Of a stretch of DNA of 35,074 bases, positions 1 through 35,074 are shown piece after piece. Every line of letters starts with the position of its first letter. The first letter of the stretch is position 1. This stretch comes from Methanolobus sp. (GTDB lineage Archaea > Halobacteriota > Methanosarcinia > Methanosarcinales > Methanosarcinaceae). The DNA is taken from assembly GCA_030154025.1 (NCBI GenBank), contig JASKKT010000022.1, positions 1 through 35,074 of the forward strand, written 5' to 3'. The position numbers and the translations under genes are program-made. Below the pieces are notes generated by a model. The model did no database searches and had not been told where the DNA came from. It worked only from the letters and a program-made list of their open reading frames with translations.

Positions 1-1
1 C

Positions 2-532
2 AAGGTCGAGAATTTCACACCTTCGCTCATGCCCCATGCCCACTGTGGAGCTACCTGCCTCACGCTAATTGATAATGGTGGTTTCCTGCCCCTGACCAAT
101 GTCTCGCTTGGAGCCATCAAGTCAGCTTCAGATGTTGCCAGCAAGACGAAGAAATCCATCATGGGCAGGTGGAAAGGCTCAGAGAAGGAAGAACAGAAGC
201 CAGCATGCGGTGATCTCCTTATCAAGAGTTCCTGCTGCGAGAAGCCGATAAGCCAGCTTACAGTAAAGGGTTCATGCTGCGAGAAACCAATAACCGAAGT
301 CCTTCCGAAGAATTCCCGCCTGGGTGGCGGATGGGCAGACTTCATCGAAAAAAGCATGAACAGCTACCTTACGATCTCAACAATGGCATTCCAGGATGTG
401 TGGTCCTACGAGAGGGAAAGGGTGGAGAACTGCTGCATACATGTGGTCACACGCGACGGAAGGTTTGTCCCCTTCTGTAATTACAATATGACTGACTGCA
501 ATGGCAAGTTCCTTTACAGGAACGCCGCTTAA
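2..532 (+). CDS. Radical SAM protein, C-terminal part (partial at window edge)
   Basis: The frame is open to the left edge, so only the C-terminal part (about 176 residues) is visible and the CxxxCxxC cluster motif lies outside the window. Family assignment rests on the opening PHAHCGATCL followed by a LPLT segment, and on the ending CCIHVVTRDGRFVPFCNYN. As I recall, these match the C-terminal signatures of MJ0619-like radical SAM enzymes, the group that includes the Tes tetraether lipid synthase and the TrsS family. Between them lies an unusual Cys-rich stretch in which SCCEKPI occurs twice, about 16 residues apart. The next gene starts 37 nt downstream, and the CoA ligase, methyltransferase and ABC genes follow on the same strand, so it probably belongs to that cluster. 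The substrate is unknown. Confidence 0.6.
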   Translation, partial: KVENFTPSLMPHAHCGATCLTLIDNGGFLPLTNVSLGAIKSASDVASKTKKSIMGRWKGSEKEEQKPACGDLLIKSSCCEKPISQLTVKGSCCEKPITEVLPKNSRLGGGWADFIEKSMNSYLTISTMAFQDVWSYERERVENCCIHVVTRDGRFVPFCNYNMTDCNGKFLYRNAA

Positions 533-569
533 AATCATTTACACTCATGATGAGAACAGGAGTCGTAAT

Positions 570-1706
570 ATGAGCCTTTCTGCAAAGATAAATACTGCCG
601 TCCGGATGAATATCGCAAAGAGAAGACTGGAGTCCCGTAAAATAGAAGGTGGTACGGGAAACCCGCTGGAACAATGGGGCCTGGCCAAGATCAGGAATGA
701 CATAAAGAGCAGCAAGGAACTGAAAGACTTGTTCGGCCAGCGGGAGCTTGACAGGGAACTCATCAATGAGTACAAGCTCTTCAGGTTCAGAGAACTCGTG
801 AGGTATGTCATGGAAAATAGCCCTTATTATGAGGAGCTGTATGAGAAGGCAGGTATCGATTCCTCCCGGATCATGACGTATAAAGACCTGGAACAGCTGC
901 CACTGACCGAGCAGAAGCAACTGGCTGAGCACCCGTATCATTTCCTATGCGTTTCAAGAAAGGAGATAGCAAGGGAATTCACAAGTTCCGGTACCACGAA
1001 TATGCTCAAGAGGATGGCCTACACCCAGGATGAACTTCTGGAAATCGTGGACTCAGTTATATCGGGCCTGAAGATGGCGGGAATGGACTCAAGGGAAGAT
1101 ACATTGCAGATAATGTATCCCACCATAACGGCCACATGGGACCCGGGTCTTGTCCTCAGCAAAGCCTGTGCCCTGTCCGGCTATAATTCCGTTATCAATG
1201 ACTCTCTTGATGTGAACGAGCAGCTCAGAACGATGAGAGAGGCTGGTACGACCCTTATCATAGGAACCTCGTCCTTCCTCTATGAGCTCTCAAAAGCTGC
1301 CCGTACGCTGATAAAACCCGGTGAGCTGGGAATCAAGAGGATCATCTGTTCATCCGAGCCCCTCACCCCTGCCATGCGGGAGGAAATAGAGAGCGTCTGG
1401 GGATGCAAGACTCTCAGGCAGTGGGGTATGACAGAACTGGGACTTGCCAATGCGATCGAGTGTGCGGAGCAGGATGGCTTCCATCTTAACAATCCTGATT
1501 TCCTTGTGGAGGTGATCGACCCCAAGACCGGAGAACAGCTGTCTCCCGGCGAGGAAGGGGAGCTTGTTGTAACCACGCTCAGGAGAAGATGCATGCCTCT
1601 TATTCGTTACAGGACCAGGGACATAACCACCCTTATCGATGAGCCCTGCAATTGCGGAGCGTGCCTCGACCAGCGTATAGGCGATATCAAGAGGATGCCT
1701 TCCTGA
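570..1706 (+). CDS. AMP-dependent CoA ligase-like protein (phenylacetate-CoA ligase family, short form)
   Basis: This is a 378-residue adenylate-forming enzyme of the PaaK type. Visible motifs are the N-terminal VRYVMENSPYYEELY segment, the ATP-binding P-loop TSSGTTNMLKR (about 138-148), SEPLTP, WGMTELG (the A5-like motif) and GEEGELVVTTL followed by PLIRYRTRD. The protein ends at GDIKRMPS, just after a CNCGAC segment, so the usual mobile C-terminal domain of about 90 residues is missing. The frame could start at 501, but that overlaps the upstream gene. An AGGAGT site at 558-563 sits six bases before the ATG at 570, so 570 is preferred. I recall the short form from the DVU_1553-type CoA ligases, which occur beside radical SAM, methyltransferase and ABC transporter genes as here. 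It presumably activates a carboxylate as an acyl-adenylate; the substrate is unknown. Confidence 0.72.
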   Translation: MSLSAKINTAVRMNIAKRRLESRKIEGGTGNPLEQWGLAKIRNDIKSSKELKDLFGQRELDRELINEYKLFRFRELVRYVMENSPYYEELYEKAGIDSSRIMTYKDLEQLPLTEQKQLAEHPYHFLCVSRKEIAREFTSSGTTNMLKRMAYTQDELLEIVDSVISGLKMAGMDSREDTLQIMYPTITATWDPGLVLSKACALSGYNSVINDSLDVNEQLRTMREAGTTLIIGTSSFLYELSKAARTLIKPGELGIKRIICSSEPLTPAMREEIESVWGCKTLRQWGMTELGLANAIECAEQDGFHLNNPDFLVEVIDPKTGEQLSPGEEGELVVTTLRRRCMPLIRYRTRDITTLIDEPCNCGACLDQRIGDIKRMPS

Positions 1707-1785
1707 GAGTCTTTTCGTTAAGGGGAGACCCAGTCCTTCTTTTTGTCCTATGGCCTTTTGATAGTAGTTTTGCAGAAGTGATCCG

Positions 1786-2463
1786 ATGAGCCAGAAAGAA
1801 CCCGATATACATGCAGGAACCCTGAACAAGCAGCAACAGCACTGGGAGAAAATATTCTCATGCAATGCGTTCATGTTCGGCGAGGAGCCAAGCAGTCCCG
1901 CACAATGGGCAGCCCGGTTTTTTAAGGAAGAAGGCAGAACGAAACTCCTTGAGCTTGGTGCAGGCCAGGGAAGGGATACCTTGTACTTTGCAAGGAGCGG
2001 TTTTGAAGTGTTTGCCCTTGACTACTGCGGAAAAGGGCTTGAATCCCTGAGGGAAAGATCAAGGTCATCCGGGCTGGAAGGCTCTGTAGTCCCCATGCAG
2101 CACGATGTAAGGGATAGGCTGCCCTTTGAGGATGAAACATTCGATGCATGTTTTTCCCATATGCTTTACTGCATGCCGCTGACAACCAGTGAGCTTCGCT
2201 CGCTTTCCACAGAGATCAGGAGGGTCCTTAAGCCCGGGGGGCTGAACATCTACACAACCAGGCACACAAACGACCCCCAGTACGGAACCGGAATCAACCG
2301 GGGAGAGGATATGTGGGAGATACAGGGAGGGTTCATCGTGCACTTCCTGAGCAGGGAAAAGGTGGACTTGCTGTCTGAGGGTTATGATGTTGTTGATATA
2401 ACCGAGTTCGAAGAGGGAGAGCTTCCAAGAAAACTCTATCGGGTGGCCCTGAGGAAAAAATAG
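1786..2463 (+). CDS. SAM-dependent methyltransferase (class I)
   Basis: A 225-residue class I methyltransferase. Motif I is LELGAGQGRD (residues 55-64), the acidic end of strand 2 is ALDYCGKG, and the post-motif region contains HDVRDRLPFEDETFDACFS, then RVLKPGG. The family resembles TehB/Methyltransf_25 proteins and, by neighbourhood, the TrsM-type methyltransferases found with TrsS radical SAM proteins (recalled, not searched). The start is supported by GTGATC directly before the ATG (GTGATCCGATG), which pairs with the archaeal 16S tail. It lies 79 nt after the CoA ligase and 47 nt before a BioB-like radical SAM gene. It probably methylates an intermediate made by the cluster; substrate and methylated atom cannot be read from sequence. 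Confidence 0.78.
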   Translation: MSQKEPDIHAGTLNKQQQHWEKIFSCNAFMFGEEPSSPAQWAARFFKEEGRTKLLELGAGQGRDTLYFARSGFEVFALDYCGKGLESLRERSRSSGLEGSVVPMQHDVRDRLPFEDETFDACFSHMLYCMPLTTSELRSLSTEIRRVLKPGGLNIYTTRHTNDPQYGTGINRGEDMWEIQGGFIVHFLSREKVDLLSEGYDVVDITEFEEGELPRKLYRVALRKK

Positions 2464-2510
2464 ATCAAGCTTTTTTTGAAGATTGCAGTGCTAAAAAAAG
2501 GTGAGTTAAA

Positions 2511-3506
2511 TTGTCTAATTCAGACCTGGTCAATGAAGCAAAGGAAAGGGCACTTAAAGGTGAAACGCTGGACAGGAATACTATAATCTCTTTGCTTCAG
2601 ATCGATCCGGATTCAGAGGATGCTGAAATGCTGGGGGAGGCTGCAAGAACAGTTGCCATTGCGGTTACAGGAAACAGTGGAAGTGTCTGGGCTTCAGTTG
2701 GTGTTGATTACAGGAAATGTGCCATGAACTGCGATTTTTGCGCATTCGGACGCAAATGGGGACTTGTAAGGGAAGAAAGTGAAAGGACCTCGCAGGAGAT
2801 AATAGAGATAGTCCGCAGGTTCGTTTCCCATGGGGCAAGATGGATAACCCTGAGGACCACTCAGTTTTACGGAGTTGACAGGCTGATTCAGGTAGTCAGG
2901 GATATCAGGGCTTCTGTCCCCGGAAAATATGAGATTGTCGTAAATACCGGTGAGTTCAACGAAAAGGAAGCAGTCCTGCTGGCCGATGCAGGTACCCAGA
3001 TGGTCTATCATACTATAAGGCTGCGTGAGGGAATCAATACAAGGTTCAAACCGGAAGACAGGATAGCAACCCTTGCATCCGTGAACAGTTCTCCGCTGGA
3101 CCTTGCATACCTGGTGGAACCGGTTGGCACAGAGCATACGAATGAGGAAATAGCCGACATCTTCCTGACAGCAATGAAGTACAATGCCAGACTCTGTGGC
3201 GTGATGGCAAGGGTGCCTCTACCGGGTACTCCCTTAAGTGATCTTCCGCAGATATCAGAGCGAAGGCATGCCCAGATAGTGGCTGTAACGCGTCTGGCTG
3301 CCGGTTATCATGCACCAGACATATGTGCACATCCTCCATCCCGGCTTGCTGTGGAATGGGGTGCAAATGTCGTTGTTGTCGAGACAGGAGCAATCCCGAG
3401 GGAAGGCGAGGATTGTAAGACTGAATGGCATGGCTTTGGCCTGGATACTGCCAGGGATTATTTCACGAGTGCAGGATACAGTTTTTATTCCGGAAGGGAA
3501 AACTGA
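2511..3506 (+). CDS. Radical SAM enzyme, biotin-synthase-like
   Basis: A 331-residue radical SAM protein with the cluster motif CAMNCDFCAFG (Cys70, Cys74, Cys77; CxxxCxxC). The rest of the barrel is BioB/HmdB-like (VNTGEF, TGAIPREG near the end). An N-terminal helical region of about 60 residues precedes the barrel. The start codon is TTG at 2511, chosen because AAAAGGTGAG lies directly upstream and no ATG is available nearby. Its stop codon overlaps the start of the ABC lipoprotein gene by one base (TGATG), implying translational coupling with the importer. It may rearrange or ligate a carbon skeleton in the same pathway as the upstream CoA ligase and methyltransferase. Biotin synthase itself is unlikely, because no other bio genes are present. 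Confidence 0.78.
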   Translation: MSNSDLVNEAKERALKGETLDRNTIISLLQIDPDSEDAEMLGEAARTVAIAVTGNSGSVWASVGVDYRKCAMNCDFCAFGRKWGLVREESERTSQEIIEIVRRFVSHGARWITLRTTQFYGVDRLIQVVRDIRASVPGKYEIVVNTGEFNEKEAVLLADAGTQMVYHTIRLREGINTRFKPEDRIATLASVNSSPLDLAYLVEPVGTEHTNEEIADIFLTAMKYNARLCGVMARVPLPGTPLSDLPQISERRHAQIVAVTRLAAGYHAPDICAHPPSRLAVEWGANVVVVETGAIPREGEDCKTEWHGFGLDTARDYFTSAGYSFYSGREN

Positions 3507-4486
3507 TGAAGAATGCCATGTCTACGCTACTTGTACTGTCCCTTCTCCTCGTATCCCTTATGGGAGCCGGATGCACCGGAAATGCGTCTGAGGATACTGA
3601 AAAAGTAAAGGTCGGAACATGGAAGACCGCGCAGACCATCCAGCCTTTCCTGTACCAGGAATATATCGATGATAGTTACTCGGTAGAGGTGCTTCCCTTT
3701 ACCAATCCCGGTGACCAGAAGGCTGCCTTGCTTGCAGGAAGCCTGGATATGACAGGCACGACCATCGCTCTTGCGATCACAGCCGCTTCCAAAGGTGAGC
3801 CTGTGGTTGTAGTCAGCGGGCTTGCCAACAAATGTTCTGCGATAGTGGTGAGGAATGATTCAGATATCAACACGCCTGCAGATCTCAGAGGCAAAAGAAT
3901 AGCTTACGTGCCTGGTACCATGCATCATGTCCTCCTGCTTGAAACGCTGAAGCAGGCAGGACTCGATCCTCAAAAAGATGTGATCCTTCAGCGTATCGAC
4001 TTCTTCGATATGGGACAGGCACTCTCACAGGGCAATGTGGCCGCTTTCTGCAGTGGGGAACCTTACCCGTCCCTGGCAGTTGTGAACGGATACGGGCGTG
4101 TGCTTGTTTACCCTTATTACGGAGATGGCGTAGGAACTATCAACGCAGGTATGCTCACAACCAGAAGCCAGATAGAGAATGACAGGGAAAAGATCCAGCA
4201 GCTTGTGACTGCCCATGCGAGAGCCACCGAGCACCTTAAGGATAATCCCGAAGAATGGATCGATATGTCCTCAGGTTTTGGCACCGACCCCCAGGTACTG
4301 GAAGTTGCCCGGGAGAACATGGAACTTTCATGGTATATGGATGAAGCCTATGTAAAACAGGCAGAACAGCTTGCCATCAGGATGAAGGATCTGGGCATGA
4401 TCAACGAAGTGCCGGACATGGATGTCCTCTTTGACCTCAGCTTTGTAGAACAGGCACGCAGGGATATGGAAAATGACAAGGTATGA
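3506..4486 (+). CDS. ABC transporter substrate-binding lipoprotein (NitT/TauT, SsuA/ThiY-like)
   Basis: This encodes an extracytoplasmic solute-binding lipoprotein of about 326 residues. The ATG at 3506 is chosen over the longer frame at 3425 because it directly begins a lipoprotein signal: MKNAM, a hydrophobic stretch, then the lipobox LMGAGC with Cys23. GGAAGGG lies just upstream. The mature protein has NMT1/SsuA-like features: VGTWKTAQTIQP, then LLAGSLDMTGT (the usual 'G..D.....' element), DLRGKRIAYVPGT and FCSGEPYPSLAV. Families of this type bind small sulfonates, nitrate/cyanate-type anions, thiamine precursors or similar. It overlaps the permease gene by four bases (ATGA). The ligand is unknown; the neighbouring genes suggest it could be a precursor or product of the radical SAM/CoA-ligase pathway. 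Confidence 0.85.
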   Translation: MKNAMSTLLVLSLLLVSLMGAGCTGNASEDTEKVKVGTWKTAQTIQPFLYQEYIDDSYSVEVLPFTNPGDQKAALLAGSLDMTGTTIALAITAASKGEPVVVVSGLANKCSAIVVRNDSDINTPADLRGKRIAYVPGTMHHVLLLETLKQAGLDPQKDVILQRIDFFDMGQALSQGNVAAFCSGEPYPSLAVVNGYGRVLVYPYYGDGVGTINAGMLTTRSQIENDREKIQQLVTAHARATEHLKDNPEEWIDMSSGFGTDPQVLEVARENMELSWYMDEAYVKQAEQLAIRMKDLGMINEVPDMDVLFDLSFVEQARRDMENDKV

Positions 4487-5277
4487 GTGAACGCAACTGG
4501 AACACGGATATCATCGGATTCATTCTTCCTGCGCTTATATTTATTACATGGTATCTTGTGACGCTTGAAGGAAAGGTGCCGGGATATCTGATACCATCCC
4601 CGGTGAACCTGGTTCGCGTGGCGGTTGATTTTGCCACAGGCTATGCAAATCTAACTCCCTACGGAGGTACGCTGCCTGCTCATGCCCTTGCCAGTGTACA
4701 GAGGGTGGCATTGGGTTTTGGCCTGGCTGCTGCTTTTGGTCTGCCTCTTGGTTTTCTTACGGGGCGCATTAACCTTGCAAAGAGCTCTCTTGATCCGACA
4801 GTACACCTTATCCGCATAATTCCGGGCATCGGCTGGCTCCCCATAGCAATGGTCTGGTTCGGTGTAGGGGAGACGACTACCCTGTTCCTGGTAGCCTTGG
4901 CAGCATTTTTCCCGATCTATGTGAATGCGGCCCAGGGGGCTTCTTCAGTGTCTCCTCTGCTTATCCGTGCGGGAAGGATGCTGGGTGCGAGTAGGCTGAC
5001 ATTATTCACAACTGTTATTATACCTGCAGCCATGCCTTCCACAGTTGCTGGTCTCAGGTTGGGGCTGGGTATCTCATGGGCTTATCTGGTGCTGGGAGAG
5101 CTTACCGGCGTGACGTACGGACTGGGTGCGGTAATGATGGATGCGCGCATGCTGGGGCATGTTGAGATGATACTGGTCCCGATGATCTTCATAGGACTGC
5201 TCGGACGTGTCAGTGATATGCTGCTTGTAGGCTCTTTTAAGAGGCTCGATATGTTCAGGGAGGAAAGCAAACAATGA
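4483..5277 (+). CDS. ABC transporter permease (SsuC/TauC-like)
   Basis: A 264-residue polytopic inner-membrane permease with about six hydrophobic segments. The EAA-type coupling loop is visible as RAGRMLGASRLTLF followed by IIPAAMPSTVAGLRLG, which contacts the ATPase in this family. The N-terminal hydrophobic segment FILPALIFITWYLV and PGYLIPSPVNL are typical of SsuC/TauC/NitT permeases. It overlaps the lipoprotein gene upstream and the ATPase gene downstream by four bases each (ATGA), so the three importer subunits should be made together. Confidence 0.88.
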   Translation: MSERNWNTDIIGFILPALIFITWYLVTLEGKVPGYLIPSPVNLVRVAVDFATGYANLTPYGGTLPAHALASVQRVALGFGLAAAFGLPLGFLTGRINLAKSSLDPTVHLIRIIPGIGWLPIAMVWFGVGETTTLFLVALAAFFPIYVNAAQGASSVSPLLIRAGRMLGASRLTLFTTVIIPAAMPSTVAGLRLGLGISWAYLVLGELTGVTYGLGAVMMDARMLGHVEMILVPMIFIGLLGRVSDMLLVGSFKRLDMFREESKQ

Positions 5278-6047
5278 GATCGATGCACGATGCAAAACTT
5301 CTGGCAGATAGCATAAGCAAAAGTTATTCCCGCCCGGGAGAGAAGAACTTTCTTAAAGTTCTTGATGACATCCGGTTTCATATCAGGGAGAGCGAGTTTG
5401 TGAGCATACTGGGCCCGAGCGGCTGTGGTAAATCCACTCTTCTGAACATCCTTGCAGGATTCGAGACCGCAGACTGCGGCGATGTTGCATGTTGCGGTGA
5501 GCCTGTGAAGGGACCTTCCCCGGAAAGGGCGGTTGTGTTCCAGTCTCCTGTGCTTTTCCCCTGGCTGGATGTGAAAGACAACATCCTGTACGGGCTGAAA
5601 CTGAAAAAGGAAGACAGGAAAGAGTCTGAAGATCTTGCCTCCGTATATATAAAGGCAGTAGCCCTTGACGGTTTTGAGGAATACTTTCCTTCACAGTTAT
5701 CCGGCGGCATGCAGCAGAGGGCTGCGCTGGCGCGTGCACTTGTACTACGACCAAAGGTGCTGCTTATGGATGAACCATTCGCATCACTGGATGCACAGAC
5801 GCGTTACAGTATGCAGCAGCTCTTGCTCAGCCTTCATGGAAAATACAGGCACACGATGGTTTTCATCACACATGATGTGGAGGAGGCTTTGTTGATGTCG
5901 GATCGCATCTGCATCATGAGCAAAAGGCCCGGCAGGATAGTTGAAGAGATAGATGTGCCCTTTGAGCGTCCCAGATCATTATCACTGACAAGCACACAGG
6001 AGTTCTCAATTCTCAAGACAAAGATCATAGCCAGCTTAATGGGCTGA
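5274..6047 (+). CDS. ABC transporter ATP-binding protein (SsuB/TauB-like)
   Basis: A 257-residue ATPase with all canonical motifs: Walker A GPSGCGKST (residues 47-55), a Q-loop at VVFQSPVLFPWL, the signature LSGGMQQR, Walker B VLLMDEP followed by the D-loop FASLDA, and the switch His in ITHDVEEAL. The PVLFPWLDV segment is typical of the nitrate/sulfonate/taurine subfamily. It starts inside the end of the permease gene, and a second in-frame ATG lies nine bases later. It is the last gene of the + strand cluster and meets the DUF5714-like gene tail to tail eight bases downstream. Confidence 0.9.
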   Translation: MRSMHDAKLLADSISKSYSRPGEKNFLKVLDDIRFHIRESEFVSILGPSGCGKSTLLNILAGFETADCGDVACCGEPVKGPSPERAVVFQSPVLFPWLDVKDNILYGLKLKKEDRKESEDLASVYIKAVALDGFEEYFPSQLSGGMQQRAALARALVLRPKVLLMDEPFASLDAQTRYSMQQLLLSLHGKYRHTMVFITHDVEEALLMSDRICIMSKRPGRIVEEIDVPFERPRSLSLTSTQEFSILKTKIIASLMG

Positions 6048-6055
6048 GTTTGCCT

Positions 6056-6808
6056 TCATGTCCTGGTCAATGGAATCTCTGTCTTCATTATCTCATTTTT
6101 ATACTCACAATTTTCATCACACTCTTTATTATACTTGTAATAATTGCACTTTACTGACATGTCCAGATTCTCATACCAGAGCAGGCCGAACATTTCAGAG
6201 AGATATGCAACCCCTTTCCTGAGAGAGATACGAGTTGCTTTTTTGCAGCATCGGGCTCCGCCTGCATCTGCAATGCATCTCAGGACCCCGGATGTTGCCC
6301 AGTTCGCATGGGAACGTTCAGCAGGCGTATATGGTGTCGCTCCTGTCAGTATGCTGACCGCAATGCCGACCCCAATTCCCGCACCGCATGCCCCGTAGGT
6401 GCCACAGTAGCCACCAGGTACTTTGCTTCCTCTTTTGATAGCTTCCATGATATCTGTCTCATTCTTCTTTCCTGTGTAATTCTGATAAGCAGCTATAAGA
6501 GCTGCAGGCACCAGTGCATGGTGTTCGGGGCCGTGCATGTGCACACTCGGATGCTCCATGATCCTCTCGGCAATGGTAACAGGATTCGGCAGGTCAGTGC
6601 TAAGGCAGATACTCTCAACAACTTTAAGAGCGTCCTGGGAATGACAAGTGTTACAGACGTAATGCCCATCTTTACAAAGGATATAGGTTTCCTCCTCAGT
6701 ACCACAATAATAGCATTTTGCAGTACTTGTCTGGCACGAGTGGATGATCCTGCTTCCACAAAGCATACAGTTGGCTTTCTCAGTACACAAAGATTCAATG
6801 CTTATCAT
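6056..6808 (-). CDS. Cys-rich DUF5714-like protein
   Basis: A 250-residue soluble protein. The N-terminal 60 residues carry paired cysteines (Cys14/17, 32/35, 52/55, plus 25 and 45) that look like zinc or iron-sulfur sites. The core has a conserved-looking HGPEHHALVPAAL segment (92-104) and GGYCGTYGACGAGIGVG (132-148), reminiscent of DUF5714 and of the C-GCAxxG-C-C redox proteins. A CxxC-like CC pair (187-188) follows. The start is set by AGGAGAG seven bases before the ATG. It lies 40 nt downstream of the short-chain dehydrogenase gene on the same strand, so it may be read with that unit. It also faces the radical SAM/ABC cluster, where I recall proteins of this kind occurring. Function unknown. 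Confidence 0.6.
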   Translation of the reverse strand: MISIESLCTEKANCMLCGSRIIHSCQTSTAKCYYCGTEEETYILCKDGHYVCNTCHSQDALKVVESICLSTDLPNPVTIAERIMEHPSVHMHGPEHHALVPAALIAAYQNYTGKKNETDIMEAIKRGSKVPGGYCGTYGACGAGIGVGIAVSILTGATPYTPAERSHANWATSGVLRCIADAGGARCCKKATRISLRKGVAYLSEMFGLLWYENLDMSVKCNYYKYNKECDENCEYKNEIMKTEIPLTRT

Positions 6809-6848
6809 CTTATCTCTCCTTTCCGAATCGAGTCAAATTAGCATATTT

Positions 6849-7688
6849 TCATTGCTGCGCCATCTCCCTGAGCTGGGACCTTGCTATTCTCATCTGCCAG
6901 CTTGCCGGAAGGAGGCTCACCAGAGCCTGCCCCAGGCCGAGCCCCTTTCCGGGGATGACCACATCCTTACCACGCTGCATGGCCCTGAAGGTATCATGGG
7001 CCACGACTGCAGGGGTAGTGGCCATCCAGGAGTTGAATGCTCTGGCACGTTCCATCCTGGCGGCAGCCTGGAAGCCTGTACCTTTTACCGCAGTAGGGCA
7101 AACAGCCATAACTCTCACTTTCGACCCGCGCTCCCGTAGCTCGTAATTGAGGGCCCGGCTGAAGTTCAGCACGAAGCTCTTGCTGGCCCCATATGTGGCA
7201 AAGTGCGGATTTGGCTGGAAGGCTGAGATGGAGGACATGTTGATGACCTGTCCTTCATCCCTTTCGATCATCTCCCGCAGGTAGAGCCTTGTAAGATGAT
7301 AGAGCGTGCCCACGTGCAGCTGCAACATCGACAGCTCCTTTTCGATATCGATCTCATTTACGTGCCCGTAAGTGCCAAACCCGGCACAGTTGACCAGGAC
7401 GTCTACTGTAATGTCATGGCTGCGGGTGAAATCGTGGACCTCGGTTGCCGCTCCGGGCCTGGACAGGTCCTTCTCCAGTAAAAATATGTTTATGAAAGGA
7501 TTGACAGACTGCAGCACATCCCTTACAGGCTCGAGATTCTCGCCAGGCATGGACACAACCACTAATTGATAATCAGCTGCTGCGAAAAGCTTGCCAAGCT
7601 CCATTCCGATCCCGCCGGAACCACCGGTTATCAGTACTGTCTTTCTGCCGCTCTTCATGTTCCTCTCACTTTCTTTTGTTACATCCAT
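6849..7688 (-). CDS. Short-chain dehydrogenase/reductase
   Basis: A 279-residue classical SDR. The nucleotide-binding motif TGGSGGIG occupies residues 21-28, NCAG is at 100-103, the catalytic Ser lies in NMSSISAF (150-157) and the Tyr/Lys pair is in YGASK (166-170). It would reduce or oxidise a carbonyl/alcohol using NAD(P)H. The frame starts at 7688, ten bases inside the end of the aldehyde dehydrogenase gene; an alternative ATG at 7658 follows GAGAGG very closely. The overlap with the aldehyde dehydrogenase gene suggests coupled synthesis, perhaps alcohol-aldehyde-acid conversion of one substrate. The substrate is not recognisable. Confidence 0.85.
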   Translation of the reverse strand: MDVTKESERNMKSGRKTVLITGGSGGIGMELGKLFAAADYQLVVVSMPGENLEPVRDVLQSVNPFINIFLLEKDLSRPGAATEVHDFTRSHDITVDVLVNCAGFGTYGHVNEIDIEKELSMLQLHVGTLYHLTRLYLREMIERDEGQVINMSSISAFQPNPHFATYGASKSFVLNFSRALNYELRERGSKVRVMAVCPTAVKGTGFQAAARMERARAFNSWMATTPAVVAHDTFRAMQRGKDVVIPGKGLGLGQALVSLLPASWQMRIARSQLREMAQQ

Positions 7689-9088
7689 CTGTACATGGTT
7701 TTGATAAGCTTCAGTACCCGTTCATTATATGGCGGGTGTATCATGCTCAGTGACCCCCACCTGCGGTGTATCACGCTACGCTCGTTGGAGAAACCTGCAA
7801 AGCAATGCAAGCCCAGCGACCTCCCGATACCACTGTTGTTGATACCCCCAAAGGGCAGGGCCGGATTGCTGTAGCCAAGCATGTAGTCATTGATGACGGT
7901 GCCTCCTGCGGACATGCTGTTCATGAAAAAGTCGATGTTACCCTGGTCCCGGCTGGCAATATACATTGTCAGGGGGCTTGGAAGGCGGCGTATCATGTCC
8001 CTTGCCTCCGTCCTGTCCGTGTAGGTTATCACCGGCAGCAGGGGGCCGAATATTTCCTCGTTCATGATATCCATGTCCCAGGTGATCCCGCCAAGCAGGG
8101 TAGGTGAGATAAAGCGGTCCGATCCGTCAAACTCACCACCCAGGAGCACATTTGCACCCCTGGAAAGGGCATCCTCGTAGAGGGATCTCAGGCGCTTGAA
8201 GTGAGTATCGCTGACAATGCGACAGTAGTCCGAAGAGTGCCTGATGCCGCAGCCTTCCGGGTCATAGAGCTGCTGCACCGCGGCGCCGAACTCGCGGACG
8301 AAGGGCTCGCGTATTGAGTCATGAATGAGCAGGTAATCAGGGGTAATGCAGGTCTGACCGTTGTTGACAGACTTGGCCCAGGCAGCCCTCCGTGCTATCC
8401 GGCTGATGTCGGCTGTTTCATCTATTATGGCAGGCGATTTACCTCCCAGCTCCAGGGTCACACCGGACAGGTGCCTGGCAGCAGCTGTCATTACTATTTT
8501 ACCGACTTTGGGACTGCCGGTGAAGAAAATGTGGTTGAAGGGCTGCTCAAGCAGTGAGCTGGCTACAGTTGCATCGCCTTCAAAGACTGCAACTTCGCTC
8601 TCATGGAACAGCTCTTCCATCATGCGCCTGATGAACGCCGAAGTATGTGCCGATATCTCGCTCGGTTTGAGCATGACTGCGTTACCGGCGGCGATGGCAT
8701 ACACCAGCGGCACAAGGGAGAGGTTAAGCGGGAAGTTCCAGGGAGACATAATGAGCACAACTCCCCGGGGTTCATACATGACGCGGGAACTGGTCCCGAT
8801 AAGTGGTAAAGGAGTGGGGACCTTCCTTGGCTTCATCCAATTTGCCAGGTTCTTTTTCACATGGGATATCTGGGCCTGCACGACGCCAACTTCGGTGGCT
8901 ATCACTTCAACTTCGGGCTTATGCAGGTCTTTGTACATTGCCTGGTATAGCTCGGTCAGGTTTCTCTCGTCCCGGAGATACCTGTCAACTCGTATCAGCC
9001 TCTCTATCCTTTCAGATGCTCCCAGGCGAGCCAGTTGAGGCCATTTAGCCTGCTGCAGGCTGAACACTCGTTTGATCTCTTCATGCAT
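7679..9088 (-). CDS. Aldehyde dehydrogenase, class 3 (fatty-aldehyde type)
   Basis: A 469-residue NAD(P)-dependent aldehyde dehydrogenase. Key residues are the SPWNFP segment (115-120), the general base Glu213 in LELGGKSP and the catalytic Cys247 in NNGQTCITPDYLL. The NEEIFGP and LPFGGINNSGIGR motifs follow in order. Length and the C-terminal hydrophobic/basic tail (HPPYNERVLKLIKTM) match the class-3/fatty-aldehyde branch, whose tail often sits near the membrane. It lies between a membrane-protein gene (40 nt upstream) and the SDR gene (10-nt overlap), suggesting a small oxidoreductase operon acting on a lipophilic aldehyde. That substrate class is an inference. Confidence 0.9.
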   Translation of the reverse strand: MHEEIKRVFSLQQAKWPQLARLGASERIERLIRVDRYLRDERNLTELYQAMYKDLHKPEVEVIATEVGVVQAQISHVKKNLANWMKPRKVPTPLPLIGTSSRVMYEPRGVVLIMSPWNFPLNLSLVPLVYAIAAGNAVMLKPSEISAHTSAFIRRMMEELFHESEVAVFEGDATVASSLLEQPFNHIFFTGSPKVGKIVMTAAARHLSGVTLELGGKSPAIIDETADISRIARRAAWAKSVNNGQTCITPDYLLIHDSIREPFVREFGAAVQQLYDPEGCGIRHSSDYCRIVSDTHFKRLRSLYEDALSRGANVLLGGEFDGSDRFISPTLLGGITWDMDIMNEEIFGPLLPVITYTDRTEARDMIRRLPSPLTMYIASRDQGNIDFFMNSMSAGGTVINDYMLGYSNPALPFGGINNSGIGRSLGLHCFAGFSNERSVIHRRWGSLSMIHPPYNERVLKLIKTMYRWM

Positions 9089-9128
9089 GACATTTCATCT
9101 TCATATGTGTTTAACTACATATCCCTGC

Positions 9129-9980
9129 TCAGACTGCTACGACCCCAAGCAGCAGCAGAATATAGAACGATGTAAGGGCAAAGGCTGCAAAACCTTCGGT
9201 CCTGCCCCATTTCTTCCTGTTCTTTATCACATCGCTCAGCGTGATGCATATCCAGAGGAGGAACACATATCCGGCCATCAGGGAGAAGAGTGAGAAATCC
9301 GGATGACTCCATGTTCCCAGCATTTCTCCTGTGAATTCGGTAAGTACGGTGAAGAAACCCGCAAAATACGCGAGCCTCAGGCCATCAAGGTTGCCAAAGA
9401 GCATGAGTGCAAGGGAGAACTTCAGCAGTATTCCGGCGGGCTGGAGGGACAGGTCGAACACGATGTAGTCAACTGCAAGCATTAAGGCTACACTTGCAGC
9501 AATGAAGTAGTTCACCCTGTTGAACCATTGCTTCTGTGAGTACTTATCCTGGAATATCTTCCATAGATTATAGGATGACCAGAATATCGCACCATACCCC
9601 GGGATGAGCCATATGGGGGCACCTCCGATAGCGCCTCCCAGATATGTGAAATAACCGTGCTGGACACCCAGCAGTTCGTGCACGTATCCGAAAACGGAAG
9701 CTATCACAAGGAGCATCCTGCCCTTCAGCATACTGGAGTTCCAGAAGAGCAGCCATAGGCTTCCAAGCACGATGGCTGGCAGTATCTCATTCTGCGTGTA
9801 CCTGTAGAACACCAGGATTCCTAGTATCACGGTGAGCATAAATATGGCAAAATACCATACATTGTTGAGCAGTATCCGGCTTTTCTTTTCTATAGTGTTG
9901 CTCAGGTAATGGAACGAGAATATATCCGGATCGGCAGTTTTATTCTCCCATGGGAGGGACCTTATCAATTTTGATGACAT
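9129..9980 (-). CDS. Polytopic membrane protein of unknown function
   Basis: A 283-residue protein with roughly eight hydrophobic segments. A GTG at 9989 could start it, but GTGAT lies just before the ATG at 9980 (GTGATCCGAATG), so the ATG is preferred. The middle segment VHELLGVQHGYF, then GGAPIWLIPGYG, recalls the 'ELLG...' membrane proteins of carotenoid and isoprenoid metabolism, but the resemblance is too weak to name a family. A second ELLG-like element, TEFTGEMLGTW, occurs later. It is the first gene of the - strand unit with aldehyde dehydrogenase and SDR, so a role in handling a lipophilic compound in the membrane is possible. Confidence 0.65.
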   Translation of the reverse strand: MSSKLIRSLPWENKTADPDIFSFHYLSNTIEKKSRILLNNVWYFAIFMLTVILGILVFYRYTQNEILPAIVLGSLWLLFWNSSMLKGRMLLVIASVFGYVHELLGVQHGYFTYLGGAIGGAPIWLIPGYGAIFWSSYNLWKIFQDKYSQKQWFNRVNYFIAASVALMLAVDYIVFDLSLQPAGILLKFSLALMLFGNLDGLRLAYFAGFFTVLTEFTGEMLGTWSHPDFSLFSLMAGYVFLLWICITLSDVIKNRKKWGRTEGFAAFALTSFYILLLLGVVAV

Positions 9981-10074
9981 TCGGATCACTACTTTTGGGG
10001 CGCAATTTTATTTTGATGGGTATTCATGGTCGGAACCGTTCTTTTTGCATGTTTTCAAGGGCTCAACTTTTAGG

Positions 10075-10101
10075 AAAAAAGGCCAGTAAAAACCACTGGC
10101 C
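10075..10101 (-). terminator. Stem-loop plus U-run terminator downstream of the mtbA-family gene
   Basis: On the - strand GGCCAGT (10101-10095) pairs perfectly with ACTGGCC (10087-10081) across a 7-nt loop, followed immediately by six T residues (10080-10075). This is a textbook intrinsic-type terminator for the methyltransferase transcript, whose gene ends 157 nt upstream. Confidence 0.7.
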
Positions 10102-10191
10102 AGGGATGGATGGAGGTAGATAGTCTGGCGAAGACCCAGGTGAAGTGCATCTTTTAGCTACAAGTCCAATCTCCCCCAGAATGCAAAAATA

Positions 10192-10246
10192 ATGCTCCGG
10201 GCAGCTGGTGACCAAGAACATGAAAGAATTGATTGGCCCGGAACAT
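10192..10246 (-). other. 11-bp stem with 33-nt loop just after the mtbA-family stop
   Basis: ATGCTCCGGGC (10192-10202) pairs with GCCCGGAACAT (10236-10246) with one G-U pair. The structure begins 12 nt after the stop codon on the transcribed strand. It has no U-run, so an mRNA-stabilising 3' structure is more likely than a terminator; the true terminator lies further on at 10101-10075. Confidence 0.5.
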
Positions 10247-10257
10247 TACCTTTGATC

Positions 10258-11277
10258 TTAATATTTATGGCTCTTTGCCATCTCGACCATTGCCTGCAGG
10301 TTCTTTGTAGGTGTCTTGCTGACGATACCGCATCCGGGTGCCAGCACTCCCACGCCTGCGTCCAGTACTTTCTGTGATGCAGCCTTTACAAGCTCGGGAT
10401 CCTTGTTCCAGAGCACGTTTACAGGGTCCAGGTTGCCTACGATAACGGCTTTGTCCACCTTGCCCACAGCGGTTGCAACGTCCACATTCTGGTCAACACT
10501 GATTGCATCGACACCACTGGATTCCATAAGCTCAAGGCCGCTTGTTGTGTCACCGCAGATGTGGAGTACGGTCGTCACACCAAGCTCGCGCATTGCATCG
10601 GCTATCTTCTTGTGTGCCGGGACCACGAATTTCTCGTAGAATTCATCTCCTATGAGTTGTGCGCTGGCTGTGGGGTCAATGATGACCATTGTATCGGCAC
10701 CGTTCTCAGCCATCTTCTTTGCATAGGCTATGTTGAACTCTGTTGTGAGGTCCATGAGGGCCATTCCAAATGCCTCGTCGGTCATGATAGCCATGAACCA
10801 GTCATCGCCGTTCATGTGCTGGGCAAGGGAGAAGGGACCCAGCATGCTGCCCATGATGGGGAGCTCCTTGCCATACTTATCTGCGAGGATCCTGATAGCA
10901 TCACAGACAACACTGACCCTGCCCTGGTTCAGGTCATATTCCCTGAGTTTCTCGATATCGCTCATATCCTTTACCACATGACCGACAACGGATGGCTGCT
11001 GCTCTTTTGTACCGGGCTTGATCTGGCATCCAAAGAACTCTGCCTCGGCAGTGATGTCAAAGGGCACACGCACTGCCTCAAAGCCAACTTGCTTATGTCC
11101 TGCCTCGGCAAGTGTTGCCATCTTCTGGGCATCTTCATTAGCTTCAGGCCAGGAAGCGCCGCATGCTTCCATCTGCTCTACGGTTGCAGTCTGTGTGAAA
11201 GAGACTGCAGGCATCCTATCCACGTCCTTTCCTGTAAGTGCACGTGCCAGTCTCTCCTTTGGGGTGTATGTAACCAT
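10258..11277 (-). CDS. mtbA: Methylcobamide:coenzyme M methyltransferase, MtbA family
   Basis: A 339-residue UroD-fold zinc methyltransferase (MT2) that moves the methyl group from a methylated corrinoid protein to coenzyme M. The zinc ligands are visible as His239 and Cys241 in VLHICGD and Cys316 in LAPGCGI. The N-terminus [25 protein letters not shown] and the C-terminal KSHKY match what I recall of methylamine-specific MtbA better than methanol-specific MtaA. MtsA of Methanosarcina barkeri is a close relative and cannot be excluded. AGGAG lies 9 nt before the ATG. It lies 221 nt downstream of a corrinoid protein gene on the same strand, but a hairpin separates them and no MtmB/MtbB/MttB gene is in the window, so the partner substrate is uncertain. 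Confidence 0.85.
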
Positions 11278-11445
11278 TTAAGTGAACTCCTGTGATAATT
11301 TGATTATTGTTATAGTGAATCCTGACTTAACGTAGGCGTATATTGATTATAGACGTTTTTTTGGTATTCCGCAGGAATCAGACATCGTTTTCTGCAAACT
11401 GCCTGTAATCCCTGCGGGAAGATGTTCTATGCTTGGTCGATGTAG

Positions 11446-11480
11446 AAAAACCAGGAACCCAGATGTGATAAACACATCTG
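11446..11480 (-). terminator. Hairpin after the standalone corrinoid gene
   Basis: CAGATGTG (11460-11467) and CACATCTG (11473-11480) form a perfect 8-bp stem with a 5-nt loop, starting 19 nt after the corrinoid stop on the - strand. A T5 run follows at 11450-11446. It could end or attenuate the transcript between the corrinoid and mtbA-family genes, giving unequal amounts of the two proteins. Confidence 0.45.
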
Positions 11481-11498
11481 TAACTCCTGTTCTGTGCC

Positions 11499-12164
11499 TT
11501 AGTTCCACCTGTTCTCAGGCAGTTCCTTTACAATCTCTTTGGCCCACTTTGCAGCTTCCATTGCATCCGGCTTGGAAGTGTCTGCTCCGATCTCTGCTGC
11601 ATAGTCCGGTGTGATGGGGGCTCCACCGACAATGATCTTGACCTTGTCTCTGATACCCTTCTCTGTGAAGCTCTTTACGATCTTCTCCATGTTGTCCATT
11701 GTGGAGGTCATGAGTGTGCTTACAGATATGACATCTGCCTTGTGTTCAATCGCAGCCTCAGTGAACTTGCCTATTGGTACGTCCTTGCCAAGATCTATGG
11801 CCTCAAAGCCCATTGCGCTCATCATGGTCTTGACAAGATTCTTACCAATGTCGTGGACATCTCCTTCTGCAGAGCCTATGACAAGGACTGCTCTCTTTGA
11901 GCCGCCCTCAGTTTTCATGTGAGGGGTAAGTACATCCATTCCGCCATACATTGCATTGGAGGCCATCAGGAGGTGGGGCATAAACGCCTGCTTTTTTTCG
12001 TATTTCTCGCCCATGATCTCCATGCCCTTTGCAAGGCCCTCGATGACCGCCATGTAAGGCTCGATGCCGGCCGCAAGTGCCTGGTTTGCCAGTTCAACAG
12101 CCTGATCCTTTTTCCCATTGACTACCGCATTCGTTAATCCGTTGATTATTTCACTTTCTTCCAT
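11499..12164 (-). CDS. Methyltransferase corrinoid protein (Mts-like)
   Basis: A 221-residue methyl carrier with a four-helix cap domain followed by a B12-binding Rossmann domain. The cobalt-binding DxHxxG motif is GDVHDIGKNLV with His104 as lower ligand, followed by SVSTLMTSTMDNM and VGGAPIT. The frame begins at 12179, but that first ATG is part of ATGGAGG, a ribosome site for the ATG at 12164, which is therefore chosen. It is strikingly similar to residues 1-221 of the fusion protein at 24049: shared GDVHDIGKNLVKTM, NMEK, GIRD, GGAP and the ending N-x-x-W. It is thus closer to that methyl-sulfide-type protein than expected for a methylamine corrinoid protein. Its promoter also shares the box found in the right-hand locus. 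Confidence 0.88.
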   Translation of the reverse strand: MEESEIINGLTNAVVNGKKDQAVELANQALAAGIEPYMAVIEGLAKGMEIMGEKYEKKQAFMPHLLMASNAMYGGMDVLTPHMKTEGGSKRAVLVIGSAEGDVHDIGKNLVKTMMSAMGFEAIDLGKDVPIGKFTEAAIEHKADVISVSTLMTSTMDNMEKIVKSFTEKGIRDKVKIIVGGAPITPDYAAEIGADTSKPDAMEAAKWAKEIVKELPENRWN

Positions 12165-12179
12165 ATAGAATGCCTCCAT

Positions 12180-12390
12180 TTTTTCTAATAGTGGTCTTTA
12201 ATGCGGAGCATGTTGGTTCTCCACTTTTTCCGCTTTTGACCATGATCTGACAATCACATTTGACTTAGGTCAATAAGATTGCAAACCACTTATCGACAAA
12301 ACATGGTATTCTGGTATACGTATATATAATAACTCATGGTAATTAGCCAATGGTATTATTATTATCAATAGCCAATTCCCCATTGAAATT
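12180..12390. other. Leader/promoter region of the corrinoid gene
   Basis: This AT-rich stretch holds the - strand promoter of the corrinoid gene (12321-12344) and a roughly 130-nt untranslated leader, assuming transcription starts about 25 nt from TATA. No gene is evident on either strand. The + strand contains the start of an open frame (from 12343) that continues into the small ORF described next. Confidence 0.5.
12321..12344 (-). promoter_or_regulatory. TATA box with shared Mts-type operator box
   Basis: Read on the - strand, this 24-nt element matches the one at 17994-18017 at 22 of 24 positions, including AATTACCAT, GTTATTAT and the terminal TATA. The core fits ATWACYNNNRGTTAT immediately upstream of TATATATA. 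It drives the standalone corrinoid gene. Confidence 0.65.
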
Positions 12391-12543
12391 ATGGATTTTG
12401 CAGGAAGCATATTCTGGAACTATGGCATATCAGAAAATCCAGGCTGGACTAAAAACAAGGCTGTTGATTATATCAAAAGCGTGAATATAACTGGAATGAG
12501 ATTCGAACTCGCTTTTACAGGATTAGATGTAGTATTAACATAA
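12391..12543 (+). CDS. Possible small or remnant ORF, 50 aa
   Basis: An ATG-to-TAA frame of 50 codons (begins MDFAGSIFWNYG, ends FTGLDVVLT) stops 15 nt before the next gene. The frame is open back to 12343 without a better start, and no ribosome site precedes the ATG, so it may be the tail of a lost gene instead of an expressed peptide. Its hydrophobic/aromatic composition is protein-like. No family is recognised. Confidence 0.25.
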   Translation: MDFAGSIFWNYGISENPGWTKNKAVDYIKSVNITGMRFELAFTGLDVVLT

Positions 12544-12558
12544 AAAGGAGTTCACTGG

Positions 12559-13299
12559 ATGTCTGAACAGCAGCTGGCGGCTTATCCGGAAACTTATATC
12601 AATTCCATAGGCATGGAGTTCGTATCGATACTCTCAGGTGAGTTCAATATGGGTTCGGTGTCTGATGAAAAAAACTGGTACAGGAATGAGCGACCACTGC
12701 ATAAGGTAAGCATAAGGAGAGCCTTTTTGCTGGGGAGATATGAAGTGACGCAAAAACAATGGACCGACATCATGGGCATCAATCCTTCCAGAATATCCGG
12801 GGATGACAGGCCTGTTGACAAGATATCCTGGAATGAGGCACGGGAGTTTATCCGAAGGCTCAATGAAAAGGAATCTACTGATAAGTACCGCCTGCCCACA
12901 GAGGCAGAGTGGGAGTATGCATGCAGGGCAGGAACAAACAGCAGGTACTCGTTCGGGGATGACGATGAAGAACTTCCTGAGTATGGCTGGTATGGTGAAG
13001 GTGAGAACGTAGGTGCGTATCCGGTAGGCCAGAAAAAACCAAATCCCTGGGGCCTGCATGATATGCATGGCAACCTGTGGGAGTGGGTGCAGGACAGGTA
13101 TCATGAGAGCTATGAAGGCGCCCCTGATGACGGCAGTGCCTGGGAACAAACTGCTGCAAATGCCAAGGTCCTGTATGTCCTGCGTGGTGGCAGCTGGATA
13201 ACTTCCGCAGTAGGCTGCCGTTCTGCGAGCCGCTATTTCTATTCACCCGATGGCCGGCGGAGCAGAAGGATAGGCCTGCGTATCGCCCGTGATCTCTAA
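12559..13299 (+). CDS. Formylglycine-generating-enzyme (FGE/SUMF1)-fold protein
   Basis: A 246-residue protein of the FGE-sulfatase family (PF03781). Motifs in order: GMEFVSILSGEFNMGS, GRYEVTQKQW, RLPTEAEWEYACRAG, NPWGLHDMHGNLWEWVQD and VLRGGSW. In true FGEs the segment after GGS carries two active-site cysteines (GGS-x2-C-x4-C). Here the first position is Thr (GGSWIT) and only the second is Cys (SAVGC). Oxidation of sulfatase cysteines is therefore doubtful, and a binding or other catalytic role is possible, as in many FGE-fold paralogues. AAAGGAG lies 9 nt before the ATG. It is divergent from the corrinoid gene and has a decayed relative at 32974-33328. Confidence 0.85.
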   Translation: MSEQQLAAYPETYINSIGMEFVSILSGEFNMGSVSDEKNWYRNERPLHKVSIRRAFLLGRYEVTQKQWTDIMGINPSRISGDDRPVDKISWNEAREFIRRLNEKESTDKYRLPTEAEWEYACRAGTNSRYSFGDDDEELPEYGWYGEGENVGAYPVGQKKPNPWGLHDMHGNLWEWVQDRYHESYEGAPDDGSAWEQTAANAKVLYVLRGGSWITSAVGCRSASRYFYSPDGRRSRRIGLRIARDL

Positions 13300-13310
13300 G
13301 CACCGGAATC

Positions 13311-15479
13311 TCAAATATTTCTGGCTATTTCGTTGGCTCCTGTGATTGCTTCCCACACCCTTCCAGGCTCTTTCGAGTCACCTGCGGAGTATATTTCAGG
13401 AGCTGCCTTCGTTTCAAGCAGTTCAAAGTAAAGTGCGTCATCTGCCTGGACTCCGGCAGCAAGTATTACCAGGTCTGTATCCAATAGGATCTCTTCCGTA
13501 TTTTCCGGACCAAGCTTCCTGTTGAATGGGTTTCTAACATTCTCAGGCATCAGAGCCCTCCATGGAGTGTAAGGTTCGCTCCTGCCGCGGTTTGCCAGTA
13601 CATGCGCCCTGCCTTCCCTGAACCTGATGACCGTGGAGGCATTGTATACCTTTAAGGGCTCCTTCAGGGCATCTTCCTTCTTCCCTGAAGGCGAGCCTCC
13701 TCCCAGCATCATCCAGAGCATCTGTCCCCTGTTGGCCATTACAGTATCCGGCATAAGGGCATCGTTCTTCCCAACGATTGTAACGTCGGCACTCTTTTCA
13801 TAAGCCAGGGAATAGCCAAGCTCACAGCCTATTATCCCGCCGCCCACAACAAGGACCTTACTGACATCTGCAGGCAGCTCCATGCCATTATCAAGCAGCT
13901 CTCTGGCTTCCATGTGCCTGACATTTTCCAGTCCTTCGATGGCAGGGATCACTGTCCTGGGGCCATTGCAGCATATTATCACATCGAATATGTCTTTGAG
14001 TTTCTCAGCCTCTGCCTCTGTATTAAGCAGGACTTTCAGCCCTTCCTCCTGCAGCAGGCCAAGCTGGTGCTCAAGATTCTCAAGATATCTCCTGATATCG
14101 TGCTTGATCACCATCCTGCCAGCCGTGCGCAATTGTCCGCCGATGCTGTCCTTCTTTTCGAAGACGGTGACCTCATGCCCTCTCCTGTGGGTTGTCATCG
14201 CAGCTTCACAACCTGCGGGCCCGGCTCCAATGACTGCAACTTTCTTGATCCTCTCAGCCCTGACAAGCTTCTTCTTTTCCTCAAAACCCGTATAGGGATT
14301 TACCGAACAGCAGGGATGCCCTCCTTTCTTGAAGGACTCGATGCACCCTTCCTGGTCCCCTATGCAATGGATGATCTCTTTTACCCTGCCCTGCCTGACC
14401 TTCTCGGGCCAGCGGGGGTCTGCCAGCAGGGGCCTTCCCAGCATCACAAAGTCGGCCCATTCGTTCTCAAGCACCATCTCAGCGCATTCCGGTTTGCCCA
14501 TCTTGCCGACAGCTATCACTTTTGCGCCGATGTTCCCTTTGCGGAAGAACTCCTTCAGGCGGCCGGCCATTTCCCTGACATATACAGCGTCATCGAAATA
14601 TGCTGGCGGATGGGGCCAGAACCAGTTCTCATAACAGCCCTTATCCACATCAAAAGCATCGACACCGGCCTCATGCAGCAGCCTGCAGAACTCTAGCCCC
14701 TCCTCGATACTTCTTTCCCTGCCGCGGAAGTGCTTCCTGAATATCTCATCCCCGTATGTTTCCTGCAATGCCTGGGTGAGATCTATCCTGTAAATGATAG
14801 GAAAATCCTCTCCACAACGCTTCCTGATCTCCCCTATCACGTCAAGGGCAAATCTTGTCTTATCCCTGTACCTCCCAAATCTTCTCCGGTTCCAGGGGTC
14901 TGATGTCAGCTGGTCCATCAGGTAGCCTTCATGGCCGTGTATATGCACCCCGTCAAAGCCGGCAGACTTTGCATTGGCGGCGCACTGCCCGAAACTGCTG
15001 ACTATCTTCCTTATGCTCCTGTCGGAAAAAGGGACATGTGGTATCTGGGGAACGTAGAAGTTCCTGTTCCACGAGGATGACCTCAGTATCTTCCCTTTAA
15101 GCGCTGCCTCAGGGGAGCCTACCCTCCCGAGTCCTGCGGTCAGCTGGATGAATATCTTCGCCCCGTAAGGCCTTACTCCTGCAGTGAGGTCCCTCCATCC
15201 TGAAAGCCGGGTCCGTGACGTGCCGTCTATCCGGGGAAAGTATGAGGTGTCATTATCTTCAGAGACCGTGGGATCTATTCCGAAAGAGACCGGCACAAGC
15301 CCGGTTATAAGAAGCCCTGCTCCTCCCTTCGCCCTCTCAATGAAATACTCTATCATCTTATCAGAAGGCCGGCCGGCAGGATCTGCCATGTTGATATTGC
15401 CCATGGGAGCCATGATTATCCTGTTGACTAGCCTGCAGTTACCTATTGTGTCAGGCTCGAAGAGTTTTTCAAAAGCCAT
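13311..15479 (-). CDS. Old Yellow Enzyme/2,4-dienoyl-CoA reductase-like flavoprotein
   Basis: A 722-residue enzyme with an FMN TIM barrel (about 1-360), an iron-sulfur segment (372-391) and a C-terminal FAD/NAD(P) domain (VAVIGAGPAGCEAA at 414-427, then VLVVGGGIIGCELG). This is the layout of FadH, trimethylamine dehydrogenase and related reductases. In FadH-like proteins the cluster motif is C-x2-C-x3-C-x11-C. Here Cys372, Cys379 and Cys391 keep the spacing, but the second position is Asp375 (CIGDQEGC). The barrel motif usually HGAHGYL is HGHEGYL (181-187), so the catalytic pair may also be changed. The start is supported by AGTGAT before the ATG. Substrate unknown; it is convergent with the FGE-fold gene and follows msrA on the - strand. 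Confidence 0.85.
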   Translation of the reverse strand: MAFEKLFEPDTIGNCRLVNRIIMAPMGNINMADPAGRPSDKMIEYFIERAKGGAGLLITGLVPVSFGIDPTVSEDNDTSYFPRIDGTSRTRLSGWRDLTAGVRPYGAKIFIQLTAGLGRVGSPEAALKGKILRSSSWNRNFYVPQIPHVPFSDRSIRKIVSSFGQCAANAKSAGFDGVHIHGHEGYLMDQLTSDPWNRRRFGRYRDKTRFALDVIGEIRKRCGEDFPIIYRIDLTQALQETYGDEIFRKHFRGRERSIEEGLEFCRLLHEAGVDAFDVDKGCYENWFWPHPPAYFDDAVYVREMAGRLKEFFRKGNIGAKVIAVGKMGKPECAEMVLENEWADFVMLGRPLLADPRWPEKVRQGRVKEIIHCIGDQEGCIESFKKGGHPCCSVNPYTGFEEKKKLVRAERIKKVAVIGAGPAGCEAAMTTHRRGHEVTVFEKKDSIGGQLRTAGRMVIKHDIRRYLENLEHQLGLLQEEGLKVLLNTEAEAEKLKDIFDVIICCNGPRTVIPAIEGLENVRHMEARELLDNGMELPADVSKVLVVGGGIIGCELGYSLAYEKSADVTIVGKNDALMPDTVMANRGQMLWMMLGGGSPSGKKEDALKEPLKVYNASTVIRFREGRAHVLANRGRSEPYTPWRALMPENVRNPFNRKLGPENTEEILLDTDLVILAAGVQADDALYFELLETKAAPEIYSAGDSKEPGRVWEAITGANEIARNI

Positions 15480-15528
15480 ATGGTATCACTTTGTTGGCAA
15501 TGGATATATCATTTTACCAGGCATTCCC

Positions 15529-16074
15529 TCAGGCCGGACCGTTTACCCTGCAGGAGTCACCCTGGCATGTGTTCCCTTTCTTTGAAAAATACTGCTGATG
15601 TTCATCTTCAGCCTGGTAGAACTCACTTGCCGGGACTATCTGCGTCATTATCTCGCTTTCCGGGTGCAAAGACCTTTGAATTGTTGCCATTGACTGCATG
15701 GCCTTCAATCTCTGCTGTTCATTGTGATAGAATATCGATGACCTGTAATGACTGCCTGCATACCCCGGAATGTTTTCCAGCGAGGAGGGATCATGTATGT
15801 TCCACATTTTTGCAATGAGCTCCCTACCTGTAAGTGTAGGGTCATGGATACTCCAGAACACTTCAAGCAGTTCATTATAACTTACTACTGAAGGATCGAA
15901 TGTGATCTCCACTGCCTCAGCGTGGCCTGTTTTCCCACTTAACACTTCTATGTAGCCAGGATTATTCTTTTCCCCTCCTGTGTATCCTGTGCGGGTAACA
16001 AGAACACCGGGAATCTTTCTGAAAACATCTTCAATTCCCCAGAAGCAGCCTGCTGCAAATGTGGCTTTTTCCAT
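15529..16074 (-). CDS. msrA: Peptide methionine sulfoxide reductase A, with an internal insertion
   Basis: A 181-residue MsrA that reduces methionine-S-sulfoxide in oxidised proteins. The active site GCFWG (Cys10) and the GYTGG and GHAEAVEITFDP motifs are present, and NTCQGDSC near the end supplies possible resolving cysteines. GGGAG precedes the ATG. Oddly, the usual 'FW.IHDPT..NRQG.D.G.QYRS' block is longer here. FWSIHDPTLTGRELIAK is followed by MWNIHDPSSLENIPGYAG and then SHYRS, as if a block of roughly 18 residues were duplicated. The 28-bp DNA around each IHDP is also similar. Whether the enzyme tolerates this is unknown. Confidence 0.88.
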   Translation of the reverse strand: MEKATFAAGCFWGIEDVFRKIPGVLVTRTGYTGGEKNNPGYIEVLSGKTGHAEAVEITFDPSVVSYNELLEVFWSIHDPTLTGRELIAKMWNIHDPSSLENIPGYAGSHYRSSIFYHNEQQRLKAMQSMATIQRSLHPESEIMTQIVPASEFYQAEDEHQQYFSKKGNTCQGDSCRVNGPA

Positions 16075-16289
16075 TCCAAATCTCCCTTATGTATTAATTC
16101 CGTATGACTCTTTCTAGTTATTCCGGACCAGAATAGTATGGTACATAAATATATCCTTTCTGTAAAATCCATGGCTTGAACGGAGAACATACCATTGATA
16201 ATTGCTCTGGTGTTGATTGCTGCTGGTAAGTTGTTATATATATTCTGCAAATAATTGTAAAAACAGCCATCTTATGAGGTGTAGATAAA

Positions 16290-16616
16290 TTGCCTGGAAG
16301 AGAAAACAGATATGCTGACGATTTAACCCGTGATGACAGGTATTCATTCGAACTGCAGAGGAGAGGAGTCAATAAACAGTTCTATGATGCCAACAGGATG
16401 CTTCTCTGTCCAGAGTGTGGCACATCGTTCAATCTGTTCTATTCAAGAGCAAAATACTGTAACGACTGTCCTAAGTTAATGAGAGGTTGCGAGCTTGCAC
16501 GCTGTACTCACTGTCATACAGAGTTCCCTCTTAAGGGCACAATGTCTAAAACCTCATCGAGGACAACATCAAACTACATTGAATCTGTAGTCAAACGTTA
16601 TCATGATACATTTTAA
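16290..16616 (+). CDS. Small zinc-ribbon protein
   Basis: A 108-residue protein starting at TTG 16290, chosen because GAGGTG lies eight bases upstream. The basic/acidic N-terminus (residues 1-35) is followed by cysteines at 40, 43, 57, 60, 67, 72 and 75. They form a CxxC-x13-CxxC zinc ribbon plus a CxxC-type third pair (CTHCHTEF). The tail is Ser/Thr-rich and basic. Proteins of this type often bind nucleic acid or serve as small redox/zinc adaptors. It is divergent from msrA with its own TATA-like stretch (GTTATATATAT near 16233). No named family is recognised. Confidence 0.65.
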   Translation: MPGRENRYADDLTRDDRYSFELQRRGVNKQFYDANRMLLCPECGTSFNLFYSRAKYCNDCPKLMRGCELARCTHCHTEFPLKGTMSKTSSRTTSNYIESVVKRYHDTF

Positions 16617-17011
16617 AAAACATAATCATGTAGAAGAGTTATGTGACGGAGAAAAGAGCTGGACTTATATTAATAAGTATCTCTGTTCGATTTATACATA
16701 ATTTTTACAATATATGAGAACTTATGAACTAGGGAAAGCTCTTTTTAACTTGATACACAATTTAGTAATAGTGATCTGCTATTGGACTCCTGTCGGATCG
16801 GTATCATTGAATGAAATGTCATTGATATCTAACATAGGCTGGCATCAAAATATAAGCCATTGGGTCAGGTATTTATGTCTTGATAATGCTTAAGACACAA
16901 TGTTACATAATGAGTACGTAGCAACATGCTGCAAAAGAAGTGTGATGAACGAGAGATATAATTGCGGAATTTTATTAAGGAAGTAAACCATAAGGACATA
17001 AGAGGATATGA
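16617..17011. other. Intergenic region upstream of the first Msr regulator
   Basis: About 395 nt of AT-rich sequence without a credible gene. The only notable elements are a weak 6-bp inverted repeat (TGTCTT at 16876-16881 with AAGACA at 16892-16897) and a possible TATA element (GATATAATT near 16954). The latter would start transcription shortly before the regulator gene. It does not contain the shared box seen at other promoters. Confidence 0.4.
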
Positions 17012-17794
17012 ATGAAAGCTGAACTGATCAGTACGGTGTTCCTATCGGAAAAGCGGAAAAATACCCTTCTTATGTTAATGGACAAGCCGGCTACCATTGA
17101 CGAGATAAAGGATTCCCTGACAGGCACCACCAGTGCTATCATGGCCCAGGTGAAGATATTGCTTGAACAGGGACTCATCGAGCAGAGGTCTGATGAGTAC
17201 AGGCTTACTTATATTGGCAGGATCATCCTTAAGAAAACAAAGCCTCTCATAGAAGCTCTCAATGTGCTCGAGGAGAACAAGGAGTACTGGGAAAGCAGGG
17301 ATATGAGCGCCATTCCTGAGCATCTTCTCGACAGGATAGGGGAACTTGGGAAAGTGATAGTTCATGAGTCTGACCTTAACCACCTGTTCGAACCACCCAA
17401 GGAACTGTGTCTGAGCCTTAAGCAGTCAAAGAAAGTGTCTACATTTTATTCTTATTTTTGCCCGACATGTCCTTATAATTATTCTGAGCTTGCAAGGAAG
17501 GAAACTGACTTTGACCTGATACTGACCAACTCTGTCTATACAAGGCTGAAAGAAGAATACACGGATCAGTACGATGCTATGATGAGTTCCAGGAACTCAA
17601 ACCTCTATGTCTGCAAGGATGATGCAATCAGGCTGGGTGCCCTCTCAGTCACTGATAACATGATGCTGCTTTCTTTTTTCAATACCCAGAGGATATTTGA
17701 CCACAAAAAGCTGCTCTGTTTCGATGAGAGTGCCCGCGTATGGGGCAGGGACCTCTTTGAAGAATACAAACAGATGGCTGATAAGGTCAAATAG
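17012..17794 (+). CDS. Msr-type transcriptional regulator 1 (winged helix + DUF1724)
   Basis: A 260-residue DNA-binding regulator. Residues 1-75 form an ArsR-like winged helix (LSEKRKNTLLMLMDKPATIDEI, recognition region TTSAIMAQVKILLEQGLI). Residues about 85-255 match the DUF1724 domain of methanogen Msr regulators, which control methanol and methyl-sulfide methyltransferase genes in Methanosarcina acetivorans. A CPTC pair (Cys150/Cys153) in the sensor domain could respond to redox or bind metal; the second regulator of this locus lacks it. GAGGATAT precedes the ATG. It is about 800 nt upstream of ramA 1 and probably regulates promoters in this locus, perhaps via the shared operator-like box. 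The target is an inference. Confidence 0.85.
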   Translation: MKAELISTVFLSEKRKNTLLMLMDKPATIDEIKDSLTGTTSAIMAQVKILLEQGLIEQRSDEYRLTYIGRIILKKTKPLIEALNVLEENKEYWESRDMSAIPEHLLDRIGELGKVIVHESDLNHLFEPPKELCLSLKQSKKVSTFYSYFCPTCPYNYSELARKETDFDLILTNSVYTRLKEEYTDQYDAMMSSRNSNLYVCKDDAIRLGALSVTDNMMLLSFFNTQRIFDHKKLLCFDESARVWGRDLFEEYKQMADKVK

Positions 17795-18060
17795 ACTTTC
17801 CTAAGACTGGATCTACATACTCAATTATATTATTACAGTACCTTTTTCCAGATTAATACTGTTGATTTTATCAAAGGGGTCTATCTCCCTTCTACCAATG
17901 TTTTCCCGTCTCTGCTGAATAATGCATACATCATGTGTACAATCTATACTTGGCAAGGATGACACCGGTTCGATAATACCTATACAGTTGATAAATTACC
18001 ATAAGTTATTATTTATATCTATGTAGCAATAGCATGATTGCCCGTATAAGGGTGAAGTAG
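17795..18060. other. Regulatory region with TTGATTTTATCAA palindrome and promoter
   Basis: This 266-nt gap holds no gene. It contains TTGATTTTATCAA (17862-17874; arms TTGAT/ATCAA), repeated at 18370-18382, a GTTGATAAATTACC motif (17987-18000) also found before the fusion gene (23945-23958, one difference), and the promoter at 17994-18017 of the following small ORF. Confidence 0.5.
17994..18017 (+). promoter_or_regulatory. Promoter of the small ORF with shared operator box
   Basis: The element reads AATTACCATA, then AGTTATTATTTATA. It matches the corrinoid promoter (12321-12344, - strand) at 22 of 24 positions and the ramA 1 promoter at 20 of 24. The last 15 nt are identical to 18474-18488. 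Transcription would start around 18040, followed by GGGTGA and the ATG at 18061. Confidence 0.65.
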
Positions 18061-18156
18061 ATGCAGAAAAACATTCACTACGATTGGGTCAATCCAGACT
18101 ACCTCCATTATACAGTGAATTACACTTCCCTAACATTCTGCGCAACTGCATGCTGA
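18061..18156 (+). CDS. Small ORF, 31 aa, ending inside a hairpin
   Basis: The frame begins MQKNIHYDWVNPDYLHYT and ends with FCATAC. It has its own TATA promoter (18011-18017), a GGGTGA ribosome site (18050-18055) five bases before the ATG, and a stop codon that lies at the tip of a perfect 10-bp hairpin. The peptide is rich in Tyr, Asn and Cys and matches nothing I recognise. It could be a real small protein, or the ORF could be a translated leader controlling the downstream hairpins. Promoter, ribosome site and hairpins occurring together argue against chance, but coding is unproven. Confidence 0.45.
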   Translation: MQKNIHYDWVNPDYLHYTVNYTSLTFCATAC

Positions 18157-18220
18157 TAGCATGCAGTGCACTACTTCCATTTGCAAGGCCCGTTCTCCAC
18201 AACCTATAGGGCCTTGCAAA
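18145..18220 (+). ncRNA. Tandem strong hairpins (candidate structured RNA)
   Basis: Two perfect inverted repeats follow each other. ACTGCATGCT (18145-18154) pairs with AGCATGCAGT (18158-18167) over a 3-nt loop, and TTTGCAAGGCCC (18180-18191) pairs with GGGCCTTGCAAA (18209-18220) over a 17-nt loop. No U-run follows, so simple termination is unlikely. They could form the 3' part of a small RNA transcribed from the promoter at 17994-18017, or a stabilising structure. Confidence 0.5.
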
Positions 18221-18464
18221 ACAATAATGCACCTGACAATATTGAATACCTTTTTATGTGATAGGGTTCTTCGATTATTATGCATTATTTAGTTGCCCGT
18301 ACTTATGTAATATATGGGCATGTAAACTCGATTGTCTTTACATCTCTTCCTTCGATAAAATCAAAGCTATTGATTTTATCAAACGTTTTAATCTGAAGTT
18401 AACGGCGTTAAAATCAACCACGTTATTTTTCCTATTGCTGTTGATAATATCATAGGTTCAATCT
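18221..18464. other. Spacer before the ramA 1 promoter, with a perfect inverted repeat
   Basis: AT-rich and without a convincing gene. It contains GATAAAATCAA (18354-18364) and TTGATTTTATC (18370-18380), a perfect 11-bp inverted repeat with a 5-nt spacer, and a further TTAAAATCAA half-site at 18409-18418. These look like operator half-sites upstream of ramA 1. Confidence 0.5.
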
Positions 18465-18488
18465 TATTACTTGAAGTTATTATTTATA
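18465..18488 (+). promoter_or_regulatory. Promoter of RamA paralogue 1 with shared operator box
   Basis: The sequence reads TATTACTTGA followed by AGTTATTATTTATA, the same arrangement of ATTAC, 4-nt spacer, AGTTAT and TATA as at 17994-18017. Transcription would start near 18510, leaving a leader of about 95 nt before the gene at 18605. Confidence 0.6.
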
Positions 18489-18604
18489 CCTTAGCAGTAG
18501 ATACTTTCTTGCATCACCGCATCGTCTGATAGACATCCTGTCCTTCAGACCATCCATCAGATAAATATCACGAAAATTCCATCAATCAATACGGAGGACA
18601 TCTT

Positions 18605-20248
18605 ATGTATGGTATTGCAATAGATCTTGGCACAAGTGGTTTTCGTTTGCAGCTCATAGACCTTGAATCAAGGAGTGTCATTAAGACCATAATGACGATG
18701 AAGCATCCTCTCCCCGGTGGGAATGTCATCGATCACCTTGGTTTTGCCATCCAGGTGGGTGGGGACATTGCAAATAAGATCATTATCCATACACTCCAGC
18801 AGATGTTCGATATGCTTCCTGTCCCTCCCGAGGATGTCAGGAGAATTGCGGTGTGCGGTAATCCTATCCAGCTTTCCCTGTTCCAGAATATCGAGATAAG
18901 GGACCTTGCATATGCCGGTAAGAACATGCAGCAAAGGCTTGGTATTGGCGAAGTGAAGAGAGGCCTGAAAGTTTACGATGCTACCGGGATCTTCGGGAAA
19001 TCCTCCGGGCTGGACAATTGTGATCTGATTGTACTGCCATCCATAGAACATGAGATAGGGGCGGATGCCCTTGCCATGATGGTCAAGACGGATTTCGTGG
19101 AACAGGATGGAATATCCCTTGTAACTGATTATGGGACTAATGCCGAGATGGCACTCAAGGTGAATGGTCGCATAATCACATGCAGTGCCGCGGCAGGTCC
19201 GGCTATCGAGGGACAGGGTATAAAATGCGGCATGCTTGCAAGCCCTGGTGCGATATCCGATGTGAATGAAGAGAAGGGTATGTGGAGGCTCACCGTCCTG
19301 GATGAACGCATGGATGGCAGGAAAAGCCATCTGATCGATCCTCTTACCGGTATCATCTTTGAGAAGGGTGAGATCTCTCCCGAGGGTATCACAGGCACAG
19401 GCGTCATCTCAGCCATCTCGCTTGCAATGAGCATGGGTCTTATCAGGACACTGCCTCACCTCCCCAACGGAAAGCTTATCCTGGGTGAAGGGGTTGAGAT
19501 CAGCGATAAGGATATCGAGGAGGCTGGAAAGGCTATCGGGGCCATCCGGGCTGCTCACATGACGCTTCTTGTTGAATCGGGGCTCGGGTTCGAGGACCTT
19601 GAGTATATGTACATGTCAGGTGCCTCGGGAACTTATGTAGATGCGGACAAGGCAAGGAGGATAGGCCTTGCACCCAGGTTCGCAAAAAAGATAGTCCAGT
19701 TCGGAAACACATCTCTGGAGCTGGCAAAGGATGTTGTGCTCGGGAACTATGATCTGCAGGAGATACAGGAACTTGCTGACAGGATAAAAGCAGACCATAT
19801 AATGCTGGCTTCCAATGAAACCTTCAAGAATATCTATGCCTGCGAGCTTGCATACTGGACCGAGGGCATGCCGGAAGACGTATATAATACCATCCTTGAA
19901 TCCTATGATATGCCCCGGATGCCCCTACTGGAGCTTACACCATTCTTCCAGAAAAGGGTCAGAAAGGACATCTCAAGTTCAGAGTCCACCGGTATCGAGA
20001 TCATGCAGAACATGAGCACCATCATAGAGGAAGAGTCTTCCGGATGCATGGGGTGCGGGATATGCGAGAGAGAGTGCCCTGAAAAAGCCATCAAAATAAT
20101 CAATAAGAACGGAAGTCTGTTCGCAGGATATACGGCTCATCTCTGTCTGGGTATGAGCTGTAAAAGATGCATAAGGATATGCCCGGCCAAGGCGATCCGT
20201 TACAGAGAGATAAGACCTGTGTCCAGTGAGGATCTGTCTGTACTCTGA
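18605..20248 (+). CDS. ramA: RamA-type corrinoid protein reductive activase, paralogue 1
   Basis: A 547-residue homologue of RamA, which uses ATP to reduce inactive Co(II) corrinoid proteins to active Co(I). The ASKHA-type domain starts with GIAIDLGTSGFRLQLIDL. It continues through AVCGNPIQLSLFQN, RDLAYAGKNMQ, VTDYGTNAEMAL, SAAAGPAIEGQGI and IVQFGNTSLELA, all conserved in RamA. The C-terminus carries two [4Fe-4S] motifs: CMGCGICERECP and, after CLGMSC, KRCIRICP. GGAGG lies eight bases before the ATG. It is a single-gene unit with its own promoter. It is closely related to the second copy at 30801, so one may serve the fusion protein and the other a different corrinoid protein. The symbol here denotes the family. 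Confidence 0.9.
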   Translation: MYGIAIDLGTSGFRLQLIDLESRSVIKTIMTMKHPLPGGNVIDHLGFAIQVGGDIANKIIIHTLQQMFDMLPVPPEDVRRIAVCGNPIQLSLFQNIEIRDLAYAGKNMQQRLGIGEVKRGLKVYDATGIFGKSSGLDNCDLIVLPSIEHEIGADALAMMVKTDFVEQDGISLVTDYGTNAEMALKVNGRIITCSAAAGPAIEGQGIKCGMLASPGAISDVNEEKGMWRLTVLDERMDGRKSHLIDPLTGIIFEKGEISPEGITGTGVISAISLAMSMGLIRTLPHLPNGKLILGEGVEISDKDIEEAGKAIGAIRAAHMTLLVESGLGFEDLEYMYMSGASGTYVDADKARRIGLAPRFAKKIVQFGNTSLELAKDVVLGNYDLQEIQELADRIKADHIMLASNETFKNIYACELAYWTEGMPEDVYNTILESYDMPRMPLLELTPFFQKRVRKDISSSESTGIEIMQNMSTIIEEESSGCMGCGICERECPEKAIKIINKNGSLFAGYTAHLCLGMSCKRCIRICPAKAIRYREIRPVSSEDLSVL

Positions 20249-20318
20249 TCCTCTTTACAACTCTTTGGACCCAAATAGGCCAAGGTTGGAACGGCTGAAC
20301 TGAATATAAACAAGGGGC

Positions 20319-20330
20319 AAATATATATCT
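20319..20330 (+). promoter_or_regulatory. TATA box of the sensor kinase gene
   Basis: AAATATATATCT lies about 33-44 nt before the kinase ATG, so the transcript would be leaderless or have a very short leader. This fits the absence of a ribosome binding site before 20363. The shared operator box is not present here. Confidence 0.5.
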
Positions 20331-20362
20331 ATAAATGCCTATACTTTCCTCGGTCAAAAAAT

Positions 20363-22879
20363 ATGGTTGGACAATTAAATCAAAAAATCAGCATGGACTC
20401 CATCATCAATAGCAGTCCTATCATTGTGATCTCAAGGAAGGTCGAAAAGGATTTTCCTGTCAGGTTCGTATCCAACAATATAAGACAGTTCGGCTATATA
20501 CCTGAAGATTTCTATTCAGGGGAACTTAAATACGCTGATCTTATCCACCCGGATGACCGCAAAGTCGTTCTTAAAGCTTTCAAGTACCTGAACAAGCAGC
20601 TTTCCGACTTTGTCCAGGAATACAGGATAATTACCAGGTTCGGTGAGACACGCTATGTAGAGGACAGGGTTCACATAAGAACATATGACCCTGAAAATGT
20701 GCATATTGAAGGCACCATTCTGGATATCACTGAACGTAAGCATCATGAAATGATCAAACACCAGAAGAACGCAACCAATGGGAAGCCTCTCACAGAGCTG
20801 TCCCTTGAGGATGTTCTCGGAATGCTGGTCACCAATGCAGAGAAGGTTCGTTCCGGCCTTACATGTGCAGTTATGCTGCTGGACAAGAAAAAGCAGTACA
20901 TATGCCGTGTGATCGCACCGAATCTTCCTTTGTTCTTCAAGGAAGCCATGGAAGGCCTTGAGATAGGTTATGGGGTATGCTCCTGCGGCACTGCGCTCTA
21001 CATGGGTGAAAGGGTCATCGTTGACAATATAGAAGAGCATCCGTACTGGTCAAGGCACAGGGAAGTTGCGGAGAAGGCTGGTATAAGGGCCAGCTGGGCC
21101 GAGCCAATAGTGTCCTCCGCTGGTGAAATACTTGGTGTTTTTATCATGTATTTCGATGTTCCCTACGAACCGAAAAAAGCATGCTTCAAATACCTTAAGG
21201 CAAACGCGGACCTGGCAGCCATAGAGATAGAGCACAGGATTGTGAATGAGACATTCAGGGAGTCCGAGCACAAGTTCAAGACAATTTTCAACAATATCAA
21301 TGACCAGATCTATGTCAGTGAACTCAACGGAAACCTTATAGATGTGAACCAGGTGGTTGTTGACAGTCTTGGCTACTCAAAGGATTATATCTTAAGAAGT
21401 TCTCCTATGGATATCGTGCCTTCCTGGTACGTACAGCGTGCCTCAGAACTGATCAAGGTCATTGAGAGAGAACGCAAGGCCATGTATGAAGCTGCAGCTA
21501 TAAGGAAAGATGGCTCTGTCATACCCCTGGAGATAAATGCACGCATGATCGAGTACAATGGTAAGAAGACCATTCTTTCTGTTGCACGTGATATCACAGA
21601 ACGTAAGAAGGCTGAGAAGGCAAAACGGCTGAACGAAGCCCGTCTTGAGGCACTGATCAAGCTCAATGAGATGACAGCTGCTTCCCTGGATGAGATCGCC
21701 GAATTTGCAAAAGAAGAAGCTGTCCGCCTTACAGAAAGCAAACTTGGGTATCTTGCATTCATGAACGCTGATGAGACTGCCCTCATAATGCATTCCTGGT
21801 CAAACTCGGCAATGGCTGAGTGCGGGATCAGTGACAAGCATTTCATTTATCCTATTAAGACCACCGGCTTATGGGGTGAAGCCGTAAGGCAAAGGAAGGC
21901 TATCATCACAAATGACTACTCTGCTCCCAGTGAGCTGAAGAAGGGATATCCAAAAGGTCACGTCGAGCTTGTAAGGCATATGAATGTTCCTATATTCGAC
22001 GGCGATCACATTGTTGCAGTGGCAGGTGTCGGTAATAAGGACGAGGATTATGACGAGTCCGATGTCCGCCAGTTAACGCTTCTTATGCAGGGTATGTGGA
22101 AGCTGATCCAGTCAAAACAACTGATCGGTGCCCTTAGCAAATATTCCGAAGAACTGTCCAAGGCAAACACGGAACTCCGGTCCGTCAATCTGATCAAAGC
22201 AGAGTTCCTTGCAGAGAGCATAAAGAAAGGTCATGACCCGTTGCACGGTTACGATGTGTTCGATGATGAGACATTGAACCTGCTGGATGATTCACAAAAA
22301 GAGGCGATCTCCACATTACTGAGAAACTCGGAAAGACTGAAGCGTCTTATAGACACGGTCCTGTACAGCAATCTGCAGCAATCAGGTAAGATTGAATACA
22401 GTTTTTTACCAGTTAACCTTGGCAGTGTCCTGTCCGATGCACTGCTTAACATGATCCTGCAGATAGATGAAAAGGAGCTTTCACTGGAGAAATCAATACC
22501 TTCAGGGCTTCCTCTGGCAAGGGGTGACAAGGCAAAGCTTACCGAGATGTTCGTTTATCTCATCCACAATGCTATCAATATAACTCCCAAAGGTAATAGT
22601 ATAGGTGTCGGGATCTCGGCAGATGATGGTTACCTGCATGTGACCATAACGGATACCGGAGAAGGTATCGAGAAGGATCTCATCCCTCATCTGTTCAATA
22701 AGATGTACCAGGTGGAGGATTCGATCACAAGGATGTACCAGGGCCTTGAATCAAGTCTCTACATATGTAAGGATACTGTGGTCGCGCACCATGGAAACAT
22801 CTGGGTTGAAAGTGAGATCGGGCAGGGAAGTACGGTCCATGTGAAGATCCCGAAATGGGGTGGAATGGAACAGATTTAG
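20363..22879 (+). CDS. PAS-GAF-PAS-GAF sensor kinase (MsmS/RdmS-like)
   Basis: An 838-residue cytoplasmic sensor without membrane segments. Order: PAS (about 10-130, ending DITERK), GAF (145-295, with CSCGTA and SWAEPIVS), PAS (305-420, ending DITERKKAEKA), GAF (430-585, with GLWGEAVRQRKAIITNDY and VAGVGNKDEDYDESD), a dimerisation region (610-670) and an ATPase domain (720-830; IHNAINITP, DTGEGI). The layout and the location beside Mts-type and Msr genes match MsmS of Methanosarcina acetivorans, a haem-based redox/dimethyl-sulfide sensor with haem bound to a Cys in the second GAF domain. Cys487 (AMAEC) is the only GAF2 Cys here. The canonical H-box His is replaced by Lys621, and the glycine-rich lid is poor (QGLESSLYI). 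A hairpin follows the gene. Confidence 0.85.
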   Translation: MVGQLNQKISMDSIINSSPIIVISRKVEKDFPVRFVSNNIRQFGYIPEDFYSGELKYADLIHPDDRKVVLKAFKYLNKQLSDFVQEYRIITRFGETRYVEDRVHIRTYDPENVHIEGTILDITERKHHEMIKHQKNATNGKPLTELSLEDVLGMLVTNAEKVRSGLTCAVMLLDKKKQYICRVIAPNLPLFFKEAMEGLEIGYGVCSCGTALYMGERVIVDNIEEHPYWSRHREVAEKAGIRASWAEPIVSSAGEILGVFIMYFDVPYEPKKACFKYLKANADLAAIEIEHRIVNETFRESEHKFKTIFNNINDQIYVSELNGNLIDVNQVVVDSLGYSKDYILRSSPMDIVPSWYVQRASELIKVIERERKAMYEAAAIRKDGSVIPLEINARMIEYNGKKTILSVARDITERKKAEKAKRLNEARLEALIKLNEMTAASLDEIAEFAKEEAVRLTESKLGYLAFMNADETALIMHSWSNSAMAECGISDKHFIYPIKTTGLWGEAVRQRKAIITNDYSAPSELKKGYPKGHVELVRHMNVPIFDGDHIVAVAGVGNKDEDYDESDVRQLTLLMQGMWKLIQSKQLIGALSKYSEELSKANTELRSVNLIKAEFLAESIKKGHDPLHGYDVFDDETLNLLDDSQKEAISTLLRNSERLKRLIDTVLYSNLQQSGKIEYSFLPVNLGSVLSDALLNMILQIDEKELSLEKSIPSGLPLARGDKAKLTEMFVYLIHNAINITPKGNSIGVGISADDGYLHVTITDTGEGIEKDLIPHLFNKMYQVEDSITRMYQGLESSLYICKDTVVAHHGNIWVESEIGQGSTVHVKIPKWGGMEQI

Positions 22880-22900
22880 TGTTCGGCTAAGTGATCAGAG

Positions 22901-22924
22901 AACCCATTGCCTAAAGGATGGGTT
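22901..22924 (+). terminator. Hairpin after the sensor kinase
   Basis: AACCCAT (22901-22907) pairs perfectly with ATGGGTT (22918-22924) around a 10-nt loop, followed by ATTCTTTG. It starts 21 nt after the kinase stop. It may terminate or attenuate transcription before the second regulator. Confidence 0.5.
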
Positions 22925-22955
22925 ATTCTTTGCTAGGTGTGCTTGAGGTGATAGT

Positions 22956-23753
22956 ATAAAGCTTGCTCTTCTGGGAACGATTTTTCTATCAGACAAAAGA
23001 ATGGACCTGCTTCTCTTGCTGATAGAAAGGCCTATGTGCATGGAAGAGATCAAAAACACGCTTAATGTGACAACAAGTGCAATGATGACACAGATCAAAA
23101 TATTGATAGATCAGGGACTAGTCGTCTATGAGAATGATCTGTATAAGCTGTCACACTTCGGCGAGGTCATTGTCAGGAAAATAGTTCCTCTGGTTGACAC
23201 CCTGAAGGTTTATTCTGATAACATTGAATACTGGGAAGCCCATAATTTCAGTGCCATACCCTCCTACCTGCAGGACCGGGTAGATGAGCTTGGTGAATGT
23301 GAACTGATAGAACCTGACCTTAACCGCATGTATGAACTGCCCCTGAAACTGGAGACCAGTCTTGAAAAAGTAAGTTCTATAAGGGAAGTATCTTCATATT
23401 TCAGTCCTGCATATCCTTCTAAATATCTCGGGCTTGCAAGAAAGGGAGTTGATATCTGCCTTATCGTATCTGCACCTGTCTTTGAGCGACTAAGGAATGA
23501 ATACAGCCCCGTCCTTGAGGAGTTCTTAAGAATGGATAACGTTGAAATCTATGTTCATGCTGATGCCATCGGTCTTGCTTCCTGCATAGCGACTGACAAA
23601 TTCCTTTCCTTCTCGCTTTTTTTCAGGAACGGCATATATCATAACCATGCAATGATGAGCTGTGACGAAAGAGCTCTTAAGTGGGGTAACGATCTTTTTG
23701 ATTATTTCAAATCCAAATCGTGGCGTGTAGAGAGAATACAGTCTGCTTTATAA
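22956..23753 (+). CDS. Msr-type transcriptional regulator 2 (apparent ATA start)
   Basis: A winged-helix plus DUF1724 regulator of the same family as the one at 17012 (shared FLSDKR, EEIKN, TTSAMMTQIKILIDQGL, EYWE, FSAIP, ARKG, ALKWGNDLF). The first ATG is at 23001, but that would delete the first helix. In frame upstream, codons from ATA at 22956 (ATA AAG CTT GCT...) align residue for residue with the start of regulator 1 (IKLALLGTIFLSDKR against MKAELISTVFLSEKR), and GAGGTGAT (22945-22952) stands directly before it. So ATA is either an unusual start codon or a mutated ATG. The sensor domain lacks the CPTC pair of regulator 1 (it reads SPAYP). A terminator follows, then the fusion-gene promoter region. 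Confidence 0.8.
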   Translation: MKLALLGTIFLSDKRMDLLLLLIERPMCMEEIKNTLNVTTSAMMTQIKILIDQGLVVYENDLYKLSHFGEVIVRKIVPLVDTLKVYSDNIEYWEAHNFSAIPSYLQDRVDELGECELIEPDLNRMYELPLKLETSLEKVSSIREVSSYFSPAYPSKYLGLARKGVDICLIVSAPVFERLRNEYSPVLEEFLRMDNVEIYVHADAIGLASCIATDKFLSFSLFFRNGIYHNHAMMSCDERALKWGNDLFDYFKSKSWRVERIQSAL

Positions 23754-23760
23754 GCTTGCT

Positions 23761-23797
23761 GATCCCCTTTTTATGTAAATGGTAGGGGTCAATTTTT
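23761..23797 (+). terminator. Terminator after regulator 2
   Basis: GATCCCC (23761-23767) pairs with GGGGTC (23785-23790) with one bulged T, followed by AATTTTT. It begins eight bases after the stop codon. Confidence 0.6.
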
Positions 23798-23817
23798 AGG
23801 TATTGCTGATTAAACAC

Positions 23818-23941
23818 GTTAATCTGATTAATGTTATTAATCATATGAACGCTCTTTTCCTCATTAACTGTAGCTGTTGTATGAATTACTGGTAACATGA
23901 TTAACCATGTTAACACATCCCCGGGCATTCATAATATTAAC
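23818..23941. promoter_or_regulatory. Array of RTTAAY motifs with two palindromes
   Basis: Seven copies of RTTAAY occur in about 125 nt (starts 23818, 23827, 23836, 23863, 23900, 23909, 23936). Some are embedded in the palindromes GATTAATGTTATTAATC (23826-23842) and TAACATG/CATGTTA (23893-23899 and 23906-23912). They lie just upstream of the fusion-gene promoter and look like a multi-site regulator-binding region. Confidence 0.45.
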
Positions 23942-23951
23942 ATCGTTGATA

Positions 23952-23975
23952 AATAACCCCGGGTTATGCTATATA
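23952..23975 (+). promoter_or_regulatory. Promoter of the fusion methyltransferase operon with palindromic operator
   Basis: A perfect palindrome ATAACCCCGGGTTAT (23953-23967) abuts the TATA element CTATATAC (23970-23976). It fits the same ATWACYNNNRGTTAT-plus-TATA pattern as three other promoters in the window (16-18 of 24 positions). Transcription would start near 24000, which excludes the GTG at 23995 as start codon. Confidence 0.65.
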
Positions 23976-24048
23976 CAATAATTTCCTACTCTCTGTGTCA
24001 ATAGTAGACAGTAAATCGCTATTGAAAAAAATAAATTGGAGGTATATT

Positions 24049-25953
24049 ATGGAAGCTGCTATTCTGAACAAATTAGCGGAAGCTGTAGTTGAAGGCGATG
24101 AAGAGCTTGCACAGGAACTTGCGCAGAATGTCATCGATGAAGGATTAGATCCCTACGAGGCAATTGTAGATGGCCTGGCCAGGGGAATGATGATAATCAG
24201 TGACAAGTATGAAAAGGGAGAAGCATTCGTCCCGCATCTGCTTATTGCTTCAGGAGCAATGTATGCAGGCATGGATATCCTAAGCCCTGCAATGAAGAAA
24301 GCAGGATCTAACGAAGCTGCTGTTGGAGTAATTGGCAGTATTGAGGGTGATGTGCATGATATAGGCAAGAACCTTGTCAAGACAATGCTCTCTGCATCAG
24401 GTTTCAAGATGATCGACCTGGGTGCGGACACACCTGTGGAGAAGTTTGTCGAGGCTGCCAAAGAGCATAAAGCAGACCTTATTTCCATGAGCGCTTTGAT
24501 GACAACCACCATGGTGAACATGGAAAAGGTCATTGAGATGCTTCAGGAAGAAGGCATACGCGACTCCCTGAAAGTAATGATCGGCGGAGCACCGGTGTCG
24601 GAAGAATTTGCAAAGCAGATCGGGGCTGACTCGACCCATGCAGATGCAATGCATGCAAGCCACTGGGCAAGTGAGAGCGTAAAGCAGTTAGAACCTAACC
24701 AGATAAGGTGGACCCAGGAGAAGGTAAGCCTTGGTAAAGTGAAGTACAGGGAACAGCTCTCTAAAAAGAAGGTAAAGGGCAAGACTGATATCGGACTGGA
24801 AACTGCCAGGCAGATTATCGAAGAGTTCGAAAAGGTCGGTGTCAAGTCAAAAGAGCAGATGACCCACATGGACAGGACCCTGGCTGCAATGGGGGACAAG
24901 AAAGTCGACAGGCTGCCTGTATATCCGCTTGCCTGCGGTATCATGAGGAAGTTTGCCAACCAGAACTACAAGCAGTATGCGACCAGTCCCAATGCATTTG
25001 TGGAAAGTGCATTCCTTGGGTCCAAATATCTGGACACAGACATGTTCGTTGGACTGATCGACCTTTCAGCCACTTCCTCTGACTTTGGCTGCAAGATCAA
25101 GTACCCTGAAGATGATACTCCTTCCTCTGAAGGCCACCTTAAGAGTTACGAAAACCTTGAAACCCCTGAGGTCAAAGAAGGGACCCGCGCATATGAACTT
25201 ATAATGGCATCAAAAGCAGCAACTGAGAAACTGAACAAGGAACTGAACACTCCTTTTGTTGGTTTCCATGAGGGGCCACTTCTCACCCTTACCCAGCTCA
25301 TGGGTGCAGATAGAGTGCTTATGGATATGAAGACCCACCCGGATGTTGTGCTTGAGGCTTTGCAGAAATGTACAGATTATATCTGCCAGGTATCCGAGCT
25401 CTTCTTTGAAGAGAATGCCTGCAACGCCTTGTGTATAGACAACCTCTGGTCCAACAACGTTATCATGAGCGAAGAGGACTACTGGAAGTTCGACGGTAAG
25501 TTTGTCTATGACCAGCATCTGCCTCTCTTCAAAAAGTACGACCAGCCCTACATAATCCACAACTGCGCCGATGCAGTGCACTTTGACACCCAGATCAAGA
25601 AGTTTGGTACAAAACTGTACAGCTACGCATACTATCCGAAGCAGAGAAGCAAGGGATCCCAGAACTATGCAGACCTTATTCCCAAGTACGGTGACATGTG
25701 CTGCATGATGGGTGAGATCAACCCCATAGACTTTATGGACAACTCAGCCAGTGGCGTCCAGAAGATCCGGACTGATACAAAGTCTTTGCTTGAAGGTGTC
25801 CTCCCCGTGCTCAAGGAGAACGGACTGCAGTCCAAGTATGTAATGTCTTCAGGATGTGAGATCCCGCCAGGAGGACCGCTGAACACTGTCAAGGCTATGG
25901 TGGACACGGTCAAGGAACTTGGTCCGCAGCTGCAGAAAAGTGTTATTGGATAA
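24049..25953 (+). CDS. Fused corrinoid protein/methylcobamide:CoM methyltransferase (Mts type)
   Basis: A 634-residue fusion. Residues 1-220 are a corrinoid protein with GDVHDIGKNLV (His103 as cobalt ligand). Residues 220-270 form a charged linker. Residues 270-634 are a UroD-fold methyltransferase with zinc ligands His504 and Cys506 (IIHNCAD) and Cys603 (SSGCEIP). This architecture is that of MtsD/MtsF/MtsH of Methanosarcina acetivorans, which carry out methyl transfer between methyl sulfides and coenzyme M in one polypeptide. The frame extends to a GTG at 23995, but GGAGGT at 24038-24043 and the predicted transcription start favour the ATG at 24049. A terminator-like hairpin follows, so this first gene may be made in excess over the accessory genes behind it. 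Substrate (methanethiol, dimethyl sulfide or another) is inferred. Confidence 0.88.
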   Translation: MEAAILNKLAEAVVEGDEELAQELAQNVIDEGLDPYEAIVDGLARGMMIISDKYEKGEAFVPHLLIASGAMYAGMDILSPAMKKAGSNEAAVGVIGSIEGDVHDIGKNLVKTMLSASGFKMIDLGADTPVEKFVEAAKEHKADLISMSALMTTTMVNMEKVIEMLQEEGIRDSLKVMIGGAPVSEEFAKQIGADSTHADAMHASHWASESVKQLEPNQIRWTQEKVSLGKVKYREQLSKKKVKGKTDIGLETARQIIEEFEKVGVKSKEQMTHMDRTLAAMGDKKVDRLPVYPLACGIMRKFANQNYKQYATSPNAFVESAFLGSKYLDTDMFVGLIDLSATSSDFGCKIKYPEDDTPSSEGHLKSYENLETPEVKEGTRAYELIMASKAATEKLNKELNTPFVGFHEGPLLTLTQLMGADRVLMDMKTHPDVVLEALQKCTDYICQVSELFFEENACNALCIDNLWSNNVIMSEEDYWKFDGKFVYDQHLPLFKKYDQPYIIHNCADAVHFDTQIKKFGTKLYSYAYYPKQRSKGSQNYADLIPKYGDMCCMMGEINPIDFMDNSASGVQKIRTDTKSLLEGVLPVLKENGLQSKYVMSSGCEIPPGGPLNTVKAMVDTVKELGPQLQKSVIG

Positions 25954-25955
25954 AT

Positions 25956-25977
25956 AAGGGAGTTAATTCCCTTTTTT
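25956..25977 (+). terminator. Attenuator/terminator after the fusion gene
   Basis: AAGGGA (25956-25961) pairs with TCCCTT (25968-25973) and runs into a T-rich tract (TTTT to 25977). It begins two bases after the stop. Since the following genes lack an obvious promoter, partial read-through is likely. Confidence 0.6.
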
Positions 25978-26039
25978 ATCTATTTGTTTTTGCGATGCAG
26001 CGGGGTGATTGATGATAATATGGGTCTTTATCCGCTAAA

Positions 26040-26056
26040 GGCGGCTGAATGCCGCC
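26040..26056 (+). other. GC-rich hairpin in the leader of the hydantoinase-like gene
   Basis: GGCGGC (26040-26045) pairs with GCCGCC (26051-26056) around TGAAT, 38 nt before the ATG at 26095. It may be a processing or stabilising element between the two genes. Confidence 0.4.
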
Positions 26057-26094
26057 CTACCTTCCATCGCTTTATTCAAGAAAAGGTGACTATC

Positions 26095-28044
26095 ATGAAC
26101 ACTCAACTTGGGAATCTGGGACTTGGTATCGATACAGGCGGTACTTACACTGACGCAGTAATAATGGATCTTGCAAAGGGAGAGATAATCGACTCATTTA
26201 AATCACTGACAACTTATCCTGACCTGGTAAAAGGCATAGAAGATACCCTGCGGGGTCTGGATCAGGAATATCTTAAAAAGGTCGGCTTTACTTCCGTATC
26301 AACAACCCTGGCAACTAATACCACACTTGAAGGCAAAGGGTATCCTGCGGGCCTTATTCTCATTGGTTACTCCATAAGTAAGGAACTACCTACCGATTAT
26401 GTGATCTCCGTTGATGGAGGACATGATTCTGACGGCAATGAGACCCATACGCTTGGAAACCTGGAGGATATCAGGGATTTTGTGCTGCAGAACCGGAACA
26501 AAGTAGCTGCGTTTGCTATCTCCTCCTACTTTGGTGTGAGGAATCCTGAACACGAGCTCCGTGTAAAAGAGTATGTCCGTGAGCTGACAGACCTTCCTGT
26601 GGTATGCGGGCATGAGCTTTCCCTGAGCCTCGGCGCCTATGAAAGGGCAGTCACTGCATTGCTGAATGCCCAGCTTATACCTGTTATAGACGATTTTATC
26701 AAATCCGTTTTATCCGTAATGAAAAAGATGGGGATCGATTCCACACTGATGATGATGAAATGCGACGGTTCCCTTGTCAGGATAGAGAAAGCTCTCGAAA
26801 AACCGGTGGAATCCATTTTCTCGGGGCCTGCTGCAAGTCTTGTAGGCGCGGCCCATCTGACAGGTCTTAAGACCTGCGTAGCCCTGGATATTGGGGGAAC
26901 GAGCACAGATATTGCAATGATACGCGATGGTATCCCGATAGTAAATGATTCAGGCGCTGTTGTCGGGGGCTGGAGCACCATGGTGAAGGCCATAAAAATG
27001 GATACTTCCGCCCTTGGCGGGGACAGCCATGTATGGGTGCAGAAGAAAACGTATATTGGTCCAAAAAGAGTGATACCTCTATGCCTGGCTGCATCGGAAT
27101 ATCCTGCCCTAATAGAGAAGCTGGCTACCCCTGATAAGTTCTCTCCACGTATGATGACTGATTTAATGCAGCCAACTGCATTCTTCTTAAGCAGGAATGG
27201 ATGTTCTTTATGCATGAAGTTGTCTGATCTTAGTGGAGAGGAAGTAAAGGTACTCGAAGCAATTGGAGATAATCCTTCATCCTTATCGGATATAGAGAAA
27301 AAGTTAAAGATGCACCCACTCATGTTCATCGATATTCTCCGCTCCCTTGTCAGGAAGAGGTATGTCCAGCAGATAGGCTTCACGCCCACGGATGCACTGC
27401 ATGTTCTGGGAGAATATCACGAATGGAACAGAACAGCATCTTTTATGGGCGCGGACATACTTGCCTCTTATCTCAACATGGGCAGGGATGAATTCTGTAT
27501 CAAATTAAAAGAGGAGTTCCAGAAAAATCTTGCTTTGCACCTGGTCTCATATTTTGGTTCCGATATTAAAAAAGAGGATGTCCGGAAGTTCCTGGAATGC
27601 TCAGATGCCATTGTATTCAGGCCCAGGATCCCTGTTGTAATGGTCGGTGCTCCCGTGAAGGCCTATGAAAAGGAGCTGGGCAGCATTATCGAAGCTGATA
27701 CAAGGATCCCTGACTATTATGAGGTCGGCAATGCTGTGGGTGCACTTGTGGGTGACGTTATATACAGGACAGAAATGCTGATAAGGCCTTCAACTGCTGG
27801 CAGTTCCAGCTATACTCTCTTTTCAGATAAAGGAAGGCATGTGTTTGACGATCATAAGGAAGCAGTGGATCACGCAATTGCACATGCCGAGCAGTCTGTG
27901 AAAGAATACATGAGAGGCTATGGGTTGAGCATGGAAAATGTCAATTTCGAGCTTAAAATGAACGATATCGGAAGCATGGGTACGCTTCCTCTTGAAACAA
28001 AACTTGTCGGAATCGCTGTGGGCAGCCCCAGGAGGGGCATATGA
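26095..28044 (+). CDS. Hydantoinase/oxoprolinase-family ATPase (HyuA-like)
   Basis: A 649-residue protein with both phosphate-binding motifs of the HyuA/ASKHA fold: GIDTGGTYTD (11-20) and ALDIGGTSTD (263-272), plus FSGPAASLVGAAHL and GFTPTDALHVLG. The frame opens at 25984, but AGGTGA five bases before the ATG at 26095 and the family N-terminus fix the start. No HyuB/oxoprolinase B or acetone-carboxylase partner is nearby. In this operon its ATPase fold suggests a service role, such as reactivating or maturing the corrinoid/methyltransferase protein, as RamA does with a related fold. That role is inferred. It overlaps the chaperonin gene by four bases. Confidence 0.82.
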   Translation: MNTQLGNLGLGIDTGGTYTDAVIMDLAKGEIIDSFKSLTTYPDLVKGIEDTLRGLDQEYLKKVGFTSVSTTLATNTTLEGKGYPAGLILIGYSISKELPTDYVISVDGGHDSDGNETHTLGNLEDIRDFVLQNRNKVAAFAISSYFGVRNPEHELRVKEYVRELTDLPVVCGHELSLSLGAYERAVTALLNAQLIPVIDDFIKSVLSVMKKMGIDSTLMMMKCDGSLVRIEKALEKPVESIFSGPAASLVGAAHLTGLKTCVALDIGGTSTDIAMIRDGIPIVNDSGAVVGGWSTMVKAIKMDTSALGGDSHVWVQKKTYIGPKRVIPLCLAASEYPALIEKLATPDKFSPRMMTDLMQPTAFFLSRNGCSLCMKLSDLSGEEVKVLEAIGDNPSSLSDIEKKLKMHPLMFIDILRSLVRKRYVQQIGFTPTDALHVLGEYHEWNRTASFMGADILASYLNMGRDEFCIKLKEEFQKNLALHLVSYFGSDIKKEDVRKFLECSDAIVFRPRIPVVMVGAPVKAYEKELGSIIEADTRIPDYYEVGNAVGALVGDVIYRTEMLIRPSTAGSSSYTLFSDKGRHVFDDHKEAVDHAIAHAEQSVKEYMRGYGLSMENVNFELKMNDIGSMGTLPLETKLVGIAVGSPRRGI

Positions 28045-29648
28045 GCAGTTTAATGGCATCGGAGCACGGAACTCACGAATTGGACAGCATGGCTGCCCTT
28101 CGCCAGAGCGTGCGTAACCGTATCGTAATAACAGGTGACGTGGAGGAAAACGAGCTGTTGTACCAGATGCATCAGGCTTCCCGGGATATAAAGGATCTTT
28201 TTGCATCGTCTTTCGGTCCCTGCGGAATGAGCAAGATCATAATCAGTCCCACAGACGATATTTACATGACAAGCGATGGGAAGACCATTATTGAAGAGAT
28301 AGATGTGCTGCACCCGGTGGTCACGTCCCTCAAAAAACTCGCAATATCAATGGATAAAGCATGTGGTGACGGTACAAAAACAGCGGTCATCCTGGCAGCC
28401 TCACTCATCGGGAACGCAGTCAGGCTTGCAGGCCAGGGCCTGCATCCTGCAACCATCATAAAAGGATATCAGCTTGCATTGAACAAAGCTTATGAGATCC
28501 TTGAATATGAGAGTATGCAGGTAGTATCTGAGGAAGATTTCAATTCAGTGATAGAGAATGCCAGCCTGAGTAAAGGAGTGGAACCCAGGCAGGCCAGAAA
28601 GATCACAGAACTTGTAACGAGAACGATCTCGAATCTCAAAAGCACTGATGATGGCTCCCGGATCGAGCTTAATGACTACGTCAAGATCATTAAGAAAGTA
28701 GGCGGGCCTGAGATAGAATGTATCCCTGGCATAATCCTTGACGAGACTCCTGTAAGGGATGACATGCCACAGCACATCAAAGATGCAAGGATCCTCATAT
28801 TGAACTACAATGTCAGATTTGAGAGCAAGATAATAAACTCCCAGCGCAATATACGGATAGAAGGTACTGATAATTCAATGCTTCTGATGCAGGAGCAGGC
28901 AAGGTCGCTAAAGGGCCTTGCAAAGAAAATTATAGATTCGGGAGCAGACCTGGTGCTATGTGAAGGAAGTGTGGATGAATCTGTGGAGGATTCTCTTGCA
29001 AAGCACGGTGTCCTGCTTTTTAAGAAGCTCAAGATGAAGGACCTGGAGATGATCTCTAAAGCAACGGGTGCTAGTATCGTTTCCATAAAGGATGATATCC
29101 TGCCTGATGATCTTGGATTTGCGGACGAGGTGAATGTCAGGAAAAAATGTGATGAGCACTTCCTTTTCCTTTCTGTCAGTGGACAGCCCATATCCACCAT
29201 TTTGATATGGGAGCCTTTTGGCTACGGCCTTGAGAAGCTTGAGGAGGCAGTTGATGATGCTCTCAATAATGCAGCTTTCCTGATGAAGGGCCCGTTTGTC
29301 GTAAGTGGGGGCGGGTGTATCGAATTCGTGCTCTCGCAGATGCTCAGGCGATATGCATCTACTATTGAGGGGAAGGAGCAGCTTGCCGTAATTGAATATG
29401 CAAATGCCCTTGAAGAAATTCCCAGGATACTGGCCCGGAATGCCGGAATGAATGCAACCGATGCAATGGTTCAGATGCTGCACTATTATGGCAAGGGGAT
29501 CGACTGCAGGATAGACCGGACAGGAGAGGTGGTTCCGAATATTCCTCCTGTATATGATCCATCGAGCATAAAGAAATTGTCCGTTATTGCAGCAACAGAA
29601 TCGGTGAATAGCTTACTGAGGATAGATAAGATACTACTGAAAAAATAG
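28041..29648 (+). CDS. Divergent group II chaperonin (thermosome/Hsp60-like)
   Basis: A 535-residue chaperonin of the thermosome/CCT family. Family motifs: FGPCGMSKIII (58-68), TSDGKTIIEEI (77-87), GDGTKTAVILAASL (109-122), VSGGGCIEF and AVDDALNNA. The nucleotide loop normally GDGTT is GDGTK (Lys113), and NDGATIL is SDGKTII. The Asp of the hydrolysis region (DDA) is kept. It lacks the Gly/Met-rich tail of housekeeping thermosomes and ends DKILLKK. Divergent chaperonins (Hsp60-4 and -5) have been reported in Methanosarcina acetivorans, and I recall one being near an mts gene. AGGAGGGG precedes the ATG. Coupled to the ATPase gene upstream, it is probably dedicated to folding or assembling the methyltransferase proteins of this operon. 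Confidence 0.85.
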   Translation: MSSLMASEHGTHELDSMAALRQSVRNRIVITGDVEENELLYQMHQASRDIKDLFASSFGPCGMSKIIISPTDDIYMTSDGKTIIEEIDVLHPVVTSLKKLAISMDKACGDGTKTAVILAASLIGNAVRLAGQGLHPATIIKGYQLALNKAYEILEYESMQVVSEEDFNSVIENASLSKGVEPRQARKITELVTRTISNLKSTDDGSRIELNDYVKIIKKVGGPEIECIPGIILDETPVRDDMPQHIKDARILILNYNVRFESKIINSQRNIRIEGTDNSMLLMQEQARSLKGLAKKIIDSGADLVLCEGSVDESVEDSLAKHGVLLFKKLKMKDLEMISKATGASIVSIKDDILPDDLGFADEVNVRKKCDEHFLFLSVSGQPISTILIWEPFGYGLEKLEEAVDDALNNAAFLMKGPFVVSGGGCIEFVLSQMLRRYASTIEGKEQLAVIEYANALEEIPRILARNAGMNATDAMVQMLHYYGKGIDCRIDRTGEVVPNIPPVYDPSSIKKLSVIAATESVNSLLRIDKILLKK

Positions 29649-29675
29649 CCGTCGTCAATAAGGAGGGAATCACAG

Positions 29676-30788
29676 ATGACCGAGGAAATGACATCAAAGG
29701 AGCGTTTTATCAATGCTCTTGAAATGAAGGAAGTTGACAGGGTACCGCTTGGATACCTGTGGTTTGGAGCGGGCAACGCAGTTCTTGATCGCATGAACGC
29801 AACGATGCAGGACGTTTACTATTCCGCCAGGGGAATTGCCAGGGCTCAGGTATTGGCAAGGGAGATGTATCATCATGACAATGTCATGTCACCCTGGGGC
29901 TGCTTGTTAGTGGAAGCAGAAGCCCTGGGTGCAAAACTGAACACTAGAACCAACGCTTATCCCACCATAGCTGAATTCCCCTTGAGCTCTGCCAGAGAAT
30001 ATGAGAAGATAAATCCAAGGGATATGGAGCGTTCAGAGAGAGTAAGAACCATAGAGGAATCCATTGTCCTGCTCAAAAAAGAGCTTGGGGATGAGGCTTT
30101 TATCAGCTGTGCCTCCCTTACTCCTCTTATGCTTGCCTCTCAGGTGATGGACGGAAGCCGGATGTGCATGGAGATGATCAGGAATAAGGACCAGCTCCAT
30201 GAATTGCTGGAGCTTCTCACTGAAAGCTGTATCATTTTTGCGGACAGGATGCTGGATGCAGGAGCAGACGGGGTATTTGCAGAGAACGGAGGCAGTACAG
30301 CAGATCTTTTCAGTCCTGAGATGGCAAAGGAGTTTGGTTCACGTTATACAAAGGAAGTATATTCTCATATACAGGACCGGGGTGGATATGTGATATCCCA
30401 TAACTGTGCAGCCCATGCGTTCCATGAGCTGGAGCTGGCCCTTGAGCCAGATGCCCTGAACTTTGCATTTGGTGACGTAAAGTCACTGGGAAAGAATTAT
30501 GGTGTTGAGTGCGGGAAACTCCATAACCATAAAAGCATAGGATGTGCACAAAGATACTGTTTCAGGGAATTTAAGCCTTTCCAGGATGCGGGTGTATGCC
30601 TGATGGGCAACATCAATCCCTATATCTTCGGTTCCGGTATGCTTAAAGATATTGCCGGAGAGGTCAGGAACTGTATGATGGCTGCCCCTGATAAGGGTTT
30701 CATCCTCTCTACCGGATGTGAGATCCCTCTGGATGCACCTTATGAGGAGATGCAGGTAATGTGGGAGTCAATGAGGGCCTGTTTCTGA
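29676..30788 (+). CDS. Zinc methyltransferase of the UroD/MtaA/MtsA superfamily
   Basis: A 370-residue UroD-fold methyltransferase. Zinc ligands are His242 and Cys244 in ISHNCAAH and Cys348 in LSTGCEIPLD, the same HNC...GCEIP pattern as the C-terminal half of the fusion protein rather than the HIC...GCGI pattern of MtbA. It also has many additional Cys residues (for example Cys279, 290, 295, 308, 333). AAGGAGGG precedes the ATG; it follows the chaperonin by 27 nt and precedes ramA 2 by 12 nt, so the genes are surely co-transcribed. It may be a second methyltransferase that demethylates a substrate onto the fusion's corrinoid domain, or passes its methyl to a thiol. Direction and substrate are not visible. 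Confidence 0.82.
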   Translation: MTEEMTSKERFINALEMKEVDRVPLGYLWFGAGNAVLDRMNATMQDVYYSARGIARAQVLAREMYHHDNVMSPWGCLLVEAEALGAKLNTRTNAYPTIAEFPLSSAREYEKINPRDMERSERVRTIEESIVLLKKELGDEAFISCASLTPLMLASQVMDGSRMCMEMIRNKDQLHELLELLTESCIIFADRMLDAGADGVFAENGGSTADLFSPEMAKEFGSRYTKEVYSHIQDRGGYVISHNCAAHAFHELELALEPDALNFAFGDVKSLGKNYGVECGKLHNHKSIGCAQRYCFREFKPFQDAGVCLMGNINPYIFGSGMLKDIAGEVRNCMMAAPDKGFILSTGCEIPLDAPYEEMQVMWESMRACF

Positions 30789-30800
30789 TGGAGGCTTAAG

Positions 30801-32435
30801 ATGTATGGAATTGCAATGGACCTGGGCACAAGCGGTTTCCGTGCACAGCTTATAGATCTTGTTTCCGGAAAGGTGATCAAGACATCCATGACCACCAGAC
30901 ATCCTCTTCCGGGAGCCAATATAACCGACCACCTTGATTTTGCAATTACCGTGGGTGAGGGGCTAGCTCATGAGATAATGACAGATGCAGTGTGCAAACT
31001 GATAAAAAACCTCACTGATGACACTATGCAGATAAGTAAGATAGCAGTGTGCGGGAATCCTATACAATTATCACTCTTCCAGAACTCCGAGATACGGGAC
31101 CTTGCCTATGCAGGCAGGAACATGCAGAAAAGGCTGGGTGTTGAAAATGTGGAGCGACAGGCAAGGATCTTCCCCGCAGCAGATATTTTCAAAGACAGGC
31201 TTGATCTTGGAAGATGCGATATCATAGTGCCTCCGGCAGTTCAGCATGAGGTTGGTGCAGATGCGCTTGCTATGATGCTGGAAACAGATTTCCTGGACCA
31301 GTCGGCTCCCACGCTGGTTACAGACTATGGCACTAATGCTGAAATGGCTATTAAGGTGGGAAACAGGATCATAACAGGAAGTGCTGCTGCAGGTCCGGCT
31401 ATCGAGGGACAGGGAATAAGCTGTGGCATGCTTGCAGGTCCGGGTGCGATATCCGATGTCAACAGCGAAGGGAAATACTGGCGGCTCACAGTGCTTGATG
31501 AGGATATGGCAGGCAGGCCTTCCCATCTGGTCGACCCCCGTACTGGTGATATTATAGAAGAGACAGACATTCGACCTGCAGGAATAACAGGTACTGGCCT
31601 CATTGCCTGCCTGACCCTTGCAATGCAAACAGGACTAATTGAAAAACCTCCAAGACTTAAATACGGAAAACTTATCCTTGGAGAGGGGATACGCATCTCC
31701 GAAAGTGATATAAAGGAAGCAGGCAAGGCCATAGGTGCGATAAGGGCTGCACAGCTGACATTGATAATTGAAGCCGGGCTTGCTTATGAAGAACTTGTGA
31801 ATGCTTACATGACAGGTGCGTCCGGTACCTATGTCGATCCCTGGAAGGCTCTGTACGTGGGTTCCTGCCCCAAGTATACCAGGAGGATAGTCCAGTTCGG
31901 GAATACCTCGCTCTCTCTCGCCAGGAGGATACTGACTGAAGATTCAAAGCTTGCGGAAGTCATCGATCTTGCCAGCAGGATAAAAGTTGACCATCTTATG
32001 ATGGCTACAAGTACTACCTTTAAGAATTTCTATACCTGCGAACTGTCTTTCTGGACAGAAGGCATGGACATGGAATTATATAATAGGTTCCTGAAGATAT
32101 ATAAGCTTCCGGTTCTGCCTGCGGCTTTTAGTGAACCCCTGATGGAAAAGAGCTCCCGGAAAGATATTGCAGAAGCAGGGTCCGAGAGCATAAGGCATGT
32201 TGATGATATCGGTGTTACTCTTGAGGAGATTGCCCCTGGCTGTATAATGTGCCACCAGTGTGAAGATGAATGTCCGGAAAAAGCCATCTCAAGTATCGAG
32301 AATGATGGTGCTCCAGTGGTCAGATACAGTACACGGAGATGTCTCGGGACTGCCTGCAAAAGGTGTGTGAAGGTCTGTCCGGTAAAAGCTATCGAATACA
32401 GGGAGATCAGGATATTATCTGAAGGCAATTATTAA
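30801..32435 (+). CDS. ramA: RamA-type corrinoid protein reductive activase, paralogue 2
   Basis: A 544-residue RamA-family protein, closely similar to the copy at 18605 throughout (GIAMDLGTSGFRAQLIDL, AVCGNPIQLSLFQN, VTDYGTNAEMAI, SAAAGPAIEGQGI, IVQFGNTSLSLA). The ferredoxin tail has CIMCHQCEDECP and, after CLGTAC, KRCVKVCP. GGAGG lies seven bases before the ATG. As the last gene of the five-gene run it is the likely reactivase of the fusion corrinoid protein: ATP-driven reduction of Co(II) to Co(I) after accidental oxidation. A T-run preceded by the palindrome AATGACGTCATT (32484-32495) follows about 50 nt downstream and may end the transcript. Confidence 0.9.
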   Translation: MYGIAMDLGTSGFRAQLIDLVSGKVIKTSMTTRHPLPGANITDHLDFAITVGEGLAHEIMTDAVCKLIKNLTDDTMQISKIAVCGNPIQLSLFQNSEIRDLAYAGRNMQKRLGVENVERQARIFPAADIFKDRLDLGRCDIIVPPAVQHEVGADALAMMLETDFLDQSAPTLVTDYGTNAEMAIKVGNRIITGSAAAGPAIEGQGISCGMLAGPGAISDVNSEGKYWRLTVLDEDMAGRPSHLVDPRTGDIIEETDIRPAGITGTGLIACLTLAMQTGLIEKPPRLKYGKLILGEGIRISESDIKEAGKAIGAIRAAQLTLIIEAGLAYEELVNAYMTGASGTYVDPWKALYVGSCPKYTRRIVQFGNTSLSLARRILTEDSKLAEVIDLASRIKVDHLMMATSTTFKNFYTCELSFWTEGMDMELYNRFLKIYKLPVLPAAFSEPLMEKSSRKDIAEAGSESIRHVDDIGVTLEEIAPGCIMCHQCEDECPEKAISSIENDGAPVVRYSTRRCLGTACKRCVKVCPVKAIEYREIRILSEGNY

Positions 32436-32483
32436 GAAGAGGAGCATGATAGATTCCAAGGATGCTGATGTTATATTCTATTC

Positions 32484-32499
32484 AATGACGTCATTTTTT
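32484..32499 (+). terminator. Palindrome plus T-run between convergent genes
   Basis: The perfect palindrome AATGACGTCATT (32484-32495) runs into TTTT. Since archaeal termination mainly needs a U-run, this is a plausible end for the methyltransferase operon. The arms have no loop, so hairpin formation is weak. Confidence 0.35.
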
Positions 32500-32810
32500 C
32501 ATACCGGTAGTGCCTCGTTCAGTATGTTTTTTCCAATATTGGTCTTCAAGGCACTTTTGAGCACCAGGTCCACTTTTATTCCTAAAGTATCGGAAAGGTA
32601 GTTCTCAAGCTCAACGAATTCAAGAAGACCAGGAGCTTCACTGAACTCAACTAATATGTCAAGGTCACTGCTCTGCGTCTGTTCTTTTCTCACATAGGAG
32701 CCGAAAACAGCAAGATAACTTACTTTGAATCTTTCTTCCAGTTCCGGAAGCAGTTCATGGAGCTGCTGAATGTACTTCTCAGTTGCTTCAGATTTGAGTG
32801 ACGGTGTCAT
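32499..32810 (-). CDS. MNT-type nucleotidyltransferase (MntA-like antitoxin), solitary
   Basis: A 103-residue minimal nucleotidyltransferase. The catalytic motif GSYVRKEQTQSSDLDILVEF (GS-x10-DxD) is intact, and VDLVLKSALK supplies the third-strand Asp. Such proteins act as antitoxins by adenylylating a HEPN RNase toxin. No HEPN gene is adjacent on this strand, so it is an orphan. GTGAT eleven bases before the ATG may be its ribosome site. It meets the methyltransferase operon tail to tail. Confidence 0.82.
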   Translation of the reverse strand: MTPSLKSEATEKYIQQLHELLPELEERFKVSYLAVFGSYVRKEQTQSSDLDILVEFSEAPGLLEFVELENYLSDTLGIKVDLVLKSALKTNIGKNILNEALPV

Positions 32811-32973
32811 TTGTGATTATCACTTTGATTTTTTATCCTATAAATGTATCGAGGATATTTGGGAAGTAGCCAGTGTTTTACCTCATGAAAAGGAAAAGGG
32901 ATTACATACAGCAATATCAGTGTTGTCAGAATGCCGATAACTATTTTGAAATATGTTTCCATACATTGCCTCT

Positions 32974-33328
32974 TTATATTTTTCGAAGTAGACGGAAACC
33001 GAGATCGTAATTGCTGTCTTCATGATTAGCACCTGTACGGTAAGTTGATTTACAGGTCTCATAACTAAGGGCCCAACTGCCTACGCGTAGAACCCTATGA
33101 ACGTTGAGATCTATTTTCAAGTCGGCATCAACTGATGCACCAACAGCAGGGTCAATAATCTCAAACGCACTTCCATTGCCTGGTGTCCCAACATAAGATT
33201 CATGCCAGATATCCTGGCACCACTCCACTACATTACCATGAATATCATACAAACCCAGGCATTAGGCTTCTTCTGGCCTACAGGATGGATCCTGTCTTCC
33301 GGCTTTTCAATACGTGGATTAGTGTCAT
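32974..33328 (-). pseudogene. Remnant of a formylglycine-generating-enzyme-fold gene
   Basis: The 92-residue frame (32974-33252) starts at MYDIHGNVVEWCQD and ends FRLLRKI, the C-terminal third of an FGE-fold protein. Upstream on the same strand, codons for NPRIEKPEDRIHPVGQKKPNAW (from about 33328) continue the same family in another frame; a single missing G near 33255 breaks GQKKPNAWG-LYDIHG. The N-terminal half is absent. It resembles the intact gene at 12559 (PVGQKKPNPWGLHDMHG). It is a decayed second copy. Confidence 0.75.
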
Positions 33329-33366
33329 ACTAAGAAAAAAAATAATTCATGCAATATAAAACATTT

Positions 33367-33455
33367 ATGGCCCGTTTCTCGAACTCAAATTCCGAGGATA
33401 TGAGATAGTATTCTGTCAGTCATTTTTGAAAGCAAAAAAGGAAGAGAATATTTTT
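33367..33455 (+). repeat. Imperfect direct repeat, copy A
   Basis: This stretch aligns without gaps to 34207-34295 (offset exactly 840 nt) at roughly two thirds of positions, with islands TTTCTC, AACTC, CTG-CAGT and GAAGCAAAA-type blocks. It lies upstream of the MntA gene and probably includes its promoter region. Confidence 0.55.
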
Positions 33456-33529
33456 GTTGACCAATAACCTGTTCGGTGGTTTCTGCAACATTCAGTTAAC
33501 GATTTAAACTTTGTCAGTGAGTATTAACT

Positions 33530-33814
33530 ATGGATGCCCTTCAGATATTAAGAGAACATGAGAAAGTGATAATAGAGCGTTTTGGCGTAAACAAAATAGC
33601 TATTTTTGGTTCTTTTGCTAAGGGAGAAGAGCACATCGATAGTGACGTTGATGTTCTGATTGAATTCAAGGAAGGCAGAAAGACTTTTGATAACTATATG
33701 GAATTGAAGTTCTATCTTGAAGAGATCTTTGGAAGAAAAGTGGACCTTGTTATTGAGAACGCAATAAAGCCAACTCTCAGGGAAACAATTCTTAAAGAGG
33801 CTGTTTATGCCTAG
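33530..33814 (+). CDS. mntA: MntA-type nucleotidyltransferase antitoxin
   Basis: A 94-residue MNT nucleotidyltransferase with GSFAKGEEHIDSDVDVLIEF (GS-x10-DxD) and VDLVIENAIKP. It would AMPylate the Tyr of its HEPN partner's RX4HXY motif and so neutralise it. The gene overlaps the following HepT gene by eight bases (the ATG of HepT lies within GTTTATGCCTAG), the usual layout for MntA-HepT modules. It is only distantly similar to the solitary MNT protein at 32499. Confidence 0.88.
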   Translation: MDALQILREHEKVIIERFGVNKIAIFGSFAKGEEHIDSDVDVLIEFKEGRKTFDNYMELKFYLEEIFGRKVDLVIENAIKPTLRETILKEAVYA

Positions 33815-34172
33815 GACCCGCTGGTTTTCTTTGCAGATATGCTTGGTGCAATTGAGAAAATCCAGAGATATTGAGAAAGTCCATAGATATCTTGAGAATG
33901 TTTCTTTTGCGCAATTTGCGGAAGACGACATGAGAATAGATGCTGTTGTCCGCAACCTTGAGATTATTGGCGAAGCTGCAGGTAAAATCCCTCCTGAGAC
34001 CAGAGATGAGTATCCTGATATCCCGTGGAAAAAGATAGTGGGACTGAGGAACATCCTGATACACGAATATTTTGGAATTGACATTGAGACCATATGGGAT
34101 GTGGTCGAGAATCACCTTGGCAATCTGAAAATAGAAGTGCAGAGGATTGTAGAATACCAGAAGCCCAGGTAG
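33807..34172 (+). CDS. hepT: HepT-type HEPN protein (DUF86), with scrambled N-terminal segment
   Basis: A 121-residue DUF86/HEPN RNase toxin. The core RNLEIIGEAAGKIPPE, PDIPWKKIVGLRN and the catalytic RX4HXY motif RNILIHEY are intact. Residues 4 to about 21 (TRWFSLQICLVQLRKSR) are unlike the family; the same DNA read one frame over gives the expected DPLVFFADMLGAIEKIQRY. A missing base just after ATGCCTAG and a 19-nt tandem duplication (33851-33888) together shift the frame out and back. The protein is therefore full length but with a wrong first helix, and may be weakened or inactive. The alternative, a sequencing error, would have to affect two sites. Confidence 0.82.
   Translation: MPRTRWFSLQICLVQLRKSRDIEKVHRYLENVSFAQFAEDDMRIDAVVRNLEIIGEAAGKIPPETRDEYPDIPWKKIVGLRNILIHEYFGIDIETIWDVVENHLGNLKIEVQRIVEYQKPR
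33851..33888 (+). repeat. 19-nt tandem duplication inside hepT
   Basis: ATTGAGAAAATCCAGAGAT (33851-33869) is followed directly by ATTGAGAAAGTCCATAGAT (33870-33888), identical at 17 of 19 positions. The length is not a multiple of three, so it changes the reading frame of hepT. Confidence 0.85.
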
Positions 34173-34609
34173 TTGCTACAAATACAGCATCAGACTCCGG
34201 TCAAGAATGGCCTTTTTCTCAAACTCCATATTAAGGAATAGGAAATCATGCTCTGCCAGTAGGTTTTGGAAGCAAAAGGGCTAGGGGATAATTTTTATTT
34301 GATAATAAGGCCCATGGCCTGATTTGATATAAGTAATCCACACATCAAAAGAATGCGTATCGAAGACATACCATGGGGATAGAAAAATTACTTCAAATTA
34401 CTCCCGAATTTCAACTATAATACTTGACACTATGAGATATTGTGGTTTTAGAATGTTCTTTTATTCCCTCTTCTACATGCACACAATCCAGTTGTCCTTT
34501 AGAGAAAGTAGCTTCTATCACTAACCAGCCCTCTCTATCATCAACTGTTACATCTATTGAACCCATCTTAAAACTATAAATAGCGTCTTTTATACTTGTA
34601 TTATGGGGT
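34173..34609. other. Region between hepT and the IS remnant
   Basis: About 440 nt without a convincing gene. It holds repeat copy B (34207-34295), a small palindrome AGGCC/GGCCT (34308-34320) and, on the - strand, an open frame (34411-34665) that runs into the transposase remnant and has no ribosome site. The frame's protein-like middle (GSIDVTVDDREGWLVIEATF) could be a fragment of a gene broken by the insertion. Confidence 0.4.
34207..34295 (+). repeat. Imperfect direct repeat, copy B
   Basis: This is the partner of 33367-33455, at a constant offset of 840 nt, lying just after hepT. The pair brackets the MntA-HepT module, either as a duplicated promoter region or as traces of the event that inserted the module. 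Confidence 0.55.
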
Positions 34610-35074
34610 TTGCCACCACAATCAATTGTCGGAAGAAAGAGAGCTGATGACCGTAAGGTCATCAACGGAATTCTCTTTGTTCTGATAACTGGTTGCAGAT
34701 GGGCAGATATGCCGCAATGCTATGGTTCACGAGCAACAGCATGGAGACGGTTGAAATGGTGGTCAGAAGGGAGAATTTGGAACACGATAATGGAATCCCT
34801 TCGGGATTCAGCTTATAATGATGGTAAGTTCTCCATGGACATTGTATGTGTTCATAGCACTTTCATCGAAACAAAAAAAGGGGAGAAGATTCCGCGCATA
34901 CAACGGTCACAAAAGAAGGAAAGGAGTAAAAGTTCATGCTTGTGTGAGTTGTGAAGGTTTTCCGTTGACCATTCAAATCTCTTCTGGAAAAGAACACGAT
35001 AGCCAACATTTCATTGAGGTTCTGGAAGACATTAAGGTAAAGTCGAGCAGAAGACCAAGAACAAGACCCATAGA
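34610..35074 (+). mobile_element. Truncated and inactivated IS5-family transposase (runs off the window)
   Basis: Reading from the TTG at 34610, the protein has IS5-type features (LPPQSIVGRKRADDRKVINGI, TGCRWADMPQCYGS, TAWRRLKWWSEGRIW). The usual first 20-odd residues before LLP are missing, with a stop at 34577 in frame. The first catalytic Asp (usually DST) is His: VHSTF. After the A7G4 tract near 34874-34884 the family continues in another frame (FRAYNGHKRRKGVKVHAC, then GKEHDSQHFIEVLE) to the window edge, while the first frame stops at 34954. Some IS5 elements use frameshifting, but the missing N-terminus and lost Asp indicate a dead copy. Confidence 0.75.

Follow-up and report, generated by a model that had tools for sequence, protein, structure and literature searches.

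A candidate antisense RNA gene next to ramA in Methanolobus, with predicted pairing sites in the mtaC message

We conclude with good confidence that a stretch of a Methanolobus contig, lying between a FilR1-type regulator gene and ramA, encodes a trans-acting antisense RNA, ~180-220 nt long, that would block translation of mtaCB, the operon for methanol:corrinoid methyl transfer. The whole piece of DNA that was analysed, 35,074 nucleotides in length, is called the window here. The conserved structure and place of the RNA, the promoter element that it shares with other genes, and its complementarity to mtaC at three sites are all computed from genome sequences. Methylotrophic methanogens can grow on methanol, methylamines, methyl sulfides and other compounds and select among them. 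Their methanol methyltransferase is under post-transcriptional control. With a candidate RNA, its exact predicted pairing sites and its co-regulated genes now named, the control of mtaCB becomes directly testable.

Structure and distribution of the RNA

The RNA lies immediately 3' of a gene for a FilR1/Msr-type regulator (17012-17794, plus strand; PF08350, 115.7 bits, and synteny), and its 3' neighbour is ramA, which encodes the corrinoid-protein reductive activase (18605-20248, plus strand; TIGR04270, 729 bits against a cutoff of 500). Regulator, RNA and ramA occupy one strand and do not overlap. We predict that the RNA gene extends over 18036-18255 (plus strand), with its start placed by the spacing from the TATA element at 18008-18017 and its end by the first T-run at 18251-18255. 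Directly 5' of the regulator, the gene of a 108-aa protein (16290-16616) with weak zinc-ribbon similarity below cutoffs is kept in all 16 genomes that carry the RNA and in one that does not (G003).

A first-pass annotation of the window had described in this place a TATA promoter identical over 15 nt to that of ramA, a GGGTGA ribosome site, a 31-codon open reading frame with its stop in a 10-bp hairpin's loop, and a further hairpin, of 12 bp, that no U-run follows. All of these pieces are present. The 15-mer AAGTTATTATTTATA occurs at 18003-18017 and again at 18474-18488 ahead of ramA; GGGTGA, the candidate ribosome site, is at 18050-18055; the frame runs on the plus strand from the ATG at 18061 to the TGA ending at 18156 and encodes the peptide MQKNIHYDWVNPDYLHYTVNYTSLTFCATAC. 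Its stop codon overlaps the 3-nt loop of the 10-bp hairpin (18145-18167), and the 12-bp hairpin has arms at 18180-18191 and 18209-18220 around a 17-nt loop, with no U-run directly 3' of it (the nearest TTTTT is the one at 18251-18255). The annotation overlooked the closing stem, an inner stem, the full 30-nt promoter match, the sequence conservation and the conserved unpaired motifs.

Folding of the segment 18025-18235 gave -69.4 kcal/mol, compared to -45.2 +/- 4.2 kcal/mol for shuffled sequences (z -5.75; 0 of 200 as good). The structure predicted in the window contains the following plus-strand helices. The closing stem P1 (18054-18177) joins GAAGTAG at 18054-18060 to CTACTTC at 18171-18177 and is seen from pairing and covariation, while the inner stem (18062-18141), which joins TGCAGAA at 18062-18068 to TTCTGC at 18136-18141, comes from folding and is found only in the group of four RNAs that we call clade A. 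The 10-bp hairpin is likewise a result of folding, with compensatory changes within clade A, and the 12-bp 3' hairpin, SL3 (18180-18220), carries an invariant loop motif and is seen from covariation in the remaining 12 RNAs, clade B.

A DNA search of 60 genomes returned matches in 12. Three genomes of the same genus, besides that of the window, match over most of the stretch (83, 81 and 76%) and hold it in the identical place between a FilR1-type regulator and ramA; in the others the match is confined to ~30 nt of promoter. A related element was found upstream of ramA in 16 of the 18 closest RamA loci (L016-L033, the two without it being L032 and L033), and in each of the 16 elements the invariant loop motif TCTCCACA stands 282-411 nt upstream of ramA. 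We then relied on a covariance model, R1, built from 12 of the 16 RNAs; the four clade-A RNAs, that of the window included, were omitted because their core pairs differently. Among 111 genomes of the family, R1 matches 16, all of them within the 27 Methanolobus genomes and with one copy each, and it matches none of the 84 family genomes outside the genus under stricter filters, through which weak members may escape. The window itself scores 41.2 bits at 18056-18224. The 22 loci containing the regulator include 11 named carriers, for example Methanolobus vulcani PL 12/M, M. bombayensis, M. profundi and M. halotolerans. No Rfam 15 family matches at its gathering score, the best weak match (E 0.18) being to a microRNA model far under its cutoff.

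Covariation of the stems and conservation in close relatives had been set beforehand as tests. In clade B the four helices comprise 33 pairs, with 87.8% of cells paired, and for 15 of the 33 pairs at least one sequence has both partners altered; 0 of 500 shuffles reached this count or the covariation score, and sliding the partner strand as a control lowered pairing to 34-45%. In SL3 of this clade 93.9% of cells are paired and both partners have changed in 5 of 11 pairs; for the equivalent of P1 the figure is 3 of 6. Clade A keeps the closing stem and the 3' hairpin and re-pairs the middle; its P1 is paired in all four sequences, with one pair changed on both sides. On the test of conservation the hairpins are kept in relatives and the peptide is not: conservation attaches to base pairing and antisense motifs rather than to an amino-acid sequence.

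A promoter element shared with corrinoid methyl-transfer genes

The promoter match extends to a 30-nt element at 17988-18017 (plus strand; the shared copy spans 17984-18018), an operator-like box followed by the TATA, with 0 mismatches to TTGATWAATTACYWYAAGTTATTATWTATA, for which 0.00 chance matches are expected in the window. When a matrix derived from the 16 RNA promoters was applied to the loci of all 16 carriers, each had strong sites at two positions, one ahead of the RNA and one ahead of the corrinoid-protein gene; the stretch retrieved for G003 has none. In the window, one copy precedes the corrinoid-protein gene at 11499-12179 (12320-12354, minus strand; matrix score 33.7), and a weaker copy precedes a corrinoid/URO-D fusion gene at 23995-25953 (23942-23976, plus strand; score 28.8); locus L075 has a site at the gene that corresponds to the latter. 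Clade A has a weaker site at ramA, which in the window scores far below the strong ones.

A genus-wide scan detected the element in 17 of 27 genomes, with 1-4 sites in each and 0 matches in the backward control. These 17 are all 16 carriers plus G003, the latter with one weaker site. A further site, inspected in nine loci, stands before the gene of a ~371-aa protein, one orthologue of which is a URO-D-family methyltransferase (Pfam, 124 bits). Sharing of the element with corrinoid and URO-D genes places the RNA in a small corrinoid methyl-transfer regulon, and the element is likely the operator of the FilR1-type regulator. The surrounding cluster has as conserved members mtbA (curated model), an OYE-like flavoprotein, ramA and a PAS/GAF histidine kinase. 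As further observations on this cluster (6849-15479 and 18605-25953), the OYE-like flavoprotein is 722 aa in size and an aldehyde dehydrogenase is also encoded; no substrate methyltransferase was recognised within these bounds, and neither Pfam nor NCBIfam gave a match at 0.001 for the 286-aa protein encoded at 9129-9989.

Predicted pairing with the mtaC start and leader

Genes of the same locus (the corrinoid gene, the regulator, ramA, mtbA and the OYE gene) were tried as targets and rejected, their duplex scores lying near shuffled levels (mean z -1.25 to +0.25); the target search was therefore widened to whole genomes. When eight genomes were scanned for GGARGTAG shortly 5' of an ATG, one gene recurred. 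A curated model identifies its product as MtaC, the corrinoid protein of the methanol system (453 bits; cutoff 420), and mtaB follows 4 nt downstream. The start of this mtaC reads GGAGGUAGAAU(U)AGAUGGAURUAGACCC in all 25 genomes that have it, as counted after 5 of 30 loci were dropped, these holding a paralogous mtaC in which no start was recognised.

Three regions of the RNA are unpaired yet conserved, namely GGGUCUAU, UCUACYUCC and the 3' loop UCUCCACA, and each has a predicted partner in mtaC. Motif 1 in the window, GGGTCA (18086-18091, plus strand), contains GGGTC, complementary to GACCC in codons 4-5, and its next base is mismatched in the window's genome; in general form, GGGUCUAU pairs with AUAGACCC. 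Motif 2, CTACCTCC (18099-18106, plus strand), is complementary to the mtaC Shine-Dalgarno sequence GGAGGTAG, with which UCUACYUCC is predicted to pair. Motif 3, the loop TCTCCACA (18194-18201, plus strand), is the antisense of TGTGGAGA, which belongs to a predicted hairpin in the 5' leader of mtaC; there UGUGGAG (TGTGGAG in DNA) lies 106-125 nt 5' of the Shine-Dalgarno sequence in all 25 leaders. The three motifs match mtaC in antiparallel order: leader hairpin, Shine-Dalgarno, codons 3-5. Both the leader-loop and the Shine-Dalgarno matches hold in 16 of 16 carriers, and motif 1 is fully paired in 10, with a mismatch in six, the window's genome included. Mean unpaired probabilities are 0.96-1.00 for the loop, 0.52-0.99 for UCUACYUCC and 0.23-0.72 for GGGUCUAU, the motif-1 segment being thus only partly free in the predicted folds; means for the whole RNA are 0.37-0.49.

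Duplexes between the RNA core and the mtaC start of the same genome reached -22 to -32 kcal/mol in all 16 carriers (-29.8 kcal/mol for motifs 1 and 2 of the window RNA), and in each carrier none of 156 other gene starts, and none of 300 shuffles, was as low. The loop motif forms 8-10 bp with the leader at -12.9 to -16.2 kcal/mol, again in 16 of 16. Background gene starts and leaders were drawn from ~16-kb stretches with crude start calls. Among 153 other leaders none has both the CUACYUCC and the CUCCACA match, and GACCC is absent from the first 25 coding bases of all 153. The 6-mer of motif 1 is undiscriminating by itself, in that ~100-130 of 154 background leaders have one such motif when G-U pairs are allowed.

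Pattern searches led back to the same gene. A search with the spaced pair UGUGGAG...GGAGGUAG recovers this mtaC from 25 of the 27 genus genomes with 0 control matches there, and gives single matches in seven genomes of other genera, in sequence unlike the leader. Genus-wide, GGAGGTAGN{8,16}AGACCC has 42 matches, which include mtaC in 25 of 27 genomes; eight of the 17 others are a short mtaC-like mini-ORF. From the side of the RNA, GGGTCTATN{2,8}CTACYTCC occurs in 7 of 111 family genomes, five of these matches being the known RNA and two (L157, L158) having no loop motif nearby. The target sites in mtaC are nearly invariant, so that covariation between RNA and target is unusable as proof of pairing. 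The leader is, moreover, equally conserved in genomes without the window-type RNA, which argues that it is not shaped by that RNA alone.

This conservation needed explaining, and we therefore scanned for CUACYUCC close to CUCCACA, which was found in 22 of 27 genus genomes. In all 22 (L243 and 21 loci) the site lies 116-188 nt 3' of a long frame with a common MtaB-like ending. One such frame is MtaB by a curated model and lies downstream of a paralogous mtaC, "mtaC-b" (mtaC-a, -b and -c are labels coined here). A long conserved stem, structurally unrelated to the window RNA, presents the site in its loop, which is almost perfectly antisense to the start of the first mtaC; in most genomes this second RNA contains GGGUC...CCAUCAAUUCUACCUCC...CUCCACA. 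Its duplexes with the mtaC start reach -27.5 to -38.4 kcal/mol in 22 of 22 genomes compared, with 0 of 200 shuffles as low in each. Against mtaC-a as the target counts that the start of mtaC-c, a gene without the leader loop, comes close to it in pairing energy in two of the six genomes compared (G004 and G024, -23.1 and -23.2). A shorter target segment was used in this comparison, which makes the mtaC-a energies weaker than in the carrier test. That two different scaffolds present the same three motifs is the strongest argument that these motifs are target sites; a triad of antisense motifs common to two structurally different RNAs would be unusual.

Related elements occur in two more places. 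On the minus strand of the window the mtbA 3' UTR holds a related antisense motif, GGGTCTTCGCCAGACTATCTACCTCC (10112-10137), followed by a hairpin with a T-run; within this UTR (10095-10240) the CTACCTCC motif is accompanied by CTGGCCAGTGGTTTTTACTGGCC-TTTTTT, a hairpin of terminator-like form. Of the code, this element carries the part directed at the Shine-Dalgarno sequence; as CUACCUCC 5' of the terminator-like hairpin, it is present in 10 of 12 genomes inspected, these 12 being the loci out of 17 with a recognisable mtbA and 3' flank (five were dropped). Eight of the 27 genomes have the mini-ORF, whose start resembles that of mtaC. In L147-L150 it begins M(D/E)IDPMPLIPxYYF behind an mtaC-like ribosome site, and a GUGGAG hairpin loop lies upstream of it in three of these four loci (L148-L150, from G008, G013 and G014). 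The RNA of the mini-ORF may be a decoy.

Alternative readings and known archaeal small RNAs

The suggestion of the first-pass annotation, a small protein or dual-function RNA in the methyltransferase regulon, stands as to an RNA gene in the regulon, given the covarying structure, the fixed place in 16 genomes and the promoter element shared with corrinoid-protein and URO-D methyltransferase genes. It does not stand as to the protein. An open frame with a plausible ribosome site exists in the window's genome, but the frames of the three closest relatives have 19, 32 and 7 codons instead of 31, are shifted and start with TTG or GTG, and the stretch has diverged in clade B; conservation tracks base pairs and antisense motifs; we rejected the frame as a gene, and a 31-aa protein gene or dual-function RNA is extremely unlikely. 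It is also very unlikely that the RNA belongs to the ramA mRNA as its 5' part and serves as a cis-acting riboswitch or attenuator of ramA alone. Its strand and its constant position directly 5' of ramA would fit such a leader, as would the pairing of some ramA starts with the core via their Shine-Dalgarno sequence (mean z -1.01), but ramA has a separate TATA-like element 87-125 nt before its start and 3' of the RNA in 16 of 16 carriers (18474-18488, plus strand, in the window), no Rfam riboswitch matches, and the three-site match is to mtaC and not to ramA.

Two further readings accept an RNA that acts in trans. Each of eight genomes has 21-45 copies of GGARGTAG shortly upstream of an ATG, and ACCUCC resembles the 16S rRNA anti-Shine-Dalgarno, so that an RNA with a general anti-Shine-Dalgarno function, aimed at many messages and not at mtaC in particular, might be imagined. 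We regard this as quite unlikely, since the matches to codons 3-5 and to the leader loop coincide at mtaC, and the 42 genus-wide matches of the GGAGGTAGN pattern described above include mtaC in nearly every genome. An RNA that pairs with mtaC and activates or stabilises it, or that mainly titrates another RNA, is unlikely as well, if somewhat less so. The contact with the leader hairpin lies far 5' of the start, where pairing could refold the leader, and mtaC leaders are described as long and stabilising in a cold-adaptive methanogen (PMC5378194). Two of the three sites nevertheless cover the Shine-Dalgarno sequence and the first codons, where pairing is expected to block initiation, as is reported of sRNA162 (PMC3510493).

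Repression of mtaCB translation in trans is thus the most economical reading, and we infer from the sequences that the RNA is transcribed, pairs with its target in the cell and represses it. When the neighbouring corrinoid-dependent methyl-transfer regulon is on, the RNA would be made from the same type of promoter as the corrinoid protein and the URO-D methyltransferase. Its 3' loop UCUCCACA would touch the hairpin loop UGUGGAG in the leader of the mtaC mRNA, after which the inner motifs would clamp the Shine-Dalgarno sequence (CUACYUCC on GGAGGUAG) and codons 3-5 (GGGUCUAU on AUAGACCC) and keep ribosomes from starting on mtaCB. In this way the RNA probably turns methanol use off while another methylated substrate is eaten.

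On a wider view, to which we give slightly better than even chances, the leader of mtaCB-a, the main methanol operon, is a hub read by several unrelated RNAs through one three-part code: the window RNA, made with the regulon of a competing methyl substrate; the RNA at the 3' end of mtaCB-b, in 22 of 27 genomes; and the element in the mtbA 3' UTR, with the mini-ORF maybe a decoy. Together they would form a hierarchy of substrates and isozymes. If true, methylotrophic methanogens would have such a hierarchy based on RNA, and a methanol message on which several RNAs converge would represent a type of RNA circuit that is rare in archaea.

Like archaeal trans-acting sRNAs, the window RNA is non-coding (as judged in the three closest relatives), has a conserved structure and is complementary to a distant mRNA start in 16 of 16 carriers; the conserved promoter element in front of it and the separate TATA-like element of ramA could give it a transcript of its own, and read-through into ramA may still occur. 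sRNA41 of Methanosarcina mazei is reportedly an archaeal RNA that masks the ribosome sites of metabolic operons; it differs in organism group and target, a contrast drawn from its description. Methanolobus psychrophilus has 195 reported sRNAs (PMC5378194). Within the literature covered, we found no RNA regulator that targets mtaC or mtaCB directly.

The closest comparison is with sRNA162 of Methanosarcina mazei. This RNA masks a ribosome site and affects the switch between methanol and methylamine, and a genetic test of it gave lower mtaC1B1 mRNA, among others (PMC3510493). The same source cites post-transcriptional control of methanol methyltransferases (PMC3510493), the enzyme family of the target predicted here. 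Similar to sRNA162, which is ~190 nt long, the window RNA has stem-loops around an unpaired pairing region and a regulator gene adjacent to it, and it is predicted to block a ribosome site in trans (PMC3510493). It may work like sRNA162. As to kinship, R1, a model of the window-type RNA, finds nothing under strict filters in the 84 family genomes outside the genus, and the gene arrangement differs. The 5' part of the window RNA, unlike that of sRNA162 or sRNA171, is not antisense to a neighbour's 5' UTR, as regulator, RNA and ramA share one strand. Finally, sRNA162 is directed at the mRNA of a regulator and at its neighbour's antisense 5' UTR (PMC3510493), whereas the predicted target of the window RNA is a catabolic operon, mtaCB, contacted at three colinear sites that include a loop-loop contact.

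Follow-up and report, generated by a model that had tools for sequence, protein, structure and literature searches.

Why does a gene cluster built around a corrinoid methyltransferase also contain a chaperonin? Chaperonins are normally generalists, and those devoted to a single client, such as MmoG, are to our knowledge rare and confined to group I. The cluster in question lies on Methanolobus contig JASKKT010000022.1 (assembly GCA_030154025.1), positions 1-35,074 of which, hereafter the window (35,074 nucleotides), were analyzed; its five genes (24049-32435) and their surroundings are listed in Table 1. Reading of the open frames in the window confirmed an earlier description of the cluster as five intact genes on one strand (plus) with overlaps or short gaps from the second gene on: the HyuA-like and chaperonin genes overlap by 4 bp, and gaps of 27 and 12 bp precede the zinc methyltransferase and RamA genes, respectively. 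A GTG at 23995 would give gene 1 a longer frame, and a TTG start (25984) is listed for gene 2 upstream of the ATG at 26095.

Table 1. Features of the cluster and of the region upstream of it (window positions).
Feature	Position	Strand	Remarks
Second RamA	18605..20248	+	upstream of the PAS/GAF histidine kinase
PAS/GAF histidine kinase	20363..22879	+	in other genera a homologue lies ahead of mtsD- and mtsH-type loci
FilR1/Msr-type regulator	23001..23753	+	directly upstream of the fusion
Gene 1, fused corrinoid/zinc methyltransferase, MtsD type	24049..25953	+	634 aa; Pfam/NCBIfam, motifs, identity
Hairpin, then T-runs	25956..25992	+	directly past the fusion stop
Gene 2, HyuA-like ASKHA ATPase	26095..28044	+	649 aa; no HyuB partner
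Gene 3, Mts-linked divergent group II chaperonin	28041..29648	+	535 aa; D79, D110, D406 intact
Gene 4, MtaA/MtbA-like zinc methylcorrinoid methyltransferase	29676..30788	+	370 aa
Gene 5, RamA-type corrinoid reductive activase	30801..32435	+	544 aa; two 4Fe-4S motifs

Gene 1 unites B12-binding_2, B12-binding and URO-D domains in one chain (Pfam/NCBIfam), and motif reading places its cobalt ligand at His103 (in DVHDIG) and its zinc site at H504, C506 and C603 (HxC + C). MtsD, MtsF and MtsH of M. acetivorans are described as fused corrinoid-methyltransferases of this kind (Oelgeschlager and Rother 2009; Fu and Metcalf 2015; via PMC7374477 and PMC10762971). The window protein is 79, 66 and 55% identical to the M. 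acetivorans fusions at 1.02, 5.61 and 5.41 Mb, and its domains and metal sites are those of MtsD (79%). The Mts assignment made in the earlier note is thus borne out, and identity together with position in M. acetivorans specifies the MtsD type; judged by sequence, gene 1 is the MtsD orthologue, and a dimethyl sulfide / methanethiol : CoM activity would be expected from this orthology. Gene 4 belongs to the URO-D family with a second zinc site (H242, C244, C348), and an MtaA/MtbA-like gene in this position of a five-gene cluster is found mainly in Methanolobus. The gene 5 product scores 726 bits against TIGR04270 (cut-off 500), identifying it as RamA; a profile search detects the RACo C-terminal domain and the 4Fe-4S region, whose eight cysteines (481/484/487/491 and 514/519/522/526) form its two cluster motifs. 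Including the ATPase loops and chaperonin motifs given below, all the metal and cofactor motifs that had been reported as intact are so.

The gene 3 product matches Cpn60_TCP1 across its whole length (400 bits) and carries the TSDG, GDGT and DDAL motifs, and it scores below the curated NCBIfam cut-offs (353 vs 671 bits for thermosome_arch, 353/342 vs 450/400 bits for thermosome alpha/beta) and at most 72 bits against GroEL models. The latter scores speak against the class of MmoG-like operon chaperonins, which is of group I (GroEL-type), whereas a housekeeping thermosome alpha/beta identity is rejected both by the former scores and by a tree in which the Mts-linked chaperonins form one clade apart from 34/34 ordinary archaeal thermosome subunits (branch support 100/100). 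By these sequence measures the divergence from thermosomes is real. A single-chain AlphaFold model (pLDDT 82) predicts the full three-domain group II fold, with Mm-Cpn giving the best PDB matches (TM 0.8-0.86), and D79, D110, D406 and the other catalytic residues are invariant in 28/28 Methanosarcinaceae members of the family. Fold and catalytic residues are therefore like those of thermosomes and Mm-Cpn, whereas the separate lineage, an identity of 28-35%, private residues and a restriction to fused-Mts genomes set gene 3 apart. The host genome additionally contains three ordinary thermosome genes and a GroEL.

Application of a genome comparison to 112 Methanosarcinaceae genomes placed 58/60 genes of this chaperonin lineage within 3.2 kb of a fused Mts gene and the remaining two at contig ends; none of the 112 genomes has the lineage without a fused Mts. 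The lineage is present in 47 genomes from ten genera. In a set of 393 genomes of the phylum, the chaperonin occurs in 32 of the 35 fusion-bearing genomes and in 0/358 fusion-less ones, Methanosarcina, Methanolobus and Methanococcoides species being among the latter. The three fusion genomes without it (G087, G092, G096) all have the fusion at contig ends, and in G092 the first ~70 chaperonin residues are found at both contig ends; other exceptions to the linkage (G048, G049, G101) are incomplete or fragmented assemblies. Chaperonin genes are also missing beside mtsH, at the G084 D-type locus and at the second of the G016 loci, and in G080 and G083 the F-type copy is broken or cut; each of these genomes has an intact copy elsewhere. 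The counts share phylogeny and represent few independent events (at least three locus types and an Archaeoglobaceae-like pair), and the link, spanning ten genera and a second class, is far beyond chance. The tie of the chaperonin to fused Mts enzymes, for which the earlier note had named a lack of genomic linkage elsewhere as a refuting outcome, has withstood that check.

The same comparison did not uphold the idea of a self-contained five-gene module. Among 20 well-flanked loci, the fused Mts gene is the only universal neighbor of the chaperonin (20/20), whereas 12 loci have HyuA at up to 500 bp, 14 have RamA at up to 9 kb, 13 an MtbA-like gene and 9 CobW; neither RamA nor the MtbA-like gene is thus the constant partner. 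In several genera the chaperonin gene is followed by a GTPase of the CobW family, whose members include metal chaperones, in place of RamA or the MtbA-like gene, and it is mainly in Methanolobus that exactly these five genes stand together. Gene order also varies (fusion-hyuA-cpn, fusion-cpn, hyuA-cpn-fusion), with the linkage kept throughout. Among 55 Archaeoglobaceae-like genomes only two have the fusion, and in both the chaperonin gene follows immediately, after 9 and 13 bp, with no HyuA gene adjacent. These two chaperonins have lost D406 (to S/N), D79 (to K) and T112 (to V), and ATP-driven folding would therefore not be essential everywhere.

We consider it probable (roughly 0.6) that gene 3 encodes a dedicated folding/assembly chaperonin, from a group II lineage of its own, with the fused Mts enzyme as its client, the HyuA-like ATPase being an accessory of D- and H-type enzymes. 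Such a chaperonin would most likely form its own ATP-driven folding chamber, or join like subunits from a second locus, and would fold or assemble the 634-aa two-domain enzyme, with corrinoid and zinc possibly inserted in the course of assisted folding; RamA would then re-reduce the corrinoid to Co(I), and the HyuA-like ATPase may serve as a reactivase or conformational switch for D- and H-type enzymes. We infer a role in folding or repair of the Mts enzyme. The D- and F-locus chaperonin copies within one genome are 87-100% identical vs. ~55% for the D and F fusions, so that a single pool of chaperonin could serve the two enzymes. A dedicated chaperonin is also favored by the position of the M. 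acetivorans gene at 5.415 Mb within a jointly rising gene block (see below) and by the CobW GTPase behind the chaperonin gene in several genera. Several points count against a dedicated client: MtsH-type fusions are without a chaperonin of their own, although their genomes have one at another locus; the Archaeoglobaceae-like chaperonins have lost ATPase residues; MtsF/CmtA has reportedly been made active in E. coli, a host with GroEL but without the Mts-linked chaperonin; and co-regulation alone could produce the Mts-chaperonin linkage. More tentatively, the whole lineage may serve this one client by folding the fused Mts enzyme and gating corrinoid and zinc insertion, the ATPase-dead Archaeoglobaceae-like descendant having become a passive assembly scaffold for the same client.

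Co-regulation is the core of a different explanation, by which gene 3 would be a general auxiliary chaperonin, induced alongside Mts (on methyl sulfides, CO or stalled methanogenesis), protecting the whole proteome and sited for joint control. Expression data fit it: mtsD rises about 100-fold on MCR limitation, mts genes being strongly induced in stress-like conditions (PMC11267899), and the MA4384-MA4394 block, inside which the M. acetivorans chaperonin at 5.415 Mb falls according to our position mapping, rises jointly upon HdrED repression (PMC11619418). A general chaperonin would also sit under the Msr regulator, whose gene is near 18/20 Mts-chaperonins. Nevertheless, the constant element is the fusion rather than the regulator type, the chaperonin is missing from every fusion-less genome, species of Methanosarcina, Methanolobus and Methanococcoides included, and the Archaeoglobaceae-like genomes keep the chaperonin only with the fusion, so that we regard a general role as unlikely. 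Comparably doubtful is a non-folding role, as a chaperonin-derived scaffold or cofactor-insertion factor holding the fusion open for corrinoid or zinc, or as a specialized subunit within an ordinary thermosome ring. The Archaeoglobaceae-like relatives, still coupled to the fusion after their catalytic losses, and an unusual K113 in GDGTK of the Methanosarcinaceae lineage lend it some weight, against which stand the retention of every catalytic residue across the Methanosarcinaceae members and the predicted group II fold. That the client is instead the HyuA-like ATPase or RamA, with an indirect Mts linkage, is very improbable, the overlap with HyuA here, its adjacency in most D-type loci and the 14 loci with RamA nearby being outweighed by the universal fusion and by F-type and Archaeoglobaceae-like loci with fusion and chaperonin but without adjacent HyuA.

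The preferred reading, a dedicated Mts chaperonin, leaves the HyuA-like ATPase as an apparent second accessory, specific to D- and H-type enzymes. Gene 2 comprises Hydant_A_N and Hydantoinase_A domains, the latter matched only over 1-144 of 291, with phosphate loops GGTYTD and GGTSTD and the fold of acetone carboxylase beta / hydantoinase A. It shares the ASKHA ATPase fold with the HyuA family, the acetone carboxylase beta subunit, RACo and RamA, and differs from them in lacking a HyuB or carboxylase partner and a 4Fe-4S motif and in its unrelated, unique C-terminal half. A HyuA/HyuB hydantoinase or 5-oxoprolinase was rejected, both flanking genes belonging to other families, and an iron-sulfur corrinoid reductive activator (RamA/RACo) for want of a ferredoxin-type Cys motif, the only fully conserved cysteines being C171, C223 and C261. 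By eye, the C-terminal half includes a winged-helix-like stretch. The earlier claim that this ATPase is dedicated to the fusion survives in part: it stands beside the chaperonin at most D-type loci, and only at these, and a close clade lies upstream of mtsH, but F-type loci have no adjacent HyuA-like gene, nor do the Archaeoglobaceae-like ones, and relatives of about 50% identity are found where no methyltransferase is near. Across four genomes, several HyuA paralogues lie near corrinoid proteins; others (the M. acetivorans 4.33 Mb pair, L179, L188, L192) had no detected methyltransferase neighbor, which excludes a general partnership with corrinoid methyltransferases and restricts the tie to Mts to the D/H-type clade.

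M. acetivorans has two genes of the Mts-linked lineage, beside mtsD and mtsF, and these are very probably its subunits 4 and 5, presumably the ones named Hsp60-4 and Hsp60-5. Novel chaperonins of this species were reported by Maeder et al. 2005 ('Novel chaperonins in a prokaryote'), and two reviews citing that work (PMC5220055, PMC6420498) give five group II subunits, with subunits 4 and 5 clustering together, and treat these as additional thermosome subunits restricted to a single species, whereas here the lineage accompanies fused Mts across ten genera. The M. acetivorans chaperonins are thus already known; new, as far as the literature searched shows, is their tie to Mts, since that literature yielded no mention of a chaperonin-mts link, nor, for MtsD, MtsF and MtsH (PMC7374477 and PMC10762971 included), of a chaperonin or HyuA partner. 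A functional analogue is MmoG, likewise a divergent chaperonin, which is encoded within soluble methane monooxygenase operons and believed to fold a single metalloenzyme of one-carbon metabolism (PMC9324122), as proposed for gene 3; MmoG, however, is GroEL-like, of group I and from aerobic bacteria, whereas gene 3 is archaeal, of group II and with a different presumed client. Our analysis suggests a chaperonin lineage devoted to one metabolic enzyme in methane-producing archaea. If true, this would explain the purpose of the 'extra' M. acetivorans subunits, provide a tractable archaeal system of client recognition in a genetically amenable species with just two copies, and make the chaperonin a possible practical need for producing fused Mts enzymes, whose substrates, dimethyl sulfide and methanethiol, are climate-relevant compounds. 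From the ATPase-dead relatives, as a natural experiment, one could learn which of the chaperonin's activities its client actually requires.

A minor feature concerns expression within the cluster. Genes 1 and 2 are 141 bp apart, and the hairpin and T-runs in this gap could possibly act as a partial terminator lowering expression of the downstream genes, a weak prediction because terminator-like sites are no more numerous in the region than expected by chance (9 vs 8.1). The hairpin is not conserved as such in the other Methanolobus and Methanococcoides compared; the T-run alone recurs there, at about the same place.

The constant partner of the divergent group II chaperonin encoded by gene 3 of the operon is the fused Mts methyltransferase (corrinoid and zinc methyltransferase in one chain), rather than RamA or the HyuA-like ATPase, since among 20 chaperonin loci with at least 9 kb of flank on each side the fusion was present at all 20, RamA at 14 and a HyuA-like gene (≤500 bp away) at 12, along with an Msr regulator at 18, an MtbA-like gene at 13, a kinase at 11 and a CobW gene at nine. 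Across 112 Methanosarcinaceae genomes, this Mts-linked lineage comprises 60 genes in 47 genomes of ten genera, with a fused Mts no farther than 3.2 kb from 58 of them and the other two at contig ends, and in none of the 112 was the chaperonin found without a fusion. A fusion without a chaperonin match was seen in six genomes, three with the fusion at contig ends (G087, G092 and G096, a chaperonin start being visible at both contig ends in G092) and three incomplete or fragmented assemblies (G048, G049 and G101). Phylum-wide, 35 of 393 sampled genomes have the fusion, and 32 of these carry the chaperonin, as do 0 of the 358 that lack the fusion; owing to common ancestry, such genome counts are not independent.

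The lineage is distinct from ordinary thermosomes. The gene 3 product scores far under the curated NCBIfam thermosome cut-offs, and chaperonin matches in the family genomes fall into two clean classes, at 45–100% vs. ≤35% identity, the latter being ordinary thermosomes. A maximum-likelihood tree, in which long branches are present, separates 28 Mts-linked and two Archaeoglobaceae-like chaperonins from 34 ordinary subunits by a 100/100 branch, and the lineage is marked by S57, C108, K113, E235, R239, G309, E316, K329 and E402. A single-chain model predicts a complete group II subunit fold. The host further carries three ordinary group II genes and one GroEL-like gene. By inspection, none of the ordinary thermosome genes listed for the family genomes lies within 8 kb of a fusion; in Methanosarcina, one is found ~30 kb from the mtsF-linked chaperonin (G081 C1 at 3.78 Mb, G084 C44, G097 C58).

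In a family of a second class (f8), presumably Archaeoglobaceae, as we take G216 to correspond to A. fulgidus and G162 to A. profundus, the fusion occurs in only 2 of 55 genomes (one a 54%-complete assembly), and in both a lineage member lies directly behind it, with frames 9 and 13 bp apart. These two chaperonins carry D79 to K, T112 to V and catalytic Asp 406 to S or N replacements; all three residues are kept in 28/28 Methanosarcinaceae members. An 84,980-species scan with patterns derived from Methanosarcinaceae members matched only Methanosarcinaceae and four ordinary-looking thermosomes; the Archaeoglobaceae-like copies do not fit these patterns, and thus diverged members elsewhere may have escaped the scan. 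Fused Mts is also reported from Methanomassiliicoccales, another phylum (PMC10805028).

The host genome (2.26 Mb; window on contig C31) has Methanolobus species (M. halotolerans, M. vulcani, M. bombayensis) as its nearest named relatives. All five genes claimed by the earlier note were found intact and in one orientation, and profile matches and a motif check bore out their families and motifs. Ahead of the fusion come, in gene order, another RamA, a PAS/GAF histidine kinase and an Msr-type regulator with a FilR1 middle domain, and the order kinase-Msr-fusion recurs in other genera.

Positions of the operon, its chaperonin gene and accompanying features
Feature	Sequence	Positions	Strand	Remark
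Five-gene operon	window	24049-32435	+	
Mts-linked chaperonin (gene 3)	window	28041-29648	+	
MtaA/MtbA-like methyltransferase	window	10258-11277	-	pair, 10258-12179
Unfused corrinoid protein	window	11499-12179	-	57% identity to corrinoid domain of fusion
SUMF1 (formylglycine-generating-enzyme-like) gene	window	12559-13299		by eye
MNT nucleotidyltransferase gene	window	32499-32810		opposite strand to MNT/HepT-like pair
Second SUMF1-like gene, fragment	window	32974-33252	-	beyond operon; by eye
MNT nucleotidyltransferase and HepT-like genes, side by side	window	33530-34172		HEPN-MNT toxin-antitoxin type
IS4/5-family transposase fragment (DUF4096)	window	34610-34954		contig end
~180-aa conserved protein	L142 (Archaeoglobaceae-like locus)	9589-10131		between RamA and chaperonin; no Pfam match
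~180-aa conserved protein	L143 (Archaeoglobaceae-like locus)	3639-4205		between RamA and chaperonin

In the genome that we take to be M. acetivorans C2A (G074), fusions at 1.02, 5.61 and 5.41 Mb share 79, 66 and 55% identity with the window fusion. The 5.41-Mb fusion has an Msr gene ahead of it and an mtaC-like, two hydantoinase-like and two Msr genes behind it; it is assigned to MtsF/CmtA (MA4384) because this neighbourhood agrees with that described in PMC11619418. The other two correspond, by gene number, to MtsH (MA4558; PMC7374477) and MtsD (MA0859); with 79% identity to the latter, the window fusion is, judged by sequence, the MtsD orthologue. The chaperonins of the D and F loci share 96.8% identity within M. 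acetivorans and 96.6% within UBA289, whereas D-locus orthologues of different Methanosarcina species share 82–93%, so copies have been homogenised or recently re-duplicated inside genomes. Between the D and F fusions the difference is about 45%, and the near-identical chaperonins are compatible with one shared ring for both enzymes. Four genomes (G016, G080, G083, G084) have one copy broken or absent and keep another intact.

The most likely overall reading is a signalling-folding-reactivation scheme, in which Msr/kinase signalling would switch the locus on, the fused enzyme would be made in bulk (a T-run past its stop might conceivably hold back the downstream genes), the chaperonin would fold or assemble it, RamA would hold the corrinoid reduced and the HyuA-like ATPase would help D/H-type enzymes. 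Of this, the separate lineage, its linkage to and co-occurrence with fused Mts and the intact motifs are observed; from these we infer that Mts is the chaperonin's client, for folding and metal loading. According to PMC5220055 and PMC6420498, M. acetivorans has five group II subunits, originally reported by Maeder and colleagues in 2005, and subunits 4 and 5 cluster together. MA4384-MA4394 are co-regulated (PMC11619418), a block that takes in the chaperonin by position, although the available text does not name it. A Mts-chaperonin link was not found in the searchable literature, which excludes the 2009–2015 Mts papers, where neighbouring genes could be mentioned. The nearest functional parallel is MmoG of methane monooxygenase operons, which is GroEL-like, unlike the group II Mts-linked chaperonin (PMC9324122).

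A CobW-family (COG0523) GTPase lies directly behind the chaperonin at both M. acetivorans loci and near mtsH, Methanococcoides and Methanohalobium loci (L074, L075, L076, L102, L114), and is absent from the window. In other organisms, this family includes metal chaperones, and its presence near Mts loci fits a maturation theme. The role of the HyuA-like protein is the least certain part of the interpretation. Its ASKHA ATPase fold is that seen in acetone carboxylase beta and hydantoinase A, and both phosphate loops are present; no HyuB partner stands beside the gene, and no iron-sulfur motif was found in the protein. Its close clade adjoins D-type loci and lies upstream of mtsH-type loci, and remoter paralogues occur in unrelated settings. 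At 4.33 Mb in M. acetivorans (L180), away from methyltransferases, tandem HyuA-like genes lie beside what by eye appears to be a pyruvoyl-dependent arginine decarboxylase.
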